Below, in pieces: positions 1 through 64,000 of a stretch of 64,000 bases of DNA. The translations under genes and the position numbers were made by a program. Below the pieces are notes generated by a model. That model made no database searches. It saw nothing but the letters and a program-made list of their open reading frames with translations, and had not been told where the DNA came from. Location of the stretch: contig NZ_JAHLQN010000001.1 in assembly GCF_018919205.1 (NCBI RefSeq), positions 1-64,000 of the forward strand, written 5' to 3'. Positions within the stretch are counted from its first letter, which is position 1. Every line of letters begins with the position of its first letter. This DNA comes from Dysosmobacter acutus (GTDB lineage Bacteria > Bacillota > Clostridia > Oscillospirales > Oscillospiraceae).

Positions 1-45
1 CTTTTTTCAGAATCTTCCATGGGGACTTGGCAACCTCAAAGACGA

Positions 46-67
46 CGGGAGGGCATTTGCCCTCCCG
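46..67 (-). terminator. Hairpin downstream of small membrane peptide gene
   Basis: A perfect 9-bp stem (CGGGAGGGC) with a 4-nt loop lies just after the stop of the minus-strand peptide gene. The following U-tract is poor, so this may be a weak terminator or an mRNA-stabilising hairpin. Nothing else was recognised in the first 45 bases. Confidence 0.5.
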
Positions 68-71
68 CTCC

Positions 72-254
72 TTACTTCTCCATCGCGGTGATAAAACTGT
101 CCATGGCATGGTCCATGGCGACGCCGGCCTTCTGCATAGCCTTCCCCACCGGTGTCTTCATGGACTGCTGCCTGGAACCCGCCATCATAGCGACAGCGGC
201 GCCGGCCACAATGCCGGTACCCATACCACACCAAAATGCGGTGGTATTCATCAT
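72..254 (-). CDS. Small hypothetical membrane-associated protein, 60 aa
   Basis: A 60-residue protein of unknown function. Residues 8-26 form one short Gly/Ala-rich hydrophobic segment, followed by a basic stretch and an amphipathic C-terminal half. This resembles small YtxH-like or DUF-type envelope peptides of Firmicutes, but no specific family is claimed. The start is supported by an AAAGGAG ribosome binding site about 7 nt upstream of tandem ATG codons, and a hairpin follows the stop. It is divergent from the phosphatase gene. Confidence 0.6.
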   Translation of the reverse strand: MMNTTAFWCGMGTGIVAGAAVAMMAGSRQQSMKTPVGKAMQKAGVAMDHAMDSFITAMEK

Positions 255-389
255 TCATCCACTCCTTTACTGGCTTGGGAATAGTATGCCCGGTTTTTTC
301 CGGATTCCCCGCCCTTTCAACTGTAATAATCTGAGGAGTTCTCCAGATTTTTCACAACGGAAAGGGAATCTTGCTTTTCTGTTTTCTAT

Positions 390-418
390 TTGCGAAAAAG
401 GGCCGCACCATATATAAT
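390..418 (+). promoter_or_regulatory. Sigma-A promoter of phosphatase-GNAT gene
   Basis: TTGCGA (390-395), a 17-bp spacer and a perfect TATAAT (413-418) lie about 40 bp before the start codon of the next gene. Confidence 0.65.
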
Positions 419-457
419 AAAGGACAATGACATTTTGATAAGTTGAGAGGAATCCAC

Positions 458-1576
458 ATGACAAAGCTATATCTGATCCGCCATGCCGAGGCGGAGGGAA
501 ATTTGTATCGAATCGCCCACGGACAGTATGACAGCATGATCACCGACCGGGGCTACCAGCAGATCGAGGCGCTGCGCCAGCGCTTCCAGGACATCCATGT
601 GGACGCGGTCTATTCCAGCGACCTGCGCCGCACCTGCATCACCGCCACCGCCGTCTATGTGCCCAGGCATTTGCCCCTGCATAAGCGAAAGGACCTGCGG
701 GAGGTGGGCATCGGCTGCTGGGAGCAGATGTCCTGGGGTGAAATCGGTCAGGAGGAGCCGGAGCAGATGCTCAATTTTACCAAGCACATGGAGCGCTGGC
801 ATGTGGAGGGCGCGGAGACGGTGGCCGGAGTTCGGGACAGGATGCTCCGGGCCATGCGGGAGATCATTGCCGCCCACCCTAATGAAACCGTGGCCGTCTT
901 TTCCCACGGCATGGCGCTGCGCATCCTGTTGGGCACGCTCCAGGGACTCACTCTGGAGCAGTTGGGCCAGACTTCCCACGGGGACAACACCGCCGTATCC
1001 CTGCTGGAGGCGGAAGGCGACCACATTCAGGTGGTTTTCCGGGACGACAACTCCCACGTGAAGAACATCTCCACCTTTGCCGGACAGACCTGGTGGAAGC
1101 GGCCCAACGGCATTGAGCCGGGCCTTGCCTTCAGCGCCCTGGACCTTGCTTCCCAGGGGGAGTTCCTCCATCGCTGCGGGTGCGACATCTGGAAGCTGAC
1201 CTCCATGCCCGGGGATTTTGACGGTGACGTGCTGCTGCGGGAGGCAAGTGAACGGCCTTGCCTGGTGGCCAGCCTGGAGGGCGTCCCGGTGGGCTGCCTG
1301 GAGCTGAATCCGGAGAAGGAGGCCGGTCAAAACCACGGCTGGATCAGTTTTTACTACATGACGCCGGAGTACCGCTGCCAGGGATACGGCATCCAGCTGT
1401 TGGGCCAGGCGGTGAAGTTCTACCGTCCCCTGCACCGGGACACACTGCGGATTGCCCTGAGCCGTCAGGCTCAACAGGCCTATCGCTTCTTCACCCGATA
1501 CGGCTTCCAAAGCACCGGCTGTACGGAGGATGGACGCGATATTTTGGAAAAAGACATCCGTTTGCAGGATATTTGA
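458..1576 (+). CDS. Histidine phosphatase (phosphoglycerate mutase-like) fused to GNAT acetyltransferase
   Basis: The 372-aa protein has two domains. The N-terminal half (about 1-200) is a histidine phosphatase: the RHAEAEG motif holds the phospho-accepting His9, a conserved SSDLRRT follows near residue 55, and the second catalytic His is in SHGMA (about His150). The C-terminal part (about 210-372) reads as a GNAT N-acetyltransferase, with a PEYRCQGYG acetyl-CoA-binding segment and a terminal YRFFTRYGF block typical of that fold. The ATG at 458 is preferred over an in-frame TTG at 443 because GAGAGG sits 8 nt upstream. Substrates are unknown. The fusion is uncommon among stand-alone alpha-ribazole or phosphoglycerate phosphatases. 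Confidence 0.85.
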   Translation: MTKLYLIRHAEAEGNLYRIAHGQYDSMITDRGYQQIEALRQRFQDIHVDAVYSSDLRRTCITATAVYVPRHLPLHKRKDLREVGIGCWEQMSWGEIGQEEPEQMLNFTKHMERWHVEGAETVAGVRDRMLRAMREIIAAHPNETVAVFSHGMALRILLGTLQGLTLEQLGQTSHGDNTAVSLLEAEGDHIQVVFRDDNSHVKNISTFAGQTWWKRPNGIEPGLAFSALDLASQGEFLHRCGCDIWKLTSMPGDFDGDVLLREASERPCLVASLEGVPVGCLELNPEKEAGQNHGWISFYYMTPEYRCQGYGIQLLGQAVKFYRPLHRDTLRIALSRQAQQAYRFFTRYGFQSTGCTEDGRDILEKDIRLQDI

Positions 1577-1654
1577 TTATATTTTGTATTATCTGTCAGC
1601 TAATATACCAAAAGGAATCGAAATTTCACGGAACATGTGGAAAGGAATCGGACT

Positions 1655-3727
1655 ATGGGTGAATTTTTGCCAGTCTCCCGCCAGGAGATGCGTGAGCGGG
1701 GCTGGGACGGATATGACTTCTTGGTGGTCACGGCCGACGCCTATGTGGACCACCCCAGCTTCGGCACCACCATCATCGCCCGGGTACTGGAGGCGGAGGG
1801 CTACCGGGTGGCGGTCCTGAGCCAGCCGGACTGGCACAGCGCCGCAGCCTTCCAGCGGATGGGCCGCCCCCGGTGGGGCGTGTTCATCGGCGGCGGCAAC
1901 ATCGACTCCATGGTGGCCCACTACACAGCTGCAAGGAAACGCCGCAGCCGGGATCAGTACAGCCCCGGCGGAAAGATGGGCCTGCGGCCCGACCGGCCCA
2001 CCATCGTCTACGCCAACCGCTGCCGGGAGGCCTTTCCCGGTCTGCCGGTGGTCATCGGCGGCCTGGAGGCCTCGCTGCGCAGGTTTGCCCACTACGACTA
2101 CTGGGACGACAAGGTCCGCCGTTCCATCCTCTTTGACGCCCAGGCCGACCTGCTGGTCTACGGCATGGGGGAGCGGGCCACCCGGGAGATCGCCGGGCGT
2201 CTATCCGCAGGCACGCCTGCGGAGGAAATCACCGACGTGCGGGGAACGGCCTACGCCGCGGACTCCCCCGCTCCCTGCCCCTTCTCCAAAACCACCTGCG
2301 CCTCCTATGAGGAGGTGTGCGCCGACAAATGTGCCTACGCCCAGGCCACCAAAGTGGAGTACGAGGAGCACGACCCCATCCGCGGAAGAGCCATCCTTCA
2401 GCGCCACGGCGCCAAATGGCTCATTGTCAATCCGCCGGCCATGCCTCTTTCCACCCGGGAGTTGGACGAGGTGGCGGAGCTCCCCTATGTCCGGGAGGTC
2501 CACCCCATGTACGACCAGGAAGGCGGCGTCCCGGCCATCGAGGAGGTGCGCTTTTCCGTCACCCACAACCGGGGCTGCTTCGGCGGGTGCAACTTCTGCT
2601 CCCTGGCCTTTCATCAGGGCCGGATGATCACCTCCCGCAGTCATGAAAGCTGCATCCGCGAGGTGACGGAGATGACCCGCGACCCCAAGTTCAAGGGCTA
2701 TATCCACGACGTAGGCGGCCCCTCGGCCAACTTCCGCCACCCCTCCTGCCAGGAGCAGCTCAAGCGGGGCATGTGCAAAAACCGCAGCTGCCTGGCCCCC
2801 ACGCCCTGCCGCAACATCGATCCCGACCACTCGGATTATACAAAGCTCCTCCAGGAGCTGCGCTCGGTCCCGGGTGTGAAAAAGGTCTTTGTCCGTTCCG
2901 GCATCCGCTACGACTATCTGTTAGCGGGCCGCAACGACGAGTTTTTCCGGGAGCTGGTGAACCACCACGTCAGCGGTCAGCTGAAGGTGGCTCCCGAGCA
3001 CTGCGTGGCCCATGTGCTGGACTACATGGGAAAGCCCCACTTCGACGTGTTCGAGTCCTTTTGGGACAAGTACCGGACATTCAACCGCAAAGAGGGCCGG
3101 GAGCAGTACCTTGTGCCCTACCTCATGTCCTCCCACCCCGGCTGCACCCTCAGCGACGCGGTGGAGCTGGCGGAGTTCCTGCACTCCACCGGCCACCAGC
3201 CGGAGCAGGTACAGGACTTCTATCCCACGCCGGGCACACTCTCCACCTGCATGTACTACACGGGCATTGACCCGCGGACCATGCAGCCGGTCTATGTGGC
3301 CACCGATCCCCACGACAAGGCGCTGCAGCGGGCGCTGCTTCAATGGCGCAAGCCGGAGATGCGCCGGCTGGTGGTGGAGGCGCTTCACAGGGCCGGGCGC
3401 AAGGACCTAATCGGCTACGGTCCCCAGTGCCTGATCCGTCCTCTGCACGGCGGACGCGGCCCGGCCGTGGAGAGCGGCGGCGGTCAGCGCCGGGGAGAGT
3501 CAGCGCGGGGTGCGTCCAATCCGCGGCAGGGTGATAAAAAGCAGCGCGGAAGCAGCCCACGGCGAAATGAATCAAAGAAAAGCAGCACAGGCCCACGGCG
3601 GAGCGATACAAAGGGCGGCGGCTCAATCCCGCAGCGGGGCGGGAGCAAGTCCGCTCCCGCCGCCCAGCAGCCTCAAAAGCCGCTGAAGAGGAAAAAGGGC
3701 TGGGCAAAACCCAAAAAGAGGAAATAG
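1655..3727 (+). CDS. YgiQ family radical SAM protein
   Basis: The 690-aa protein matches the UPF0313/YgiQ family by its N-terminal cobalamin-binding-like region (about 20-130, with the DHPSFG and VFIGGGNIDS motifs) and central radical SAM domain. The 4Fe-4S cluster cysteines are in CFGGCNFC (about 308, 312, 315). A second Cys-rich block follows (MCKNRSC near 370) and a conserved PEH segment near 445. The last roughly 90 residues are a low-complexity Arg/Lys/Ser/Gly tail ending in KKGWAKPKKRK, probably a disordered nucleic-acid-binding extension. The biochemical role of the family is not established. The start has AAAGGA 8 nt upstream. Confidence 0.9.
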   Translation: MGEFLPVSRQEMRERGWDGYDFLVVTADAYVDHPSFGTTIIARVLEAEGYRVAVLSQPDWHSAAAFQRMGRPRWGVFIGGGNIDSMVAHYTAARKRRSRDQYSPGGKMGLRPDRPTIVYANRCREAFPGLPVVIGGLEASLRRFAHYDYWDDKVRRSILFDAQADLLVYGMGERATREIAGRLSAGTPAEEITDVRGTAYAADSPAPCPFSKTTCASYEEVCADKCAYAQATKVEYEEHDPIRGRAILQRHGAKWLIVNPPAMPLSTRELDEVAELPYVREVHPMYDQEGGVPAIEEVRFSVTHNRGCFGGCNFCSLAFHQGRMITSRSHESCIREVTEMTRDPKFKGYIHDVGGPSANFRHPSCQEQLKRGMCKNRSCLAPTPCRNIDPDHSDYTKLLQELRSVPGVKKVFVRSGIRYDYLLAGRNDEFFRELVNHHVSGQLKVAPEHCVAHVLDYMGKPHFDVFESFWDKYRTFNRKEGREQYLVPYLMSSHPGCTLSDAVELAEFLHSTGHQPEQVQDFYPTPGTLSTCMYYTGIDPRTMQPVYVATDPHDKALQRALLQWRKPEMRRLVVEALHRAGRKDLIGYGPQCLIRPLHGGRGPAVESGGGQRRGESARGASNPRQGDKKQRGSSPRRNESKKSSTGPRRSDTKGGGSIPQRGGSKSAPAAQQPQKPLKRKKGWAKPKKRK

Positions 3728-3787
3728 GCGAATGCGCCCAATTTCGACTGACACCGCCGGCTTCCCGTCCTATAATGGAGCCGCTTT

Positions 3788-3809
3788 GCGGGACGCTCGT
3801 CCCGCTTTT
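3788..3809 (+). terminator. Terminator after ygiQ-like gene
   Basis: A 7-bp stem GCGGGAC/GTCCCGC with a 4-nt loop is followed by TTTT, between the YgiQ-like gene and the exchanger gene. It is short and may be only partially effective. Confidence 0.5.
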
Positions 3810-3868
3810 GCCGCTGAATGCCGGACATTCGGCAGATGCCTGCCGGTCCGATTAAAATGGGGGATTAT

Positions 3869-4819
3869 ATGGAAGGATTGGTCACCGCCGCGCTGTTTTT
3901 ACTGGGGTTGCTGCTGATTGTAAAAGGCGGAGACTACTTTGTGGACGCCGCCGTCTGGATGGCGGAGATCTCGGGCATTCCCCAGTTCATCATCGGCGCC
4001 ACCGTGGTCTCCCTGGCCACCACGCTGCCGGAGCTGATGGTCTCCGTCATGGGCGTGCTGCAGGGCGAGGTGGACCTGGCGGTGGGCAACGCCGTTGGCT
4101 CCGTCACCGCCAACCTTGGGCTGATTATGGGGCTTTCCGTGGTCTGCATCCCCTCGGTCGTCAAACGTGCTCAGTTCAGCCTGAAGGCCATCCTGATGGC
4201 CGCCGCCGCGGCGTTGCTGCTGGCCCTGTGCCAGGGCGGGGCGCTGCCCCTGCTGCCCTCCATGGGCCTTTTGGTGATCTTTGCCGTATTCGTCTGGGCC
4301 AACATCCGAGACGCCAAGCAGAGCATCAGCCAGCGGGATCCCCACAGCCGCCGGGACATCTCCCGGCGCCGCATCCTCATCATGACCTGCAAATTCATCT
4401 TAGGCGTGGTGGGCATCATCGTGGGCTCTGAGCTGCTCATCAATGAGGGAAGCGCCATCGCCGTCTTTCTTGGTGTGCCCGCAAGCATCATCGGCGTGAC
4501 CATGGTGGCGGTGGGCACCTCACTGCCGGAGTTGGTCACCACGGTCTCCGCCATCGTCAAGCGGGAGGCGTCCATGTCCATCGGCAACATCATCGGCGCC
4601 AATGTGATCGATCTGACCATGATCCTCCCGGTCTGCTCCCTCATCTCCGGCGGACAGCTGGCCATATCGGCGCAGACGGTTCTTCTGGACCTGCCGGCCT
4701 GCCTTTTGCTGGTGATTACCGCCATCCTGCCCCCGCTGCTCACCGGCCGGTTCTACCGGACCCAGGGCGCTATGATGCTGCTCCTCTACGCGGGATACGT
4801 GGTACGTCTGATTTTGTGA
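3869..4819 (+). CDS. Calcium/sodium antiporter, CaCA family (YrbG-like)
   Basis: A 316-aa integral membrane exchanger, close to the usual length of about 320 aa for YrbG. The two alpha-repeats that bind cations are visible: GNAVGSVTANLGLIMG near residue 75 and GNIIGANVIDLTMI near 240. Each is preceded by a TLPEL/SLPEL motif carrying the acidic ligand. About ten hydrophobic segments surround a polar central loop near residues 155-170. The family exchanges Ca2+ (or K+) for Na+ or H+ at the cytoplasmic membrane. The start at 3869 is chosen because GGGGG lies just upstream and the protein then begins like YrbG; an ATG at 3857 is possible. Confidence 0.88.
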   Translation: MEGLVTAALFLLGLLLIVKGGDYFVDAAVWMAEISGIPQFIIGATVVSLATTLPELMVSVMGVLQGEVDLAVGNAVGSVTANLGLIMGLSVVCIPSVVKRAQFSLKAILMAAAAALLLALCQGGALPLLPSMGLLVIFAVFVWANIRDAKQSISQRDPHSRRDISRRRILIMTCKFILGVVGIIVGSELLINEGSAIAVFLGVPASIIGVTMVAVGTSLPELVTTVSAIVKREASMSIGNIIGANVIDLTMILPVCSLISGGQLAISAQTVLLDLPACLLLVITAILPPLLTGRFYRTQGAMMLLLYAGYVVRLIL

Positions 4820-4852
4820 AAAAGGAGCTGGAAACATTTCCTCTCCTTTTTT
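4819..4852 (+). terminator. Rho-independent terminator after antiporter gene
   Basis: AAAAAGGAG pairs with CTCCTTTTT across a loop that itself can pair (GGAAA/TTTCC), giving a stem ending in a run of six T. It begins at the stop codon. Confidence 0.7.
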
Positions 4853-4947
4853 GTTACTGAATTGTGACCGTTTGCCTCTTGATTTTCTGTACTGACTGTA
4901 CTAACATAGTTGATACAGTCGGAATGCATTGAGGAGGCGTTCACTTT

Positions 4948-5139
4948 ATGAAGGTCCGGGTTATTTTATGCGCTTGTCTGGTGCTTTTGTCCATGGCGTC
5001 GGTGGCCGTCTGCGGACATGCTCTGGAGCGAGGCGATCGCAGGGAAAAAAGCAGCACCTGCCGGCTGCTGATCGTACGGGGAATGACAGCGGAGGAGGTT
5101 CAGATTGCTGAAACCGTATACTCCCTGCCTCTCATATAA
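4948..5139 (+). CDS. Small putative secreted peptide, 63 aa
   Basis: Residues 1-22 look like a signal peptide (MKVRVILCAC, a hydrophobic core, then a small-residue region before CGHALE). A 40-residue polar remainder follows with no recognised domain; the Cys could be part of a lipobox-like or disulfide site. A strong GAGGAGG lies 11 nt before the ATG, and a strong bidirectional terminator follows. The gene stands alone between two terminators, which supports independent expression. Function unknown. Confidence 0.5.
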   Translation: MKVRVILCACLVLLSMASVAVCGHALERGDRREKSSTCRLLIVRGMTAEEVQIAETVYSLPLI

Positions 5140-5150
5140 TATTTATATTG

Positions 5151-5187
5151 AAAAAAACGCCTGTGGATATGCTCCACAGGCGTTTTT
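5151..5187. terminator. Bidirectional terminator
   Basis: A 15-bp perfect stem (AAAAACGCCTGTGGA and its complement) with a 6-nt loop and T-runs in both directions separates the convergent small peptide and lipoprotein genes. Confidence 0.9.
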
Positions 5188-5195
5188 CCGCTTGT

Positions 5196-5648
5196 TTAAT
5201 ACTTAATGCCGGGGGTAACCGCGTTTTCACCGTCGGTCAGATCGCCGTCGGTATCGTGAACCCGGGCATTGCGCAGCATCTGCTCATAGGTGGCGGAGCG
5301 CACAATGGGCTGGCCGTCACGCCGGGCGGCAGCGCCGCTGGCAGATCCGGCGCTGCCGGCGGCATTGCCGTCGGCGCCGCTCACAGTGCCGTTGTTGTCA
5401 AGGGCGCCGCTCTGGCTGCCGTTGTCCTCATTGCCAAGGATACCGCCGCCAGTTCCGTCTTCATTGCCGGCGGCGCCGTTGTTCAGACTGTCGTCGGTAC
5501 CGCCGCCTGCGGAGTTGTCGCCTGCGCTGGTGGAACCGGAGCCCTGTCCGGCATTGGGATTGTCCGCATTATTCGTAGTTCCGCAGGCTGTCATGGAAAC
5601 CATCATCACAGCCGCAAAGACCAGGGGCAGGATTTTGCTTTTCATCAT
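5196..5648 (-). CDS. Hypothetical lipoprotein with Gly/Ser/Asn-rich linker
   Basis: The 150-aa protein carries a lipoprotein signal with the lipobox MTAC, the modified Cys being residue 22. Residues 24-110 are low complexity, rich in Gly, Ser, Asn, Asp and Ala, and presumably an extended linker on the outer face of the membrane. The last roughly 40 residues (RDGQPIVRSATYEQML onward) are the only part that looks folded. TAAGGAGGAAG precedes tandem ATG codons. No family recognised. It is divergent from perR. Confidence 0.72.
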   Translation of the reverse strand: MMKSKILPLVFAAVMMVSMTACGTTNNADNPNAGQGSGSTSAGDNSAGGGTDDSLNNGAAGNEDGTGGGILGNEDNGSQSGALDNNGTVSGADGNAAGSAGSASGAAARRDGQPIVRSATYEQMLRNARVHDTDGDLTDGENAVTPGIKY

Positions 5649-5742
5649 TCTTCCTCCTTATTTTAAGACACGGGTGGATTTACCCGCAAGTTAGTATTTG
5701 CGGTTTATACAAATTTAGATCGGAAAAATTTACAAATTTTCC

Positions 5743-5796
5743 TTGCTTTTTCTGTTTTCATCGCCTATACTGTTTATTAATGATAATAATTATTAT
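5743..5796 (+). promoter_or_regulatory. perR promoter with PerR/Fur-box-like palindrome
   Basis: TTGCTT (5743-5748), a 17-bp spacer and TATACT (5766-5771) form a good promoter. A 14-bp perfect palindrome ATAATAATTATTAT (5783-5796) lies at about +6 to +19. Its A/T-rich inverted-repeat form matches PerR/Fur operators, so autorepression is likely. Confidence 0.7.
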
Positions 5797-5814
5797 TTAA
5801 GAGGAGGACCTGCC

Positions 5815-6207
5815 ATGCGGCCGCAAAGATACTCTGCCCGCCGGGAGCGCATTTATGAATCCGTGGCCGCCTCCTGTGAGCATCCCTCCGCGGAGATGAT
5901 TTACAACCAGCTGAAGTCAGAGCTTCCACAGCTGAGCCTGGGCACGGTGTACCGAAACCTAAACCAGTTGGCCGAGGAGGGGCGGCTGAGCCGGCTGGAC
6001 AGCGGCAGCGCGGACCGGTTTGACGCCACCGTCGCGCCCCACACCCACTTTTGCTGCACCGCCTGCGGCCGAGTGCTGGACCTGCCCGTGCCTTACGATC
6101 CGGCCCTGGACCGGGAGGCGGAGCGCTGGGGCTGCAAGGTAAAGGGCCACAGTTTGACGTTTCTGGGTATTTGTTCCGGCTGTGGTGGAAAGAATACAGT
6201 GTTGTGA
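5815..6207 (+). CDS. perR: Fur family peroxide-sensing repressor (PerR-like)
   Basis: A 130-aa Fur-superfamily repressor with an N-terminal winged helix (SLGTVYRNLNQL recognition helix) and a C-terminal dimerisation/metal domain. Two CxxC pairs (CTAC near residue 82 and CSGC near 122) form the structural zinc site. RFDA followed by HTHF supplies Asp and His ligands of the regulatory metal site. PerR is favoured over Fur by small size, its own PerR-box-like promoter and the rubrerythrin gene directly downstream, a usual PerR target. The GAGGAGG-preceded ATG at 5815 excludes the longer upstream reading. The true sensed metal or peroxide is inferred. Confidence 0.82.
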   Translation: MRPQRYSARRERIYESVAASCEHPSAEMIYNQLKSELPQLSLGTVYRNLNQLAEEGRLSRLDSGSADRFDATVAPHTHFCCTACGRVLDLPVPYDPALDREAERWGCKVKGHSLTFLGICSGCGGKNTVL

Positions 6208-6266
6208 CGAGGAGCGGGTTCCCGCACTCTGCGCATAGATAAGAAAGCTGAAAGGAGCATTTGATT

Positions 6267-6800
6267 ATGGAGTTGAAGGGCAGCAAAACAGAGGCCAATC
6301 TGCGCAAGGCATTTTCCGGTGAGTCCGAGGCAAGAAACAAGTATACCTATTTTGCCAGCGCGGCAAAAAAAGAGGGCTATGAACAGATCGCGGCTATTTT
6401 CCAGGAGACCGCCGACAACGAGAAAGAGCATGCCAAGCTGTGGTTCAAGGCCTTGGGTGCCTTGGGCGACACCGCCCAGAACCTGCAGAACGCCGCCGAC
6501 GGCGAGCACTGGGAATGGGACGAGATGTACAAGGACATGGCCAAGACCGCCGAGGAAGAGGGCTTTTTGGCGCTGGCCGCTCAGTTCGAGGGCGTGGCCA
6601 AGATTGAAAAGACCCATGAGGACCGCTATCTGAAGCTGCTGGAGAACCTCAAGAACGGCGAGGTCTTCAAAAAGGGCGAAAAGGTCATGTGGTTCTGCCG
6701 CAACTGCGGCCATGTGGAGATCGGCGAGTCCGCTCCACAGGTCTGCCCCGTCTGCAAGCACCCCCAGGCCTATTTCCAGATCAAAGCCACCAATTATTAA
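6267..6800 (+). CDS. rbr: Rubrerythrin
   Basis: A 177-aa cytoplasmic diiron protein that reduces hydrogen peroxide in anaerobes using electrons from rubredoxin. Four helices provide the diiron ligands: GESEARNKY near residue 18, DNEKEH near 50, EEEGF near 92 and KTHEDRY near 125. The C-terminal rubredoxin-like domain has CRNCG and CPVCKHP for the FeS4 site. It follows perR with about 60 bp between and is probably controlled with it. ATG 6267 is preferred; AAAGGAG lies 10 nt upstream. Length is normal for the family. Confidence 0.95.
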
Positions 6801-6810
6801 TCGCTTTGCA

Positions 6811-6850
6811 AAAGGCCCGGCGCATTCATGGATGCGCCGGGCCTTTCCTC
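6811..6850 (+). terminator. Terminator after rubrerythrin
   Basis: A 15-bp perfect stem (AAAGGCCCGGCGCAT) with a 6-nt loop is followed by a pyrimidine/T-rich tract. Confidence 0.85.
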
Positions 6851-6913
6851 TTTTCATGCCGACCCGCCTTCTTTGGAACCGGATCGTCCCTCTTTACAAA
6901 ATGGCCGTATCCG

Positions 6914-6942
6914 TTGAAGCGCGCCCAAGAATGTGGTATATT
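6914..6942 (+). promoter_or_regulatory. Promoter of uridine phosphorylase gene
   Basis: TTGAAG, a 17-bp spacer and TATATT lie 31 bp before the start codon. Confidence 0.7.
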
Positions 6943-6973
6943 GAAAACTATCCTATCAATCGGAGGCGAGACT

Positions 6974-7741
6974 ATGCAAACATTGGAAAAGCAATTTCAC
7001 ATCGACTGCGCGCCCGGAGACGTGGGCCGCTACTGCATCCTGCCGGGTGACCCGGGACGCTGCGCCTCCATTGCGGCGCTGTTTGACGGCGGAAAGAAAA
7101 TTGCCCAGAACCGGGAGTTTGTCACCTACACGGGAACGCTGCTTGGCGAGCCGGTCTCGGTCTGCTCCACGGGGATCGGAGGCCCCTCCGCCGCCATTGC
7201 CATGGAGGAGTTGCACAACTGCGGCGCGGACACCTTTATCCGGGTGGGCACCTGCGGCGGCATTGATCTGGACGTCCGCTCCGGCGACATTGTGGTGGCC
7301 ACCGGCGCCATCCGCTATGAGCACACCAGCCGGGAATACGCCCCCATCGAATTCCCCGCAGTCTCCGATTTCTCCGTGGCCGGCTTTCTGATTCAGGCGT
7401 CCAACGCCATGGGCAAGCGGGTCCACGCAGGGGTTGTACAAAGCAAGGACAGCTTTTACGGCCAGCACAGCCCGGACAAATCCCCGGTCTCCTATGAGCT
7501 GGTGCAAAAGTGGGAATCCTGGAAGCGGCTGGGCGTGAAGGCCAGTGAAATGGAGTCCGCCGCCCTCTTCGTGGTGGCTGCGGCGCTGGGCGTGCGATGC
7601 GGGGCGTGCTTCCATGTGATCTGGAATCAGGAGCGGGAGGCCGCGGGACTGGACCAGGACATGAGTACGGACACCTCCGCCGCCGTCCGGGTGGGCGTGG
7701 AAGCGCTGAAGCTCCTGATCGCCGCGGACAAGGCGGGCTGA
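6974..7741 (+). CDS. udp: Uridine phosphorylase-like nucleoside phosphorylase
   Basis: The 255-aa length matches bacterial uridine phosphorylase, which splits uridine with phosphate to uracil and ribose-1-phosphate in pyrimidine salvage. Visible motifs are GDPGR (phosphate binding) near residue 24, STGIGGPSA near 65, RVGTCGG near 92, a QSKDSFYGQ segment near 158 typical of Udp, and [10 protein letters not shown] with the ribose-binding Met-Glu near 193. CGGAGGCGAG precedes the ATG. It is monocistronic between a promoter and a strong terminator. A related nucleoside specificity cannot be excluded. Confidence 0.88.
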
Positions 7742-7832
7742 AGCTGCGGCTGAAAAAGAGACGCAGCTGATGGGCTATACTATATGATCGCGCAAAATGG
7801 AATTCTCTCTGTCAGCCGCTCCTATCGCGCAG

Positions 7833-7876
7833 AAAGGTAGGTTCCTTGGGATTTTCCAAGGAACCTGCCTTTTTTT
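7833..7876 (+). terminator. Strong terminator after udp
   Basis: A 17-bp stem (one G:T pair) with loop GATTTT is followed by seven T. The rest of the 7742-8044 interval holds only this element and the next promoter. Confidence 0.88.
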
Positions 7877-7974
7877 GATTGCCATCGGGATACGGATGAC
7901 TTCCTTTTCAGCTCTGGAGCGTACATGCAGAGTGTAAACGCACCATGTTTTTTACAGCGTTACGGAAAGTACAC

Positions 7975-8025
7975 TTGACATTTTGCTCCTGCCGTGTTAT
8001 CCTACGAATGGAAAGTTTGCTTTCC
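7975..8025 (+). promoter_or_regulatory. Promoter and inverted-repeat operator of XRE regulator
   Basis: A consensus TTGACA (7975-7980), 17-bp spacer and TATCCT (7998-8003) are followed at about +1 to +16 by the inverted repeat GGAAAG-TTTG-CTTTCC (8010-8025). The position fits autorepression by the HTH protein encoded next. Confidence 0.72.
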
Positions 8026-8044
8026 GTTATTATGAGGAAGGGGG

Positions 8045-8254
8045 ATGACATTGAAGAACCGCCTGGAACAGATCCGAAAGCAGCGAGGCATTCGCCAGGA
8101 GGACCTGGCCGCGGCGCTGGAGGTCTCACGGCAGACAATCGGCTCACTTGAAAACGGACGGTACAATCCGTCCATCACCCTTGCGTTTAAAATTGCCCGC
8201 TATTTTGGGATGCAGATTGAGGAGATTTTTATTTATGAGGAGGATTGTCCGTGA
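8045..8254 (+). CDS. Small XRE/Cro-type HTH regulator
   Basis: A 69-aa protein made almost entirely of one helix-turn-helix domain; ISRQTIGSLE-like recognition (VSRQTIGSLENGRYNPS) is near residues 28-44. It belongs to the small YgzD/HTH_3 group common in Firmicutes. GAGGAAGGGGG precedes the ATG. Its TGA overlaps the GTG of the following membrane protein gene, so the two are translationally coupled. It probably binds the inverted repeat at its own promoter. The regulated function is unknown. Confidence 0.85.
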   Translation: MTLKNRLEQIRKQRGIRQEDLAAALEVSRQTIGSLENGRYNPSITLAFKIARYFGMQIEEIFIYEEDCP

Positions 8255-8679
8255 AAAAGAATCTGGACTGTGTGCTTGTACTCATCGGCGTATTGCTGGC
8301 GGGCGCGGGGCTATTGCTGATCAGGTACCTGGACACCCCGCAGCACGCCATGCGCGCACTGCCCTATGTGTGCATTGGAGTGGGCTGCGGCACGTTTGGT
8401 CACGGCATGGGAAACCTGATCTCCCGCCGGGCCCTGAAAAACGCCCCGGAGGCCGCGTGGCAGCTGGAGATCGACCGGAAGGATGAACGCAACATTGCCA
8501 TTGAAACCCGCGCCAAGGCAAAAGCCTATGACAGGATGACCTTCGTGTTTGGGGCGGTGATGCTGTCCTTTGCACTGATGGGGGTGGAGCTCACCGCGGT
8601 GCTGCTCCTTGTCTTTGCCTACCTGCTGGTCCACGGATGGGGGATTTACTACCGCTTCAAATATGAGAAGGAGATGTAG
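8251..8679 (+). CDS. Hypothetical membrane protein co-transcribed with XRE regulator
   Basis: A 142-aa protein with about four membrane segments (near residues 8-26, 35-55, 92-110 and 112-130) and a charged cytoplasmic loop between the pairs. The GTG start overlaps the regulator stop (GTGA), and GAGGAGG sits 9 nt upstream. HTH-plus-small-membrane-protein pairs of this shape are frequent in Firmicutes, but no function is assigned. Confidence 0.75.
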   Translation: MKKNLDCVLVLIGVLLAGAGLLLIRYLDTPQHAMRALPYVCIGVGCGTFGHGMGNLISRRALKNAPEAAWQLEIDRKDERNIAIETRAKAKAYDRMTFVFGAVMLSFALMGVELTAVLLLVFAYLLVHGWGIYYRFKYEKEM

Positions 8680-8686
8680 GTGTTCA

Positions 8687-8718
8687 AAAGCGGAAAGGGG
8701 CGCGCCCCTTTCCGCTTT
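8687..8718. terminator. Bidirectional terminator (perfect palindrome)
   Basis: A 32-bp perfect palindrome (AAAGCGGAAAGGGGCG and its complement) sits between two convergent genes. The innermost bases must form the loop. Confidence 0.8.
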
Positions 8719-8723
8719 CTCCG

Positions 8724-9536
8724 TTATTCTCCCTCCCGCATCAGGTGGACATTCAAATGATTGTAGGTCATGGTGACGCCGGAGTCGTCAAACGCCTTTT
8801 TGACGTTCGCAAGGAGGGCATAATACATGGCCCAGTAGTGCTCCGTCTCCGCCCAGCAGCGCAGGCTGTATTCGATGGAGCTATCGCCGTAGCTCTCGAT
8901 CTGGGCCGACGGCGCGGGCTCCTCCAGTACGTACTCCGTCATGGCGGCGGCCTTCAGCAGGGCTTCACACACCGTCTCCGGCTTATCGTCATAGGACGCG
9001 GTCACTTTGTGCTCAGCCCGCCTCCGGCCCAGCACCGTGTAGTTGGTCAGACGGCTGGCGGAAAGCTCCTTGTTGGGCATCAGCACCCGCCGGCCGTCTA
9101 TGGTGTCTAACTTGGTGTAATTCAGGGTAATTTCCGCCACGGTGCCGGAGACGCCGGAGGCCTCAATGAAATCCCCCAGGTTAAAGGGCTTGTTCACAAG
9201 GATCACCAGCCCGCCCGCCATGTTGGACAGCACATTTTCCGCCGCCAGGGAAAAGGCCAGGGAGGTGACGGACAGCAGCGCCACAAGGGAAGTGGACGGG
9301 ATGTCCAGGGACTCCATTACGATGATGATGGCGACGATCCACAGCACCACCCGCACCGCGCTCAGCACATACTTGCGGATTCGCTCGTCCAGCCGGGTCC
9401 GTTCCAAAAGTTTTTTGGACAGCCTGCTCAACACCCGGATGGCAAGCAGGCAGACAAGGGCTGTGACTATACCGGAAATCAGCCGTCCTATGGAAAGGGA
9501 GCCGATCTGCGTCTCCAAAAGCTTTGTCAGGTCCAT
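8724..9536 (-). CDS. MscS family mechanosensitive ion channel
   Basis: A 270-aa small-conductance mechanosensitive channel that releases osmolytes under hypo-osmotic shock. Membrane segments lie near residues 17-38 and 58-80, with the pore helix around 85-115 (VALLSVTSLAFSLAAEN, then SNMAGGLVIL). The beta domain follows, with the PFNLGDFIE motif near 117 and PNKELSASRLTNY near 155. The C-terminal cytoplasmic alpha/beta domain ends with MTYNHLNVHL, the usual MscS-type finish. AAGGAGATATAGC precedes the ATG. A single gene. Confidence 0.93.
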   Translation of the reverse strand: MDLTKLLETQIGSLSIGRLISGIVTALVCLLAIRVLSRLSKKLLERTRLDERIRKYVLSAVRVVLWIVAIIIVMESLDIPSTSLVALLSVTSLAFSLAAENVLSNMAGGLVILVNKPFNLGDFIEASGVSGTVAEITLNYTKLDTIDGRRVLMPNKELSASRLTNYTVLGRRRAEHKVTASYDDKPETVCEALLKAAAMTEYVLEEPAPSAQIESYGDSSIEYSLRCWAETEHYWAMYYALLANVKKAFDDSGVTMTYNHLNVHLMREGE

Positions 9537-9614
9537 GCTATATCTCCTTCTTTCGGCGGCTGAGTGTATCTTTGCCCAAACGGGGCGGTCAAATCCGCCT
9601 GTCTTTACACATCA

Positions 9615-10469
9615 TCAAAGCTCCCGCTTTTCGATGTCCATGGCCCGGCCGCCCACCCAGACCTCCTGGATCTCCTTTTCCCGGACCTGCACACAGGCCA
9701 GTATCTCTGAGGGCCGGTCCATGGAATAGCCCTGCTCAAAGGCTGTGAGCACCCCTGCTCCGATCCGTCCACGGCGGAAAAGACAGCAGCACAGGGCCCC
9801 TGTGGAGGTGCCGGTGGCCGCCTCCTCCGGAATGCCGTACAGCGGGGCCAGGTTCCGGCAGTGGGCCGCCGCCCGCTCCAGGGTCTCCTCCGTAAAGAGG
9901 TGGTAGCCCACCACGTCATAGTCCCGGCTCAGACGGGACACCTGCTGAAAATCGGGCCGGATGCGCCACAGGACCTCCCTGCTTCGAACCGGCACAAGAA
10001 TGTCCCGCAGCCCGGTGGAGACGATCTCCACGTCCAGCTCCGGGTTCAGCAATTCCTCCGCGCTGCCGCACAGGGACCGGGCGATGGCCTCCCGGTCCGC
10101 CTGGCCGGAAAAGACGGGCTTGGACTGCTCCATCAGCACGGTGCCGTCCTCCCCCAGCCGCACCCGCAGGCATCCCGCCCCGGTCTCCTGAATGTACTCC
10201 CCCGGGTCCAGCCTGCCGGTGGCGCCCAGGACGGAAAAGGTTCCGATGGTGGCGTGGCCGCAAAGCGGCACCTCGCCGGCCGGTGTGAAAAAACGCAGGC
10301 GCAGATCCGCCCGGGCGGAGGGCGACACAAAGGCGGTCTCACTGAATCCCAACAGCTTTGCAATGGACTGCATCTGCTCCTCCGTCAGCCCCGAGGCGTC
10401 AGGCACCACTCCGGCGCCGTTCCCGCCGCCGGAACGCTTTGCAAACGCATTGACTGTGTAAACCTCCAT
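9615..10469 (-). CDS. PhzF family isomerase-like protein
   Basis: A 284-aa PhzF-like protein, normal family length (about 280-300). The two half-domains each carry the expected motifs: FSETAFV with the catalytic Glu near residue 45, FTPAGEVPLCGHATIG near 65-80, and EEAATGTSTGAL near 215-226. The first motif reads GGNGAGVV where GNPAAVV is usual. PhzF proteins isomerise or epimerise small metabolites; the substrate here is unknown. The start at 10469 is supported by GGGGGAAG upstream, so an upstream GTG/ATG reading was not used. A single gene on the minus strand. Confidence 0.88.
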   Translation of the reverse strand: MEVYTVNAFAKRSGGGNGAGVVPDASGLTEEQMQSIAKLLGFSETAFVSPSARADLRLRFFTPAGEVPLCGHATIGTFSVLGATGRLDPGEYIQETGAGCLRVRLGEDGTVLMEQSKPVFSGQADREAIARSLCGSAEELLNPELDVEIVSTGLRDILVPVRSREVLWRIRPDFQQVSRLSRDYDVVGYHLFTEETLERAAAHCRNLAPLYGIPEEAATGTSTGALCCCLFRRGRIGAGVLTAFEQGYSMDRPSEILACVQVREKEIQEVWVGGRAMDIEKREL

Positions 10470-10582
10470 ACTCTTCCCCCGCAAGCGGGCTTTGTTTCAG
10501 GCGCCGATATGCGCCTGTGCCCGCTATGGCCATTTTACCGGCTGCGGCGGGAAAACACAAGCAGATTCGCATTCAGGGCACA

Positions 10583-10615
10583 AAAATGCCTCCGCTTTTT
10601 CAGCGGAGGCATTTT
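10583..10615 (-). terminator. Terminator of trxA operon
   Basis: A 14-bp perfect stem AAAATGCCTCCGCT with a 5-nt loop begins 2 bp after the trxA stop. A T-run follows on the minus strand. Confidence 0.9.
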
Positions 10616-10616
10616 C

Positions 10617-10934
10617 TTACAGGTTCCGATCCACCACGCCGGCAAAGGCGTTCAGAGGCTGCACGCCCACCTTCCGGTCCACTTCCTGCCCGTTTTTGAA
10701 GAAAATGACCGTGGGGATGCTCATGATGCCGTAGCGCTGGGCCAGCTCCGGCTCCGCGTCCACATCCACCTTACCCACCAGGGCCTTGCCTTCATACTGC
10801 TGGGCCAGCTTCTCCACCGTGGGAGCCAGCATGCGGCAGGGGCCGCACCAGGTGGCCCAAAAGTCCACCACTGCAAGGGATTCCTTGGAAATGGCCGCGT
10901 CAAAGGTGGCCGTCGTCAAATGCTTCAATGCCAT
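10617..10934 (-). CDS. trxA: Thioredoxin
   Basis: A 105-aa thioredoxin with the redox-active WCGPC (Cys30 and Cys33) and the cis-Pro motif SIPTV near residue 73. It is a cytoplasmic protein-disulfide reductant. It is the last gene of an arsR-thioredoxin reductase-trxA operon, 27 bp after the reductase, and ends at a strong terminator. Its natural partner is presumably the reductase next door, which looks NADPH-independent. Confidence 0.96.
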
Positions 10935-10961
10935 ACGTCTGATCTCCTTTTATTAATAAAT

Positions 10962-11795
10962 TTATTTTGATTCACTTGCCTGTGACTTTGTGATCTTATC
11001 CCAGTAGGCGGCGGCGCTCTGACCGGCCACCAACCCCTGCCCCACAGCCCTTGCCAGCTGCAGAGGAAGGCCTGTGCAGTCTCCCGCCGCATAGAGGCCC
11101 GGCAGATTGGTGGCCATGGCCTCATCCACGGTGACAAAGCCGCCCGCCGTCTCAAGGCCCGGAATCAGGTCCGCTGGCGCCACCGTGGGCCGCAGGATGA
11201 ACACACCGTCCACCGCATACTCCGTGCCGTCCACGCGGATGGACTCCACCTTATGTTCTCCCTGGAGCTCACACTGACGGGGCCTTTGGAAAAACAGCGT
11301 ATCCACGCCGATGCCGCGCAGGTGCTCCGCCTCCTGCTCCGCGTCCGCGGTAAATCCCAGCACGGCGGCCCGTTTTCCCCGGTACAGCATCCCGTCACAG
11401 GTGGCGCAGTAGCTGACGCCGGCGCCCACAAACCGTTCTTCCCCTTCAAACTTCCGGCCCCGGGCCACGCCTGCCGCCAGAACCACCGCGCCGGCCTCAA
11501 TGATATCGGTTCCCACTCCCAGGTACCACCGCTCCGTATCGGTTCCCACATTGAGGACCTTGCCCCGGATCAGCTGGGCGCCGGAGCGCTCCGCATGGGC
11601 GGTGAACTCCTCTATCAGCTCCCGGCCGCTCTTTTCCGGCAGGCCCAGGTAATTGTCCACCCTTGGCGCCTTCCAAAGCGGGTTCTCCTCCGGATTGTTT
11701 CCCACCACAGCCACGCTTTTGCCACGCAGCCGGGCGTTGACAGCCGCGGAAAGGCCCGCCGGTCCCGCGCCGATGACCGCCACTTCATAAAACAT
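10962..11795 (-). CDS. Thioredoxin reductase-like flavoprotein lacking NADPH motifs (FFTR-like)
   Basis: A 277-aa FAD protein of the thioredoxin reductase fold. The FAD site GAGPAGLSAA (9-18) and AAGDCTG near 240 are intact, and the redox pair is in YCATC (Cys130, Cys133). The second dinucleotide-binding site is not: where NADPH-dependent enzymes have GxGxxA and HRRxxxR, this reads GFTADA (147-152) and FFQRPRQ (168-174). Loss of both motifs is characteristic of the ferredoxin-dependent flavin thioredoxin reductases described in clostridia. The protein is also shorter than typical TrxB (about 310 aa). GAGGAGG precedes the ATG, and the gene overlaps arsR by 11 bp. Confidence 0.85.
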   Translation of the reverse strand: MFYEVAVIGAGPAGLSAAVNARLRGKSVAVVGNNPEENPLWKAPRVDNYLGLPEKSGRELIEEFTAHAERSGAQLIRGKVLNVGTDTERWYLGVGTDIIEAGAVVLAAGVARGRKFEGEERFVGAGVSYCATCDGMLYRGKRAAVLGFTADAEQEAEHLRGIGVDTLFFQRPRQCELQGEHKVESIRVDGTEYAVDGVFILRPTVAPADLIPGLETAGGFVTVDEAMATNLPGLYAAGDCTGLPLQLARAVGQGLVAGQSAAAYWDKITKSQASESK

Positions 11796-12078
11796 AGTTT
11801 GACGCCTCCTCTTCAAACAGCGCCGCCACCACACCCGCCACCACAGGCGACGACACGCTGTAGTATACCTCGTTGCCCGTCCTCTGGGCGGTTACGGCCC
11901 CTGCCATGCGCAGCTTCTGCAAATGCTGGGAGATGCAGGACTGGGACATGCCCGTCTTCTCCTCCATACAGCTGACGTTGTGGCACCCGGTTTTCAGCAG
12001 ACCGTGGACGATGCGGAGCCGGACGGGATGACTCAGCGCCTTCAGCAGTTCCGAGCGCTTTTTGTACTCTGATTCCAT
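11785..12078 (-). CDS. ArsR family transcriptional regulator with cysteines
   Basis: A 97-aa winged-helix repressor (RLRIVHGLL, then GMSQSCISQHLQKLR as the recognition helix). Three cysteines (about Cys32, Cys37, Cys48) lie in or beside the recognition region, in the position where ArsR/SmtB metal or thiol sensors carry ligands. Because it heads the thioredoxin reductase/thioredoxin operon, a thiol-, persulfide- or metal-responsive switch is plausible but inferred. AAAGAGGAG precedes the ATG. A perfect inverted repeat in its promoter is the likely operator. Confidence 0.9.
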   Translation of the reverse strand: MESEYKKRSELLKALSHPVRLRIVHGLLKTGCHNVSCMEEKTGMSQSCISQHLQKLRMAGAVTAQRTGNEVYYSVSSPVVAGVVAALFEEEASNYVL

Positions 12079-12211
12079 GCTTCACCGCTCCTCTTTATTG
12101 ATTGGCCAGCGCAAAGATTGCCGCTGAGGCGGCTGCAATCTGCGGCCCAGCCGCCGCGGCCCATCTGCCATAAAAATAGCGTTCTCACGGCCGTCGTTTT
12201 TATTCAAAATC

Positions 12212-12248
12212 TATGATATTAAAATATCATAATATTCTAATATGTAAA
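12212..12248 (-). promoter_or_regulatory. arsR-trx operon promoter with 9-2-9 inverted-repeat operator
   Basis: On the minus strand TTTACA (12248-12243), a 16-bp spacer and TATTTT (12226-12221) overlap the 20-bp inverted repeat TATGATATT-AA-AATATCATA (12212-12231). A repressor bound there would cover the -10 element. Confidence 0.68.
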
Positions 12249-12287
12249 GATGCATTTGCAACAACGCCACTTTTTTTCGCCTTGCGT

Positions 12288-12315
12288 TTGACAGACGAGT
12301 TTGCTATAGTATAGA
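12288..12315 (+). promoter_or_regulatory. rpe promoter
   Basis: TTGACA (12288-12293), a 16-bp spacer and TATAGA (12310-12315) lie about 210 bp before rpe, implying a long leader. Confidence 0.62.
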
Positions 12316-12319
12316 CAAT

Positions 12320-12525
12320 TGCACTGGAAGCCGGCAGGTTTCCCTGCCGGCTCCCTATCTGAAAAAGCGGCTGCGGCCGACCGGGGGTCTGACAAGGCGC
12401 GGGCTGAGGCATCAGGCGGCGCGCCGCTTAGTGTATCCTATGCGCCGGATGGCGCCGGGGCCACGGCCGCCAACAGCCGGTCCTCTTGCTTTGCTCTCAT
12501 TTATCAGGAAATGTGGTGTATTGTT
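12320..12525 (+). other. Long GC-rich leader upstream of rpe
   Basis: About 200 nt between promoter and rpe carry no convincing ORF. Near the 5' end is a strong hairpin GCCGGCAGG-TTT-CCTGCCGGC (about 12329-12351), followed by more GC-rich self-complementary sequence. No known riboswitch class was recognised. Confidence 0.4.
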
Positions 12526-13173
12526 ATGGTGAAAATTGCTCCTTCCATCCTCTCCGCCGACTTTGCAAATTTGGAGCGGGAGATCCGCCGGATCGAAACC
12601 GCCGATTACGTCCATGTGGACGTGATGGACGGTCTCTTTGTCCCCAACATCTCCATCGGCATCCCGGTGGTCCAGTGTATCCGCCCGGTCACCGACCTGC
12701 CCTTAGACGTCCATTTGATGATTGTGGAGCCCATCCGCTATGCGGAGCGCTTTTGCGACGCGGGCGCCGACCTGGTGACGGTGCATGTGGAGTCCGACTC
12801 CACGGAGAACCTCCTCAGCGCCATTGCGAAAATCCACGCCAAGGGCAAGCGCTCAGGCGTGGTGCTCAAGCCCGGGACCCCCGCGGAGGCCGTGCTTCCC
12901 TTTTTGAAGGAAGTGGAACTCATTTTGGTGATGACGGTGGAGCCCGGCTTTGGCGGGCAGAGCTTCATGGCCGACCAGATGGATAAGGTCCGCGCCATCC
13001 GGCAGCTGATCGACCGCCACAATCCCGGCTGCGAGCTGGAGGTGGACGGCGGCGTGGGCGTGGACACCTGCCGCGCCTGCATCGAGGCCGGAGCCAACGT
13101 ATTGGTGGCCGGCAGCGCCGTGTACAGGGCGGAGAACATCCCCGGGCGCATCCGCGCGCTGCGGGGTGAATGA
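12526..13173 (+). CDS. rpe: Ribulose-phosphate 3-epimerase
   Basis: A 215-aa TIM-barrel enzyme that interconverts ribulose-5-phosphate and xylulose-5-phosphate in the pentose phosphate pathway. Signature segments are present: the SADF start, HVDVMDGLFVPN near residue 32 (metal-binding His and Asp), DVHLMI near 65 and VEPGFGGQ near 140. EVDGG near 175 contributes the second catalytic Asp. The start at MVKIAPSIL matches family length. The ribosome binding site is weak (AGGAA about 15 nt upstream). The following gene starts 16 bp downstream. Confidence 0.94.
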   Translation: MVKIAPSILSADFANLEREIRRIETADYVHVDVMDGLFVPNISIGIPVVQCIRPVTDLPLDVHLMIVEPIRYAERFCDAGADLVTVHVESDSTENLLSAIAKIHAKGKRSGVVLKPGTPAEAVLPFLKEVELILVMTVEPGFGGQSFMADQMDKVRAIRQLIDRHNPGCELEVDGGVGVDTCRACIEAGANVLVAGSAVYRAENIPGRIRALRGE

Positions 13174-13189
13174 GGGATTGGAGGGTATG

Positions 13190-14155
13190 ATGAAAGGCTT
13201 ACAGCAGCTTCCCCGCGTCCCTCTTGGCGTCTACCCCACCCCCTTTTATAAGCTGGAAACCGTCAGCCGCAGGGAAGGGGTCAACCTCTGGATCAAGCGG
13301 GACGACCTGTGCGGCGTGGCGCTGGGTGGAAACAAGGTGCGCAAGTTGGAATTCCTTCTGGCGGACGCCAGGGCCCGGGGCTGCGACGTGGTTTTTACCG
13401 CCGGAGGCGCCCAGTCCAACCACGCCATGCTGACCGCCGCCTGCGCCGCCCGGCTGAACATGCAGGCCATACTGGTGCTGAAAAAGCGGGGTGTCAGCGG
13501 CCATGTGGGCAACCTTGTGTTAGACGACCTCTTCGGCGCACAGGTCCACTTTGTGGATACGGACAGCTATGACGACGTGTACGCTGAGACCGCCCGCATG
13601 GCCTCGGAGTTGGAGGCCCAGGGCCACAAATGCTATGAGATTCCCGTGGGCGGGTCCACGCCCCTGGGTTCTTTGGGATACGCCCAGTGCGTGCGGGAGA
13701 TGGCGGAACAGTCCGCGGCAGCCAGCGTCCGGCTGGACCACATCGTCAGCGCCACCGGCTCCGGCGGCACCACCGCCGGACTGCTCTTAGGCAGCGCCCT
13801 CTATTTAAACGGCACGCCGGTATTGGGCGTGGGCGTGGACAGCGATCCCTTTGAGGAGATCGTTCCCCGGCTTGCCCGGGATGCGGCGGCGCTCCTGGAC
13901 GAAAGGCCCAGCATAGGTCCTTTTTCCATGCGCTATCACTACGGCGCCGGATACGCTGTCCCCAACCCGGAGGATACGCCGGCCATTTTGGACCTGGCCC
14001 GGTCCGAGGGAATCTTGCTGGACCCGGTCTACACGGGCAAGGCCTATGCCGGCATGCTGCGGCTGCTGCACGAGGGGTTTTTCGGCGGCGTGGAGAACAT
14101 CGTCTTCGTCCACACCGGCGGCGCGGCGGCCCTGTTCGCCATGGACCTCGGCTAA
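13190..14155 (+). CDS. D-cysteine desulfhydrase/ACC deaminase family PLP enzyme
   Basis: A 321-aa fold-type II PLP enzyme. GGNKVRKLEFLL contains the probable Schiff-base lysine (about Lys49), and QSNHAMLTAA follows near residue 78, both typical of DcyD and ACC deaminase. ATGSGGTTAG near 195 is the phosphate-binding loop. Family reactions are D-cysteine to pyruvate, ammonia and sulfide, or ACC to 2-oxobutyrate; D-cysteine or another D-amino acid is more likely here. GGAGGG at 13180 best fits ATG 13190, with ATG 13187 and GTG 13166 as alternatives. Probably co-transcribed with rpe. Confidence 0.85.
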   Translation: MKGLQQLPRVPLGVYPTPFYKLETVSRREGVNLWIKRDDLCGVALGGNKVRKLEFLLADARARGCDVVFTAGGAQSNHAMLTAACAARLNMQAILVLKKRGVSGHVGNLVLDDLFGAQVHFVDTDSYDDVYAETARMASELEAQGHKCYEIPVGGSTPLGSLGYAQCVREMAEQSAAASVRLDHIVSATGSGGTTAGLLLGSALYLNGTPVLGVGVDSDPFEEIVPRLARDAAALLDERPSIGPFSMRYHYGAGYAVPNPEDTPAILDLARSEGILLDPVYTGKAYAGMLRLLHEGFFGGVENIVFVHTGGAAALFAMDLG

Positions 14156-14178
14156 TCTGAAAAAGGAGCGATTCGCCC

Positions 14179-14778
14179 ATGGAATATCTACCCGCACCCC
14201 TTGAAAAGTTGGTGGAGCAGTTTGCCCGGCTGCCGGGGATCGGCGGCAAATCCGCCCAGCGCCTGGCCTTTTTTATCCTGAGCCTGCCCCAGTCGGAGGC
14301 CCAGGCCTTTGCCGACGCCATTGTGGACGCCAAGAAAAGCGTGACGCTCTGCCCGGAGTGCTGCAACTTCACCGCCGGGGGTCTTTGTCCCATCTGCTCC
14401 TCGCCCAAGAGGGACGGCTCCCTCATCTGCGTGGTGGCGGACCCCCGGGACGTGGCCGCCATAGAGCGCTCCCGGGAGTTCAACGGCCACTACCATGTGC
14501 TCCACGGCGTCATCTCCCCCATGAACCACGTGGGGCCCGACGACCTGCAGATCAAGGCCCTGGTGGACCGCGTCGCCCGGGGCGGCGTGCAGGAGGTCAT
14601 TATGGCCACCAATCCCGACACGGAGGGCGAGACCACGGCCATGTATGTGGCCCGGCTGCTCAAGCCCTTTGACGTGCGGGTCACCCGCCTGGCCTACGGC
14701 ATCCCCGTGGGCGGGCACCTGGAGTTTGCCGACGACGCCACGCTGATGCGGGCCCTGGAGGGACGGCAGGATATCTGA
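14179..14778 (+). CDS. recR: Recombination protein RecR
   Basis: A 199-aa DNA repair protein that acts with RecF/RecO in loading RecA at gaps. It shows the N-terminal helix-hairpin-helix (LPGIGGKSAQRLAF, residues 18-31), a four-Cys zinc finger (CPEC and CPIC, about 56-72), and a Toprim domain with the VVADPRD, TNPDTEGE and YGIPVGG motifs. Length is exactly that of the family. AAAAGGAG precedes the ATG, and a perfect palindromic terminator follows. Confidence 0.97.
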   Translation: MEYLPAPLEKLVEQFARLPGIGGKSAQRLAFFILSLPQSEAQAFADAIVDAKKSVTLCPECCNFTAGGLCPICSSPKRDGSLICVVADPRDVAAIERSREFNGHYHVLHGVISPMNHVGPDDLQIKALVDRVARGGVQEVIMATNPDTEGETTAMYVARLLKPFDVRVTRLAYGIPVGGHLEFADDATLMRALEGRQDI

Positions 14779-14830
14779 GGCCCTGATACGAACGGAGGCG
14801 GTCGAATTTTCCGCCTTCGGACTTCAAATG

Positions 14831-14872
14831 AAAAAGGCGAGTGAAAAGCAGCTGCTTTTCACTCGCCTTTTT
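14831..14872. terminator. Bidirectional terminator, 21-bp perfect palindrome
   Basis: AAAAAGGCGAGTGAAAAGCAG is followed immediately by its exact complement, giving T-runs on both strands between convergent recR and the desulfoferrodoxin gene. Confidence 0.9.
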
Positions 14873-14903
14873 ACCAATGGCTGACTGACGGACCCTTTTC
14901 GCC

Positions 14904-15278
14904 TCAGGCCTCCGTCTTCCACAGGCCATGGAGGTTGCAGTACTCATAGGCGGCCACCACGCTGTCTCCCTCGGTGAGGGCAAACCTGGCCTCCGGCTTC
15001 ACGCCGGGCTTCAGCTCCTTGCGCTGGCTGCCCTCTTTTGTCTCAAGGACAATGAACTCGATGTGGTGCTCCTCCAGCATGGGGTGCTCCACGGAGCCCA
15101 CCTTCACCGTGACCGCAGCGCCGTTGACCTCGATGTCCGGCAGGTGCTTCTCCACCGCCGCCTCCACAGAACCGGGCACCAGCTCCTGCATCTTCTCGCC
15201 GCAGCAGACCACGGGGACGCCGGCGGAGTGCTCATAGGTAATGATATTGCCGCAATGGGCGCAGACATAAAACTTCAT
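14904..15278 (-). CDS. dfx: Desulfoferrodoxin (2Fe superoxide reductase)
   Basis: A 124-aa two-domain superoxide reductase. The N-terminal desulforedoxin domain has Cys6, Cys9 and the adjacent pair Cys25-Cys26 forming the FeS4 centre. The C-terminal domain supplies the catalytic iron: His45 after Glu-Lys, His65, His71/72, and CNLH (Cys114, His117). It reduces superoxide to peroxide without making oxygen, using rubredoxin, so it complements the rubrerythrin found elsewhere in this window. AAGGAGAATGACC precedes the ATG. A single gene. Confidence 0.95.
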   Translation of the reverse strand: MKFYVCAHCGNIITYEHSAGVPVVCCGEKMQELVPGSVEAAVEKHLPDIEVNGAAVTVKVGSVEHPMLEEHHIEFIVLETKEGSQRKELKPGVKPEARFALTEGDSVVAAYEYCNLHGLWKTEA

Positions 15279-15372
15279 AGGTCATTCTCCTTCTTTCATT
15301 TTGAATGCACGGGTTATTATCTGTTTTTAGTATACCACAAATCTCCAATATTACTGATGGTTTTTGCAACAC

Positions 15373-16464
15373 TTATGTAAGTTCCTGATAATATACCACC
15401 AGCAGGTCCACCACCGTGCCGTAGCTTTTGACGCCCGCCGCCTCTCCATAGCTTTTGAGAAAGCTGTCGTATACCTTCTGGCTGGCCCGGGAGGCCGGTC
15501 CTTCAAAGCCGGCCCAGTAGCTGTTGTTGAACGACAGGTCCGCCCGCGCCCCATCCGGCAATGTCTCCCACACGGAGCGCCACAGTGTCTCGTCCGCCCG
15601 GTACAGGGCGTTGCCCAGGTGGATATACCCCAAAAGCCATCCGGAATAGGCGTAGACATCGCTGCCGCAGGTGGTGGAGGCCAGCACGGCCAGGAAATTG
15701 CACTCCTGCTCCGAGGCAATCCCCCGTTGGTGGGCCAGTTCATGGGCAATTGTGGAGGGCAGCAGACAGGCGGGGCTGTCCACATTCAGATTGGATTCGC
15801 CGGTGTAAGGGCAGAACACCCCCGTAAAGTCCATGGCGCTCATGACTTTCGAAAATGCCATCCGCTTGGGCACCTGATCCGGGAACTTCAGGAAGGGGAA
15901 CTGCTGCTCCACCGCATCATAGACCGAGGTGCTGCCTGCAAAGATGGCGTCCCGGGGCACAGCAAACACTCCGTTTTCGTCGCGCTCCACCAAATCCGAG
16001 GTGTCGATCAGGCGATCGGCAAAATACCGCGTTACATGATACAAGTCCTCTATGGCAACAGGCTGTTCCCGGATGCCGGACCTGTCCTGAAAGCTGTCGG
16101 TATAATAGTTTACGCCCCAGAGGAGGCAGCAGACGGCGTAGATGGTCAGCCCCGTGCACAGCGCCCCTATAAAGCCGCCATACACGGCGCGGCGGCGGGG
16201 CCGTGTCCGGACAATGGCCCGGCCCCAGAGGATCAGGTAGATCACAGCGAAAAGAATCAGCACGATCACCAGCAGCTCCATGCCGGAAAAAGGGACCAGT
16301 CCCCACATGCGGCCCAGGGCATATTTCACCGGGGCGGTGACATGCTCGGCTATCGCGTTCATCAGCGCCCGGTTTTCCCGGCACACGGCAAAGGCCAGAA
16401 AAAATGCCGCCAGGGAAAGCAGCCATACGTGGAGCCTGTGGTGCCGCAGGAAAAATGAGCGCAT
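15373..16464 (-). CDS. DUF3810 family membrane protein with HExxH motif
   Basis: A 363-aa protein with three N-terminal membrane segments (near residues 12-32, 60-85 and 102-125) and a large outside domain. The domain contains IAHELAHQRGIASEQE, a gluzincin-like HExxH followed by a downstream Glu, so a zinc metallopeptidase activity is plausible; DUF3810 members share this. Physiological role unknown. The start at 16464 is chosen because AAAGAGGG lies upstream and the preceding residues of the open frame are Arg/Lys-rich non-protein-like sequence. Confidence 0.85.
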   Translation of the reverse strand: MRSFFLRHHRLHVWLLSLAAFFLAFAVCRENRALMNAIAEHVTAPVKYALGRMWGLVPFSGMELLVIVLILFAVIYLILWGRAIVRTRPRRRAVYGGFIGALCTGLTIYAVCCLLWGVNYYTDSFQDRSGIREQPVAIEDLYHVTRYFADRLIDTSDLVERDENGVFAVPRDAIFAGSTSVYDAVEQQFPFLKFPDQVPKRMAFSKVMSAMDFTGVFCPYTGESNLNVDSPACLLPSTIAHELAHQRGIASEQECNFLAVLASTTCGSDVYAYSGWLLGYIHLGNALYRADETLWRSVWETLPDGARADLSFNNSYWAGFEGPASRASQKVYDSFLKSYGEAAGVKSYGTVVDLLVVYYQELT

Positions 16465-16741
16465 CGTCTTACCCTCTTTCCGATTCCTTTGTCGCCGCCG
16501 AAACGGGACCGACTTATCCCGCGGCTTTTTATGCCGCAGGCGGGGCCAAAACATGGCCGCCGGCTGTATTTCATTGCCGTTTTCCGGGTTCCGCAGTCCA
16601 GGCTTTGGACAGGGCCTGGGTTTTCCGTTTCTTAAACTATATCAGATTTCAGCCCGGCTGCCAAGGTGGGGATTTTTCCCTGCCGCTTGAACCGGATCAC
16701 CGGATGTGATAGGATGAAGCAATTCCAAAGGAGGTGCGTGA

Positions 16742-17305
16742 ATGGATAGTCCGGACGTTTGCAGGTGCGGCTGGTGCAACCTGAAGAACCAGGCGTACAT
16801 CGACTATCATGACAGGGAGTGGGGCGTTCCCAGCCACGACGACCACAGGTTATTTGAACTTCTCATCCTTGAGAGCTTCCAGGCCGGGTTGTCCTGGGAA
16901 TGCGTGCTGAACAAGCGGGAATCGTTCCGCCGGGCTTTTGACCGGTTCGACCTAAGCAGGGTCTGCGGCTATGAGGAGGCGGATGTGCAGCGTCTGTTGT
17001 CCGATTCATCCATCATCCGCAATCAGCTGAAAATCCGGGCCTCCATCACCAACGCCAGAGTGTTCCGGTCCATCCAGCTGGAATACGGCTCATTTTCCAA
17101 CTACATCTGGCACTTTACGGAGGGCCGGGTCCTCCATGAAACGGGAAAGGCCAGCTCCACCCTGTCGGACCGGATCTCGGCCGACCTTCGCAAGCGGGGC
17201 ATGAAGTTCGTGGGCACCACAATTGTCTATTCGTACCTGCAGGCCATGGGCGTGATCAACTCCCACGATGAGGGCTGCTTTCTATACCAATCCGACGGGC
17301 TGTGA
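16742..17305 (+). CDS. tag: DNA-3-methyladenine glycosylase I
   Basis: A 187-aa base-excision repair enzyme that removes 3-methyladenine. It shows RCGWC near the N-terminus, YHDREWG near residue 22, FELLILESFQAGLSW (containing the catalytic-site Glu), a KFVGTTIVYSYLQA motif near 160 and the C-terminal NSHDEGC that completes the zinc site with N-terminal Cys/His. Length matches E. coli Tag (187 aa). AAAGGAGGTGCGTGA precedes the ATG. Confidence 0.96.
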   Translation: MDSPDVCRCGWCNLKNQAYIDYHDREWGVPSHDDHRLFELLILESFQAGLSWECVLNKRESFRRAFDRFDLSRVCGYEEADVQRLLSDSSIIRNQLKIRASITNARVFRSIQLEYGSFSNYIWHFTEGRVLHETGKASSTLSDRISADLRKRGMKFVGTTIVYSYLQAMGVINSHDEGCFLYQSDGL

Positions 17306-17393
17306 AGGAAGCGCGTCCGCCTCTTTGCCTGATAGGTGCCGGGGCGGCACCTGTCAGCGGGCAGCTCCTGTACGCGGAAACCGCCGCCCATGG

Positions 17394-17426
17394 AAAAGAG
17401 CCGGACAGTTTGTCCGGCTCTTTTTT
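17394..17426. terminator. Bidirectional terminator between tag and protease gene
   Basis: A 14-bp stem AAAAGAGCCGGACA with a short GTT loop and a T-run, between convergent genes. A second weaker hairpin (AGGTGCC/GGCACCT) precedes it near 17334-17354. Confidence 0.88.
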
Positions 17427-17427
17427 G

Positions 17428-18717
17428 TCACTTGGAGAGCAGCACCACGGAGAGGTTCAGATACTCCCCGTCCCGCCAGATGAGCAGTTCCATGCTCTCA
17501 CCCGCCAGAATTCCCCGACGGATGCGCAGCAGGTCCGCGCTGGTGGATACCCTCTCCCCCTCCGCCTCCACAATGATATCGCCGGGGCGCAGTCCCGCCT
17601 GATGGGCGCCGGACCCATGGGAAACCTCCTCCACCTCGATGCCCTGGTTGCCGTCCGGCAGCAGCGTGGCCAGCGGCTGCACGGTGATGCCTAAGGTGGG
17701 CTCGGAGCGGATCTCCCCATACTGGATGAGGTCGTTGACCATGTAGGTGATGACGCTGGTTGGCAGGGCAAAGCCCAGACCCTCAATGGTGGTCTTGTAG
17801 TTGGTGCTCATCTTGATGGTGTTGATGCCCACCACCTGGCCGCAGCAGTTGATCAGCGGACCGCCGGAATTGCCGCTGTTCAGCGCCGCGTTGGTCTGGA
17901 TCAGCGTCAGTGTCCGCCCCTGGACCTGCACGTCCCGGTTGATGGCCGAGACGATCCCGTCGGTCAGCGTGCCCCGCAGCTCCACGCCCAGGGGGTTTCC
18001 GATGGCGTAGACCGGGTCTCCCACCATGAGGGCGTTGGAGTCGCCGAATTCCGCCGCGCTCAGCCCCTCCGCGTCGGCTTTCAGCACGGCCAGATCGTTG
18101 TCCGCGTCCCCGGCCACGTATCTGGCCTCGATGACCCGCCCGTAGTCCAGCGCCACGGTGCAGTGGCTGCCCCCCTCCACCACATGATAGTTGGTGAGGA
18201 TATAACCGTCGGAGGTGAAGATCACGCCGGTCCCCACGCCGATGCCGTCCTCCAGCTGCACCATGACCGTCACCACGGAGGGATTTACCTTCCGGTAGAT
18301 CTCCTGGGCGCTGAGGACTTCCCCGGTGAAGGCGCGCAGCGTCAGCCGCACATCACCCCCGGTGGGATAGGTGTCCATGGTGATCTCCTTGGCGGGCGTT
18401 TCATACGTGAATCCGGGCCGCTCGGAAAAGACCTGATCCGGTATCAGATAATAGGCCGCCGTCATCCCGGCCAGCGCCGCGATGCAGCCAAGAAAAATCA
18501 AAAACCCCTTCTTGCCGCGCCGGCGGCGGATGGGCTGTTTTCGGTACTGGGGCAGCGTGTAGCCGCTGACGTACCGCTCCACCACCTCTTCGGCGCCTCC
18601 CGGCACGTAGTACTCCACCACCTCCCGGGGGTCCCACTGCGGTCCGGCAGGCCCCGCCGCCGGCAGCCCCGCGTCCGGCAGGCCGGAGGCCGGGACCTGA
18701 TTGAATTCATTCTCCAT
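17428..18717 (-). CDS. HtrA/DegP-like membrane-anchored serine protease with PDZ domain
   Basis: A 429-aa protein with a cytoplasmic Pro/Gly-rich N-terminus, an RRRRGKK stop sequence, one membrane anchor (about 71-92) and an extracytoplasmic trypsin-like domain. The catalytic triad is complete: His178 in TNYHVV, Asp208 in DNDLAVL and Ser284 in GNSGGP. A C-terminal PDZ domain (about 335-425) follows. Such proteases degrade misfolded exported proteins. It follows the response regulator and kinase genes by 9 bp, so the two-component system probably controls it. Confidence 0.93.
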   Translation of the reverse strand: MENEFNQVPASGLPDAGLPAAGPAGPQWDPREVVEYYVPGGAEEVVERYVSGYTLPQYRKQPIRRRRGKKGFLIFLGCIAALAGMTAAYYLIPDQVFSERPGFTYETPAKEITMDTYPTGGDVRLTLRAFTGEVLSAQEIYRKVNPSVVTVMVQLEDGIGVGTGVIFTSDGYILTNYHVVEGGSHCTVALDYGRVIEARYVAGDADNDLAVLKADAEGLSAAEFGDSNALMVGDPVYAIGNPLGVELRGTLTDGIVSAINRDVQVQGRTLTLIQTNAALNSGNSGGPLINCCGQVVGINTIKMSTNYKTTIEGLGFALPTSVITYMVNDLIQYGEIRSEPTLGITVQPLATLLPDGNQGIEVEEVSHGSGAHQAGLRPGDIIVEAEGERVSTSADLLRIRRGILAGESMELLIWRDGEYLNLSVVLLSK

Positions 18718-18726
18718 ATCGGCCCC

Positions 18727-20166
18727 TTACTCAGCGTTCAGTGAGAAGGAAAACGTGGTGACTCCATTCTCACTGGTTACATTGATCTTCTCCCTGTGCT
18801 GCTCCAGAATCGTCTTGACGATGTACAGGCCCAGCCCCACGCCGTCTTTATCCTCGCTGCGGGACTTGTCGCTCTTGTGGAACCGCTCGAACAGCAGCGG
18901 CAGCTCCTCCGCCGGGATGGTGTCGCCTAAGTTCTGCACCGTCACCCGGGCCTTGGCGTCCTGCAGCTTCACACCAAGGTACAAATTGGTGCCCGGGCGG
19001 GCAAACTTGGTGGCATTTTCCAAAAGGTTGTAGATCACCTGGGTGATCAGGTCGTTGTCGCCCAACACCAGAATGGGCTCCTCCGGAATATCCGCGTCCA
19101 CGTCCAGGCCCTTGTCCGTAATTTTCCGCTCCATGGAGATCAGCACCCGCCTGGCGCTTTCGCAGATATCGAAGTGCTCCCCGGGCCGCAGGGGGTCCAT
19201 GGACTGGAGCTGGGACACGTCCAGCATGCGCCGCACCAGACGGCTCAGGCGCCGGCTCTCGTCGGAGATGATCTGAAGGTACTGCCGCTCGTTCTCCGGC
19301 GGGATGGTGCCGTCCAGGATGCCGTCGGTGTAGCCGGCGATGGTGGTCATGGGCGTCTTGAGCTCGTGGGAGATGTTGGCAATGAACTCACGCCGCTGCC
19401 TCTCCGTCTGCTGTAGCGATTCGGCCATGGCGTTGAAGGAGGTTGCCAGCTCGCCGATCTCGTCGGTGCGGCCGTAATCCTCCATGCGGATATCAAAATT
19501 CCCCTCCGCATACTGGCGGGTGGCCCGGACCATGTCCTGGATGGGCTTGATCTGCTGCATGGTGGTGACGGAGGAGGTCACAAATGCGATCATCAGAACC
19601 ACCATGGAGGTCATGAAGAACAACCCGATGAAATTGCGCCACATGCCGTTGACCGCCGCCGCGTCGGTGACGGCCAGAACAATTCCCACCGTGTCGCCGC
19701 TTAAGCGGGAGGCGGCGGGCACGGCGATGACCATGCGGGACTTTTCGTAGGTTCCATTGATGGTGCTGCGGCCCGCGTACCGCCCGTCGGTCAGGACGCG
19801 CTGGGCCATGTCGGCGGGCAGGGTCACGGTCTTCCCGTCCAGGGACCGGTCAGTGGTCAAAAGCGCCTCGCCCCGGACGTTGCAGATCAGAAAGTTGGCG
19901 TCGGAGACAGAGGCGGCAAAGGTGGCCAGCTGCTGCAGCGCCTCGCCCTGGGTCTCCACGTTGGACTCCAGGTAATCCGCGGACAGCTCCGCCACCGTCT
20001 GGGCCTTGGCCTGGAGGTCCGCGCTTTTTTCATCCCTGGCATAGTTGTAGCTCAGGGCGAAAAAAGACGCGCCCAACAGGAATAACGTCAGCAGCACCAT
20101 GCCGGCGGTCAGCCGGAACTGCCGCCAGTACAGGCCTTGGCCCGCTCTGTTTTTCTGCTTACCCAT
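18727..20166 (-). CDS. Two-component sensor histidine kinase
   Basis: A 479-aa membrane kinase: TM1 (about 18-40), an extracytoplasmic sensor region (41-177), TM2 (178-200), a HAMP linker (200-255), a HisKA domain with the phospho-accepting His267 in ISHELKTP, and a C-terminal HATPase_c (N-box YNLLENATKFA, then DGVGLGLYIVK). It is transcribed with the response regulator upstream and the HtrA-like protease downstream, suggesting an envelope-stress circuit; the signal is unknown. Confidence 0.94.
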   Translation of the reverse strand: MGKQKNRAGQGLYWRQFRLTAGMVLLTLFLLGASFFALSYNYARDEKSADLQAKAQTVAELSADYLESNVETQGEALQQLATFAASVSDANFLICNVRGEALLTTDRSLDGKTVTLPADMAQRVLTDGRYAGRSTINGTYEKSRMVIAVPAASRLSGDTVGIVLAVTDAAAVNGMWRNFIGLFFMTSMVVLMIAFVTSSVTTMQQIKPIQDMVRATRQYAEGNFDIRMEDYGRTDEIGELATSFNAMAESLQQTERQRREFIANISHELKTPMTTIAGYTDGILDGTIPPENERQYLQIISDESRRLSRLVRRMLDVSQLQSMDPLRPGEHFDICESARRVLISMERKITDKGLDVDADIPEEPILVLGDNDLITQVIYNLLENATKFARPGTNLYLGVKLQDAKARVTVQNLGDTIPAEELPLLFERFHKSDKSRSEDKDGVGLGLYIVKTILEQHREKINVTSENGVTTFSFSLNAE

Positions 20167-20209
20167 CCTCTACCGGATCTCCTCCGCTTATAAATTGTCG
20201 AAAAACCGC

Positions 20210-20905
20210 TTACGGCTGCTTGCCGCCGGTCAGCTCAAACTTGTAGCCCACGCCCCACACCGTCTTCAGCGCCCACTGGTCGGAGACGTTTTCCACCTTT
20301 TCCCGCAGCCGCTTGATGTGCACGTCCACGGTGCGGCTGTCGCCGAAATAGTCAAAGCCCCACACCTCGTCCAACAGCTGGTTGCGGGTATAGACCCGGT
20401 TGGGAGTTGCGGCCAGATGGTAGAGGAGTTCCAGCTCCTTGGGCGGCGTGTCCACCTTTTTCCCATCCACGATCAGCTCATAGGAGTCCAGGTTGATGAC
20501 CAGCTTATCAAATACCAAACGCTTTTTCGTGTCGTCCGGAATCTCGGTGCGGCGCAGCACCGCGTTGATCCGGGCGATCAGCTCCTTCATCTCAAAGGGC
20601 TTGATGATATAGTCGTCCGCGCCCATCTCCAGGCCGTGAATCTTGTCAAAGACCTCGCTTTTCGCGGTGAGCATGATGATGGGCACCTTGGAGGTCTCCC
20701 GGATTTTGGCGCAGACCGTCCATCCGTCCATCACCGGCAGCATGATGTCAAGGAGGATCAGGTCCGGCACCCCTTTGGCAAATTCCTCCAGCGCCCGGCC
20801 GCCGTCGCCGGCGATCCGCACGTCAAACCCCTCTTTCACCAGATACATGCGAATGAGGTCGGAAATATTGGGGTCGTCCTCCACCACCAGTATGTTGCGT
20901 CCCAT
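20210..20905 (-). CDS. OmpR/PhoB family response regulator
   Basis: A 231-aa regulator. The receiver domain has the acidic pocket EDD (9-11), phospho-acceptor Asp53 in LLDIMLP and a conserved Lys in IIKPFEMKEL. The winged-helix DNA-binding domain (about 130-228) ends with RTVDVHIKRLREK and WGVGYKFE. The start at 20905 is supported by GGAGGGA upstream; the alternative ATG 15 nt earlier contains that ribosome binding site. A TATAAT-like -10 (about 20969-20974 on the minus strand) and a small leader hairpin (20929-20946) precede it. Confidence 0.94.
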   Translation of the reverse strand: MGRNILVVEDDPNISDLIRMYLVKEGFDVRIAGDGGRALEEFAKGVPDLILLDIMLPVMDGWTVCAKIRETSKVPIIMLTAKSEVFDKIHGLEMGADDYIIKPFEMKELIARINAVLRRTEIPDDTKKRLVFDKLVINLDSYELIVDGKKVDTPPKELELLYHLAATPNRVYTRNQLLDEVWGFDYFGDSRTVDVHIKRLREKVENVSDQWALKTVWGVGYKFELTGGKQP

Positions 20906-21013
20906 GGCTGTTCCCTCCATTTATTTAGGCGGTTTCCACAAACCGCTGAACTCAGCTGAACAGTATGATTATACCCGGTTTTTTCCAAGTTTGTTGAACA
21001 TTCTGTAAATCCA

Positions 21014-22144
21014 TCAGGTGGTTTCCGTCATGGCCAGCAGCCGGTCCTCCTGGCCCCTGGCCAAAGAGAGGAAGGCCCTCAGTCCCGCGGCCGTGGTCTG
21101 GCTGCCCAGGTAGACGGTGACATTGCCGCCGCGGCTGCCGATCCGGCGCTGCAGCGCGGACGCCCGGGCGGAAGAGGTGAGGGACGTGTACTCCACCCGG
21201 CTCTGGAGAAGCAGGAACCCCTCCTCGCCGATACGCTCCGCCGTCTGGGCGGAAGCGCCCGTTACCAGGGCCAGCCTGGTCTTCATCCCGCAGGCGCGAA
21301 ACAGCAGCTCATTGCCCTCTCTCAGCCGCTCCAGGGCCTCCTCCGCGCCGCCGGCGCCGTCCGCCGCCAATCCCACGGAAAACCCGGAGGCCGTCAGCCG
21401 GCGCGCCAAATCCCCCGCGGAGGGCAGCAGCGAGTCCTGAATGTAAAAGGAAGCCTGGGCCTGGTTGGCGCTTAAAACGGAAACAAGCTGCTCCGCCGCC
21501 GGCACGTCTGTCACAAGGAAGCAGAGGTAGAGCCTGTTTCCCACCGTGCCCGGGTCCTCCTCTCCGGTCTGGCCCGGGGCGGTGCCTGTCACAGGCGGCT
21601 CCGGCACCACAGGCGTGGAGGGCGTGCCCGCCTTTTTGTACTCATTGTAGCGGCTGTCCATCAGCGCTCCGGCGGCCTCGATGAACTCCCGGTCGTCCAA
21701 CATGGCGTTGCCGTCCCGGACCCGGACCAGATAGCCGTGGTCCACCTTGGTGTTGGTATAGGTCAGATCGAAAAAGGAGGCCACCCGGGCCACGGGCACA
21801 TAGGGTGTTCCGCCCCGCAGCTGGGCCCGCTCAGCATAGATGTTGCCGTAGCTGTCGTAGGTCGCGTCCTGCCCCAGGTCAAAGCTCAGCGCCCGCTTGC
21901 CGGAGTAGAGAATAATGGTCTGCTTGTCGGCGCTGCGGGAGTAGTAGACGTTGATGTCCCGACCGTTGAAATTGGAGGCGGGCACATACAGGTAGCCGCC
22001 GGACCAGTAAGGCATGGCGGAGTCTGAGAGGCCCATGAGCGAATCGTTCATGGAGGTGAAGTAGACCGTGTCCGCCGCGGACACCGTCACAAGCGGGAGA
22101 CACAGTGCCAGCGCAAGGATCAGCGCACCCATCCTCTTTTTCAC
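21014..22144 (-). CDS. Secreted stalk-domain (copper amine oxidase N-like) protein with deacetylase-like C-terminus
   Basis: A 376-aa exported protein. It has a signal peptide (1-23, ending VSA-A), then a copper-amine-oxidase-N/stalk-like region (about 25-155: YVPASNFNGR and GTPYVPVARVASFFDL motifs), a Pro/Thr linker (about 172-195) and a C-terminal region. The C-terminal region resembles the fold of polysaccharide deacetylases (SFYIQDSLLP, then ASGFSVGLAADG) but lacks the metal-binding HxxxH. A cell-wall-associated, non-catalytic role is possible. Located between spoIID and the two-component genes. Confidence 0.7.
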   Translation of the reverse strand: MKKRMGALILALALCLPLVTVSAADTVYFTSMNDSLMGLSDSAMPYWSGGYLYVPASNFNGRDINVYYSRSADKQTIILYSGKRALSFDLGQDATYDSYGNIYAERAQLRGGTPYVPVARVASFFDLTYTNTKVDHGYLVRVRDGNAMLDDREFIEAAGALMDSRYNEYKKAGTPSTPVVPEPPVTGTAPGQTGEEDPGTVGNRLYLCFLVTDVPAAEQLVSVLSANQAQASFYIQDSLLPSAGDLARRLTASGFSVGLAADGAGGAEEALERLREGNELLFRACGMKTRLALVTGASAQTAERIGEEGFLLLQSRVEYTSLTSSARASALQRRIGSRGGNVTVYLGSQTTAAGLRAFLSLARGQEDRLLAMTETT

Positions 22145-22212
22145 AAAACCGCCCCCTTTCCGCTTCCCTGTTTCAGCACCATTTTACACAATTCCCACCG
22201 CTTTGTAAAGCG

Positions 22213-23196
22213 CTACCCCAGTGCGTAGGGCTCCACCGACACGCCGGTGTAGTAATGGGTGAGAATCTTTAGATAGGTGCTGCCCGCCTTGGCCATTTGG
22301 TTGGCCCCGTACTGGCTCATCCCAACGCCATGGCCGAATCCGGTCACATAAAAAACCATCTTCCCGTCCGCAACCGACACTTCAAAGGCGGCGGAGCGCA
22401 GCGAGAAAATGCCGCGCACTTCCGTGCCCCGGACGGTGACGCCGCCCACATCCACGGTTTTCACGCTGAGGTTGTCCATCACGAAATTGGTGAGCCAGCC
22501 GGAAGCGTCCCCCGTGAGCTGTGCCTCCGGGTGCTTTGCCAAAAAGAGCTCCTTGAATTTCTCAGGCGTGAATTCCACGCGGCTGTAATAGTTGGGGATT
22601 CCGTCCCCCTCCTCCATGGAGTCCACCGCGCGCAGATAGGGCAGCTCACTGCTCCACACATCCTCCGAGTTCCGGGTCCGTCCCGCGGAGGAGGAGTGGA
22701 ACACCGCAAGAATCGGGCTTCCGTCGTACAGCATGGTCATGCCGTCCGTCTCCGCCACGGCCGTGTCGATCTTATACTCGTTGGCCGAGGCGGACCGGCC
22801 CCAGTTGGAGGCGGCGGCCTCCCGGGAAATCCAGGCCTGGCAGCACTTGGAGTCGGTGCAGATGTCCGCGTCGGCGTGGTTTCCCCCGGTCCTGATCTTA
22901 TAGAGCGTGTAAGTGCGGGCGGCCACCGTCTGGGCCTTCAGCGCCTCAATCTCAAAGGAGGCGGGCATCTCCGCCCGGACCACGCCCTGGAGGTAAGCCC
23001 CCAGGCTCATCTCCGTCACCGTGTCCCCCTGCTTCACCTGCAGCGTGGAGGCGGCGTCCATCTCCCCCGGCTCCACCTGTGGAAAAATCTCCGCCGCCTC
23101 CTGCTCCTCCGGTTCCTTTTCCGGACGCAGGAACACAAGCGGTATGGTGAACAGCAGGGCGATCAGGACCACCGATGCAATCAGATTCTGTCTCAT
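22213..23196 (-). CDS. spoIID: Stage II sporulation protein D
   Basis: A 327-aa lytic transglycosylase that, with SpoIIM and SpoIIP, drives peptidoglycan remodelling during forespore engulfment. An N-terminal membrane anchor (about 7-24) is followed by the SpoIID domain: LGAYLQGVVRAEMPASF with its catalytic Glu, ALKAQTVAARTY near residue 87, a Cys-containing ICTDSKCCQAW near 112 and the terminal GFGHGVGMSQYGA near 290. Its presence supports a spore-forming host. Length is normal. Confidence 0.95.
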   Translation of the reverse strand: MRQNLIASVVLIALLFTIPLVFLRPEKEPEEQEAAEIFPQVEPGEMDAASTLQVKQGDTVTEMSLGAYLQGVVRAEMPASFEIEALKAQTVAARTYTLYKIRTGGNHADADICTDSKCCQAWISREAAASNWGRSASANEYKIDTAVAETDGMTMLYDGSPILAVFHSSSAGRTRNSEDVWSSELPYLRAVDSMEEGDGIPNYYSRVEFTPEKFKELFLAKHPEAQLTGDASGWLTNFVMDNLSVKTVDVGGVTVRGTEVRGIFSLRSAAFEVSVADGKMVFYVTGFGHGVGMSQYGANQMAKAGSTYLKILTHYYTGVSVEPYALG

Positions 23197-23319
23197 AGCG
23201 TATCCTTTCTTGTTGTCCGGCAGCTTGTCCCATTCAAATCCGCCAACGTGAAGGGGAGCGAACAGGCTCCGCCTTCTTTGACTCTATCTCTATTCACCGC
23301 CGGGGCAAAAGATGTTCGG

Positions 23320-23348
23320 TGGACAAATGCCGGCCAAGGTGTTATACT
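23320..23348 (+). promoter_or_regulatory. Promoter of membrane protein/B3-B4 gene pair
   Basis: TGGACA (23320-23325), a 17-bp spacer and TATACT (23343-23348) lie about 40 bp upstream of the next start. Confidence 0.6.
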
Positions 23349-23388
23349 GATTGTCAATTTGAATGGAATCCCACAGGGGAGGATTTGT

Positions 23389-24204
23389 ATGAAACAAAAA
23401 CCCGCTCTGGTGCTGACGGCGATATCAGGCGGCGTCTGCGGTTTTTTTCTCCGGCTCTACCGCAACAGCACCGGTTATGAGCCGGGCACCGGCCTGCCGA
23501 AGGACGGACCGTTCTGGCCCCTGCTTCTCCTCTTCGCGCTGGCCGGCGCGGCCCTTTTTCTCCTGCTGCGCTCCACGCCGAAGGACAGCATGCCCTGCCG
23601 GTTCTGCACCCGTTTTGCCACCAGCGGCGACCTGGTGCCCGCGCTGCTGATCACAGGGGATTTTTTGCTGGCCGCCTCCGGCGTATGGACTGTGGCCGCC
23701 GCCCTGCGCGACTCCTATTCCGACTCCGCCGCCATGGTTTCCGGCGTCCTGACGGTCCTTTGCGCCGCCGCTCTCTTTTTCGTGATTTCCGGCTCCATCC
23801 GCCAGGTGGATATCCCCCCCAACCTTCTGCTGGCACCGGTGGGATACTATGTCATTCAACTGATTTTAAAGTATCGCAGCTATTCCGTCAACCCGGTGGT
23901 GGAGCACTACTATGTGGAAATTTTAGCCCTGGCCCTTTTGCTGCTCACCTTTTATAAGCTCTCCGCCTTTGCCTTTGTCTGCGCCCAGATCCGCCATCTG
24001 GCCCTGTGCGCGGCGATGGCCGTGGTCTTTTGTCTGACCGCCTTGGCCGACTGCCCCGGCATCACTTCCGAGGCGTTGTTCTACTTCGCCGGGGCGGTGC
24101 TGTCCCTATCCATTTTACTGCTCTGCCGCCCGGAGGGCTTCTCCCCTCCCGGACGCCGTTTGAGCCGTTCCGTTCATCATGAGGAGGATTCCACAGATGT
24201 CTGA
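23389..24204 (+). CDS. Hypothetical integral membrane protein
   Basis: A 271-aa protein with about seven or eight hydrophobic segments spread over its length and short polar loops, ending in a basic tail. No family recognised. GGGGAGG precedes the ATG at 23389; a longer open frame extends upstream but is antisense to spoIID and not used. Its stop overlaps the start of the B3/B4-domain gene, so the pair forms an operon, but the functional link is unclear. Confidence 0.75.
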   Translation: MKQKPALVLTAISGGVCGFFLRLYRNSTGYEPGTGLPKDGPFWPLLLLFALAGAALFLLLRSTPKDSMPCRFCTRFATSGDLVPALLITGDFLLAASGVWTVAAALRDSYSDSAAMVSGVLTVLCAAALFFVISGSIRQVDIPPNLLLAPVGYYVIQLILKYRSYSVNPVVEHYYVEILALALLLLTFYKLSAFAFVCAQIRHLALCAAMAVVFCLTALADCPGITSEALFYFAGAVLSLSILLLCRPEGFSPPGRRLSRSVHHEEDSTDV

Positions 24205-24904
24205 ATTTATTATTGAAGCTCCCTTTTGGTCCCTGTTCCCGGAGAGCGAAATCGGCGTGCTGGTGCTGCGGGACATTGACAATTCGCATGAGGCGCCTGA
24301 GCTGGCAGCCCGGCTGGCCGAGGCCAATGAGACGGCAAAAAAGTGGATCACGGAGCCGGTGCTCAGCCAGTGCCCGGCAGTGGCCGCCTGGCGTCAGGCC
24401 TACAGCCGTTTCAAGACCAAAAAGGGCGTGCGCTCCTCCATCGAGGCGCTGCTGCGCCGCGTGGACAAGGGCAAGGGCGTCGGGCCCATCAACCCTCTGG
24501 TGGACCTTTACAACACTGTTTCTCTCACCTATGGCTTCCCATGCGGCGCCGAGGATGTGGATGCCTTTGACGGCGACCTCCGCCTCAGCGTCAGCGCCGG
24601 CGGAGACGACTTTCTGGCCTTGGGGGAGGAGGAAAACGACCCCACCCTTCCCGGCGAGGTCTGCTATCTGGACAACAAAGGCGCCGTCTGCCGCTGCTGG
24701 AACTGGCGGGACGGTCAGCGCACCATGGTCACGGAGCGGAGCCGCCATGTGATCGTGGTCATGGAGTACATGGACGCCAGCAGGCATGACGACATGGCCC
24801 GCGCCCTGGAGGAGCTCTCCAAAGATGCGGTGGACGCCCTGGGCGGCGCCGTGGCGGCCAGAGTGATTTTGAACCGGGCGGCGCCCTCTGTGACGATAGG
24901 CTGA
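24197..24904 (+). CDS. B3/B4 tRNA-binding domain protein
   Basis: A 235-aa stand-alone protein of the B3/B4 domain family, the fold found as the editing module in phenylalanyl-tRNA synthetase beta subunits. Family hallmarks seen are AWRQAYSRFKTKKGVRSSIEALLRR near residue 63 (tRNA or substrate groove) and NPLVDLYNTVSL near 95. Free-standing members are suspected of clearing mischarged or D-aminoacyl-tRNAs, or acting on free amino acids; this is not demonstrated. GAGGAGG lies 9 nt upstream, and the gene overlaps the previous one by 8 bp. Confidence 0.85.
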   Translation: MSEFIIEAPFWSLFPESEIGVLVLRDIDNSHEAPELAARLAEANETAKKWITEPVLSQCPAVAAWRQAYSRFKTKKGVRSSIEALLRRVDKGKGVGPINPLVDLYNTVSLTYGFPCGAEDVDAFDGDLRLSVSAGGDDFLALGEEENDPTLPGEVCYLDNKGAVCRCWNWRDGQRTMVTERSRHVIVVMEYMDASRHDDMARALEELSKDAVDALGGAVAARVILNRAAPSVTIG

Positions 24905-24939
24905 CCCAAGGATGCCGCGCCCATTCTTAAAAAGAATGC

Positions 24940-24987
24940 AAATAGAGAGCGGGACCGGTTTTAGCCGGTCCCGCTCTCTATTTTTGG
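24940..24987 (+). terminator. Strong terminator after B3/B4 gene
   Basis: A 19-bp perfect stem (AAATAGAGAGCGGGACCGG) with a 6-nt loop is followed by five T. The interval after it, to 25153, is A/T-rich and holds nothing recognised. Confidence 0.9.
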
Positions 24988-25153
24988 AAGATTGGATGAA
25001 AAGAAGTTTTGTCTCTTGCAAGTATTAAGATACAGGACCCTTGTTAAGGAAAATAGCCTCAATTGTTACAAAAGTCTTAAATCTATCCAATTCACTAAAT
25101 TTCTTTTTCCCATGAGTCCATGCTTCCCTCCGGGAAGAGAATCCCACCCTTTT

Positions 25154-25600
25154 TCATCGGCGCAGAGACCGGAAAAACGCCGACAGCAAATTTCGGCACT
25201 CCTCCGCCAGCAGCCCGCCGGTCAGGGCCGGCCGGTTGGGAAATTCCTCCATATAGAGGTTCGTCACCCCGCCGCAGGCGCCAAAGGATTCGTCCCGGGC
25301 GCCGTACCAGACGTGGGCGATCCGGGCGTTGAGGATCGCTCCGGCGCACATGGGGCAGGGTTCCAGCGTCACATACAGTTCGCACCCGTCCAACCGCCAG
25401 GAGCCCAGCGCTTTGTTGGCCTCGGCAATGGCCTCCATCTCCGCGTGGGAGGCCGCGGACTGTTTTTCCTCTCTGCGGTTGCGGCCCCGGCCCACAATCT
25501 CCCCGTCCCGGACCACGACACAGCCCACCGGCACCTCGCCCGCTTCCGATGCCTCCCGGGCCAGGGCCAGGGCCTGGCGCATAAACGCTTCTCGTTCCAT
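25154..25600 (-). CDS. tadA: tRNA-specific adenosine deaminase
   Basis: A 148-aa zinc deaminase that converts A34 to inosine in tRNA-Arg(ACG). The cytidine-deaminase-like site is complete: HAE (His52, Glu54) and PCPMC (Cys82, Cys85). The N-terminal substrate region GEVPVGCVVV and the C-terminal tail with NCL-type RNLLSAFF are typical. CGGGAGTGAACTTGA precedes the ATG. Divergent from the DUF2508 gene, sharing a short intergenic region. Confidence 0.94.
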   Translation of the reverse strand: MEREAFMRQALALAREASEAGEVPVGCVVVRDGEIVGRGRNRREEKQSAASHAEMEAIAEANKALGSWRLDGCELYVTLEPCPMCAGAILNARIAHVWYGARDESFGACGGVTNLYMEEFPNRPALTGGLLAEECRNLLSAFFRSLRR

Positions 25601-25678
25601 TCAAGTTCACTCCCGCGTATAAAAATTGGAATATTTGTCCAAACTCTCCGTACACTGATACAACAGGAGGGATGGATC

Positions 25679-25936
25679 GTGGGAAAAAAGTCCGCCCGCA
25701 CACCAGAAGACGCCCGGCTCAACCAACTGCGCTCGGAGCTCAATGAAACACAGCTGGATCTGGCTCTGGCTTACCGGCAGTTTGACATGGTCGTGGATCC
25801 AGAGCTGGTGGAGTCCTGCATTTATCAGATCAACGCCCTGAAAGCCCGCTACAACTACCTGATCCGCGTCATCAAGGAACAGCGTCCGGCGGCCGCTGCC
25901 GCCGCACGTACAAAGGGGGCTGCAAAATGGATATGA
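25679..25936 (+). CDS. DUF2508 (YaaL) family protein
   Basis: An 85-aa mostly helical cytoplasmic protein matching DUF2508/YaaL: LRSELNETQLDLALAYRQF with the later CIYQINALKARYNYLIR block. Start is GTG 25679 with AGGAGG 8 nt upstream; the ATG between them is out of frame. It overlaps bofA by 10 bp. The yaaL-bofA arrangement is conserved in Firmicutes, which supports both calls. Function unknown. Confidence 0.88.
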   Translation: MGKKSARTPEDARLNQLRSELNETQLDLALAYRQFDMVVDPELVESCIYQINALKARYNYLIRVIKEQRPAAAAAARTKGAAKWI

Positions 25937-26190
25937 CGCAAAAAGTCCTTCTGGGCTTCCTCTGCTTTTTCCTGGCGCTGGCCCTGCTGCGGCTGTTCCG
26001 TGCTCCGCTGCGCCTGGCGCTCAAGCTCCTGGTCAACACCTTTTTGGGCTTTGCGGCGCTCTATCTTGTGAACCTGACCTCCGCCGTCACCGGGCTGGCC
26101 CTGGGGCTCAACCTGTGGAACGCCCTGACGGTGGGGGTGCTGGGGCTCCCGGGACTGGTGCTGCTGCTGGCTCTGCAGTGGGTTTTATAA
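25927..26190 (+). CDS. bofA: Pro-sigmaK processing inhibitor BofA family protein
   Basis: An 87-aa membrane protein with three hydrophobic segments (about 8-25, 33-53 and 60-86). In Bacillus, BofA inhibits SpoIVFB, the protease that matures sigma-K in the mother cell. The LLVNTFLGFAALYLVN and AVTGLALGLNLWNALTVGVLGLPG blocks are characteristic. Overlaps the DUF2508 gene, so translation is coupled. Confidence 0.9.
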   Translation: MDMTQKVLLGFLCFFLALALLRLFRAPLRLALKLLVNTFLGFAALYLVNLTSAVTGLALGLNLWNALTVGVLGLPGLVLLLALQWVL

Positions 26191-26212
26191 TCTATTACAT
26201 AGCAAGGATTCC

Positions 26213-26243
26213 TGCGGGCGCTGCGCGCCCGCATTTTCTTTCT
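26213..26243 (+). terminator. Terminator after bofA
   Basis: An 8-bp stem TGCGGGCG/CGCCCGCA with a 5-nt loop is followed by a T-rich tract (TTTTCTTTCTT). Confidence 0.8.
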
Positions 26244-26336
26244 TGAAAAATTTAAAATTGCATAGGAAGAAAACAAGAGATTTCGCAAGATAACGAGAGC
26301 TTTTTTAAGATTTCACAATGCTAAATCATTTTTCAG

Positions 26337-26365
26337 TTGACAGGCTGAACTCCATATGCTATAAA
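26337..26365 (+). promoter_or_regulatory. rplM-rpsI promoter
   Basis: Near-consensus TTGACA (26337-26342), a 17-bp spacer and TATAAA (26360-26365) fit the high expression expected of ribosomal protein genes. The sequence just upstream is A/T-rich. Confidence 0.8.
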
Positions 26366-26372
26366 TAGTCTT

Positions 26373-26444
26373 GCTCCGATTTTAACCCCGGAGCCTTTGA
26401 TTTGTAAAGTCCGATCTCGACTACAAGATACAGGAGGAAGAACC
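26373..26444 (+). promoter_or_regulatory. rplM leader (candidate L13 autoregulatory leader)
   Basis: The roughly 70-nt 5' leader contains a hairpin GCTCCG/CGGAGC (26373-26394) just after the promoter, then a single-stranded region up to the ribosome binding site. Firmicutes commonly carry an L13-binding leader here. Identity with that class is inferred from position, not from a matched consensus. Confidence 0.4.
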
Positions 26445-26876
26445 ATGTCCACTTTTATGGCAAGCAAGGCCAACATTGAGCGCAAGTGGTACATTCTGGA
26501 CGCTGCCGGCAAGCCCCTGGGCAAAACCGCCGTGGCCGCCGCCGATCTGCTGCGCGGCAAGAACAAGCCCACTTACACCCCCCATGCCGACTGCGGCGAC
26601 TGCGTGATCATCATCAACGCGGGCAAGGCCGTTCTGACCGGCAAGAAGATGACCCAGAAGATCTACCGCACCCACTCCGGCTGGGTGGGCGGTCTGAAGG
26701 AGACCCCCTACCGCATTCTGATGCAGGACAAGCCCGAGACTGCCATGCGCGTCGCAATCCGCGGCATGATGCCCCGCAACACCGTGACCAAGGATTCTCT
26801 GAAGCGTCTGCGCATCTACGCTGACGAAAACTACGAACAGCAGGCCCAGAAGCCTGAGGTTTGGACCGTAGAATAA
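26445..26876 (+). CDS. rplM: 50S ribosomal protein L13
   Basis: A 143-aa large-subunit protein, normal length. Conserved blocks include the RKWYILDAAGKPLGK start and the GDCVIIINA, KIYRTHSGWVGGLK and RGMMPRN segments. CAGGAGGAAGAACC precedes the ATG at 26445; upstream in-frame codons are leader sequence. Forms the standard rplM-rpsI operon. Confidence 0.97.
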   Translation: MSTFMASKANIERKWYILDAAGKPLGKTAVAAADLLRGKNKPTYTPHADCGDCVIIINAGKAVLTGKKMTQKIYRTHSGWVGGLKETPYRILMQDKPETAMRVAIRGMMPRNTVTKDSLKRLRIYADENYEQQAQKPEVWTVE

Positions 26877-26889
26877 GGAGGAGTAAGTC

Positions 26890-27294
26890 ATGTATCAGTC
26901 TAAAAAGCCTTATCTGTATGGTACCGGCCGCAGAAAGTCTTCTGTCGCACGCGTCCATCTGTTCCCCAACGGCACCGGCTCCATCACCATCAACGGCCGT
27001 GACATCGAGGAGTATTTCGGCCTCGACACTCTGAAGATGGTGGTCCGTCAGCCTCTGGCTGCCACCGACAACGTGGGCAAAATGGACATTGTGGCAACCG
27101 TCACCGGCGGCGGCGTCTCCGGCCAGGCCGGCGCCCTGCGCCACGGCATTGCCCGGGCCCTGTTGCTGGCCAACGAGGAGTACCGCCCCATTCTGAAGAA
27201 GGCCGGTTTCCTGACCCGTGACCCCCGCATGAAAGAGCGCAAGAAATACGGCCTCAAAGCGGCCAGACGCGCACCTCAGTTCTCCAAGCGATAA
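26890..27294 (+). CDS. rpsI: 30S ribosomal protein S9
   Basis: A 134-aa small-subunit protein whose C-terminal tail contacts P-site t[16 protein letters not shown] near the start, [10 protein letters not shown] near residue 75 and the basic end RRAPQFSKR are diagnostic. AAGGAGGAGTAAGTC precedes the ATG, 13 bp after rplM. Confidence 0.98.
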
Positions 27295-27304
27295 AAGCGA
27301 TATT

Positions 27305-27341
27305 TTCCCCGGAAAGCTTTGCCTTTCCGGGGAATTTTTTT
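27305..27341 (+). terminator. Terminator after rpsI
   Basis: A 12-bp stem TTCCCCGGAAAG/CTTTCCGGGGAA with a 6-nt loop is followed by seven T. Confidence 0.9.
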
Positions 27342-27400
27342 ATCAGCATTTAACTCCACAGGCCCGATGGAACGGTATTTGTGAAAGCACATCGCACTAT

Positions 27401-27581
27401 ATTGCAGTATTTGCAATAATACAGGGCATTTTCAAGGCTGAATTGGCAGCGAGGTCGGTCTCTGATATGTCTGTGTTCGAGAAGGCACGGCAGGTATTTT
27501 TCCAAGGGAGCAAAATCGGCATGCAAACGACTTCAGCGCGGGCGGCTGGCTCTTGTCTTTGCAGAATTTCCAAGATATAAT
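27401..27581 (+). promoter_or_regulatory. Upstream region and promoter of RpiR regulator
   Basis: TTGTCT (27553-27558), a 17-bp spacer and a perfect TATAAT (27576-27581) form the promoter. About 150 bp upstream is the inverted repeat ATTGCA-GTATT-TGCAAT (27401-27417). The stretch between has no ORF or RNA gene recognised. Confidence 0.6.
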
Positions 27582-27621
27582 GGGAACAATCAAAAAAATT
27601 GATGTCTTATGGAGGTTAGAT

Positions 27622-28512
27622 ATGGTCTCATTGCTTGAGGAAAGAGTGATTCACACCAAGCTGACAAAGACGGGCTACCGGATTGCCGAATATCTTTTGG
27701 AAAACGAATCCCGCCTGTGCTTTATGACGGCGACGGCCGTTGCAAGCGAGATCGGCGTCAGCGATGCCTCTGTTATCCGTGTGACCCGCGCACTCGGTTT
27801 CGACGGTTTTTCCGACATGCAGCGCCGCCTGCGGGAAAAAGCCACGGACATGCTCAGCAGCAGTACCATTGAGGATATATCTCCCTTGGAACGGCTGAAG
27901 AACCGCCACCCGCTGCAAAGTGATGCATGCAATGTGGAGAATCTTGCACAGCAGTGGTTTACCACCGCTGTGGGCAGTTTGCGCGGCGTCTATGAAAACA
28001 ATGACCTTTCCAAGTTTGAGGAGGCTGCAGACATGATCATTGCAAGCCGCCAAAAGCTGATCTGCGGTTTTCGCGCAAGCAGCAACATTGCCGGTTTTTT
28101 CAAGCTGATGCTCTCCTTGATCATGCCGAACGTTCATGATAGTCTGACCGCAGACTCCAGTGCAGTTGACAAGATGATGAACCTCACCGAAGAAGATTGT
28201 GTTGTGCTCTTTACCTTTCCGCGCTATTTTAAAATGTCCAAAGGTGTTGCGGAAATGGCCAGGGACAAGGGCGCCAAACTGATTATTTTCACGGACAGAG
28301 CCTCCTCTCCCATGGCTAACGGCGCGGACATCGTTATTGCCGCAGGCTCACAGAGCATGAACATCTTCTCGTCCAACATGGCCGCCCAGTTTGCCGCCGA
28401 GCTGATGATCACAATTATCAGCCATAAGCTGGGTATTGAGAAGATGACCTACCTGGAGTGGAAGGAAAAATATAATATCAAATACGGGGTGTTTGACAAA
28501 AATAGAGATTAA
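27622..28512 (+). CDS. MurR/RpiR family transcriptional regulator
   Basis: A 296-aa regulator with an N-terminal HTH_6 domain (TKTGYRIAEYLL near residue 15, then ASEIGVSDASVIRVTRALGFDGFSDMQ as recognition helix) and a C-terminal SIS-type ligand domain (about 120-270), which in this family binds sugar phosphates or other small metabolites. GGAGG lies 6 nt before ATG 27622. It directly precedes the nhaC-aminotransferase operon and probably controls it through the inverted repeats between the genes. Base composition is visibly less GC-rich than the flanking ribosomal genes. Confidence 0.88.
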   Translation: MVSLLEERVIHTKLTKTGYRIAEYLLENESRLCFMTATAVASEIGVSDASVIRVTRALGFDGFSDMQRRLREKATDMLSSSTIEDISPLERLKNRHPLQSDACNVENLAQQWFTTAVGSLRGVYENNDLSKFEEAADMIIASRQKLICGFRASSNIAGFFKLMLSLIMPNVHDSLTADSSAVDKMMNLTEEDCVVLFTFPRYFKMSKGVAEMARDKGAKLIIFTDRASSPMANGADIVIAAGSQSMNIFSSNMAAQFAAELMITIISHKLGIEKMTYLEWKEKYNIKYGVFDKNRD

Positions 28513-28519
28513 GTTTTTT

Positions 28520-28611
28520 CTACAACAATTTTTAAAATTGTTGTAGAGCTATTGACATTTTTGTTCTTTCCTGTTATACCGGTGTTGTGGAGCCTTCACA
28601 ACACCGGTATA
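28520..28611 (+). promoter_or_regulatory. Operon promoter flanked by two strong inverted repeats
   Basis: A 13-bp-arm palindrome (CTACAACAATTTT and its complement, 28520-28546) lies upstream of TTGACA (28552-28557), a 17-bp spacer and TATACC (28575-28580). A second inverted repeat with 15-bp arms (28575-28589 and 28597-28611) spans the -10 and transcription start. Both share ACAAC/GTTGT, suggesting one regulator binds both; the second could also form a 5'-end mRNA hairpin. Confidence 0.7.
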
Positions 28612-28634
28612 TTTTATGGAAGGAGAAAAACTTT

Positions 28635-30047
28635 ATGGCAGGATTCGACACCAACGGCGGCAAAAAGCTTTTATTCCATGGTGGAAACTTCGGGGCTTTC
28701 ATCCCGCTAATTGTAATGGGCATAAGCATTGTCGGCCTCTTTTCCACCGGGAATACCTCCACCAACGCGTTTTGGATCGCGGGCTTTGCGGCGATCTGCG
28801 CAGCCTTTTTGCTGATGAAGGACAAGCGGGAATTCACGGAAGTCATTATTCGCGGTCTGAGCAGCTCAATGTGTGCAACCATGCTCTCTATTTTCCTCTT
28901 CGTCGGTATCTTTGCAAAAATTCTGACAATTGGAGGCCTGCCCAATGGTATTCTCTGGTTTTCCCAGCTCATTGGCGCCAGCGGGAAATTTTTCCCCCTT
29001 GCAATTTTCTTAATTGGCTGCCTGCTGGCCACTGCGACCGGCACCTCTGTGGGCACCATCAACACCATCGCTCCTGTGCTTTTCCCAGCCGCTGTCATGC
29101 TTGGCTGCAATCCTCTTCTGGTCATGGGCGCGATTGTCGGCGGCGCCTACTTCGGCGATAATCTTGCCCCTATCTCCGACACCACAATCATTTCAGCCGT
29201 TACGCAGGAGACGGATGTCCCCATCTGCGTGAAGACCCGGCTAAAGTATTCCATCACTGCGGGTCTCATTACCTGTGTTCTGTTCATTGTGTTCGGAATT
29301 TCCACCTTTACTCCGACCGACTCCATCGTGACGCTTGACGCCGGCGCGGCAAAGTCTCTTCTGCTGCTCATCGGCCCCGCCGTTCTCATCGTGATGATGC
29401 TTCGAGGCTCAAAAATGCTCTCCGCTCTTTTTACCGCGACGATGATCTCACTTGCTGTTGCACTTGTTTCCGGCCTGTTGGACTGGCAGGAGGGTGTGAT
29501 TTCAAGCTCGGGTGTTGTCATCGCGGGCATTAACGGTATGATCGGCCTCTCTGTTTATTCCTTCCTGCTCTTTATTCTTATGCAAATGCTGAGCGAATCC
29601 GGTGCGCTTGACGTAGTCGTCAGCGGCATTGGCCGGCATTGCAAAACCCCTGTCTCCGCTGAGTTCAGCTGCATCGGCCTGGTGATGTTTACAATGGCCT
29701 TTATCCCTAAGAACAACTGCTCCATGGTTGTCTCCGGCCCCGTTGTCAGGCGGATTCTCAAACAGCAAAATATTGCCCGCCACAGGGGTTCCAACTTATT
29801 GGACGGAATCGCCGTCGCTTTCGGAGGCTTATTGCCTTACGGCACCTGTATGCTTTTGACCTTTAATCTCGCCACTGAGTCGGGCGCTCTTGCAGAGGGC
29901 TACAACGTAGCTCAGATCATCCCTTATGCGTTCTACAGCTGGGTTCTCATTGCCGTGCTGGTTCTTTCCGTATTCATCGGCTGGGGCCGCGAATTTGAAG
30001 ACGAAGCTGGTGAAAATATCCCCGCGCCATCCAGAAAGGAGAAGTAA
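28635..30047 (+). CDS. nhaC: NhaC family antiporter
   Basis: A 470-aa integral membrane protein with about 11-12 hydrophobic segments and NhaC hallmarks: the GTSVGTINTIAPVLFP motif near residue 136 and GGAYFGDNLAPISDTTIISA near 170. The family includes Na+/H+ antiporters and also malate/lactate exchangers such as Bacillus MleN. As first gene of a catabolic operon it may carry the organic acid or amino acid substrate rather than serve pH homeostasis. AAGGAG precedes the ATG. The aminotransferase starts 1 bp after its stop. Confidence 0.88.
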   Translation: MAGFDTNGGKKLLFHGGNFGAFIPLIVMGISIVGLFSTGNTSTNAFWIAGFAAICAAFLLMKDKREFTEVIIRGLSSSMCATMLSIFLFVGIFAKILTIGGLPNGILWFSQLIGASGKFFPLAIFLIGCLLATATGTSVGTINTIAPVLFPAAVMLGCNPLLVMGAIVGGAYFGDNLAPISDTTIISAVTQETDVPICVKTRLKYSITAGLITCVLFIVFGISTFTPTDSIVTLDAGAAKSLLLLIGPAVLIVMMLRGSKMLSALFTATMISLAVALVSGLLDWQEGVISSSGVVIAGINGMIGLSVYSFLLFILMQMLSESGALDVVVSGIGRHCKTPVSAEFSCIGLVMFTMAFIPKNNCSMVVSGPVVRRILKQQNIARHRGSNLLDGIAVAFGGLLPYGTCMLLTFNLATESGALAEGYNVAQIIPYAFYSWVLIAVLVLSVFIGWGREFEDEAGENIPAPSRKEK

Positions 30048-30048
30048 C

Positions 30049-31110
30049 ATGGCCCTTACAATTACCCGTACACAGTACCCCAAAACAAAGCCGCAGGATT
30101 ACAGCAAGGGGTTCGGAAACATTCTGACTGACCACATGTTCCTTATGGATTACACCGAAGCAGAGGGATGGCATGACCCGCGCATCCTGCCCTTTGGCGC
30201 GCTTGCCTTAACTCCTGCGACAATGTGCTTTCACTATGGCCAGGAGATTTTCGAGGGCATGAAAGCCTACCGCACCGAAGATGGGCGTTTGCTCCTGTTC
30301 CGCCCGATGGACCATATGCGTCGTCTCAACCACTCCTGCGAGCGAATCTGTATCCCACAGGTCTGTGAAGAGGAACTCCTCGACTATCTGAAGGAACTTC
30401 TCAAAACTGATCTGGACTGGATTCAGGATTCCAATGTGGATTCCATCTATATACGTCCAATGATTATTGCAACCGAACCGGTCTTCGGTGCGCGACCGGC
30501 AAAGGACTATACCTGCATGGCCATGCTGACGCCGGGTCGTCCTCATATTCCCAAGGGCCCCAAGCCCGTGCGTATCTATGTGGAGAAGGAGCAGGCCCGC
30601 GCTGTCAGGGGCGGCACCGGAACAGCGAAATGTGCCGGAAACTACGCCTCCACCTTTGCAGCGCAGGCAAAGGCCAAGGCGCAGGGCTATACGCAAGTTC
30701 TCTGGCTCGACGGCGCTGAACGCAGGTATGTTGAGGAAATGGGGCAAATGAACATCTTCTTTGTCATCAAGGGCGAACTCATCACCCCAGATCTCAGCGG
30801 CACCATTCTCGACGGCATTACCCGCCGTTCTCTGCTGGCTATTGCGAAAGATTTGGGCTATCAAACGGTGGAGCGCCGCATCTCTATTCAGGAAATTATG
30901 ACAGCCCATGCCGATGGTACGCTGCAGGAAGCATTTGGCTGCGGCACTGGTGCCTGCATCGCTCCAGTGGGGGAGTTGACCTATGGTGAATGCCACATGA
31001 ACATCGGTAACGGCAGCATCGGCACGGTGACTTTCACGCTCTTTGAGCGGCTTACGCAGATCCAGCGCGGCCTGGTTCCCGATCCCTACGGTTGGACAAT
31101 GGAGGTGTAA
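30049..31110 (+). CDS. ilvE: Branched-chain amino acid aminotransferase-type enzyme
   Basis: A 353-aa fold-type IV PLP transaminase of the BCAT group II. The Schiff-base lysine is Lys194 in GTAKCAGNYA. QVLWLDGAERRYVEEMGQMNIFF near 220 and GCGTGACIAPV near 315 complete the signature. The usual reaction moves the amino group of Leu, Ile or Val to 2-oxoglutarate. The context (antiporter, VOC, hydratase-like and aldolase-like genes) suggests a catabolic role on a related, perhaps 4-substituted, amino acid. Small sequence deviations from the standard motifs are visible (CAGNYAST for CGGNYAAS). Confidence 0.88.
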   Translation: MALTITRTQYPKTKPQDYSKGFGNILTDHMFLMDYTEAEGWHDPRILPFGALALTPATMCFHYGQEIFEGMKAYRTEDGRLLLFRPMDHMRRLNHSCERICIPQVCEEELLDYLKELLKTDLDWIQDSNVDSIYIRPMIIATEPVFGARPAKDYTCMAMLTPGRPHIPKGPKPVRIYVEKEQARAVRGGTGTAKCAGNYASTFAAQAKAKAQGYTQVLWLDGAERRYVEEMGQMNIFFVIKGELITPDLSGTILDGITRRSLLAIAKDLGYQTVERRISIQEIMTAHADGTLQEAFGCGTGACIAPVGELTYGECHMNIGNGSIGTVTFTLFERLTQIQRGLVPDPYGWTMEV

Positions 31111-31114
31111 TGAC

Positions 31115-31465
31115 ATGATTACAAGGATCGACCACATCGACATCAAAGTCGAAGATTTGGATGCGACCGTCGCAATGCTTGGCAAGCTTGGACTGAAAAT
31201 CCTGCGCCGCGCTCCTGCGCCGCGCAGCTCCGTCGAAATGAGCCTTGAGGGGGAAAATCAGGTTGTCCTTGAAATCCATCCCGTCAAAGCCGGCGGCTTT
31301 ACGGGCGTGCACCACATCGCCTTTCGCGCCGATCCGAAGGACACGCTCAGTCTCAAAGCCCAAGGGATCAAATTCAAAACCGAGAATAAGTTCATTGCCG
31401 ATACCGGTCGGACTGTCAGCAGCTTTTCAGACGCAAACGGCTTAACCTGGCAACTGACAGATTGA
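31115..31465 (+). CDS. VOC superfamily (glyoxalase/epimerase-like) protein
   Basis: A 116-aa vicinal-oxygen-chelate protein with two beta-alpha-beta-beta-beta repeats. Probable metal ligands are His7 in RIDHIDIKV, a Glu in QVVLEIHPV near 52 and His in GVHHIAFRA near 67. Members include glyoxalase I, methylmalonyl-CoA epimerase and dioxygenases. Size and HHIAF motif are closest to the epimerase/glyoxalase group. In this operon it could isomerise or epimerise the oxo-acid intermediate. GGAGGTG lies 8 nt upstream; the gene follows the aminotransferase by 4 bp. Confidence 0.82.
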   Translation: MITRIDHIDIKVEDLDATVAMLGKLGLKILRRAPAPRSSVEMSLEGENQVVLEIHPVKAGGFTGVHHIAFRADPKDTLSLKAQGIKFKTENKFIADTGRTVSSFSDANGLTWQLTD

Positions 31466-31499
31466 CTTCCATGAAATGAGAGAGAAAGGATGTGTGCAA

Positions 31500-32225
31500 A
31501 TGAATCAAGACAGGCTTATGGTGGTGGCCGCCCATGTCGGCGACCTGGTGTGGCGCTGCGGAGGCACTGTTGCCAAATATGCAGCAGCGGGATTGCCGGT
31601 GAAGGTCATCATCCTATCCTATGGACTGCGCGGCGAATCCACCTCCTTGTGGAAGGATCCGACACGCACATGGGAAGATGCCAAACAGCGGCGGCATGCT
31701 GAAGCCGAGGCCATTGTCAATGCGCTCGGTGTAAAGGAGGCAGAGTATTGGGACCTTGTTGATTATCCTCTTTCGGCGAGCCAGGAGCTGACCGAACGGC
31801 TCGCCGGTTCGGTACGAGCTTTCGCTCCCACTATCCTGCTCACACACGACAGAAACCGGGATGTGATGAATCAGGATCACGGCTTGGCAGCCGAGCTGGT
31901 GTGGCAGGCAAGCATTCTGGCCGGAGCGGCCGGGTTCCGTGATGGTCAAGCGCCGGTTTCCGTGACATGCATGTTTGGTTTTGAGCCGCATATGCCGGAT
32001 ATGAGCGGCTTTCAGCCGGATATCTACATTGACATCACCGATGTCTGGAACATCAAACAGCAGGCGATGCTCTGCAACGAAACACAAAAAGGCATTATTG
32101 AAAACTATGTTGCAAAAGCGCAGATGCGGGCGAATCATTTTCGACGCATGGGCGGGCGTAAAACCTGCCAATATGCTGAGTGCTTCTCCCGTTTTTATCC
32201 CGCGTTTGCTGACTGGCTCTTCTGA
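31500..32225 (+). CDS. PIG-L family protein, 4-oxalomesaconate hydratase (GalB)-like
   Basis: A 241-aa PIG-L/LmbE-fold protein. Instead of the deacetylase AHPDDE motif it has AHVGDLVWRCGG (about 9-20), the form seen in GalB-type 4-oxalomesaconate hydratases of the gallate/protocatechuate meta-cleavage pathways. LLTHDRNRDVMNQDHG near residue 112 supplies further metal ligands. With the aldolase-like gene next it reproduces the galB-galC (hydratase-aldolase) pair, but no ring-cleavage oxygenase is present. Hydration of a 4-unsaturated 2-oxo acid is therefore the best guess. AAAGGA precedes; ATG 31500 is preferred over an upstream in-frame ATG. Confidence 0.78.
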   Translation: MNQDRLMVVAAHVGDLVWRCGGTVAKYAAAGLPVKVIILSYGLRGESTSLWKDPTRTWEDAKQRRHAEAEAIVNALGVKEAEYWDLVDYPLSASQELTERLAGSVRAFAPTILLTHDRNRDVMNQDHGLAAELVWQASILAGAAGFRDGQAPVSVTCMFGFEPHMPDMSGFQPDIYIDITDVWNIKQQAMLCNETQKGIIENYVAKAQMRANHFRRMGGRKTCQYAECFSRFYPAFADWLF

Positions 32226-32322
32226 CTTTCCTCTGCCCCCACGGCAAGCTTGCAAGAAAAAGAACGCAGCCCTATAGGCTTTTGCATAAGGGCAGCACAA
32301 ATGGTACAGGAGGATATAAACC

Positions 32323-33018
32323 ATGCCAATTGGAAACCGCATTTTTCTGCGGCGTCCCCTGCCGGACAAAGCCCTGGTCGCCGCATTTTCCTCCATCCCC
32401 GCAGCCAATATCGCCGACACAATGGGCCGTTCCTGCGCGATGCATCCGCGCATCAAACGGATGAGCGGCGCTTGCGGGATCATCGCAGGCCCTGCTTTGA
32501 CCGTAAAAAGCAGAGGCGGGGACAATCTCATGATCCACCAAGCTCTTGATATGGCACAGCCCGGGGATATCCTTGTGGTTTCAAATGATGAAGATTCAAC
32601 CCGCGCACTGATGGGCGAGGTCATGTTCACGTATGCCCAATATCAGCGTAGGCTTGGCGGATTGGTCCTCGACGGGCCAATCCGCGATGCGGACGAACTG
32701 CGCGCAATGACGCTCCCTGTCTATGCCACTGGCTCCACACCTGGCGGTCCGCACAAGGATGGCCCGGGTGAGATCAATGTTCCCATTGCCTGCGGCGGTA
32801 TCAGTGTGGCTCCCGGCGATATCATCGTTGCGGATGGAGACGGCGTAATTGTCATTCCGCTGCGGGACGCGCCCCAGGTGTTAGAGGCCGCTAAAAAATA
32901 CCGCACACAGGATGAGGCAAAGGTGCTCGCCGCACGCAGCGGCACTCAGAATCGCGACTGGGTACAAAAGCGAATCGAAGAGCGGCACGTTGAGATTCTT
33001 GATAAACGGTATTGCTAA
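32323..33018 (+). CDS. RraA-like / 4-hydroxy-4-methyl-2-oxoglutarate aldolase family protein
   Basis: A 231-aa protein of the RraA/HMG-CHA aldolase family, normal length. AANIADTMGR near residue 27, a GDILVVS segment near 85 and GGLVLDGPIRDADEL near 110, with the Arg and Asp that bind substrate and Mg2+ in class II pyruvate aldolases, support catalytic function over a role as RNase E regulator. The aldolases cleave 4-hydroxy-4-methyl-2-oxoglutarate to two pyruvates, or the 4-carboxy analogue to pyruvate and oxaloacetate. AGGAGG lies 9 nt upstream. It is the last gene of the operon, ahead of a terminator. Confidence 0.82.
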   Translation: MPIGNRIFLRRPLPDKALVAAFSSIPAANIADTMGRSCAMHPRIKRMSGACGIIAGPALTVKSRGGDNLMIHQALDMAQPGDILVVSNDEDSTRALMGEVMFTYAQYQRRLGGLVLDGPIRDADELRAMTLPVYATGSTPGGPHKDGPGEINVPIACGGISVAPGDIIVADGDGVIVIPLRDAPQVLEAAKKYRTQDEAKVLAARSGTQNRDWVQKRIEERHVEILDKRYC

Positions 33019-33155
33019 AGCGCCGCCACCCTTGGTCCGGCCCACACGCAGCTTGCCCTCTGTCTGAATCTCTTGCTGTTTGGACCTCTTTTGGGTCTGT
33101 ATGATTACCGAGCCGCTCACAAGCTCTCCAAACGCTGATCGATTCAAATTATTAT

Positions 33156-33196
33156 CAAAGGATGTCCGGAACCATCTGGTTCCGGACATCCTTTTG
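33156..33196. terminator. Bidirectional terminator between catabolic operons
   Basis: An 18-bp stem (AAAGGATGTCCGGAACCA) with a minimal loop and T-runs on both sides, between the convergent aldolase-like and M20 genes. The preceding 33019-33155 stretch holds no supported gene. Confidence 0.85.
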
Positions 33197-33238
33197 ATTT
33201 GTTTTCAACATGTTCCGCCTCCCGGCGGGAGCAGTGCG

Positions 33239-34435
33239 TTACAAAAGCGCCCCAAACTCCGAGCCCGTATAGAGGCAGGTGGCGCCGCACAGAGTCACCG
33301 CCCCGGTCAAAATCGCCTGTTCATTGAACACCAGCCGGGGGCTGTGGAGCGACAGACGGCTTTCGGGCCGCTCATCGCCAGTGCCGACGCGGAAAAATGT
33401 CCCGGGCACAGTTTGCAGGTAGCAGGCAAAGTCCTCGCTGCCCATTGAGGGAGAATCCAATTCACGCACGTGCTCCCCGCCCAAAAGGCGGGCCGCGGAC
33501 TCCTCCACCAGCCCGGTGAGTTCTTCTGACGGGATCAGGGGCGGGCAGCCTTCCGTGAACTCGGTATCCGCGCTTGTATTCAGGCTCTGGGCCGTCAGTG
33601 TGGCCATTCGCCGGATGCTGTCACGGATCCGCCGCCGGGCCTCATTGGACACCGTCCGCATCGTTCCCTCCAACACGGCCTCTGTGGGGATCGTATTGGC
33701 CGCAGTTCCCGCCGCCAGTTTTCCAACCGTCACGACAGCCGGCTCCGTGGGTTTTTGCTCCCGGGAGACAATGGTCTGCAATTGGGTGACGAGGTAGGCG
33801 GCCGCCACCACCGGATCGGCGGTTTTGTGGGGATGGGCTCCATGGCCTCCGGCGGCGTGGATTCGGATGCGGAACCGGTCCGATCCCGCCATCATCGCCC
33901 CTTTGCGGACACCGATCTCTCCGGCGGACAGCTCCGGCCAGGTGTGCAGGCCGAATATGGCCTCCACACGGGGCTGTTCCAAGCATCCGCTTTTCAGTAT
34001 GGTCCGGGCTCCCGCCAGCTGCTCCTCCGCAGGCTGGAAGATAAATTTTACCGTTCCATGCAGCCTGTCGCGTCGCTCGGACAGCAGCCGGGCGGCGGCC
34101 AGCACCGCGGCAGTATGAAGATCATGGCCGCAGGCGTGGCAAATGCCGTCTCTCCGGGAGGCAAAGGGCAGACCCGTCTGCTCTTGCACCGGCAGCGCGT
34201 CAATATCCGCCCGGACCGCCGCGGTCTTTCCCGGATACGCCCCATTCAGGACGCCGACAACCCCCGTCTTGTCCCCGCCCGGCTGACAGTCGATTCCGCA
34301 GGAGCGCAGCTCCCGCTCGATCAGGCGGCTGGTTTCCACCTCTTCAAATGCCGTTTCCGGGTTTTCATGGAGGATGCGGCGGATCGTGATGAACTTCTCT
34401 TCCAACTCTTTGGCGCGGTCCATGAGGGAAGACAT
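33239..34435 (-). CDS. M20 family amidohydrolase
   Basis: A 398-aa dinuclear metallohydrolase of the M20D (hippurate hydrolase/N-acyl-amino-acid amidohydrolase) type. Metal-binding motifs are intact: CHACGHDLHT near residue 95, FQPAEE with the catalytic Glu near 130 and GLHTWP near 160; SMGSEDFACY near 355 completes the site. Cytoplasmic release of amino acids from N-acyl or aromatic conjugates is typical. It is the last gene of the peptide-uptake operon. GAAGGAGGTG precedes the ATG at 34435. Confidence 0.9.
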   Translation of the reverse strand: MSSLMDRAKELEEKFITIRRILHENPETAFEEVETSRLIERELRSCGIDCQPGGDKTGVVGVLNGAYPGKTAAVRADIDALPVQEQTGLPFASRRDGICHACGHDLHTAAVLAAARLLSERRDRLHGTVKFIFQPAEEQLAGARTILKSGCLEQPRVEAIFGLHTWPELSAGEIGVRKGAMMAGSDRFRIRIHAAGGHGAHPHKTADPVVAAAYLVTQLQTIVSREQKPTEPAVVTVGKLAAGTAANTIPTEAVLEGTMRTVSNEARRRIRDSIRRMATLTAQSLNTSADTEFTEGCPPLIPSEELTGLVEESAARLLGGEHVRELDSPSMGSEDFACYLQTVPGTFFRVGTGDERPESRLSLHSPRLVFNEQAILTGAVTLCGATCLYTGSEFGALL

Positions 34436-34553
34436 GCTTACACCTCCTTCGTACATTGATACACTCAGCAGGTCTTGCGGAACATGCCTTTCAGGATAAA
34501 GAACTTACCGGGAATCCCTTCTTCACAGACATGCTGATCCCCCAAAACGCCGG

Positions 34554-34922
34554 TCAGTCCTTCACCGCCACCGCGTCCAACTCCACGGTGGCCTTACCGG
34601 CCAAAGCGCCGACCACCATCAGCGTTCGGGCGGGTGGGTTCTTGGCGAACTGCTCACAATACACTTTGTTGAACGGCGCGATGTCCTTTTGATCCGTCAG
34701 GATCGCGGTGATCTTGACCACATCGGCCAGGGTGCAGCCCTGCTCTTCCAGCACAGAGCTCAGACCGGAGATGGCAAAGCGTGTCTGCTCCTCTGCGGAA
34801 TCGGGAATGGTTCCCGTTGACGGATCGATTCCCACCTTTCCGGAGATGTAAAGCGTATTGCCTGCCCAGACGCACATGGAAAAGGGGCTTCCTTCCTTTT
34901 TGGGTGGTATAAACTGCTTCAT
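34554..34922 (-). CDS. ridA: RidA family (YjgF/UK114) protein
   Basis: A 122-aa trimeric deaminase family protein that hydrolyses reactive enamine/imine intermediates to 2-oxo acids. The C-terminal NPPARTLMVVGALAGKATVELDAVA segment contains the substrate-anchoring Arg and conserved Glu. Start at 34922 with AAAGGAAACAAG upstream. Its place in a peptide/amino-acid catabolic operon fits protection from 2-aminoacrylate produced by PLP enzymes. Confidence 0.9.
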   Translation of the reverse strand: MKQFIPPKKEGSPFSMCVWAGNTLYISGKVGIDPSTGTIPDSAEEQTRFAISGLSSVLEEQGCTLADVVKITAILTDQKDIAPFNKVYCEQFAKNPPARTLMVVGALAGKATVELDAVAVKD

Positions 34923-34968
34923 CTTGTTTCCTTTCTCTTCAGAAGATTGTTCGGTCAAGACAGCCGAA

Positions 34969-36504
34969 TCAGTTCGCGACAATGGTCTTCACATCCAGGG
35001 AGTCATCCAACTTCTGGGTCCAGGAGATGCCGTCCGCCTTGCCGAACACAGAGCGGGGTTCACAGATGAAGGCCAGGCCAGCATCCTCGTTCATGGCCAG
35101 CAGCGCCTCCTGCAGATAGGCTTCGTGGGCCTTCGTGTCAACCGTCACAGCGGCGGAGCGCATGTTCTCGTCGAACTTGTCGTTCTTCCAGATGGCATAG
35201 GCCTGATCGGAGATGAGGTAGGAGTTGGCGGTGTAGGCGTCAAAGGCGGGAGACCAGTACCAGCCAATCAGCCACGCGCCCTCAGAGGCCTCCTTCTGCT
35301 TCAGTCCCTCCAGGAAGGTGCCCCACTCCCAGACCTTTACCTCCACATCGATGCCCAATTCCCTCCACATGCCGGCAATTGCCTCCGCGATTTCCTTGTC
35401 GTTGGGATATCTGCCCTGGGGCGTATTCAGCGTGATCTTGAATCCGTCGCCGTATCCCGCCTCGCTCAGCAGCGCGGCAGCCTGCCCGGCGTCATAGGTA
35501 TAGGGGTTGCAGGCCTCGTTGTAGCCCACAACGCCTTCACTGGCCATCTGGCCGCTGAGCGGTGTGGCAAGGCTCTGGGAAACGCCGGTGATCAGAGCCT
35601 CCCGGTCGATGGCATAGTTCAGGGCCTGGCGGACCTTTACGTCCGAGGTGGGGGCATCAGGGTCCAGGGCCTGAAGATGCAGCACCAGTCCCATAGCCAT
35701 GGGGGAGTCCACCGTGCTGTAGCCGGAGGCTGTTCTGACCTGGCTGATGGAGGTAGAGGGGATGTTGTAGGCGATGTCCACGTCACCGGCCAGCAGCGCG
35801 GCCACACGGGTGGATGCCTCGGGGGTAATCTGCCAGGTGACGTCCTTCATGGCGGGCGCGTCGCCCCAATAGTCCTCATTGGCCGTCAGAATGATATTCT
35901 GGTCCGGAACCCAGGAGACAAACTTGTAGGCGCCTGTTCCCACCGGATTCTGGGAGAGGACGGAAAGCTCGCTGTCCCCATAATACTGCTGCGGCACCAT
36001 GTACAAAGCGTCCAGATAGGTCAGAAGCAGCGGATAGGGCTCGTCGGTAATCAGGTCCACGGTGTACTCATCAATGACATTGGCGGTCTTCAGGGGCGCC
36101 AGCTTGACGGTCTTGATGGAATTGAGGTCTGTGTCCCAGATTCTCTCCACGTTGTACCGGACTGTCTCTGCGTTGAACGCTTCCCCGTTGTGGAATTTCA
36201 CGTCCTCACGGAGATGAAAGCGGACGGTGGTATCGTCGATCTGTTCCCAGCTCTCCGCCAGCAGGGGGGCAATCTCGCCGTCGCTGCTGATTTTTACCAG
36301 CCCTTCAAAGATGCAGCGGTAGATATCCTGGATGGAGCGGGTATCATCGGTGTAGGGATCCAGGCTGCCAGGTCCCCCTCCGACGGCGATGGTTACGGAG
36401 GTTTTCTCCTCCCCTTCCTGCCGCGCCTGATCGCCGCAGCCCGTCAGCGCATAAGCGCTGATCAGCAGTACAGCGGCCAACAGCAATGCCTGTATACGTT
36501 TCAT
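34969..36504 (-). CDS. ABC transporter substrate-binding lipoprotein, dipeptide/oligopeptide (SBP_bac_5)
   Basis: A 511-aa family 5 solute-binding protein with a lipoprotein signal (lipobox LTGC, Cys about residue 23). Family features include a GSLDPYTDD start, DDTTVRFHLREDVKFHNGEAF near 105-125 and a region II with KVRQALNYAIDREALI near 300. It captures peptides outside the membrane for the permeases and ATPases encoded upstream in the same operon. GAAAGGAGAAACCC precedes the ATG. The ligand cannot be told from sequence. Confidence 0.93.
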   Translation of the reverse strand: MKRIQALLLAAVLLISAYALTGCGDQARQEGEEKTSVTIAVGGGPGSLDPYTDDTRSIQDIYRCIFEGLVKISSDGEIAPLLAESWEQIDDTTVRFHLREDVKFHNGEAFNAETVRYNVERIWDTDLNSIKTVKLAPLKTANVIDEYTVDLITDEPYPLLLTYLDALYMVPQQYYGDSELSVLSQNPVGTGAYKFVSWVPDQNIILTANEDYWGDAPAMKDVTWQITPEASTRVAALLAGDVDIAYNIPSTSISQVRTASGYSTVDSPMAMGLVLHLQALDPDAPTSDVKVRQALNYAIDREALITGVSQSLATPLSGQMASEGVVGYNEACNPYTYDAGQAAALLSEAGYGDGFKITLNTPQGRYPNDKEIAEAIAGMWRELGIDVEVKVWEWGTFLEGLKQKEASEGAWLIGWYWSPAFDAYTANSYLISDQAYAIWKNDKFDENMRSAAVTVDTKAHEAYLQEALLAMNEDAGLAFICEPRSVFGKADGISWTQKLDDSLDVKTIVAN

Positions 36505-36574
36505 AGGGTTTCTCCTTTCATCAATCGCAATCTTATTTGGTTGTTGTGGCTCACTGAAAAAGACATCTGCCGCG

Positions 36575-37414
36575 TCACTCCATTTTGAGGACTCGGCGCA
36601 TGAAATCGCCAAGGATAGTGATGGATGCGCAGGTGATAAAAATTGCCAGGCCCGGGATCGTGGCCACCCACCAGGCGGTGGCCAGGACCGCGCGGCCGTC
36701 GGAGGTCATCAGCCCCCAGCTGGAGCTGTCCGCCGGAACGCCCATGCCGATGAAGCTCAACGCGGATTCCAGCAGGATCATCCGGGCCGCCTCCGTGGTG
36801 GCCAGGGTGGTGATGATGCCCATCACGTTGGGCACAATGTGCTTCATGAGAATCCACCCGGGAGAGGCCCCCATGGAAACCGCCGCCCGGACATAGTCCA
36901 TGGACCGCAGCGTGATCGCCTGGGAACGGGCCATGCGGGCATATCGGGGCCAGCTGGTGATGGACAAGATGAGGATGACGCTCCAGAGCGAGGGGTCGAA
37001 AATAGAGGCCAGCGTCAGCGCCAGCACAAAAAAGGGAATCGACATCTGGGTGTCGGTGACGGCGCAGGTCACAAGGTCCAGCGCACCGCCGAAATAGCCC
37101 GCCATCACGCCGATGAGGACGCCAAGGACACCGGCGAAGAGAACGCTGGCCAGGCACACCAGGAGCGACACCCGGCTGCCGTAGATGACCCGGCTCAAAA
37201 TATCCCGTCCTAACTGGTCCGTCCCGAAGAGGTTGGCCAGACTGGGCGCGGAAAGGCAGTTCCGCAGATCCTGCTTCAGCGGGTCCATAGGGGCAAGCGC
37301 GCCGGCGAACAGGGCGCAGAGCACAATCACGATCAAAATGACAGCGGCCACATAGTGGGTCGGCCTTGCCAGATACCGGGCCCGCTGCAAAAGCCTGTTG
37401 GACTGTTTTTTCAT
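36575..37414 (-). CDS. Peptide ABC transporter permease (DppC/OppC type)
   Basis: A 279-aa inner-membrane permease with an N-terminal segment (about 22-42), the FGTDQLGRDILSRVIYGSR motif near residue 65 typical of DppC, five further membrane segments, and the EAA loop near 180-200 (AAVSMGASPGWILMKHIVPN). TAAGAGGAGGAGCT precedes the ATG at 37414; an upstream extension in the same frame lacks support. Confidence 0.93.
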   Translation of the reverse strand: MKKQSNRLLQRARYLARPTHYVAAVILIVIVLCALFAGALAPMDPLKQDLRNCLSAPSLANLFGTDQLGRDILSRVIYGSRVSLLVCLASVLFAGVLGVLIGVMAGYFGGALDLVTCAVTDTQMSIPFFVLALTLASIFDPSLWSVILILSITSWPRYARMARSQAITLRSMDYVRAAVSMGASPGWILMKHIVPNVMGIITTLATTEAARMILLESALSFIGMGVPADSSSWGLMTSDGRAVLATAWWVATIPGLAIFITCASITILGDFMRRVLKME

Positions 37415-37425
37415 AGCTCCTCCTC

Positions 37426-38352
37426 TTACCCCATACGCACCCGGGGATCCAGCACCGAATAGGCCAAATCCACGATCAGATTCACGAGGGCCACGGTGAC
37501 CGCGCACACCAGCACAAAGGTCTGAGTCAGCGCAAAGTCCCGGTTGAAGATGGCGCTGACCGCCAGGCGGCCCATGCCGGAATAGCCGAACACCACCTCC
37601 GTGACCACAGAGCCGCCCATCAGCGAACCAAACTGCATGCCCACCGCCGTAATGGTGGGCAGCGCCGCGTTGCGGATCACGTGCCGGGCGATCACCCTGC
37701 GCTCCGTCAGGCCCTTGGCCTTGGCAGTGCGGATGTAGTCCTGACCCATCACCTGCAGCACGCTGGTCCGGACGATCCGGGCGTACATGCCGGCCTCAAA
37801 GGTTCCCAGGGTGATGGCGGGCAGGACCATGTGCTTCCATGTCCCCACGCCGGAGGATGGAAACCAGCGGAGCTTTACGGCAAACAGCAGAATCAGCATC
37901 AGCGCCCACCAGAAGGTAGGGATGCTCTGACCCAGCAAAGACACGGTGGAGACAATGCTGTCCGTGCTGGTTCCCGCCTTCCGGGCCGCCAGAATGCCGG
38001 CGGGCACCGCAATGGCAAGCGCCACGCACAGCGCCACCAGCACAAGCTTCAGGGTCTGGAGATAAGGCATTTTGATGACCTCCAGAGCAGGCAGCCCATA
38101 GCTGAAGGAATCGCCGAAGTCGCCGTGGAGAATGCCCGCCAGAAAGCTGAAAAACTGCTGGATCAGCGGACGGTCCAGTCCCAGGCTGGCACGCATGGCC
38201 GCGATCTGCGCCTCGGAGGCGTCCAGGGGAAGGTAAAGCGCCACCGGGTCGCCGCTCAGCCGAACCAGAAAGAACACCACGGCGGCAATGCCCAGCAGGG
38301 ATAAAAGCAGCGTAACAATGCGCTTGCATAAGTAGACAATGGACTGTTTCAA
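37426..38352 (-). CDS. Peptide ABC transporter permease (DppB/OppB type)
   Basis: A 308-aa permease with six membrane segments. DppB features are RLSGDPVALYLP near residue 31, LGLDRPLIQQFFSFL near 57 with GDFGDSF, and the EAA motif region near 200-225 (KAKGLTERRVIARHVIRNAALP). It likely starts at TTG 38352, with AAGGAGGCGGAG directly upstream. It is followed by the DppC-type gene after 11 bp. Confidence 0.93.
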   Translation of the reverse strand: MKQSIVYLCKRIVTLLLSLLGIAAVVFFLVRLSGDPVALYLPLDASEAQIAAMRASLGLDRPLIQQFFSFLAGILHGDFGDSFSYGLPALEVIKMPYLQTLKLVLVALCVALAIAVPAGILAARKAGTSTDSIVSTVSLLGQSIPTFWWALMLILLFAVKLRWFPSSGVGTWKHMVLPAITLGTFEAGMYARIVRTSVLQVMGQDYIRTAKAKGLTERRVIARHVIRNAALPTITAVGMQFGSLMGGSVVTEVVFGYSGMGRLAVSAIFNRDFALTQTFVLVCAVTVALVNLIVDLAYSVLDPRVRMG

Positions 38353-38368
38353 GACTCCGCCTCCTTGC

Positions 38369-39469
38369 TTATGAGAGTTTCAGACTGCTCCAGTCGGCGG
38401 ACCTGGACAGGATCCTGCCGCCTTCGGCCGTGACAAGGACGGTATCTTCGATGTGCATGATTGCGCCCAGGTTCCGGTGGGCCGGCTCCAGATTGATGAC
38501 CATGTTCTCCTCCAGTGCAATGTCCGAATCCGGGCCGATGATAGGCGTGTCGTGCTGGCCCAGGCCCAGACCGTGGCCGGTGATGGTATAGGCGTAAATC
38601 AGCCGATGCTGTTCAAAGAGCTCCAGACAGAGATTGTGCAGCTCCCTGCCCCGGATCCCCGGTCTGGCCGCGGCAATGATCTGAGCCTGGATATGATAGA
38701 GAATCTCCCAATACTCCCTCTGCTCCCCGGTGGGTTCTCCCACAACAACCGTTCTCGCCAGGTCGGACATATATCCAGAAAAAATGCCTCCCGCATCCGT
38801 GCGGATGAGCTCTCCATTCTCCAGGGGGCGTATTTCCGCCTTAGGATGGGCCAGTGCAGCGTTTTCGCCCGCGCCGCAGGTCACGTGCTCCACCAGGTCC
38901 GCTCCGTTTCGCAGCAGCTCGACAGCGATGCGGCTCTCCACGTTCTTTTCCATCTCCCCGGGCTTTGCGGTCATAAACGCCTGGCGGATGGCCCGGTCGG
39001 TGGCCAGAGCGGAGCTGTGCAGGAGCCGAATCTCCTCTGGTGTCTTAACCATGCGGACCCAGTCTGTGATCTGATCCGCGGCAACGAACTCCGCATCGGG
39101 CAGACAGTCTCTCAGCTCATCGTAAAAGCGGGCGCTGAGGGCAATCTTTTCAAGGCCGATTCTTCCGCTCATCAATCCATAGGAGCGGATGACGTTGGCC
39201 ACAAGCTCTATGGGAGAGTCGATGTACTCCCTGTAGAACACGGCGCCGCGGACCTTGGAGCTCTTTTCCACCAATGCCTCGGTGATGGCGCAGGCAACAA
39301 GAACCGGCTGACCCGACGCGGGAATCACAACGGCGCTCAATCGTGTGGGGATGGATCTGGCCGGGATCTTGTAGGCCTTGGTCAGATAGAAGACGCTGTC
39401 GTGTGAAGTGGCGACCAATGCGTCCAGTTTCTGTGTCTTCATTCTCTCCTGAATGCGCTGGATTTCCAA
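38369..39469 (-). CDS. M24 family Xaa-Pro peptidase
   Basis: A 366-aa creatinase-fold metallopeptidase. All five metal ligands are visible: Asp in RTDAGG, Asp in MSDLART, His in GHGLGLGQHD, Glu in NLEPAH and Glu in HIEDTVL. It removes N-terminal residues preceding proline in the cytoplasm, a sensible partner to a peptide importer. TTG 39469 is preferred as start because AAAGGAG lies 7 nt upstream of it; ATG 39487, which itself includes that AAAGGAG within its codons, is the alternative. Confidence 0.9.
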   Translation of the reverse strand: MEIQRIQERMKTQKLDALVATSHDSVFYLTKAYKIPARSIPTRLSAVVIPASGQPVLVACAITEALVEKSSKVRGAVFYREYIDSPIELVANVIRSYGLMSGRIGLEKIALSARFYDELRDCLPDAEFVAADQITDWVRMVKTPEEIRLLHSSALATDRAIRQAFMTAKPGEMEKNVESRIAVELLRNGADLVEHVTCGAGENAALAHPKAEIRPLENGELIRTDAGGIFSGYMSDLARTVVVGEPTGEQREYWEILYHIQAQIIAAARPGIRGRELHNLCLELFEQHRLIYAYTITGHGLGLGQHDTPIIGPDSDIALEENMVINLEPAHRNLGAIMHIEDTVLVTAEGGRILSRSADWSSLKLS

Positions 39470-39496
39470 ACGATCACTCCTTTCCATCCCGTTGTG

Positions 39497-40936
39497 TCAG
39501 TTCTCCGCGTAGTTATAAAGCAGATCGATAAACGAGGCCTCCAATTCCCGCAGTCCGGGGCGCTCATCACCGCTTTCGATGACAAGACACTCGTCAGGCC
39601 CCGCGTTGCCGCCCATGGTGATGCCGTTTCCAAAACCGGTGAGCACCTTGATGCCCAGCTTGTCGGAGATGACGCCCACCGGGTTGCTTGCGCTCTTTTT
39701 TGGCCAGATAAGGGGCTTGACCGGAGAATCCTCCAGGGCCCGGAGCGCGGCCTGAACAAGGTCGTCCTCCAGGTCGCTGCTGGTGGAGCCGTAGCCTCCC
39801 ATCACGTCCATCTCAATGTCCGCAAAGCCGTGGGCATCCAAATGGCCGCGCAGGGCGGAGAGCGTCTGCTCCACCGTCATGTTCCGAGGCAGGCGCAGGT
39901 CAAAGCGGGCAACCGCTTCCGTGGGCAGCGTGAAGAGCGGTGTTCCAGGGCCGGTGTAACCCGCCCGCAGGCCGTTGATGTTGAAGGAGGGGTGGAACAG
40001 ATAGCGCTTGAGAAGCTCCTTGCCCTCCAGGTCAAAGACGAATCGCTCAACCCTTCCGGGCTGGCCGGAGATGTATGGGAGGACATCCTGCAGAGGCCGG
40101 CCGTCGAACTGGGCAAGCAGCTCGTCGATGAGCCGGTCCTCCGCCTCTGTGGGCTGGGCCAGCCCCTCTCCGAATCCCTCAACGGTGACCTCCTGGGTTT
40201 CGGGATCAAACAGGGTGGACAGCGCCTGCACCAACCGCCAGACCGGACTGTCCACCACACACTGCGCCGAGCCGTGGACAAAAGAGCCCTGGGGGCCCCT
40301 GCCCCACTTTTCACCGCTGACCTTCATATCCAGGTGAATAAAGCCCTTGTTACCAAGCGTGATGATGGGCACGCCCGCAGGCGTTACTCCGGCCTCCGTA
40401 CACAGGCCGTAATCCGCCGCCGCCAGCCGTTTTTGATACTTTTCCAGCATAAAGGGGACGTTCCTGCTGGAGAGGAACTCCTCTCCCTCGATGAGCAGCA
40501 TCACATTGACCGGCAGGGTTCCGTCGGCTGCCACAATCTTCTTCAAAGCGTTGATAAAGGTCAGGATTGGCCCCTTGTTCCGCACGCCCCTGCCAAAAAG
40601 CACGCTTTTGAATTCGCCCCTTGGGCCAACCACGCCGCCAAAGGGCTCCACGGTCCAGCCCTGTCCCACGCTGTTGCAGTCAAAATAACCGTAGACCACC
40701 AGCGTCTTGGCCGCCTTGGCGTCGTAATAGCCCCAGACGCCGGGATAGCCCGGAGTCTCGATCAGCTCCGCCTCCGTGCAGTCCAACTCCTTGAGATGTC
40801 TCAGTATCAGCCCGGCGCACTCTCTCATCCCCTTCCCTTCACAGCTGATGCTGGGCTGGGCCACAAACTCCCGCAGATTTTCAAGGCTCACATCCAGTGT
40901 TTTTTCAGAATAAAGCAGACTTTCTTTTCTTGACAT
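39497..40936 (-). CDS. M20 family peptidase-like protein with altered metal ligands
   Basis: A 479-aa protein of the M20 dipeptidase group (length and the EGEEFLSSRNV, PKKSASNPVG and GNAGPDECLV blocks agree). The usual first ligand motif GHxD is YGYFDCN near residue 85, and the bridging-Asp motif GRGxxDxKG is GRGVRNKG near 116, so a His and an Asp ligand are replaced. The second-shell Glu-Glu pair is kept. It may have a changed metal site or be catalytically inactive. AAGGAGAAGCTGCG precedes the ATG. It sits between transporter ATPase and M24 genes. Confidence 0.85.
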   Translation of the reverse strand: MSRKESLLYSEKTLDVSLENLREFVAQPSISCEGKGMRECAGLILRHLKELDCTEAELIETPGYPGVWGYYDAKAAKTLVVYGYFDCNSVGQGWTVEPFGGVVGPRGEFKSVLFGRGVRNKGPILTFINALKKIVAADGTLPVNVMLLIEGEEFLSSRNVPFMLEKYQKRLAAADYGLCTEAGVTPAGVPIITLGNKGFIHLDMKVSGEKWGRGPQGSFVHGSAQCVVDSPVWRLVQALSTLFDPETQEVTVEGFGEGLAQPTEAEDRLIDELLAQFDGRPLQDVLPYISGQPGRVERFVFDLEGKELLKRYLFHPSFNINGLRAGYTGPGTPLFTLPTEAVARFDLRLPRNMTVEQTLSALRGHLDAHGFADIEMDVMGGYGSTSSDLEDDLVQAALRALEDSPVKPLIWPKKSASNPVGVISDKLGIKVLTGFGNGITMGGNAGPDECLVIESGDERPGLRELEASFIDLLYNYAEN

Positions 40937-40993
40937 CGCAGCTTCTCCTTACCGTTGTCTCAATTTCGTATTTGCTCTGCGCCGCGCAGGCGT

Positions 40994-41938
40994 TTATTCA
41001 TAGAGCCAGCACGCCACCTGATGGCCTCCGCCCGTGTCCTTCAGCGTCACATCTCCTTGCAGGCATCGCTGCGAGGCATGGGGGCAGCGTGGAGCGAAGC
41101 GGCAGCCGGGCTTGGGGTTGATGGGGTTGGAGAGTTCTCCCTTGATGAAGGTGCGCTCTCTCTTTTCCATCAGCTTCGGAATGGGGATTGCCGCCAGCAG
41201 CGCCTGGGTATATGGGTGCATGGGATGTTCAAAAATCTCCCTGGAGGAGGCCAGCTCGATGCACTGGCCCAGGTACATGACCGCAATTTTTGTGGAGATG
41301 TGCTTGACCACCGCCAGATTGTGGGTGATGAACACATAGGTCAGGTGCATGGACTCCTGAAGGTCCATCAGCAGGTTCAGAATCTGGGCCTGGATGGATA
41401 CGTCCAGCGCGGAGACCGGCTCGTCGCAGACGATCATCCTCGGATTCAGGGCCAGGGCCCGGGCCACGCAGATCCGCTGCCGCCGCCCGCCGTCCAGCTC
41501 GTTGGGATACATGCTGGCAAAGCGGGGCGAGAGGCCCGCCATCTCCATCAGCTCCTTCACCCGGTCATTTGCCTCCGATCGAGTCCGATACACCTTGTTG
41601 ATGAGAAGCGGTTCCGCGATGAGGTCCAAGACCTGGATGCGGGAGTCCAGGCTGAAGAGGGGGTCCTGAAAGATGATCTGCATATTGGGCCGCAGCTTCT
41701 TCCGCTCGGCGCGGCCACAGCTGACAATGCTCTTACCCTGAAAGAGCACATCTCCGGAGGTAGGACGCTCCAGGCCCAGGACCACCCGGCCCAATGTGGA
41801 TTTGCCGCAGCCGGACTCGCCGACCACGCCCAGGGTCTCGCCCTCCTCCACACAGATGCTGACGCCGTCCACGGCATGGAGCTTTCCGTTTTTCACGTCG
41901 TAGTACTTTTTCAAATCCTTTGTTTCCAGCAGGGTCAT
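40994..41938 (-). CDS. Peptide ABC transporter ATP-binding protein (DppF/OppF type)
   Basis: A 314-aa ATPase with Walker [10 protein letters not shown] near residue 41, Q-loop IIFQDP, Walker [14 protein letters not shown], the H-loop His in FITHNL, and the C-terminal oligopeptide-transporter Cys motif ([11 protein letters not shown]). The ABC signature reads LDGGRRQR where LSGGQ is normal, a notable change at the Ser. The start at 41938 is supported by GGAGGAATGACGCT, 4 bp after the DppD-type gene. Confidence 0.92.
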
Positions 41939-41942
41939 AGCG

Positions 41943-42911
41943 TCATTCCTCCTTAAAGCGATGACAGGCGATCTCATGGGTCCCAACGCGGCAGACCGGG
42001 GGATGGACCGTCTTGCAGCGTTCGGTGCAGTAGCGGCAGCGGGGATGGAACTTGCAGCCCGTGGGCAGGTCCAGAGGGTCCGGCATGGCGCCTTCGATGG
42101 GACTGAGACGCCTTGCCTCTGATTTGATATCCGGAATCGCGCCGAAGAGCCCCTCCGTATAGGGATGATGGCGCCGTCCTTCAAAGATGTCCCGGACCGT
42201 ACCCTGCTCCACGATCTCGCCGGCGTACACCACAGCCACTGTGTCGCAGACCTGAGCCACAATGCCCAGATCATGGGTGATGATCATCATGGAGGTTCCC
42301 AATCGCTCCTTCAGCTCCTCCACCAGATCCAGCACCTGGGCCTGGATGGTGACATCCAGGGCGGTGGTGGGCTCATCGGCAATCAGCAGTTCCGGATCAC
42401 AGGCCAGCGCCATGGCAATGACAATGCGCTGCTTCATCCCCCCGGAGAACTGATGGGGGTAATCCTTTTTTCGGTCGGGCTGGATACCCACCAATTTCAA
42501 AAGATTGTCCACCCGCTGCTCCATATTTGTGCCGGAGTGGTCGTCATGGGCCTCCAGCACCTCCTTAATCTGCCTTTCAATGGTCATCACGGGATTGAGC
42601 ACGGAGATGGGGTCCTGAAAGATCATGGCAATGCGGGAGCCGCGCAGTTCCCGCATTGCGCTCTCCGGCAGCCGGAGCAGGTCCTCTCCCCGATAGAAGA
42701 CCTGGCCCTTTTCCACCTGCCCCGCCTTCTCAGGCAGCAGCCGCATGATGGAAAGCCCTGTGGTTGTCTTACCCGCGCCCGTCTCTCCCACAAAGCCCAG
42801 CGTCTGCCTGCGGTCGATGGAAAAGGTGATCCCGTTGACCGCGCGGGCAATCCCCTCCTCACTTGTGTAGACCACGCTCAGGTCCTTTACCTCCAACAGT
42901 GTTTCAGCCAT
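41943..42911 (-). CDS. Peptide ABC transporter ATP-binding protein (DppD/OppD type)
   Basis: A 322-aa ATPase with Walker A GETGAGKTT near residue 40, MIFQDPISVLNP, signature FSGGMKQR, Walker B LLIADEPTTALD and the C-terminal GCKFHPRCRYC motif of peptide transporters. TTGGAGGGGATACC precedes the ATG. First gene of the nine-gene peptide operon on the minus strand. Confidence 0.95.
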   Translation of the reverse strand: MAETLLEVKDLSVVYTSEEGIARAVNGITFSIDRRQTLGFVGETGAGKTTTGLSIMRLLPEKAGQVEKGQVFYRGEDLLRLPESAMRELRGSRIAMIFQDPISVLNPVMTIERQIKEVLEAHDDHSGTNMEQRVDNLLKLVGIQPDRKKDYPHQFSGGMKQRIVIAMALACDPELLIADEPTTALDVTIQAQVLDLVEELKERLGTSMMIITHDLGIVAQVCDTVAVVYAGEIVEQGTVRDIFEGRRHHPYTEGLFGAIPDIKSEARRLSPIEGAMPDPLDLPTGCKFHPRCRYCTERCKTVHPPVCRVGTHEIACHRFKEE

Positions 42912-42968
42912 GGTATCCCCTCCAAAAGATCATTTTTACCGGCGCTCATTTCCCTTGACCGCAAAAGA

Positions 42969-43010
42969 GCGCAGAGCCAACACCCATACAAGTGGGTGTT
43001 GGCTCTGCGC
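42969..43010 (-). terminator. Strong hairpin between Cys-rich gene and peptide operon
   Basis: An 18-bp perfect stem (GCGCAGAGCCAACACCCA) with a 6-nt loop, partly enclosed by AAAAGAG/CTCTTTTT. On the minus strand it follows the Cys-rich gene and ends in TCTTTT, so it can act as a terminator or attenuator ahead of the dpp-type genes. Confidence 0.75.
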
Positions 43011-43028
43011 CTCAGCGTCTGGCTCTTT

Positions 43029-43193
43029 TTATTTCTGTTGTTCTAAGATTTTTCCTTCGCGCACGGTGATGACGGACTCATGCCTGCACTTTGGACAAAA
43101 GAGCGGGAAATTCTCAAGCACCGTGTCCCGCCTCACCTGTACCCTTGTCTTGCTGTTGCAAAACGGGCACAGCAACCAGATTTTATTTTCCAT
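43029..43193 (-). CDS. Small cysteine-rich KTR-like protein, 54 aa
   Basis: A 54-residue protein with two zinc-ribbon halves, CPFCNSKTRVQVR near residue 9 and FCPKCRHES near 32. This matches the small cysteine-rich KTR family, whose name comes from the KTR following the first CxxC. Such proteins bind zinc and are frequent beside regulators and on mobile elements; function unknown. The start lies 13 bp after the GntR stop, with no strong ribosome binding site, so coupling to GntR is likely. Confidence 0.75.
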   Translation of the reverse strand: MENKIWLLCPFCNSKTRVQVRRDTVLENFPLFCPKCRHESVITVREGKILEQQK

Positions 43194-43206
43194 TACGCCA
43201 TTCTTT

Positions 43207-43896
43207 TCATTCGTCGATGCTCTCGTCGATCAGCTTTTCCTTGATGCCGTAGATGTGGCGGTAGACGGCGGCCCGGCCCGCCACCAGGTCCCGGTTTTTG
43301 ATGGCCTGCAAAATCAGCTTGTGTTCGTCGGTCAGGGCCCGCCACTTTTCGTATCCAAGATATTTTCTCTGCTCCAGCTCCCTGGTCAGCTTCAGGAGGT
43401 CTATGATCATGGAGGTTAGAACCACATTGCCGGTGGCCCGGGCCACGCAGGCCTCAAAGGATTTCTCCGGACTCACCGCGTTTTCCCAGCTCTGCTTTTC
43501 CATGTGCGCCTCTAACTTGGCGATCTTCTCGTCCGTCCCGCGGGTAATGAGCATCTCCACCGCGGCAATCTCCAGATTGATCCGGATATCCAGCACATCC
43601 AGCAGGGAGGACTTGTCCAGCGCCTTTTTGAGAAACGGGTCGTCCGACACCAGCTCGGGCCGTATATGTCTCAGGTATCTCCCCTGGCCCTGTCTGCTCT
43701 CAATGATGTTCTTGGACTCCAAAATCCGAAAGGTCTCCCGCAGCACCGCGGTGCCCACGCCAAGCTGGTTTCTAAGCTCCTTTTCAGAGGGGATTTTACA
43801 TCCCGGCTTCCACTCGCCCCGCTCAATGAACCCGTTGAGCTGCTCCAGCACCTGCTCGTATAATCGGACTTTGCTCACTTTTTCCAATTGCGCCAT
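43207..43896 (-). CDS. GntR family regulator, FadR (FCD) subfamily
   Basis: A 229-aa regulator with an N-terminal winged helix (IPSEKELRNQLGVGTAVLRETFRIL, residues 36-60) and a C-terminal all-helical FCD ligand domain (about 90-225), whose Asp and His residues usually bind a metal and a carboxylate ligand. It heads the transcription unit of the Cys-rich gene and lies upstream of the peptide operon. GAGGGGGTAAA precedes the ATG. Two matching palindromes upstream are its likely operators. Confidence 0.9.
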   Translation of the reverse strand: MAQLEKVSKVRLYEQVLEQLNGFIERGEWKPGCKIPSEKELRNQLGVGTAVLRETFRILESKNIIESRQGQGRYLRHIRPELVSDDPFLKKALDKSSLLDVLDIRINLEIAAVEMLITRGTDEKIAKLEAHMEKQSWENAVSPEKSFEACVARATGNVVLTSMIIDLLKLTRELEQRKYLGYEKWRALTDEHKLILQAIKNRDLVAGRAAVYRHIYGIKEKLIDESIDE

Positions 43897-43920
43897 TTTA
43901 CCCCCTCACTCACCTATACG

Positions 43921-43933
43921 GTTAGTCGCTAAC
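43921..43933 (-). promoter_or_regulatory. GntR operator candidate 2 (GTTAG-TCG-CTAAC)
   Basis: A 13-bp palindrome in the gntR leader, 25 bp before the start codon. It is nearly identical to the copy at 44036 and of the size expected for FadR-type operators. Confidence 0.6.
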
Positions 43934-44035
43934 TTTTATATCAAAACCCAAAAGAAAAATATTCTATAAAACTATTGATATATAAGGATTTATTTCAAAT
44001 TTTCACTTCTTTTTCTTCCATTCAAATTTTAGCGT

Positions 44036-44085
44036 GTTAGTCGTTAACTTGTTTTCAAGATACCACGTTCCTAAAACGTTGTCAA
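44036..44085 (-). promoter_or_regulatory. gntR promoter with operator candidate 1 at the start site
   Basis: On the minus strand TTGACA (44085-44080), a 17-bp spacer and TATCTT (44062-44057) are followed at about +2 to +14 by GTTAG-TCG-TTAAC (44036-44048). This arrangement predicts autorepression. The rest of the 347-bp gap to malic enzyme is A/T-rich leader plus the malic enzyme terminator. Confidence 0.72.
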
Positions 44086-44201
44086 GAACATCTAAAAACA
44101 TTTCTTTTTATACAAAAATACTTATCGAATCCGCACAAACCGTCGGTTGTGGATTTGCCGATTTGACCAAATCCACCCTCCGACTCCGCGCGGTACACAA
44201 T

Positions 44202-44225
44202 AAAAAAGCCCGGCAAATGCCGGGC
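44202..44225 (-). terminator. Terminator of larA-malic enzyme operon
   Basis: A 7-bp stem GCCCGGC/GCCGGGC with an AAAT loop and six T on the minus strand, 18 bp after the malic enzyme stop. Confidence 0.8.
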
Positions 44226-44243
44226 TCATGCGCGAACTTCCGA

Positions 44244-45416
44244 CTATATCCTTGCCACGCCGTCCCTGCGGGCCGCCTCTGCCGCGGCCAAAGCCACGGC
44301 CTCCTTGACCCGGGGGTCAAACGCCTGGGGCAGGATATACTCGGCACTCAGTTCCTCATCTCCCACCAGTCCCGCGATGGCATAGGCGGCGGCGATCTTC
44401 ATGCTCTCCGTAATCCGGCTGGCCCGCACATCCAGCGCGCCGCGGAAAATGCCGGGAAAGCAGAGCACGTTATTCACCTGATTGGGAAAATCGCTGCGGC
44501 CAGTGGACACCACCGCCGCGCCGGCAGCCCTTGCCTCATCTGGAAAAATCTCCGGCGTGGGGTTGGCGCAGGCAAAAATGACCGGGGCCCGGGCCATGCT
44601 CTTCACCATGTCGGCCGTCAGCGTCCCGGGGGCGGACACGCCGATGAACACATCCGCGCCGCGGATCACCTCCCTCAGGCTTCCCTTTTCCATCCGGCGG
44701 TTGGTGAGGCGGGCCATCTCCCGCTTGATGGGATTCAGGCCGTCCCGCCCCTCGTAGATAGCGCCGGAGCGGTCGGTCATAACCACGTTTTTCAGCCCCA
44801 GACTCATCATCAGCTTGATGATCGCAACACCGGCGGCGCCGGCGCCGCTGGTGACGATTTTCACATCCTCCAACTTTTTGCCCACCACTTTCAGCGCGTT
44901 GATCAGACCGGCCAGGGTGATGACGGCGGTGCCGTGCTGATCGTCGTGAAAGATGGGGATGTCGCAGCGTTCCTTCAGTTTTTCCTCAATTTCAAAGCAG
45001 CGGGGCGCGGAAATGTCCTCCAGGTTCACACCGCCGAAGGAGCCGGCGATCAGCGCCACCGTATCCACAATTTCCTCCACATTCTTGCTGCGTATGCAAA
45101 GGGGAATGGCGTCCACATCGCCAAAGGCCTTGAAGAGAACGCATTTGCCCTCCATGACGGGCATGCCCGCCTCGGGTCCGATATCACCCAGTCCCAGCAC
45201 CGCCGTTCCATCCGTCACCACAGCCACCGTATTCCACCGGCGGGTCAGCTCGTAGCTCTTGCTGGCGTCCCTCTGAATCTCCAGGCAGGGCTGGGCCACA
45301 CCCGGTGTATAGGCCAGGGACAGCGCCTCCCGGCTGTCCACCGCAGCCCGGGGAGTTACCTCAATCTTGCCCCGGAGCGCATAGTGCATCTTCAGTGATT
45401 CCGCTGCATAATCCAT
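44244..45416 (-). CDS. NAD(P)-dependent malic enzyme
   Basis: A 390-aa short-form malic enzyme: L-malate plus NAD(P)+ gives pyruvate, CO2 and NAD(P)H. It has SLAYTPGVAQPC (the catalytic Tyr) near residue 33, LGLGDIGPEAGMPVMEGK near 75, the metal-binding FHDDQHGTA near 150 and the dinucleotide loop SGAGAAGVAI near 180. AAAAGGAGAATTAAA, located in the end of larA, precedes the ATG. It is the last gene of the symporter-creatininase-larA operon, which points to malate as an intermediate of that pathway. Confidence 0.95.
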   Translation of the reverse strand: MDYAAESLKMHYALRGKIEVTPRAAVDSREALSLAYTPGVAQPCLEIQRDASKSYELTRRWNTVAVVTDGTAVLGLGDIGPEAGMPVMEGKCVLFKAFGDVDAIPLCIRSKNVEEIVDTVALIAGSFGGVNLEDISAPRCFEIEEKLKERCDIPIFHDDQHGTAVITLAGLINALKVVGKKLEDVKIVTSGAGAAGVAIIKLMMSLGLKNVVMTDRSGAIYEGRDGLNPIKREMARLTNRRMEKGSLREVIRGADVFIGVSAPGTLTADMVKSMARAPVIFACANPTPEIFPDEARAAGAAVVSTGRSDFPNQVNNVLCFPGIFRGALDVRASRITESMKIAAAYAIAGLVGDEELSAEYILPQAFDPRVKEAVALAAAEAARRDGVARI

Positions 45417-45417
45417 T

Positions 45418-46695
45418 TTAATTCTCCTTTTGTATAATTGGATGCTGCTCCTCCGCCCGGGGCAGTGTGGAGCCGCCATAGGGCATGGCCAACACCGACG
45501 CCTCCGCCCCGTACCGTTCTCTTGCCGCCCGATAGGCCTCCGCCACTGTGTGGAAGGGCTTTAAAAAAAGTCGCTCCACCTGCTGATCCTCCAGCTCGGA
45601 GACCAAGTAGACGTCCGCTTTTTCCAGCACCATGGCGATGGCAGCCGCCTTGTGTCCCCCCAGCCGGAATTCCTTTTGAATCCGTTCAATCAGGGAGTGG
45701 GCCGTGGGCGCGGACTCCATCCACCGGGCAAAGGTCTCCTCTCCCAGGCCTTCTTTGCACGAGCCGATCAGAATAATGACTCCTCCGTCCCGCACTGCGT
45801 GGGCGGCGTTGTCCAGCGCCTTCTGGGTCTGATACAGGTTCAGGTCCTTGGGCGCTCCGCCCTGGGAAACCAAAACAATATCCGCCTTTTTCCGGATTTT
45901 CTTTTGGTAGATGGCGTCCAAAAAAGCACAGCCCGTCCGGTGGGCCGCCGTCACATCGCCGGCAAAGGCCCGCAGAATCTGCTTGCGGGGATCAAGCACC
46001 ACGTTCAGAATGAAGTCCACGCCCACCATAGACGCCGCCTCTTCGATGTCCTCCCGCACGGGATTTCCCTCCAGGCGGCCCGCGCGGGCCGCTGGCAGCA
46101 CCATGGCGCTGTGGTTGGCCTGGATGGCCGCCCGGGTGGACACGCCGGGCATAATCGCCTTCGCACCTCCGGAATAGCCGGCAAAATAGTGGTACTCAAT
46201 ATTCCCCAGGCAGATGCGGCGGTCGGCCATGGCCACCCGACGGTCGATATCCACCGGAGTTCCCCGGGAGGTCGTCCCAATATGGACACAGTCCGCCGCA
46301 TTCAGATCCACGCAGGCGATCTCCGCCCAGGCCCGCTCTCCGGCAAGGTGCTTCTTTTCCTCCTCCGTATGGCCGCGGTGGCTCCCCAGGGCAAAAACCA
46401 GCGTGATGTCTTCCGGCGCCACACCGCCCGCGTAAAGCTCATCCAACAGCGCGGGCATCACCGCATAGGTGGGCATGGGACGGGTGATGTCGCTGGTGAC
46501 AATGGCCACTGTCTCCCCCTTGTGCACGATCTGCCGGAGGGGCCGGGCCCCAATGGGCGCGGCCAGCGCGTTTTTGACCGCCTCCTCCCCGCAGGGCCCC
46601 GGCGGCAGCTTGTTGGGCTCCAGCACCCCCATGAGGTTTTTTTCATCCACCTCAACGCCCTGCCGAGACGTGCCGATTTTAAATTCCAAATACAT
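45418..46695 (-). CDS. larA: LarA family nickel-dependent 2-hydroxyacid racemase/epimerase
   Basis: A 425-aa protein of the lactate racemase superfamily, which uses the nickel-pincer nucleotide cofactor. Conserved residues can be matched to LarA: SDITRP (Asp and Arg), GSHRGHT (His), YHYFAGYSGGAKAIMPGV (His and the cofactor-linking Lys), NHSAM (His) and GGAPKDLNLYQ (Lys). The superfamily includes racemases for lactate, malate and other 2-hydroxyacids. Malic enzyme one base downstream makes malate racemisation attractive. No larB, larC or larE cofactor genes occur in this window, so they must lie elsewhere. Confidence 0.9.
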   Translation of the reverse strand: MYLEFKIGTSRQGVEVDEKNLMGVLEPNKLPPGPCGEEAVKNALAAPIGARPLRQIVHKGETVAIVTSDITRPMPTYAVMPALLDELYAGGVAPEDITLVFALGSHRGHTEEEKKHLAGERAWAEIACVDLNAADCVHIGTTSRGTPVDIDRRVAMADRRICLGNIEYHYFAGYSGGAKAIMPGVSTRAAIQANHSAMVLPAARAGRLEGNPVREDIEEAASMVGVDFILNVVLDPRKQILRAFAGDVTAAHRTGCAFLDAIYQKKIRKKADIVLVSQGGAPKDLNLYQTQKALDNAAHAVRDGGVIILIGSCKEGLGEETFARWMESAPTAHSLIERIQKEFRLGGHKAAAIAMVLEKADVYLVSELEDQQVERLFLKPFHTVAEAYRAARERYGAEASVLAMPYGGSTLPRAEEQHPIIQKEN

Positions 46696-46727
46696 GCTTT
46701 CACCTCATCGTGCAGGCACACTCGACA

Positions 46728-46763
46728 GTGCAGGGAAGCCGGCAGAACCCGGCTTCCCTGCAC
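46728..46763 (-). other. Intercistronic hairpin between creatininase and larA genes
   Basis: A 15-bp perfect stem (GTGCAGGGAAGCCGG) with a 6-nt loop in the 85-bp gap. It has no T-run on either side, so it is more likely an RNA processing or stability element that adjusts larA-malic enzyme levels than a terminator. Confidence 0.6.
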
Positions 46764-46780
46764 ATCCCGCACATGGATTT

Positions 46781-47545
46781 TTACAGAAGATTGCGGAATT
46801 CCACCAAAAAGTCACGGATATACTCCGCGCAGACCTCCAGCATTGCCTCGCCGTGGGCCCGGGTGGAGCCTCGGGGATCGCCGGGGCCAAACCATCCGCT
46901 GGGCGCAAGCTCTCTCGTGTCACGGGCCAGACGGATTGTGCCGCCCCGAAAGTGAATGGCCTGGATGTACTTCGCGGAAATTTCCTCCGTGGGCTGCCCC
47001 GGGTTCATGTCCCTGCACAGGCTCAAATCCACACAGCGCTCGTCCACCGCCATCATGGCGGAGGTCTCCAGGATGTCCCCGTGGCCCCCGTTGGCAAAGC
47101 GCTGGTCGATCTGGCCCACCACGCTCCACCAGTCGATGCTGGCCAGAATGCCTCCGGCCCGGTACACCTCCAGCGCCGCCTGGTCAATGGCCGGCGTGTT
47201 GCCCCCGTGGCCGTTGATGACCGCAAAGCGGCGCACCCCGTGCTGCATCATGGCCTTCGTCACCTTGCTCAGCAGCATGTAAAGGCCCTCGTAGCCGATG
47301 TTGATGGTTCCGGAAAAGCTCATGTGATAGTCACACACGCCAAAGGGAATGGTGGGCAGGACCACCACATTCTCCATGCCCTCCATGGCCTCCACCCGTT
47401 CGGCCAGGTTTCTTGGGACCAGGAAGTCGGTGCCCAGGGCGCACTGGGGCCCATGCTGCTCTGTGCTGCCCAGAGGGAGGACGGCAATGGGGTCTCTTTT
47501 CAGCGCGGCTTCCGCCTGCGCAGTGGTCATTCGTTCCAGAAACAT
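46781..47545 (-). CDS. Creatininase family amidohydrolase
   Basis: A 254-aa dinuclear metal hydrolase of the creatininase family. Metal and catalytic motifs are present: LPLGSTEQHGP (Glu and His) near residue 26, LGTDF (Asp), NGHGGN near 111 and GHGDILETSAMM (His and Glu) near 154. The family opens cyclic amides such as creatinine or formylamides. In this operon it probably hydrolyses an amide or lactone form of the imported substrate. The start lies 1 bp after the symporter stop with no separate ribosome binding site, implying coupling. Confidence 0.9.
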   Translation of the reverse strand: MFLERMTTAQAEAALKRDPIAVLPLGSTEQHGPQCALGTDFLVPRNLAERVEAMEGMENVVVLPTIPFGVCDYHMSFSGTINIGYEGLYMLLSKVTKAMMQHGVRRFAVINGHGGNTPAIDQAALEVYRAGGILASIDWWSVVGQIDQRFANGGHGDILETSAMMAVDERCVDLSLCRDMNPGQPTEEISAKYIQAIHFRGGTIRLARDTRELAPSGWFGPGDPRGSTRAHGEAMLEVCAEYIRDFLVEFRNLL

Positions 47546-47546
47546 A

Positions 47547-49025
47547 TCAATTGACGAGCATATGCCGCTTCAGGGTCTCCTCCGAGGCAGCATACTTCTG
47601 CGTGGCCAGGCTGACCACAAACATCACAATCGCTGCCACCACGGCAGCGGGCACCACAGCGTGGAAGCCGTGGATCATGGCCTTGAGCGCAGGCACCTTG
47701 GTGCAGGCGATCAGCGTGACCACGCCGCTGACAATGGACGCGATTGCGGCCGGGCAGGTGGCCTTTTTCCAATACATGCCGAACAACACCGGCACGATGA
47801 ACATGGCCATGCCCGCAAAGGCAAAGGTGTTGATGATAAAAATACTGCCGGGCTGGGCGCAGCCGAAGATGATGACAATGACGCCGATCACAATGGTCAC
47901 ATACCTGGAGATCTTCATGATGAACTCGTCGCTGGCCTTGGGGTTGATGAATTTCTGATAGATGTCGCGGGTGGCGGCGGAGGTGGCAGTGATCAGAACG
48001 CCGTCGATGGTGGACATACCGGCGGCGGCGATGCCGGCAATGAACACGGAGGCCACAACAGGGGGCAGTCCGCGCTGGATGATGACGGGGATGATGTAAT
48101 CGTGGTTGCTCAGCTCACCGATGAGCGGATAGCCCAGCACACCGGCCCAGGAGCACATGGTGCACGTCAGCATCATGCCCACGGTAGCAAGGATCACGGA
48201 ACGGAACATGGTCTTGTGATCCTTCATGGCAAAAAACTTGGTGAACAGCTGGGGCTGGCCCATGGTGAAGAAGGACCAGAGCAGAATGTTGGAGACGTAG
48301 TAGCCCCAGGGCATGGCGCCGTTGGCACCGGGGAAGGTCATAAAGGATTCGCCGATCTTGGCCAGGCTTTCATTGAGGCTGCTCATGCCGCCGCCCATCA
48401 CCAAGCAGATCACAAACGCGGCAATGGCCGCGCCGAACATCAGAACGCCCTGGACCACATCGGTCATCATGGCGCCGCGCATGCCTCCGGTCATGCAGTA
48501 GCCGATGACGATGACGCCCATGCCCACGATGCCCACCCAATTGGGAAGTCCGGTGAACACATTGACCAAAATGCCGGCGCCAAGAATCTGCGCACCCATC
48601 ATGGGAATCAGGAAGCAGAGCATCATGACGCCCAGCACGCCGCTCATCTTTTTGTTCTCATAGCGGTCGGAGAGATAGTCGGACAGGGTCAAAAAGCCTT
48701 CCCGATGGCCCAGGGTGACCAGCCTGCGGCCGATGAAAATCGCGGGAATCACCAGGGAGAAGGCGACGCCGGGGACATTGATGCCCATGCCGGCATAGCC
48801 GATGCCGTAAATCGTGCCGGGCGTGCCCAGGAAGGTGCCCATGCTGTACTGGGTGGTCGCGTAGGCAATGCCGCTGACAATGAACCCGGCCTTGCCGCTG
48901 AGGACGAAATAATCCTGCATGGTGTTGGTATGCCGGGTCGCATAGATGCCGATGCCCGCCATCAGCACTATATAGAGGCCGATGACCACAAAAAACGGCA
49001 CGGGATTGACTGCTACTTCAGGCAT
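47547..49025 (-). CDS. Sodium:solute symporter (SSS/PanF type)
   Basis: A 492-aa membrane protein with about 13 hydrophobic segments of the LeuT-like SSS family. It shows GKAGFIVSGIAYATTQYSMGTFLGTPG near residue 44, EGFLTLSDYLSDRYENK near 110 (the typical SSS loop) and AAGMSTIDGVLITATSAATRDIY near 325. It pairs with an upstream YhdT-like small membrane protein as panF does with yhdT. The substrate may be a carboxylate or amide compound processed by the downstream hydrolase and racemase; not necessarily pantothenate. GGAGGACAAATAA precedes the ATG. Confidence 0.92.
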   Translation of the reverse strand: MPEVAVNPVPFFVVIGLYIVLMAGIGIYATRHTNTMQDYFVLSGKAGFIVSGIAYATTQYSMGTFLGTPGTIYGIGYAGMGINVPGVAFSLVIPAIFIGRRLVTLGHREGFLTLSDYLSDRYENKKMSGVLGVMMLCFLIPMMGAQILGAGILVNVFTGLPNWVGIVGMGVIVIGYCMTGGMRGAMMTDVVQGVLMFGAAIAAFVICLVMGGGMSSLNESLAKIGESFMTFPGANGAMPWGYYVSNILLWSFFTMGQPQLFTKFFAMKDHKTMFRSVILATVGMMLTCTMCSWAGVLGYPLIGELSNHDYIIPVIIQRGLPPVVASVFIAGIAAAGMSTIDGVLITATSAATRDIYQKFINPKASDEFIMKISRYVTIVIGVIVIIFGCAQPGSIFIINTFAFAGMAMFIVPVLFGMYWKKATCPAAIASIVSGVVTLIACTKVPALKAMIHGFHAVVPAAVVAAIVMFVVSLATQKYAASEETLKRHMLVN

Positions 49026-49265
49026 TTATTTGTCCTCCTTCTCATCGAATTCGTGATATTCAGGCCTTTTCAGCGCCATCCTGGTCCAAATCAGAATCAA
49101 GATCACGGTGGTGACTCCCACAGCAAGCCACCCATAGATGTAGTTGGGTACGCCAAAGGGCCCCGGGATGTACGACTCGTTGACAAAGCAGGGAAGCGGG
49201 AGCATGATCAGGACAAATAGCCCTGTGAAAATTGCTCCCCAGATCGTGTTGAAGCGATCCTTCAT
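49026..49265 (-). CDS. YhdT/DUF997-like small membrane protein
   Basis: A 79-aa protein with two membrane segments (about 9-28 and 43-65) and a charged C-terminus. Size, the WGAIFTGLFVLIMLP and Pro-rich FGVPNYIYGWLAVGV blocks and position before an SSS symporter match the YhdT family, which accompanies PanF-type transporters. AAGGAGTGAGAAAA precedes ATG 49265. First gene of the operon. Confidence 0.82.
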   Translation of the reverse strand: MKDRFNTIWGAIFTGLFVLIMLPLPCFVNESYIPGPFGVPNYIYGWLAVGVTTVILILIWTRMALKRPEYHEFDEKEDK

Positions 49266-49311
49266 TTTTCTCACTCCTTATTCCTGATTCGAAGCAGCAG
49301 CTTCTATTTGC

Positions 49312-49340
49312 ATCATACCCGATCCTTCTTTAAAAGTCAA
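49312..49340 (-). promoter_or_regulatory. Promoter of yhdT-symporter-creatininase-larA-malic enzyme operon
   Basis: On the minus strand TTGACT (49340-49335), a 17-bp spacer and TATGAT (49317-49312). The sequence upstream of the -35 is strongly A/T-rich and could act as an UP element or binding region for the divergent RpiR protein. Confidence 0.75.
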
Positions 49341-49445
49341 TTATTTACTTTAATTTTATTTAAAAATATAGCATATGCTCTTGTTTGCTTTAATTTAAAA
49401 TTCCAGTAAATACGCTAAAATTATTTATAATTTTTTATTTATTTG

Positions 49446-49494
49446 TGTGAAAATCACAAAATTTCTTGCATCTTCTCCCCTATTATGCTATGAT
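49446..49494 (+). promoter_or_regulatory. Promoter of second RpiR regulator with TGTGA-AAA-TCACA palindrome
   Basis: TTGCAT (49466-49471), a 17-bp spacer and TATGAT (49489-49494). The inverted repeat TGTGA-AAA-TCACA (49446-49458) lies directly upstream of the -35, placed between the two divergent promoters. Confidence 0.68.
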
Positions 49495-49539
49495 TGGTCA
49501 AAATCCTTTTACAAAATTTATGGTATTGGTATTAAAGTG

Positions 49540-50427
49540 ATGAACAACAACACAAATATCCTCTCCGTCATTCAAGCCTCCTATGAATCCCTCAGCCGCA
49601 CCCAGCGAAGGATTGCGGACTATCTGCTCCAGCATCCAGACACCAGCTGCTTTTTCACCTTAAAACAGCTCTCCGCCGCCACCGGCACCACGGAGGCCAC
49701 CATCCTCAGCTTCTCCCGGCAGATCGGCTGTTCCGGCTTTCTGGACATGCGCAGCAAGCTGCAAAGCTACATTACCCAGTGGATGTCGCCCAACGAGAAG
49801 ATCAAAACTGCCATCTTAAAGGATGACGGGAAAAGCAATGTGAGCGCCGCCATCGCCGAATCTGAGATCAAGGCGCTGAAGCAGACCTTTGCCCATGTCA
49901 GCGAGGCGGATTTTGCCAAGGCCCTGTCACTGCTGAAAAACGCGGACCGGATTTATCTTTTGGCCTACGACTACGCGGCCATTGTCTCCAACGTGTTTGC
50001 CGAGCGGTTCCAGCGCCTCGGCGTGGATGTGGTCAACTTAGGGGGAAAGAGCATTCCCGACCTTTTGTACCACCTGGCGCTGCTCCAGCCGGACGACCTG
50101 CTGATTCTCTTCTCCTACGCGCCCTATACCCAGTTCCCCATCGCGCTGGCCCGCCACCTCCACGACGTCCAGGACGTCAAAATCCTCTGTTTTTCCGACA
50201 ACGTCTCCGCTGCCGGCGCACAGTTTGCGGATGTGGTGCTGACCAGCGTCACCAAAAACGCCATTTTCCTCAACTCCATGACCGCGCCCATCTCTCTCAT
50301 CAACCTGCTGGCCTCCATCTATGTCTCCGACAGCAAGGAACGCTATTCCGCCTTCAGCGAGAACCTCTCCCGTCTGCACAGCGTGCTTACGGAGACCTGC
50401 CCCAGCGCGGACCACTGGCTCGTCTGA
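49540..50427 (+). CDS. MurR/RpiR family transcriptional regulator
   Basis: A 295-aa regulator: N-terminal HTH_6 domain (SLSRTQRRIADYLLQ near residue 17, then LSAATGTTEATILSFSRQIGCSGFLDMR) and a C-terminal SIS domain (about 115-255: AERFQRLGVDVVNL and DDLLILFSYA). It is divergent from the symporter-creatininase-larA-malic enzyme operon and is the obvious candidate for its control. The ribosome binding site is weak. A bidirectional terminator follows. Confidence 0.88.
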   Translation: MNNNTNILSVIQASYESLSRTQRRIADYLLQHPDTSCFFTLKQLSAATGTTEATILSFSRQIGCSGFLDMRSKLQSYITQWMSPNEKIKTAILKDDGKSNVSAAIAESEIKALKQTFAHVSEADFAKALSLLKNADRIYLLAYDYAAIVSNVFAERFQRLGVDVVNLGGKSIPDLLYHLALLQPDDLLILFSYAPYTQFPIALARHLHDVQDVKILCFSDNVSAAGAQFADVVLTSVTKNAIFLNSMTAPISLINLLASIYVSDSKERYSAFSENLSRLHSVLTETCPSADHWLV

Positions 50428-50451
50428 CATGGATTTTACAGCAATGACTAA

Positions 50452-50488
50452 AAAAGCGGGCGCCGGACAAATGTCGGCGCCCGCTTTT
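50452..50488. terminator. Bidirectional terminator
   Basis: A 14-bp stem AAAAGCGGGCGCCG with a 9-nt loop and T-runs on both strands, between convergent RpiR and M20 genes. Confidence 0.88.
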
Positions 50489-50512
50489 CCCATATGAGTC
50501 AGAGAGAGGAGA

Positions 50513-51631
50513 TCACTTCAGTTCCAGCAGCCTGCCGACACAGCGGCAGAGGATTTGAACGCCAATGGGAAGGCAATCCGGGTTAAAGCGCATGTCCCGG
50601 CTGTGGAGCCCGGGAACCAGATCCGCCCCCAGGCCCATATAGGCCACGGGGATTCCCCCCTCCATATGGTAGGCGTGGAAATCCTCGCTGCCCAAGGTGT
50701 GCACCGGCGGCGCAACATCGCCCAACACTTCCCGGATGGCCTCCTCGCAGACCGCCACCAGCCCGGGGTCGTACTCCGCCGCATAACCATGGACTTTATC
50801 ACAACTCACGCGGCAGCCTACCTTTTCCCCGCTTTGATTGGCACATTCCAGCACCGCTTGGGTCAGCTGGTCCCCCAGGGCGTTGCTTTGGGCGCGCAGG
50901 TCAAAGGTCACGCTGCATCGCTCGGGGATCACGTTGTGCATGTTGCCGAAGCAATGGGCATTGGTGGCCTTTGCGGACCAGCTCTGATCGGTATGGATTT
51001 TCAAGCGGTCCACCTGGACAATGGTCTCCGCTGCCGCCGACAGCGCATTGACGCCCTCAAAGGGCCGGGCGCCGTGGGCCGCCTTTCCGTAAAACGTGAC
51101 CGTCATAGGGATGGTGGCCTGGTGCATCAGCTGCGCCGTGGCCTGGCCCAGGGGCAGTTCGGATTTTGGCCGCAGGTGCATGCCCAGCAGCCCGTCCAGA
51201 TGGGGCAGGCCCCCGTCCCGGACAACGGCGCTGGCGCCGCAGATCGTCTCCTCCGCCGGCTGAAACAGCAGATACAGCGTTCCCCTGCGGATCCCCTGTC
51301 TGGCCACCTGGGCTCCCGCCGCCAGCACCATGGCGCAGTGGGCGTCATGCCCGCAGGCATGGCACAGGGTTTTGCTGCCGTCTTCGTTGTTGAATTCCAG
51401 GGCGTCCATATCCGCCCGCAGCCCGATGGACAGTCCCGGCTCCGACCCGTGCAGGGCAGCCAGCAGGCCTGTCCCGGCAATGGAACGGACTTCAAACCCC
51501 AGTGACTCCAGCCTGGACCGCAGATACCCCGAGGTCTGATATTCATGAAATCCAATTTCCGGAATCTGATGCAGCCGCTTCCAATCTTCCATCAGCTGTT
51601 CTGTTTCGACTTGTATATTGATGGGAATCAC
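50513..51631 (-). CDS. M20 family amidohydrolase
   Basis: An M20D-type dinuclear metallohydrolase of about 372 aa with intact ligands: LCHACGHDAHC, FQPAEETICG, GMHLRP and TLGSEDFHAY. It probably hydrolyses N-acyl amino acids or amide conjugates. The in-frame ATG at 51670 lies inside the -10 element of its own promoter, so translation must start downstream; GTG 51631 is proposed, with ATG 51592 possible. Neither has a clear ribosome binding site, so the exact N-terminus is uncertain. Divergent from the NIF3-like gene. Confidence 0.88.
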   Translation of the reverse strand: MIPINIQVETEQLMEDWKRLHQIPEIGFHEYQTSGYLRSRLESLGFEVRSIAGTGLLAALHGSEPGLSIGLRADMDALEFNNEDGSKTLCHACGHDAHCAMVLAAGAQVARQGIRRGTLYLLFQPAEETICGASAVVRDGGLPHLDGLLGMHLRPKSELPLGQATAQLMHQATIPMTVTFYGKAAHGARPFEGVNALSAAAETIVQVDRLKIHTDQSWSAKATNAHCFGNMHNVIPERCSVTFDLRAQSNALGDQLTQAVLECANQSGEKVGCRVSCDKVHGYAAEYDPGLVAVCEEAIREVLGDVAPPVHTLGSEDFHAYHMEGGIPVAYMGLGADLVPGLHSRDMRFNPDCLPIGVQILCRCVGRLLELK

Positions 51632-51665
51632 CTCATTTATTGGCTTCTGAACTCTTATGGATTCT

Positions 51666-51694
51666 ATCATAGCGCATCACATTTTTAATGTCAA
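51666..51694 (-). promoter_or_regulatory. Promoter of M20 gene
   Basis: On the minus strand consensus TTGACA (51694-51689), a 17-bp spacer and TATGAT (51671-51666). Confidence 0.75.
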
Positions 51695-51705
51695 TGAAAT
51701 AATAT

Positions 51706-51733
51706 TTGATTTTTTTATTGTATATGCTATAAT
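51706..51733 (+). promoter_or_regulatory. Promoter of NIF3-like gene
   Basis: TTGATT (51706-51711), a 16-bp spacer and perfect TATAAT (51728-51733). It is only 11 bp from the divergent promoter, so one bound regulator could affect both. Confidence 0.75.
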
Positions 51734-51764
51734 AACTCATAAATTCAATAAGGGAGTGAATAGT

Positions 51765-52583
51765 ATGGCAAAACCAAACCTGGTTCCTGCGGAGTTTCTA
51801 TACGACCGCCTCACTGAGCAGTTCAAACCGGACCGGTGCACGGACATTTTTGACAAGATCGGCGTACAGGAGCACAACACGGACTACATCTCCAAAGTCT
51901 ACACCGCAACCTTTGCCAATCCCGCTGTCATTGAGAACATCCTCTCCCGCGGCGAGGAACATGTGATGCTGTTCTGCCACCATCCCCGGCCGCCTATGCC
52001 CAGCCTGCAGGAGGGCTATGGCATGGTGCCCCAGGAGCTGCTGGACCGGATGAAGGCGCAGCAGGTCAGCTTTTTCTCCTTCCACATCCCCCTTGATGTG
52101 GCGGGCCCCTACTCTCCCGGCAACACGCTGGCCCGCGCCATGGGCACCAACCCCTATGACACCTGGTATCCTCAAAACGGCGCTCTTTTGGGCGCGCTTT
52201 GCCAGTCCGGATTTGAAACCGTGGACGAGCTGGAGCACCGCTTTGCCGCCACGGTGGGCCACCGGGTCAGCCGTTACTCCTATGGCAGCAACACGCTGAC
52301 CGACGGCAAATTCGCCGTCATGGCCGGTATCTCCAGAAGCACGGACGCTTACCGATTCCTAAGGGAAAACCGGATTAACGTCCTGGTGACCGGCGTCACC
52401 GCCCCCACCGTGGAATGGAGCCAAGCCATCCATGAGGCGGCCAGGGAGCACCATGTCACCCTGTTGGGCGGCACCCACTACTCCACAGAGAAGTTCGCCC
52501 TGATGTCGCTGTGCCCCTATTTCCGCAACCTGGGAGTGGAGGCAGAGTTCATTGACGAGACTCCGGATCTTGCCGAGCTGTAG
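51765..52583 (+). CDS. NIF3-like dinuclear metal-centre protein
   Basis: A 272-aa protein of the NIF3/YbgI family (hexameric, dinuclear metal). LFCHHPRPPM near residue 69 and FFSFHIPLDVA near 104 supply the first His/Asp ligands, and LLGGTHYSTEKFAL near 235 the second His and Glu. The family is sometimes annotated as GTP cyclohydrolase I type 2 but its activity is mostly unknown; amidase or hydrolase activities have been suggested. AAGGGAGTGAATAGT precedes the ATG. Regulation with the divergent M20 gene is likely. Confidence 0.85.
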   Translation: MAKPNLVPAEFLYDRLTEQFKPDRCTDIFDKIGVQEHNTDYISKVYTATFANPAVIENILSRGEEHVMLFCHHPRPPMPSLQEGYGMVPQELLDRMKAQQVSFFSFHIPLDVAGPYSPGNTLARAMGTNPYDTWYPQNGALLGALCQSGFETVDELEHRFAATVGHRVSRYSYGSNTLTDGKFAVMAGISRSTDAYRFLRENRINVLVTGVTAPTVEWSQAIHEAAREHHVTLLGGTHYSTEKFALMSLCPYFRNLGVEAEFIDETPDLAEL

Positions 52584-52652
52584 ACCTTTTTCCCATCAGG
52601 CCGCGGCCCCCGCTCCCCTGCCCTGTACCTCGCGTCAGAAAAAAAGCCGCAA

Positions 52653-52687
52653 AGACAGCCGCCCTAAAAGGGCGGCTGTCTCTTTTT
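52653..52687. terminator. Bidirectional terminator
   Basis: A 13-bp stem AGACAGCCGCCCT with an AAA loop and T-runs on both strands, between convergent genes. Confidence 0.88.
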
Positions 52688-52695
52688 CAAGGTCT

Positions 52696-53148
52696 CTATT
52701 TCAAGTATCCATCCACCTGCTCATTGGCGCTGTCGGCATCTGCGCAGACCACCGCGATCACGTACACGCCCGACTGCCGGGCCACGGCGTTTTTCAATTT
52801 CTCCGCCTCGTCCGGCATGTAGTCCGCATAACTTTCCCGGCGGTCGGAAAAGCGCTGTTGGACCTGCTCCAGGATTGCTTTGGCTCCATCCTCATCCCTG
52901 GCCTCAAACACCGCCACCTCATCCGCCGAGGCGCCGCTGCTGGCATAGGCCGCCGTGGAGGTCCCTTCCGGCAGGTCCGGGTACATGGTTGCCGCGATAT
53001 CGCTGTCAATGGCAAAGATGTCTCCGCCAAAGAGATTGCTTTGGGCCAGCTCGTCGGCCGTGGCCTGGATATCCAGGGTGATCTGCTGCGTGCCGCAGGC
53101 GCTCAGCAGCAGTATCACCGCACCCAGCAGGGCTGCTGTTCGTTTCAT
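52696..53148 (-). CDS. DUF4358 family lipoprotein
   Basis: A 150-aa lipoprotein (signal peptide with lipobox LSAC, Cys18). DUF4358 features are visible: a helical ADELAQSNLFGG start, an MYPDLPEG segment, EVAVFEARDEDGAKAILEQVQQR near residue 80 and VYVIAVVCADADSANEQV near the end. Its ATG overlaps the stop of the SGNH hydrolase gene, and the two families often occur together near cell-envelope O-acetylation genes. Precise role unknown. Confidence 0.88.
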   Translation of the reverse strand: MKRTAALLGAVILLLSACGTQQITLDIQATADELAQSNLFGGDIFAIDSDIAATMYPDLPEGTSTAAYASSGASADEVAVFEARDEDGAKAILEQVQQRFSDRRESYADYMPDEAEKLKNAVARQSGVYVIAVVCADADSANEQVDGYLK

Positions 53149-54044
53149 TTTTCCAATCCCTCAATCGTATGTGTTTTTAAATAGGCGAGCCAGATCTTGC
53201 AGTACTCCGGCACCAGGTGCTCCCCGTCAAAGGAAGCCTCCGGAGGGAGATTTCCCTCCCCGTCGGACACCGCCTCCGCCACGTTGACGTAAGCCGCGTC
53301 CTTCTCCTCCGCCAGCTCCAGCAGAAGGTCGTTGTACATGCGGATCCGTTCGTTGCTGATATAGGTGCCTTCCTCATCCTTGGCTTTGCTCACCGGCAGG
53401 ATGGACTGAATATAGATCAGCGCGTCGGGGTTGATCTCCCGGATGCGGTCGATGATCCGGCCGTACTGCTCCTGGTATTGCTCCGGATAAACCCAGCCCA
53501 ATTCATTCATGCCCAGCATGATATAAGCCTTGGCAAACTGCTTGGTAGCCAGCGCGTCCATCATCGTCATCTTTTTCCCGTTCACGGTGACAGTCTTTTT
53601 GTTAAACGCCTCGCTGACCGTCAGACCCACCGTGGTCAGAGACTGGCTGCCCTTCAGCCCAGAGTACAGCATAAATCCCTCTGTGCGGGAGTTTCCAATA
53701 AAAATGGCGTCGGAGAAATAGTCGTCCTCCACCGCCGCGCTCTCCGCCACCACGCAGGTCTTCTCCTCCGGCCGCAGCGTCTCCTGCTGTAGCACCTCCT
53801 CCTGCACGGAGTCGGTCTCCTTCGCCTGCTGCCGCTTTCCGATGGTGACGATCCGCTTGGTCCGCTTCTGCGCCTGAGGCACGGTGCTCCCGGCCCCCGG
53901 AAGCTGCGTCTGATCCGTTGGAACCGCGGTGCCGCTTCCCTGTACCAGCGTGGTCAGCACCACTGTCAAAAGCAATATGCAAACAACGGCCGGAATGCTC
54001 CAGCGCCCTGTTCTCTTGTGATAGTATCTCCTCTTCCCCGCCAT
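53145..54044 (-). CDS. Membrane-anchored SGNH/GDSL hydrolase family protein
   Basis: A 299-aa protein with a basic N-terminus, one membrane anchor (about 16-36), a low-complexity Gln/Glu/Lys linker (40-105) and a C-terminal SGNH domain. The nucleophile block is IFIGNSRTEGF (Ser in GNSR, near residue 119), the oxyanion Asn in LGMNELG near 175, and DGEHLVPEY near 272 carries the Asp-His pair. It likely deacetylates or acetylates a cell-surface polymer. Co-translated with the DUF4358 lipoprotein. Confidence 0.85.
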   Translation of the reverse strand: MAGKRRYYHKRTGRWSIPAVVCILLLTVVLTTLVQGSGTAVPTDQTQLPGAGSTVPQAQKRTKRIVTIGKRQQAKETDSVQEEVLQQETLRPEEKTCVVAESAAVEDDYFSDAIFIGNSRTEGFMLYSGLKGSQSLTTVGLTVSEAFNKKTVTVNGKKMTMMDALATKQFAKAYIMLGMNELGWVYPEQYQEQYGRIIDRIREINPDALIYIQSILPVSKAKDEEGTYISNERIRMYNDLLLELAEEKDAAYVNVAEAVSDGEGNLPPEASFDGEHLVPEYCKIWLAYLKTHTIEGLEK

Positions 54045-54194
54045 GTGATTCCCCTTCTTTTGATCTTATTTTCTATTCTACAACAAAAGACGACAAAATG
54101 CGTTAAAAAGTTGAAACAAAGTTATAACAAATTTTCCGAATTTTTTGTATGAACCAAATCCATTCAACCGGTTGCTCCGCGACAGGTGAATTTC

Positions 54195-54223
54195 TTGACT
54201 TTCCCCCTTTGAAAGGTTATACT
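54195..54223 (+). promoter_or_regulatory. moaA promoter
   Basis: TTGACT (54195-54200), a 17-bp spacer and TATACT (54218-54223), 33 bp before the moaA start. No molybdenum-cofactor riboswitch-like structure fits in so short a leader. Confidence 0.75.
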
Positions 54224-54256
54224 TTTTAAAAAACAACGTGAGAGGAGGAACGTTCA

Positions 54257-55201
54257 GTGAAGGACGGACACATGCGGGACATCCGGTATCTCCGGCTGTC
54301 GGTTACGGACCTTTGCAACTACCGCTGCCAGTACTGCATGGCGCCGGAGGGCGTGGAGAAGCGGCCTCACAACGATATCCTCTCTGTGGAGGAGTGCGTG
54401 GAAATCGGCGGAGCCGCGGTCTCCTGCGGCATCCGGAAAATCCGCCTCACCGGCGGCGAACCCCTGGTGCGGCGCGGGATCGTGGACATCTGCCGGGGGC
54501 TCTCGGCGCTGAGCGGCCTGGAGGAGCTGTGCCTGACCACCAACGGGAGCCTCCTCCCCCAGTTGGCCGGTCCCCTGCGCCGCGCCGGCGTGGACCGGCT
54601 GAACCTCTCCTTGGACACTCTGCGGCCCCGGCGGTTTCAGGAGATCACCCGCCTGGGCTTCCTTGACCAGGCGCTGGAGGGAATCCGGGCTGCGGAGGAG
54701 GCGGGATTTCCCCGCCTGAAGCTGAACGTGGTGCTGATGGGCGGCATCAACGACGACGAAATCCCCGACTTTATTGAGTTGACCCGCACCCACCCTTGGG
54801 AGGTCCGGTTCATCGAGCTGATGCCTATGGGCCCCTGCGCCGGATGGGACAGCTCCCGTTTCCTCTCCGCCGACGAGGTGCTTCGCCGTTTCGGCGGCCT
54901 GATCCCCCTGAAGGACTCAGGGGTGGCCCGGCGGTTCCAGGTGCCCGGCTGGGCCGGCACGGTGGGCCTCATCGAACCCATGAGCCACCGGTTCTGCGGT
55001 ACCTGCGACCGCATCCGCGTCACCGCCGACGGGAGGCTCAAGGCCTGTCTCCACTCCCGGCAGGAGCTTGAGCTGCGTGGACTTCACGGCAAGGCGCTCC
55101 TTGAGGCCATCCGCCGGGGCATCGCCTCCAAACCGGGGTGTCATCACCTGACGGAGGATGGCAGCGAAACGCCCCGATGCATGAATGAGATTGGAGGATA
55201 A
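54257..55201 (+). CDS. moaA: GTP 3',8-cyclase MoaA
   Basis: A 314-aa radical SAM enzyme for the first step of molybdenum cofactor synthesis (GTP to 3',8-cyclo-7,8-dihydro-GTP). The N-terminal cluster is [15 protein letters not shown] follows near residue 64, the C-terminal cluster uses FCGTC and a later Cys in KACLHS, and the protein ends in the essential Gly-Gly. The GTG start at 54257 has GAGGAGG 8 nt upstream; the ATG 15 nt later is possible. First gene of the Mo operon. Confidence 0.95.
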
Positions 55202-55203
55202 CA

Positions 55204-55689
55204 ATGTCGGACTTGACTCATTTCAACGGCCAGGGACGCTCCCGCATGGTGGATGTGACCGGAAAAGAACTCACTCACCGGACCGCGTCCGCCGCCGGAG
55301 CGGTGGCGGTCAGCGCGGAGGTGCTGGAGCGCATCCGCTCCGGCACAGTGAAAAAAGGCGACGTGCTGGCCGTGGCCCAGGTGGCTGGGATCATGGCCGC
55401 AAAGCGCTGCTGGGAGCTGATCCCCATGTGTCACCCTTTGTCCCTCACCGGCGTGGATCTATCCTTTTCCCTGGAGGAGGACCCCTGCCGGGTGGAGATC
55501 CGCTCCCATGTCTCCTGCGACGGCGTCACCGGCGTGGAGATGGAGGCGCTGACCGCGGTCTCGGCGGCCGCGCTGACGATTTATGATATGTGCAAGGCCA
55601 TGCAGAAAGACATGGTCATCGGCCCCATCCGCCTGCTACGCAAGACCGGAGGCAAGAGCGGGGACTACTGCGCGCGGGAGGAGGAATGA
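55204..55689 (+). CDS. moaC: Cyclic pyranopterin monophosphate synthase MoaC
   Basis: A 161-aa enzyme that rearranges the MoaA product into cyclic pyranopterin monophosphate. [28 protein letters not shown] (active-site His/Lys region), [23 protein letters not shown] and the terminal KTGGKSG are diagnostic. Starts 2 bp after moaA; GGAGG precedes. Confidence 0.96.
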
Positions 55690-55691
55690 AT

Positions 55692-56141
55692 ATGGCTCAG
55701 GTGGTTTCCGTAAACATCAGCCTTCGCAAGGGCGAGCAGAAACACCCGGTGGGCGCGATTCAGCTGAAGCTGCGCCACGGCATTGTGGGCGACGCCCACG
55801 CCGGAGACTGGCACCGGCAGATCAGCCTCCTGGCGGAGGAGAGCGTGGACACCATGCGCCGCCCGGACCTGACTCTGGACCCGGGCGCCTTTGCCGAGAA
55901 CATCAACACCAGGGGCATCTGCCTCAAAGCCCTTCCGGTGGGCGCCTGTCTGCGCATCGGGGAGGCGGTGGTGGAGGTGACCCAGATCGGCAAGGAGTGC
56001 CACGGCGACTGCGCTATTAAGAAGGCGGCTGGAAAATGCGTCATGCCCACGGAGGGCATCTTTGCCGTCGTCCGCCGGGAGGGCACGGTGCGCCCCGGCG
56101 ACACCATCGAACGTTTGGAGGGCGGATATGAAGCAGATTGA
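55692..56141 (+). CDS. MOSC domain protein
   Basis: A 149-aa stand-alone MOSC (molybdenum cofactor sulfurase C-terminal-like) domain. GIVGDAHAGDWHRQISLL near residue 28 and EVTQIGKECHGDCAI near 95, with the conserved Cys, are typical. Such proteins are thought to handle sulfurated or bound molybdenum cofactor. ATG 55692 fits the GAGGAGG spacing better than ATG 55686. Overlaps the next gene by 14 bp. Confidence 0.9.
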   Translation: MAQVVSVNISLRKGEQKHPVGAIQLKLRHGIVGDAHAGDWHRQISLLAEESVDTMRRPDLTLDPGAFAENINTRGICLKALPVGACLRIGEAVVEVTQIGKECHGDCAIKKAAGKCVMPTEGIFAVVRREGTVRPGDTIERLEGGYEAD

Positions 56142-57147
56142 AACGAGGCGTGCTGTGGGCCACGTTTTGTGCCACGACCTTACGCAGATCATCCCCGGCC
56201 AATACAAGGACGCCCGGTTCCGCAAGGGCCATGTGGTGACGGAGGCGGATATTCCCGTGCTCCTTTCCATGGGCAAGGAACACCTGTACGTCTGGGAGAT
56301 GACGCCGGGCATGGTCCACGAAAACGACGCGGCAGAGCGCCTGGCCGCCCTGTGCCGGGGGGAGGGGATGATCCTCTCAGAGGCAAAGGAGGGCAAGATC
56401 GAACTCACCGCCGCATACGACGGCCTCTTCCGGGTGGATGAACGGCGGCTGAACGATGTCAACAGCGTGGAGGACGTCATGGTGGCCACCCGCCACGGCA
56501 ACACGGCGGTCCGCAGGGGCGACAAGCTCTGCGGCACCCGGGTGATCCCCCTGGTGATCGCCGAGGAAAAACTTTTCGCCGCCGAGGAGGCCGCCGGCGG
56601 CTCCCCCTTGCTGGAGCTGCTTCCCTACCGGCTGAAGCGGGCCGCCGTGGTCACCACCGGCAGCGAGGTGAAAAATGGCCTCATTGAGGACCGGTTCACA
56701 CCGGTGGTGGTGGAGAAGCTCAGAGCCTACGGCATCGAAACCGTGGCCCAGATCAACTCCGGCGACGGCGTGGAGCAGGTGGCCGGGGCCATTGCCAAGA
56801 TGCGTTCGCTGGACATCGACCTGCTGCTGTGCACCGGCGGCATGAGTGTGGACCCGGACGACAGCACGCCGGGCGGCATCCGCGCCTCCGGCGCCCGGAT
56901 CGTCACCTACGGCGCGCCGGTGCTGCCCGGCGCCATGTTCCTGCTGGGCTATTACGACGACGGCCTTCCGGTGATGGGCCTGCCCGGCTGCGTCATGTAT
57001 GCCGGCGCCACGGTCTTTGACCTGGTCCTGCCCCGGGTGGCGGCAGGCGTCCGCGTGACCCGGGCGGACATCGTGGCCCTGGGCAACGGGGGGCTGTGCC
57101 TTGGCTGCAGACCCTGCCACTGGCCCAACTGTCCCTTCGGCAAATAA
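56128..57147 (+). CDS. Molybdopterin-binding (MoeA/MoCF-like) protein with Cys-rich tail
   Basis: A 339-aa protein with an N-terminal region (1-165) of the MoeA-like type found in Clostridia and a MogA/MoeA-fold molybdopterin-binding domain (about 170-320: VVTTGSEVKNGLIEDRFTP, INSGDGVEQV, LLCTGGMSVDPDD, VMGLPGCVMY). It may act in adenylyl-molybdopterin handling or molybdate insertion. The last 20 residues hold four Cys (LCLGCRPCHWPNCPFG), suggesting a metal site. The start overlaps the MOSC gene. Confidence 0.88.
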   Translation: MKQIETRRAVGHVLCHDLTQIIPGQYKDARFRKGHVVTEADIPVLLSMGKEHLYVWEMTPGMVHENDAAERLAALCRGEGMILSEAKEGKIELTAAYDGLFRVDERRLNDVNSVEDVMVATRHGNTAVRRGDKLCGTRVIPLVIAEEKLFAAEEAAGGSPLLELLPYRLKRAAVVTTGSEVKNGLIEDRFTPVVVEKLRAYGIETVAQINSGDGVEQVAGAIAKMRSLDIDLLLCTGGMSVDPDDSTPGGIRASGARIVTYGAPVLPGAMFLLGYYDDGLPVMGLPGCVMYAGATVFDLVLPRVAAGVRVTRADIVALGNGGLCLGCRPCHWPNCPFGK

Positions 57148-57150
57148 TAA

Positions 57151-57173
57151 GGCGCCGGGTTTCCGGCGCCCCT
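57151..57173 (+). terminator. Hairpin after MoeA-like gene
   Basis: An 8-bp stem GGCGCCGG/CCGGCGCC with a GTTT loop and a short CCTTT tail; probably a partial terminator before modA. Confidence 0.6.
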
Positions 57174-57253
57174 TTACCCATTCGTTATTCTCTTGTAAAT
57201 ACCACGTTTTCATACGGGCCCGGTTCATATTGCATCAGAAAGGAATATTTTTT

Positions 57254-58117
57254 ATGAAGAAGCTGTTTTCACTGCTCCTGACCCTGACTCTCTCCCTTAC
57301 CGCCTGCGGCAGCGGCGGAGGATCCGCCGGCTCCTCCGGAAGCGCCGGTTCCCTGGATTCCTCCCAGGCCGATCCGGTGGAGCTCACCGTCTTTGCCGCG
57401 GCCTCCATGACCGAAACCATTGACCAGATCATCCATCTCTACAGGGAGGAGGCGCCCAACGTCACCATCCTTGCCAACTACGACTCCTCCGGCACACTGC
57501 TCAAGCAGATCAGGGAGGGGGCCGACTGCGACCTCTTTATCTCCGCCTCCCCCACCCAGATGAATGCCCTGGACGGCTCTCTCAAGGATGACGCGGAGAA
57601 AAATCCCGACGGCCTGGACATGATCAACTCCCAAACCCGCATCGACCTGCTGGAGAACAAGGTGACTCTGGCCGTACCCAAGGGCAACCCCAAGGGCATC
57701 GGGAGCTTCGATGAGCTGTCGGAGCTGCTCAAAAGCGGGGACGTCCTGCTGGCCGTGGGCAACAGCGATGTTCCGGTGGGCCAGTACACGCTGAAGCTCT
57801 TTGACTATTACGGTCTGGACGAGGCCGCCCTGAACGGCGCCCAGGTGCTGACCTATGGCTCCAATGTGAAGGAGGTCACCACCCAGGTGGCGGAGAGTGC
57901 CGTGGACTGCGGCATCATCTATGCCACCGACGCCTTCTCTGAAGGTCTGGAGGTGGTGGACGAGGCCACGCAGGAGATGTGCGGCCAGGTGATCTACCCC
58001 GCGGCCGTGCTGCGCGGCAGCGCCCACAGCGGTGAGGCAAAGGCGTTTTTGGACTATCTGCGGACCGAGCCCTGCGCCCAGGTCTTCGAAAGCGTGGGCT
58101 TTACGATGATGCAGTAA
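57254..58117 (+). CDS. modA: Molybdate ABC transporter substrate-binding protein
   Basis: A 287-aa lipoprotein (lipobox LTAC, Cys17) followed by a Gly/Ser linker and the ModA domain. FAAASMTETIDQI near residue 52, YDSSGTLLKQIREGADCDLFISASPTQM near 77-100 and VPVGQYTLK near 173 form the oxyanion-binding site. It delivers molybdate (or tungstate) to ModB. AAAGGAATATTTTTT precedes the ATG. Separated from modB by a hairpin. Confidence 0.93.
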   Translation: MKKLFSLLLTLTLSLTACGSGGGSAGSSGSAGSLDSSQADPVELTVFAAASMTETIDQIIHLYREEAPNVTILANYDSSGTLLKQIREGADCDLFISASPTQMNALDGSLKDDAEKNPDGLDMINSQTRIDLLENKVTLAVPKGNPKGIGSFDELSELLKSGDVLLAVGNSDVPVGQYTLKLFDYYGLDEAALNGAQVLTYGSNVKEVTTQVAESAVDCGIIYATDAFSEGLEVVDEATQEMCGQVIYPAAVLRGSAHSGEAKAFLDYLRTEPCAQVFESVGFTMMQ

Positions 58118-58135
58118 TCTGCTATCCTATATGGC

Positions 58136-58165
58136 AAAAGCCGGACAGGCGCTGTCCGGTCTTTT
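58136..58165 (+). terminator. Attenuator-like hairpin between modA and modB
   Basis: An 8-bp stem CCGGACAG/CTGTCCGG (extended by AAAAG/TCTTTT) with a GCG loop ends in TCTTTT. Within an operon it would give more binding protein than membrane components. Confidence 0.65.
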
Positions 58166-58191
58166 CAAATCACTGCGGAGGTGATGCTCCT

Positions 58192-58869
58192 TTGGACTGG
58201 TTTCCACTTTACAACTCGCTGCGGATTGCCGCGATCTCCACGGCGGCTGTCTTTATCCTGGGGCTGTTTTCCGCCTACTACGTCGCGAAGCTCCCCCGTC
58301 TGGTGAAGGGAACGCTGGATGTGCTCCTCACGCTGCCCCTGGTGCTGCCTCCCACGGTGGTGGGCTGGCTGCTGCTGCTCCTGCTGGGACCCCGGAGGCC
58401 TCTTGGCGCTTGGGTGCTGGAGGTTTTCGGCACCAAGATGGTGATGACCTGGTGGTCCGCCGTCTTTGCCACGGTGGTGGTCTCCTTCCCGCTGATGTAC
58501 CGCACCGCCCGCGGCGCTTTTGAGAGCTTTGACACCACCCTCTCCGACGCGGGGCGGACGCTGGGCCTCTCCAACACCTATATCTTCTGGCGCGTCCGGA
58601 TGCCCTTTTGCCGTGAGGGCATTCTGGCGGGCATGGTGCTCTCCTTTACACGGGCCTTGGGGGAGTACGGCGCCACCTCCATGATTGCCGGCTACACCCC
58701 GGGCCGCACCGCCACCATCTCCACAGCCGTCTACCAGTTTTGGCGCACCAACGACGACGTTTCAGCCACACGCTGGGTGCTGGTGAACATCGCCATCTCC
58801 GCTGTGTTCCTGCTGGCCATCAACCTGCTGGAATCCCGGGACCGGCGGGTGCGAAAGGGAGGGCGGTGA
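58192..58869 (+). CDS. modB: Molybdate ABC transporter permease
   Basis: A 225-aa permease with five or six membrane segments. LPLVLPPTVVGWLLL near residue 47 and the EAA-type loop AGRTLGLSNTYIFWRVRMP near 125 with FTRALGEYGATSMIAG near 155 are ModB signatures. TTG start at 58192 with GGAGGTG 8 nt upstream; the nearer ATG is out of frame. Followed after 1 bp by modC. Confidence 0.93.
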   Translation: MDWFPLYNSLRIAAISTAAVFILGLFSAYYVAKLPRLVKGTLDVLLTLPLVLPPTVVGWLLLLLLGPRRPLGAWVLEVFGTKMVMTWWSAVFATVVVSFPLMYRTARGAFESFDTTLSDAGRTLGLSNTYIFWRVRMPFCREGILAGMVLSFTRALGEYGATSMIAGYTPGRTATISTAVYQFWRTNDDVSATRWVLVNIAISAVFLLAINLLESRDRRVRKGGR

Positions 58870-58870
58870 C

Positions 58871-59899
58871 ATGCTGAGTGTGGACATTCAAAAGCGTCTG
58901 GGGGACTTTCAGCTCCAGGTGCAATTCGAAACCGGCAGCTCGCCGCTTGCGCTGCTGGGCGCGTCGGGCTGCGGCAAGAGCGTCACGCTTCGCTGCATCG
59001 CCGGAATTCTCCGGCCGGATGAGGGGAAGATCATTTTAAACGGCAGGACCCTCTTCGACAGCGCCGGACACATCGACCTCCCGCCCCAGAGGCGGAAGGT
59101 GGGATATCTCTTTCAGCAGTACGCCCTCTTCCCCAACATGACGGTGCGCCAGAACATCGCCGTGGCCGCGCAGAAGGGGCGGCGGAAGGAGACCACGGCG
59201 GAGCTGCTGCGCCGGTTTCACCTTGAGGACGTGGCGGAGCACCGGCCCAGCCAGATCTCCGGCGGCCAGCAGCAGCGCACGGCTCTGGCCCGCATCCTGT
59301 CCTCGGAACCGGAGGCCATCTTGTTAGACGAACCCCTCTCCGCCCTGGACCTCTATCTCCGCCGTCAGCTGGAGGAAGAGCTGCGCTGCGCCTTAACCGC
59401 CTTTTCCGCCACTTCGGTCTGGGTGACCCACGACCAGGGGGAGGCCTGCCGCAGCTGCCGCCAGGTCTGCGTCATGGAGTCGGGGGCCGCCTTCGGCGCG
59501 CGGCCCATGGAGGAGTTTTTCGCCGACCCCGTTTCCGTCTCCGCCGCCCGGCTCTCCGGCTGCGAAAACCTGGTGGGGGCCGTCCCCCGGGGGACGGAGG
59601 TTGAAATTCCCCTGTGGGGGATCACCCTGCGCCGCGCCGCGCCGGCGGCGCCTGAAACCACCGCTCTGGGGCTGCGGATGCAGCATTTGCGTCTGGCCCG
59701 GGAGGGCGTGGAAAATTCCTTTGCCTGCTCTGTGGTGCAATCGGCGCCGGAGGCCTTTTCCGATCTTCTGACCCTGCGGCCACTCTCCGCCGCGCCGGAG
59801 GCGCCGCTGCTGCACATGGAGGCGGAAAAGGGCCGCTGGGCCGCCGGAGACCTGCTCTATGTCTCCGTCGCCCCGGAGCATGTGCTCACACTTCGATGA
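58871..59899 (+). CDS. modC: Molybdate ABC transporter ATP-binding protein
   Basis: A 342-aa ATPase: Walker A GASGCGKS near residue 31, Q-loop LFQQYALFPNMTV, signature ISGGQQQR near 130, Walker B ILLDEPLSALD, and WVTHDQGEA. A C-terminal region of about 120 residues holds a degenerate TOBE-like oxyanion-binding domain. It energises ModB. GGGAGGGCGGTGAC precedes the ATG. Confidence 0.93.
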   Translation: MLSVDIQKRLGDFQLQVQFETGSSPLALLGASGCGKSVTLRCIAGILRPDEGKIILNGRTLFDSAGHIDLPPQRRKVGYLFQQYALFPNMTVRQNIAVAAQKGRRKETTAELLRRFHLEDVAEHRPSQISGGQQQRTALARILSSEPEAILLDEPLSALDLYLRRQLEEELRCALTAFSATSVWVTHDQGEACRSCRQVCVMESGAAFGARPMEEFFADPVSVSAARLSGCENLVGAVPRGTEVEIPLWGITLRRAAPAAPETTALGLRMQHLRLAREGVENSFACSVVQSAPEAFSDLLTLRPLSAAPEAPLLHMEAEKGRWAAGDLLYVSVAPEHVLTLR

Positions 59900-59912
59900 G
59901 GAGGAATGTCTC

Positions 59913-60401
59913 ATGTTTACCGCCGCTGTGCTGACAGTCAGCGACCGGAGCTTTCGGGGCGAACGCCCCGATCTCTCCGGTCCCCTGGTCCAATCCATGC
60001 TGGAGGAGGCAGGCTACGCCGTGGCCTCCCTGGACCTGGTGCCGGACGAACAGCCCCAGATTGAATCCGCCCTGCGCAGGCTCTGTGACAGCGCTCAGGT
60101 GCAGCTGCTGCTCACCACCGGCGGCACCGGCTTTGCGCCCCGGGACGTGACCCCCGAGGCCACCGCCGCCGTATGCGAAAAGCTGTGTCCCGGTATTCCG
60201 GAGGCCATGCGCTTTGCCTCCATGCGGTTTACCCCAAAGGCCATGCTGTCCCGGGCCCAGGCGGGCATCCGGCGAAGAACGCTGATTGTCAACCTGCCCG
60301 GCAGTCCCAAGGCCGTCCGGGAGAACTTGGGAGCGGTGCTGCCCACCCTGAATCACGCTCTGCAGATGCTCTGCGGCGGTCAGGCCGACTGCGGCCGGTA
60401 A
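59913..60401 (+). CDS. mog: Molybdopterin adenylyltransferase (MogA/MoaB family)
   Basis: A 162-aa MoCF-fold enzyme that adenylylates molybdopterin before metal insertion. LTVSDRSFRGERPDLSGP near residue 7, LLLTTGGTGFAPRDVTPEA near 70 and LPGSPKAVRENL near 130 are standard. GAGGAGGAATGTCTC precedes ATG 59913. It closes the Mo cluster, 13 bp after modC. MPT synthase genes (moaD, moaE) are not in this window. Confidence 0.93.
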   Translation: MFTAAVLTVSDRSFRGERPDLSGPLVQSMLEEAGYAVASLDLVPDEQPQIESALRRLCDSAQVQLLLTTGGTGFAPRDVTPEATAAVCEKLCPGIPEAMRFASMRFTPKAMLSRAQAGIRRRTLIVNLPGSPKAVRENLGAVLPTLNHALQMLCGGQADCGR

Positions 60402-60497
60402 CTTTTTTGTCTGTCACTTCCCAATTTGGATTGACCATGTAACCGTTTCCTGCTATAATGGCAAAAACGGCGTTCAACCGTGGGAAGGGGTCATGAA

Positions 60498-61313
60498 ATG
60501 GCTGGACTCAATCGGTTCCGGGAGCAAGGCTCCCGCAGAGCAGGCTTTACCCTGATGGAGATGCTGATTGTAGTGGCTATTATCGCCGTCCTGGCCGCCA
60601 TTGCCATCCCCACGTTCTCCTCCCGGTCCGACCAGGCCAAGGAGGCTGTCTGCCTTACCAACCGCCAGACCCTGTTGGGTCAGCTGCGTTATGCCCAGGT
60701 GATCGACGGCCTCACAAGGGAACAGGCGGATCAGCTCAAAGACTCCCTTGGGATCGTCTGTCCGGCCGGCGGCACGATCACCGTGGAGGTGGGGGACATC
60801 ATCCGCGTCAGCTGCTCCATCCACGGCGGCACCGGTGAGGATTCTGAGCACGCGGTGAGCCAGGGACTGATTCTGGACTTCCGGGATTTTATCTTAAATC
60901 CAACGGGCGTCCCTTCCACTGAGCTCAACCGCAACGACTCCCTGCGCACCTATTTCTATGCGGCCAATGGGAACAGGTGGCCCACACTGACAGTGGACGG
61001 CACGGAGTACCAGATTGAGCCCTTTTATTCCGAATCCGGAAAAGGCGCGGAGGACCGGCTCGGCTATATCTGGCTCTTTGCCCGTGAAAAAACAGACGGC
61101 GTCGTCAACGGGCAGTGGAATGCCCCCCTGCTCTACAATCCCGCGGACGGGAACTGGTACCGCTCCTATGGCCATGACGGCAAGCGGCCGGCAAACGCCA
61201 CCGTCAAGTTCGACAGTGTGGAGGCGCTGGATAACTCGGTCAAAACCACCCTGTGCGGCGACGGCTCCGCCCTCAAGTGGCGGCCAGTGGACTCCTATAC
61301 GGAACACAGCTGA
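60498..61313 (+). CDS. Type IV pilin-like protein (prepilin N-terminal motif)
   Basis: A 271-aa protein with a short basic leader, the prepilin cleavage/methylation motif RAG-FTLMEM (mature Phe1, Glu5) and a 20-residue hydrophobic helix ending in IAIP. The remaining roughly 220 residues form a soluble domain with Cys pairs and Gly/Asn-rich loops but no recognised family. No prepilin peptidase, ATPase or platform gene is nearby, so it depends on machinery encoded elsewhere. GGGAAGGGG lies 7 nt before ATG 60498. Confidence 0.85.
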   Translation: MAGLNRFREQGSRRAGFTLMEMLIVVAIIAVLAAIAIPTFSSRSDQAKEAVCLTNRQTLLGQLRYAQVIDGLTREQADQLKDSLGIVCPAGGTITVEVGDIIRVSCSIHGGTGEDSEHAVSQGLILDFRDFILNPTGVPSTELNRNDSLRTYFYAANGNRWPTLTVDGTEYQIEPFYSESGKGAEDRLGYIWLFAREKTDGVVNGQWNAPLLYNPADGNWYRSYGHDGKRPANATVKFDSVEALDNSVKTTLCGDGSALKWRPVDSYTEHS

Positions 61314-61314
61314 G

Positions 61315-61344
61315 ACAGCTCCGGATTCTCCGGAGCTGTTTTTT
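61315..61344 (+). terminator. Terminator after pilin-like gene
   Basis: A 10-bp perfect stem ACAGCTCCGG with an ATTCT-type loop is followed by six T, starting at the stop codon. Confidence 0.9.
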
Positions 61345-61383
61345 CGTTTGGCTCGAAACCGTGAAGAAACTCCGGTAGATGCA

Positions 61384-61412
61384 TTGACTTTTTGATGAAA
61401 ACATGCTAATTT
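61384..61412 (+). promoter_or_regulatory. gltS promoter
   Basis: TTGACT (61384-61389), a 17-bp spacer and TAATTT (61407-61412), about 180 bp before gltS. Confidence 0.6.
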
Positions 61413-61439
61413 ATTGTAGGTTTTGTGCGTTTTTATATT

Positions 61440-61575
61440 TTGGCATCCAGCAGGCGCACATGGAATCACCGGCTAACCACCAGAGAGCTTGAGCAGCGCG
61501 CAGGGCAATGCGCCCTGCGGTGGATTTTCTCTGCGTTTTCCGGCCATCAGCCCGCCGTCCGCCGGGCTGATTGAT
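61440..61575 (+). promoter_or_regulatory. Structured leader of gltS
   Basis: The leader contains a GC-rich hairpin GCGCAGGGC/GCCCTGCG-like element (about 61498-61520). Flanking CCACC and GGTGG (near 61478 and 61518) could lengthen or compete with it. A second hairpin ATCAGCCCG/CGGGCTGAT (61546-61571) ends about 10 nt before the AGGAGG. No T-run follows, so translational control is more likely than termination. No known riboswitch class was recognised. Confidence 0.45.
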
Positions 61576-61593
61576 CTGTAAGGAGGTACTCTA

Positions 61594-62805
61594 TTGCTCA
61601 CTGTTGAATTGAATCTGTTTCAGGGACTGGCTATCGCCGCGCTGGTCTACACACTTGGCAGCTTTCTCATCCGGAAAGTCCCCCTGTTGGGCAAATACTG
61701 CATCCCCGCCCCGGTGGTGGGCGGCCTGATCTATGCGCTGCTCCACCTGTTGCTACGCGGCACCGGCGTGCTGGAGGTGGTGTTTGACCCCACACTTCAG
61801 GATTTCTTTATGACCATCTTCTTCACCAGCGTGGGCTTCACCGCTTCGTTCCGTCTGCTCAAGCGGGGCGGCAAGCAGGTCTTCATCTTTTTGGGCATCG
61901 CCATTGTGATGGTGGTGCTGCAAAACCTCCTGGGCGTGGGGCTGGCCACGGTTTTTGACCTGGACTCCCGGCTGGGACTGTGTATGGGTTCCATCCCCAT
62001 GGTGGGCGGCCACGGCACCGCCGGCTCCATGGGCGACATGCTGGATAAAATGGGCGTCATGGGAGCCAAGACGGTGGCCATCGCCTCCGCCACCTACGGC
62101 CTGCTCTCGGGCAGCATGTTGGGCGGCCCTCTGGCCCGGCGCCGCATTGCCCAGAACGATCTCCACTCCACCGGGGAGGACATCGAGTCCGCCGGGGACC
62201 TTCCCGAAGTGGAGGGCGTGGGTGTGGACACCCGCCATGCCGCCCTCACCTCCACCCAGAAGTTCACCTCAGCCGCCATCTTCTTGGGGATTGCCTCCGG
62301 AGTGGGCACTCTGATCTCCGGCTTTCTGGATCAGTTTATGACCTTTCCCCCCTATATCGGCGCCATGCTGGCCGCTGCTATCCTGCGCAATATCTGGGAC
62401 GCGACCGGCGGCTACATGCCCCATGAGGAGATCTCCATCACCGGCAGCGTATGCCTCTCCCTGTTCTTGTCCTTTGCCCTGATGGGTCTCCGGCTCTGGG
62501 AACTGGCGGAGCTGGCGCTGCCCATGATCGTCATTTTGCTGGCCCAGACCGTGCTTATGGCCATCTACGCCTACTTTGTGGTCTTTAACCTGCTGGGCCG
62601 GGACTACGAATCCTCTGTCATGACCACCGCCTTCTGCGGGTTCGGCATGGGCGCCACTGCCAATGCCATGGCCAATATGCAGGCGGTTACGGATAAGTAC
62701 GGTCCGGCTCCCCAGGCCTACTTTGTGGTGCCCCTGGTGGGCAGCCTGTTTATTGACTTTTTCAATGCCAGCATCATCACCATCTTCCTGAACCTTTTGG
62801 GGTAA
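61594..62805 (+). CDS. gltS: Sodium/glutamate symporter
   Basis: A 403-aa inner-membrane Na+-coupled glutamate carrier of the GltS family, normal length. The two pore-loop signature regions are GSIPMVGGHGTAGSMGDML near residue 133 and GFGMGATANAMANMQAVT near 350, embedded in about ten membrane segments. TTG start with AAGGAGG 9 nt upstream. A single gene between its own promoter and terminator. Confidence 0.95.
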   Translation: MLTVELNLFQGLAIAALVYTLGSFLIRKVPLLGKYCIPAPVVGGLIYALLHLLLRGTGVLEVVFDPTLQDFFMTIFFTSVGFTASFRLLKRGGKQVFIFLGIAIVMVVLQNLLGVGLATVFDLDSRLGLCMGSIPMVGGHGTAGSMGDMLDKMGVMGAKTVAIASATYGLLSGSMLGGPLARRRIAQNDLHSTGEDIESAGDLPEVEGVGVDTRHAALTSTQKFTSAAIFLGIASGVGTLISGFLDQFMTFPPYIGAMLAAAILRNIWDATGGYMPHEEISITGSVCLSLFLSFALMGLRLWELAELALPMIVILLAQTVLMAIYAYFVVFNLLGRDYESSVMTTAFCGFGMGATANAMANMQAVTDKYGPAPQAYFVVPLVGSLFIDFFNASIITIFLNLLG

Positions 62806-62811
62806 AAACAA

Positions 62812-62848
62812 CAAAACCGCCGTCGGCTGGGCCGGCGGCGGTTTTTGT
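62812..62848 (+). terminator. Terminator after gltS
   Basis: A stem ACAAAACCGCCGTCGGC with GCCGGCGGCGGTTTTTGT (one G:T pair), a 3-nt loop and five T. Confidence 0.88.
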
Positions 62849-62901
62849 CGTAATTCCATAAATTTAGCCATCTATTTTTATGATTTTCGTCACAATATGC
62901 C

Positions 62902-62929
62902 TTGATTATTTTGCAAATCGGCCTATAAT
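62902..62929 (+). promoter_or_regulatory. Promoter of glycosyltransferase gene
   Basis: TTGATT (62902-62907), a 16-bp spacer and perfect TATAAT (62924-62929), 55 bp before the start codon. Confidence 0.72.
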
Positions 62930-62984
62930 TAATCCGATTTGCAGGGGTGGAAGATCGCTGATTGGAAGAAAGGAATTTATAAGG

Positions 62985-64000
62985 ATGCTTCGTTTTGTAA
63001 GACACCTGAATGAGTCGATCATTCTCTTTTTGGGGATTATCTACGCCTACCAGGCAGTATACACTCTGATCGGCCTGTGGCTGCGCCGGCGCAAGGAAAT
63101 CCGTCCCCGGGCCAGGCTCCACAAGTACGCGGCGGTGGTTTCCGCCCGGAACGAGGAAAATGTGATCGGCGACCTGATTGCCAGCCTGAAGGCCCAGCGC
63201 TACCCATCGGAGCTGCTGGACATCTACATAGTGGCCGACAACTGCACAGACCGCACCGCCGAGATCGCCGAGGCCGCCGGCGCCATTGTATACCGGCGCT
63301 CCAGCCGCACGGAGGTGGGCAAGGGGTATGCTCTGGACTGGTTCTTTGCCCGGCTGTGCCGGGAGCGGCGGGACTACGACGGATATTTTGTCTTTGACGC
63401 CGACAATCTGGTGGACCCCAACTTTGTGGCGGAGATGAACCGCACCTTTGACTCCGGCAAATACGACGCCCTCACCAGCTACCGCAATTCCAAGAACTTC
63501 GGCAGCTGCTGGATTTCCGCCGGATACTCCATCTGGTTTTTGCGGGAAGCCCGGTTTCTCAACGCCGTGCGCTGTGCCCTGGGTCTGAACTGCGCCATCT
63601 CCGGCACCGGCTTTCTGGTCTCTGACCGTCTGATCCGGGAAAACAGGGGTTGGCCCTTCCACCTGCTGACGGAGGATATCCAGTTCTCAGCGGACTGTGC
63701 CGTCCGGGGCCGCCGGATCGGCTACTGCGGCCGGGCCATGGTCTATGACGAGCAGCCCATCACCTTGCGCCAGTCCTGGGATCAGCGGCTGCGCTGGTCC
63801 AAGGGCTTCTACCAGGTGGACGGCCGCTACAGCTGGGCGCTGCTGCGGGGTATCCTTTACGGCGGACGCCGTGGATTTTCCTGCTATGACATGCTGATGA
63901 CCATTGCCCCGGCCATGCTGCTCAATGTGGGGCTGGTCCTCTTCAACGGGGTCATTGTCGCCGCCGCCTTTTCCCTGCCCCACTTCCTGACCCGCTGGGT
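62985..64000 (+). CDS. Family 2 glycosyltransferase, membrane-anchored (3' end cut by window)
   Basis: The first 338 residues are visible; the frame is open to the edge. An N-terminal membrane segment (about 12-33) precedes a GT-A catalytic domain: VVSARNEENVI near residue 52, ADNCTDRTAEIA near 80, DADN (the DxD metal site) near 132, TEDIQFS (catalytic Asp) near 230 and QRLRW near 270. These are the processive or polysaccharide-type GT2 signatures. A hydrophobic stretch begins near the edge. Product unknown; a cell-surface polysaccharide or glycolipid is likely. Confidence 0.88.
   Translation, partial: MLRFVRHLNESIILFLGIIYAYQAVYTLIGLWLRRRKEIRPRARLHKYAAVVSARNEENVIGDLIASLKAQRYPSELLDIYIVADNCTDRTAEIAEAAGAIVYRRSSRTEVGKGYALDWFFARLCRERRDYDGYFVFDADNLVDPNFVAEMNRTFDSGKYDALTSYRNSKNFGSCWISAGYSIWFLREARFLNAVRCALGLNCAISGTGFLVSDRLIRENRGWPFHLLTEDIQFSADCAVRGRRIGYCGRAMVYDEQPITLRQSWDQRLRWSKGFYQVDGRYSWALLRGILYGGRRGFSCYDMLMTIAPAMLLNVGLVLFNGVIVAAAFSLPHFLTRW

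Follow-up and report, generated by a model that had tools for sequence, protein, structure and literature searches.

Within the window (the whole 64,000-nt stretch of DNA that was analysed), five plus-strand genes form an operon that lies downstream of a gene for an RpiR-family regulator and ends before a strong terminator-like hairpin (Table 1). The operon and the family assignments of its products hold. Pfam matches were judged against curated cut-offs, and all the operon proteins and the RpiR protein exceed them: 75.5 bits for the transporter (Na_H_antiporter), 128.8 for the aminotransferase (Aminotran_4), 30.9 against a cut-off of 27 for the VOC protein (Glyoxalase_4), 76.5 for the PIG-L protein (PIG-L), 153.7 for the RraA protein (RraA-like), and 55.3 and 53.8 for the HTH_6 and SIS domains of the regulator. 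As read from the sequence, a Shine-Dalgarno-like stretch precedes each of the five start codons, and the intergenic gaps are, in order, 1, 4, 34 and 97 bp. A first, sequence-only reading had described five tightly spaced genes with a promoter, an RpiR regulator and a terminator; all these elements are present, but the last gap is looser than claimed. The GC content of the operon (50.6-57.6%) is lower than that of the whole window (59.4%), which would be compatible with acquisition by transfer. The hairpin separates the operon from a convergent M20 gene, and the convergent neighbour block contains M20 amidohydrolase genes.

Table 1. Coordinates of the operon and of its flanking features in the window
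Feature	Position	Strand	Basis
RpiR-family regulator (HTH_6 + SIS), 296 aa	27622..28512	+	Pfam; start by GGAGG before ATG
Perfect palindrome, 14-nt arms, directly upstream of -35	28519..28547		
Promoter: TTGACA (-35, 28552-28557), 17-nt spacer, TATACC (-10, 28575-28580), TG before -10	28552..28580	+	Read from sequence
Second palindrome, 18-nt arms, 94%, beginning at -10	28575..28611		Sequence scan
NhaC-superfamily (PF03553) transporter	28635..30047	+	Pfam match; fails NhaC equivalog cut-off
Class-IV aminotransferase, type-II BCAT, side-chain pocket altered	30049..31110	+	Pfam, NCBIfam, alignment
VOC protein, single-domain, 116 aa	31115..31465	+	Pfam, profile search, alignment
GalB-like PIG-L protein, putative metal-dependent hydratase	31500..32225	+	Structure match, conserved columns, tree
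RraA-fold protein, putative class II pyruvate aldolase	32323..33018	+	Structure match, profiles, conserved columns, tree
Terminator-like hairpin, 18-nt perfect arms, then TTTTGATTTGTTT	33157..33194		

The start of the RpiR protein is most likely the ATG at 27622 rather than the TTG at 27553, because of the GGAGG found upstream of the former. The protein is likely to be a local regulator of the operon, and the perfect palindrome would be its candidate operator; a search for its pattern gave a single hit in the window and none in 100 shuffles. The second palindrome is a candidate for either a second operator or a 5′ hairpin. The promoter was not listed by a consensus scan, whose rule demands a T at the last position.

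The hydratase-aldolase pair and its relatives

Among solved structures, GalB (5cgz) is the best match of the PIG-L protein (E 3e-42), followed by a deacetylase (5e-6). A set of 20 other GalB-like sequences shares 35 invariant columns; the protein retains 33 of these (A61 and I72 differ), H12, D15, E46, D126 and H127 among them, and the GalB-type motifs H..D.VWR, RGES, N.DH and EPH are present. Also retained is H164, which we take to be the catalytic position of GalB (His in 16 of the 20 others); next to it, a Met stands where 18 of the 20 have Gln165 (Q165M), a change that would fit a substrate one carboxylate short of 4-oxalomesaconate. For the RraA protein, the best solved-structure match is 3noj, of which N71, H75, R123, D124 and K147 are retained and E199 is replaced by Asp (the roles of R123, D124 and E199 being those given in PMC5065237). 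The protein has the Arg-Asp catalytic/metal pair and an acidic metal ligand (R121, D122 and D197) and keeps all 12 columns invariant in 19 others, but it departs from 3noj at T145 (Pro) and R195 (Tyr). It scores above the cut-off of NF004850 ‘PRK06201’ (243 vs 231) and, as it misses the NCBIfam equivalog cut-offs for LigK/CHA aldolase (134.2 vs 304.5; 148 vs 179), it is to be filed as a predicted RraA-type aldolase, not as LigK. The structure matches and conserved residues of both proteins support the GalB-type hydratase and the pyruvate aldolase that the sequence-only reading had predicted.

The association of PIG-L with RraA recurs: of 19 further PIG-L loci that were inspected, 18 also carry RraA. 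In the trees, the PIG-L (99/97) and RraA (100/98) proteins of the window group with modules from Enterococcus and from genomes of the window's class in which the feeder is a DUF6282 protein, with long branches flagged by the tree tool for the window sequence in both cases. Such DUF6282 - PIG-L - RraA modules (Enterococcus, the window's phylum, Thermus) contain the closest PIG-L relatives, up to 47% identical, and in part the closest RraA relatives too; the RraA proteins of two DUF6282 modules, L055 and L057, and likewise those of L053, L054 and Thermus L014, fall outside the window's group. The modules have a DUF6282 feeder, Tct, TRAP-TAXI or AspT-like transporters and GntR regulators, whereas the operon has an aminotransferase and a VOC protein, an NhaC-superfamily transporter and RpiR; a profile search of the operon detected no DUF6282, TRAP or Tct gene. 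As DUF6282-fed PIG-L/RraA pairs recur in relatives, in some cases with no ring-cleavage gene in the sequence covered, missing dioxygenases alone are not new. What is new is the predicted entry through an aminotransferase and a VOC protein in place of the DUF6282 feeder.

Given these relationships, the operon might be a variant of a DUF6282-type module, in which a carboxylic acid would be converted via 4-oxalomesaconate to pyruvate and oxaloacetate, while the aminotransferase would only move amino groups or aminate a product. The kinship of both enzymes with such modules and the retention of the invariant PIG-L columns agree with this explanation, as do the oxaloacetate-decarboxylase-type genes that adjoin the Enterococcus module L003 and the presence of two distant DUF6282 genes elsewhere in the genome. 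These two copies, however, are 32-33% identical and lie in other contexts, the operon itself lacks the DUF6282, TRAP and Tct genes, and the pocket of its aminotransferase is altered (see below). We regard this explanation as doubtful, albeit a serious contender.

The expectation that the cluster would be conserved was borne out for the PIG-L/RraA core but not for the whole five-gene set, as no second example of the complete operon was found in any genome searched; consequently, the tie of the aminotransferase and the VOC protein to the core rests on one example. With the PIG-L protein as query, matches were obtained in one of 39 other relatives (E 1e-20; G015, 39%), two of 390 other genomes of the class (1e-25), none of 393 others of the order, three of 397 others of the phylum and three of 22 genomes of the family of G148 (two of which had already been found), and in one genome in a genome-contig scan; the samples of relatives, class, order, phylum and family overlap. 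Within 14 kb of the G015 locus there is no RraA or DUF6282 gene. In the stretches covered at these PIG-L loci (3.7-17.4 kb), no ORF of at least 90 aa had the window's aminotransferase or VOC protein as best match (E 1e-5), and ten plasmid stretches contain no annotated aminotransferase.

The PIG-L family consists mostly of deacetylases, so that the protein could also be a true N-deacylase, freeing an N-acyl amino acid for the BCAT, whereas the substrate of RraA would be a different, unconnected 2-oxo acid; the neighbouring M20 amidohydrolase genes would be in keeping with such a role. We consider it unlikely, as GalB is the nearest solved structure by a wide margin, the GalB-type columns are retained, the protein falls within the GalB/DUF6282 set in a tree that includes no deacetylase, and RraA accompanies PIG-L at so many loci.

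Aminotransferase, VOC protein and transporter

The label of BCAT-type aminotransferase given by the sequence-only reading is right as regards the profile and the catalytic residues, but the side-chain pocket departs from the conserved one. The enzyme exceeds the NCBIfam ilvE_II cut-off (348 vs 250 bits), is up to 54% identical to type II BCATs and retains K202, E237 and R143 (human numbering), that is, the PLP lysine and the catalytic Glu and Arg. With the enzyme as query, 215 of 391 genomes of the class (its own included) match at 1e-60, the best other at 54%. By contrast, five of the ten side-chain-pocket residues defined in PMC6957111 differ (L153F, V155A, Y173H, T240Q and A314G, human numbering), while, by the same definition, 18 of 30 comparison BCATs have no change, 10 have one and 2 have two. 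G171, a Gly in all 30, is Arg. The substrate-entry loop (PGRPHI vs the usual PVGAYY) has gained an Arg and a His. The enrichment of changes in the pocket over general divergence is not significant (5/10 vs 66/226 conserved columns, P = 0.13). The altered pocket and the presence of a second BCAT in the genome would speak against plain leucine/valine activity, which is still conceivable.

It is unlikely that the operon has an everyday role in the metabolism of branched-chain amino acids and that its other genes joined the same transcript without a functional link. The ilvE_II match would suit this explanation, and so would the comparison with L009, the other of the two type-II BCATs encoded in the genome, which is more divergent overall from the BCATs of the class (end branch of 2.39 vs 1.61 for the operon enzyme in the tree; 43.6-51.0% identity to 29 other BCATs). 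Nevertheless, L009 outscores the operon enzyme on ilvE_II (369.6 vs 348), the pocket residues of the latter differ, and no branched-chain biosynthesis gene was found among the profiled neighbour genes.

The VOC protein resembles methylmalonyl-CoA epimerase-like proteins in a weak profile match and an N-terminal IDHI strand, but it scores 21 bits where 115 are required and has just 116 aa. Its haloarchaeal relatives (33%) stand in contexts that look unrelated (two of four records), and at 1e-8 it matched none of 85 other genomes of the genus and none of 264 others of the class. A single-sequence structure model was poor (mean pLDDT 45.7) and unfit for a fold search. At the last of the VOC metal positions, where Glu is usual, this protein and the two haloarchaeal relatives have Gln (assigned by eye). 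As a guess, the protein might be an isomerase or tautomerase of a 2-oxo acid.

The operon resembles the lower pathway of gallate/protocatechuate 4,5-cleavage in its GalB-type PIG-L gene adjoining a gene for an RraA-fold pyruvate aldolase, with conserved residues retained. It differs in lacking the usual dioxygenase, tautomerase and LigI, and in having an aminotransferase, a single-domain VOC protein and another transporter and regulator; as anticipated, no ring-cleavage gene, be it for a two-domain or a LigAB-type dioxygenase, was found in it. It is highly improbable that the VOC protein cleaves rings as a dioxygenase of a gallate-type aromatic pathway: the gallate-type clusters L013 and L062 do have an annotated catechol 2,3-dioxygenase/VOC gene between PIG-L and aldolase, but their proteins have ~320 aa, the last metal position of the operon protein is not the usual Glu, neither tautomerase nor hydroxylase is present, and the aminotransferase would be left unexplained.

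Regarding the transporter, initially called an NhaC antiporter, membership of the NhaC superfamily stands by Pfam, but the NCBIfam equivalog cut-off for NhaC itself is missed (76.5 vs 370 bits). A solved-structure search revealed no relative at E 0.001. The protein may be an importer or exchanger of the substrate, the direction of transport being likewise a prediction.

A possible route for C4-branched glutamates

In our view, the chances are about even that the operon serves catabolism and channels an amino acid, with a C4-branched glutamate as the likeliest candidate, into a GalB/pyruvate-aldolase lower pathway. All its reactions, its regulation, the direction of transport and the substrate are what we infer from features read in the sequence, namely gene order, protein families, conserved residues, the PIG-L/RraA grouping and the altered pocket. 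The NhaC-superfamily protein would import the amino acid, and the class-IV aminotransferase would convert it into a 4-substituted 2-oxo acid, which the VOC protein would isomerise or tautomerise. The PIG-L hydratase would then add water to a C=C bond to give a tertiary alcohol at C4, and the RraA-type aldolase would cleave the resulting 4-hydroxy-2-oxo acid into pyruvate and a second 2-oxo acid. BCATs accept leucine and glutamate and, therefore, a C4-branched glutamate would be a natural hybrid substrate. The neatest guess is 4-methyleneglutamate, which occurs in legumes and tulips and with which the second 2-oxo acid would also be pyruvate. In PMC11677903, 4-methylene-2-oxoglutarate appears as a putative mass-spectrometry assignment from mouse gut cultures. 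A more specific proposal, which we put forward tentatively as a possibility, is a dedicated route for 4-alkylidene or 4-branched glutamate that would combine transamination by a re-tooled BCAT, isomerisation by the VOC protein, GalB-type hydration and cleavage into two 2-oxo acids, and in which the feeder of the DUF6282 modules would have been replaced.

In the open-access literature, we found no paper that pairs ‘4-oxalomesaconate hydratase’ with ‘PIG-L’, no paper on ‘DUF6282’, no published name for the DUF6282 - PIG-L - RraA modules and, among the titles listed, nothing about bacterial methyleneglutamate breakdown or about such an operon. Ordinary annotation would label the aminotransferase a normal BCAT. 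The GalB/pyruvate-aldolase pair is known from aerobic aromatic breakdown; if the proposed catabolic route is true, the pair would be a unit to which microbes attach different feeder reactions, in this case one that starts from an amino acid, and through the operon the microbial fate of the non-protein amino acids of food plants could be approached.

Operon layout and surroundings

The sequence-only reading had placed a five-gene operon behind an RpiR regulator, and this is confirmed with small corrections (ORF coordinates and Pfam assignments are given in the table). The genes are separated by gaps of 1, 4, 34 and 97 bp, a Shine-Dalgarno-like stretch is found 5′ of each of them, and the regulator also scores over its Pfam cut-offs. 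At 50.6-57.6%, the regulator and operon genes are lower in GC than the window (59.4%). A strong terminator-like hairpin (27305-27334) lies directly after the genes of ribosomal proteins L13 and S9, and the lower-GC RpiR gene and operon start beyond it. On the other side, a peptide/amino-acid block converges on the operon, with an ABC transporter composed of SBP_bac_5, two permeases and two ATPases.

Features of the operon, its surroundings and related loci
Feature	Locus	Position	Strand	Remarks
Palindromes near promoter	window	28519-28547; 28575-28611
Promoter TTGACA-17-TATACC	window			between and partly under the two palindromes; read by eye
NhaC-superfamily transporter gene	window	28635-30047	+	Pfam over cut-off
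Class-IV aminotransferase gene	window	30049-31110	+	Pfam over cut-off
VOC gene	window	31115-31465	+	Pfam over cut-off
PIG-L gene	window	31500-32225	+	Pfam over cut-off
RraA gene	window	32323-33018	+	Pfam over cut-off
Hairpin	window	33157-33194		3′ of operon; perfect 18-nt arms, T-rich tail
Convergent block, enzymes	window	33239-49025	-	M20 amidohydrolase, RidA, M24, second M20, malic enzyme, LarA-like lactate racemase, creatininase-like
Convergent block, transport and regulation	window	33239-49025	-	oligopeptide-type ABC transporter, GntR, SSF symporter
Recurring DUF6282, GalB-like PIG-L and RraA module	L003	5298-13196
Same module	L006	7947-14238
Same module	L007	2-5441
Same module	L014	5078-8112
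Same module	L053-L057
DUF6282 gene, own genome	L069	4915-5856	-
DUF6282 gene, own genome	L070	5476-6363	+
Second class-IV aminotransferase, own genome	L009	G000:C1:1236675-1237403

Relatives of the hydratase and the aldolase

Conservation of the five-gene cluster was not borne out: no second complete operon was found among the genomes sampled and, therefore, the aminotransferase and the VOC protein are tied to the PIG-L/RraA core by operon structure alone. The core itself recurs. Among nine other genome loci from PIG-L searches and 10 of 76 plasmid records, RraA lies within the same stretch as PIG-L in 18 of 19, the single exception (L002) being also without it in a longer stretch (L058). A DUF6282 gene belongs to the cluster in nine (L003 of Enterococcus, L006, L007, L053-L057 and L014 of Thermus), about 6 kb away in L055. 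DUF6282, of unknown function in Pfam, is suggested to be a hydrolase making 4-oxalomesaconate, for instance from 2-pyrone-4,6-dicarboxylate.

These modules also hold a transporter and GntR; profiles identify TRAP-TAXI or fused TRAP transporters in L006, L007, L053 and L054, Tct in L055 and L057, and an AspT-like one in L003. The Thermus module adjoins an oxidoreductase gene and one annotated as catechol 2,3-dioxygenase. The Enterococcus cluster runs on into oxaloacetate-decarboxylase/pyruvate-carboxylase alpha-like, biotin-carrier and OAD_beta genes, the first of which passes the domain cut-off of PRK09282 and scores under those of the OadA equivalogs. A tautomerase or ring-cleavage gene is annotated in seven of the ten plasmid examples, neither being annotated within the stretch shown of L012; L061 and L067 sit in Rieske-type clusters. 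DUF6282 also occurs in the window's own genome, as two distant copies (32-33% to L006): one neighbours M32 peptidase and amidohydrolase genes, and the other lies directly 3′ of an SSF symporter gene.

In the PIG-L tree the window protein (end branch 1.62) joins L003, L006, L007, L056 and L057 (99/97), and in the RraA tree it joins L003, L006, L007 and L056 (100/98), with L053, L054, L055, L057 and L014 outside the group; the tree tool warned that long branches may join falsely. Our reading is that the lower half of the operon derives from a DUF6282-type module in which the feeder was changed. The RraA proteins of L007 and L056 form a long branch (3.37) distinct from L003/L006, though the PIG-L proteins are close, which may reflect an exchange of the aldolase inside the module.

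Active-site residues of the operon enzymes

The GalB-like assignment of the PIG-L protein held, as its best solved match is GalB (5cgz, E 3e-42) and the next, a deacetylase, reaches 5e-6. In an alignment with 5cgz and 19 other loci, these 20 comparison sequences have 35 invariant columns, of which it retains 33 (V61 and A72 are lost), including H12, D15 and H127 as well as the RGE and EP motifs. The His of EPH, H164 (His in 16/20), is also retained, and Q165 (Gln in 18/20) is replaced by Met. We take E48 and H164 of GalB to be catalytic. The RraA protein matches the pyruvate aldolase 3noj (E 2e-27) and retains 12/12 invariant columns; it scores below the cut-offs of the LigK (HMG/CHA aldolase) equivalog. 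It keeps the Arg-Asp pair and has an acidic residue in place of E199, and it departs from 3noj at T145 (Pro) and R195 (Tyr), residue roles being those given in PMC5065237.

The VOC protein weakly matches VOC profiles, its methylmalonyl-CoA epimerase match being under cut-off, and two haloarchaeal relatives (33%) share with it IDHI, EIH, HIAF and the final Gln. From its position, our guess would be an isomerase of the unsaturated 2-oxo acid, replacing the tautomerase of proteobacterial clusters.

The genome yielded two class-IV aminotransferases, both over the ilvE_II cut-off: the operon enzyme (348 bits) and L009 (369.6 bits), which has a PVGSYY loop and 8/10 human pocket residues. L009 is the more divergent from class BCATs (43.6-51.0% identity to 29 of them, versus 49.6-53.3%; end branch 2.39 versus 1.61) and, consequently, the main BCAT of the window's lineage may be unusual. 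The closest named BCAT in the plasmid collection is that of Monoglobus (49.6%).

Of the 164 columns with 90% conservation or more among 30 comparison sequences, 38 are altered in the operon enzyme. Five of the ten side-chain pocket residues listed in PMC6957111 are changed (L153F, V155A, Y173H, T240Q, A314G), versus none in 18 comparison BCATs, one in 10 and two in 2; G171 of the same entry loop, Gly in 30/30 others, is Arg. The excess of pocket changes over general divergence is not significant (5/10 vs 66/226, P = 0.13; for L009, 2/10 vs 84/224, P = 0.94). The changes bring smaller residues at two places and polar or cationic ones elsewhere, a pocket that, judged from sequence, would fit an acidic side chain branched at C4.

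A putative route to pyruvate

The substrate of GalB is a 2-oxo acid with a C4 carboxylate, whose C4=C bond it hydrates, and 4-methylene-2-oxoglutarate is 4-oxalomesaconate minus the distal carboxylate; if this compound were hydrated, HMG aldolase would then split the product into two pyruvates. BCATs take side chains resembling leucine as well as glutamate, which makes a glutamate branched at C4 a reasonable substrate for the aminotransferase. 4-Methylene-2-oxoglutarate is tabulated for mouse gut cultures (PMC11677903) and differs between patient groups in a microbiota/metabolite study (PMC11006619), both by putative assignment, the former from mass spectrometry. Any single compound is much less probable as the substrate than the route itself, from an amino acid through a hydratase to a pyruvate aldolase, for which we consider the case evenly balanced.
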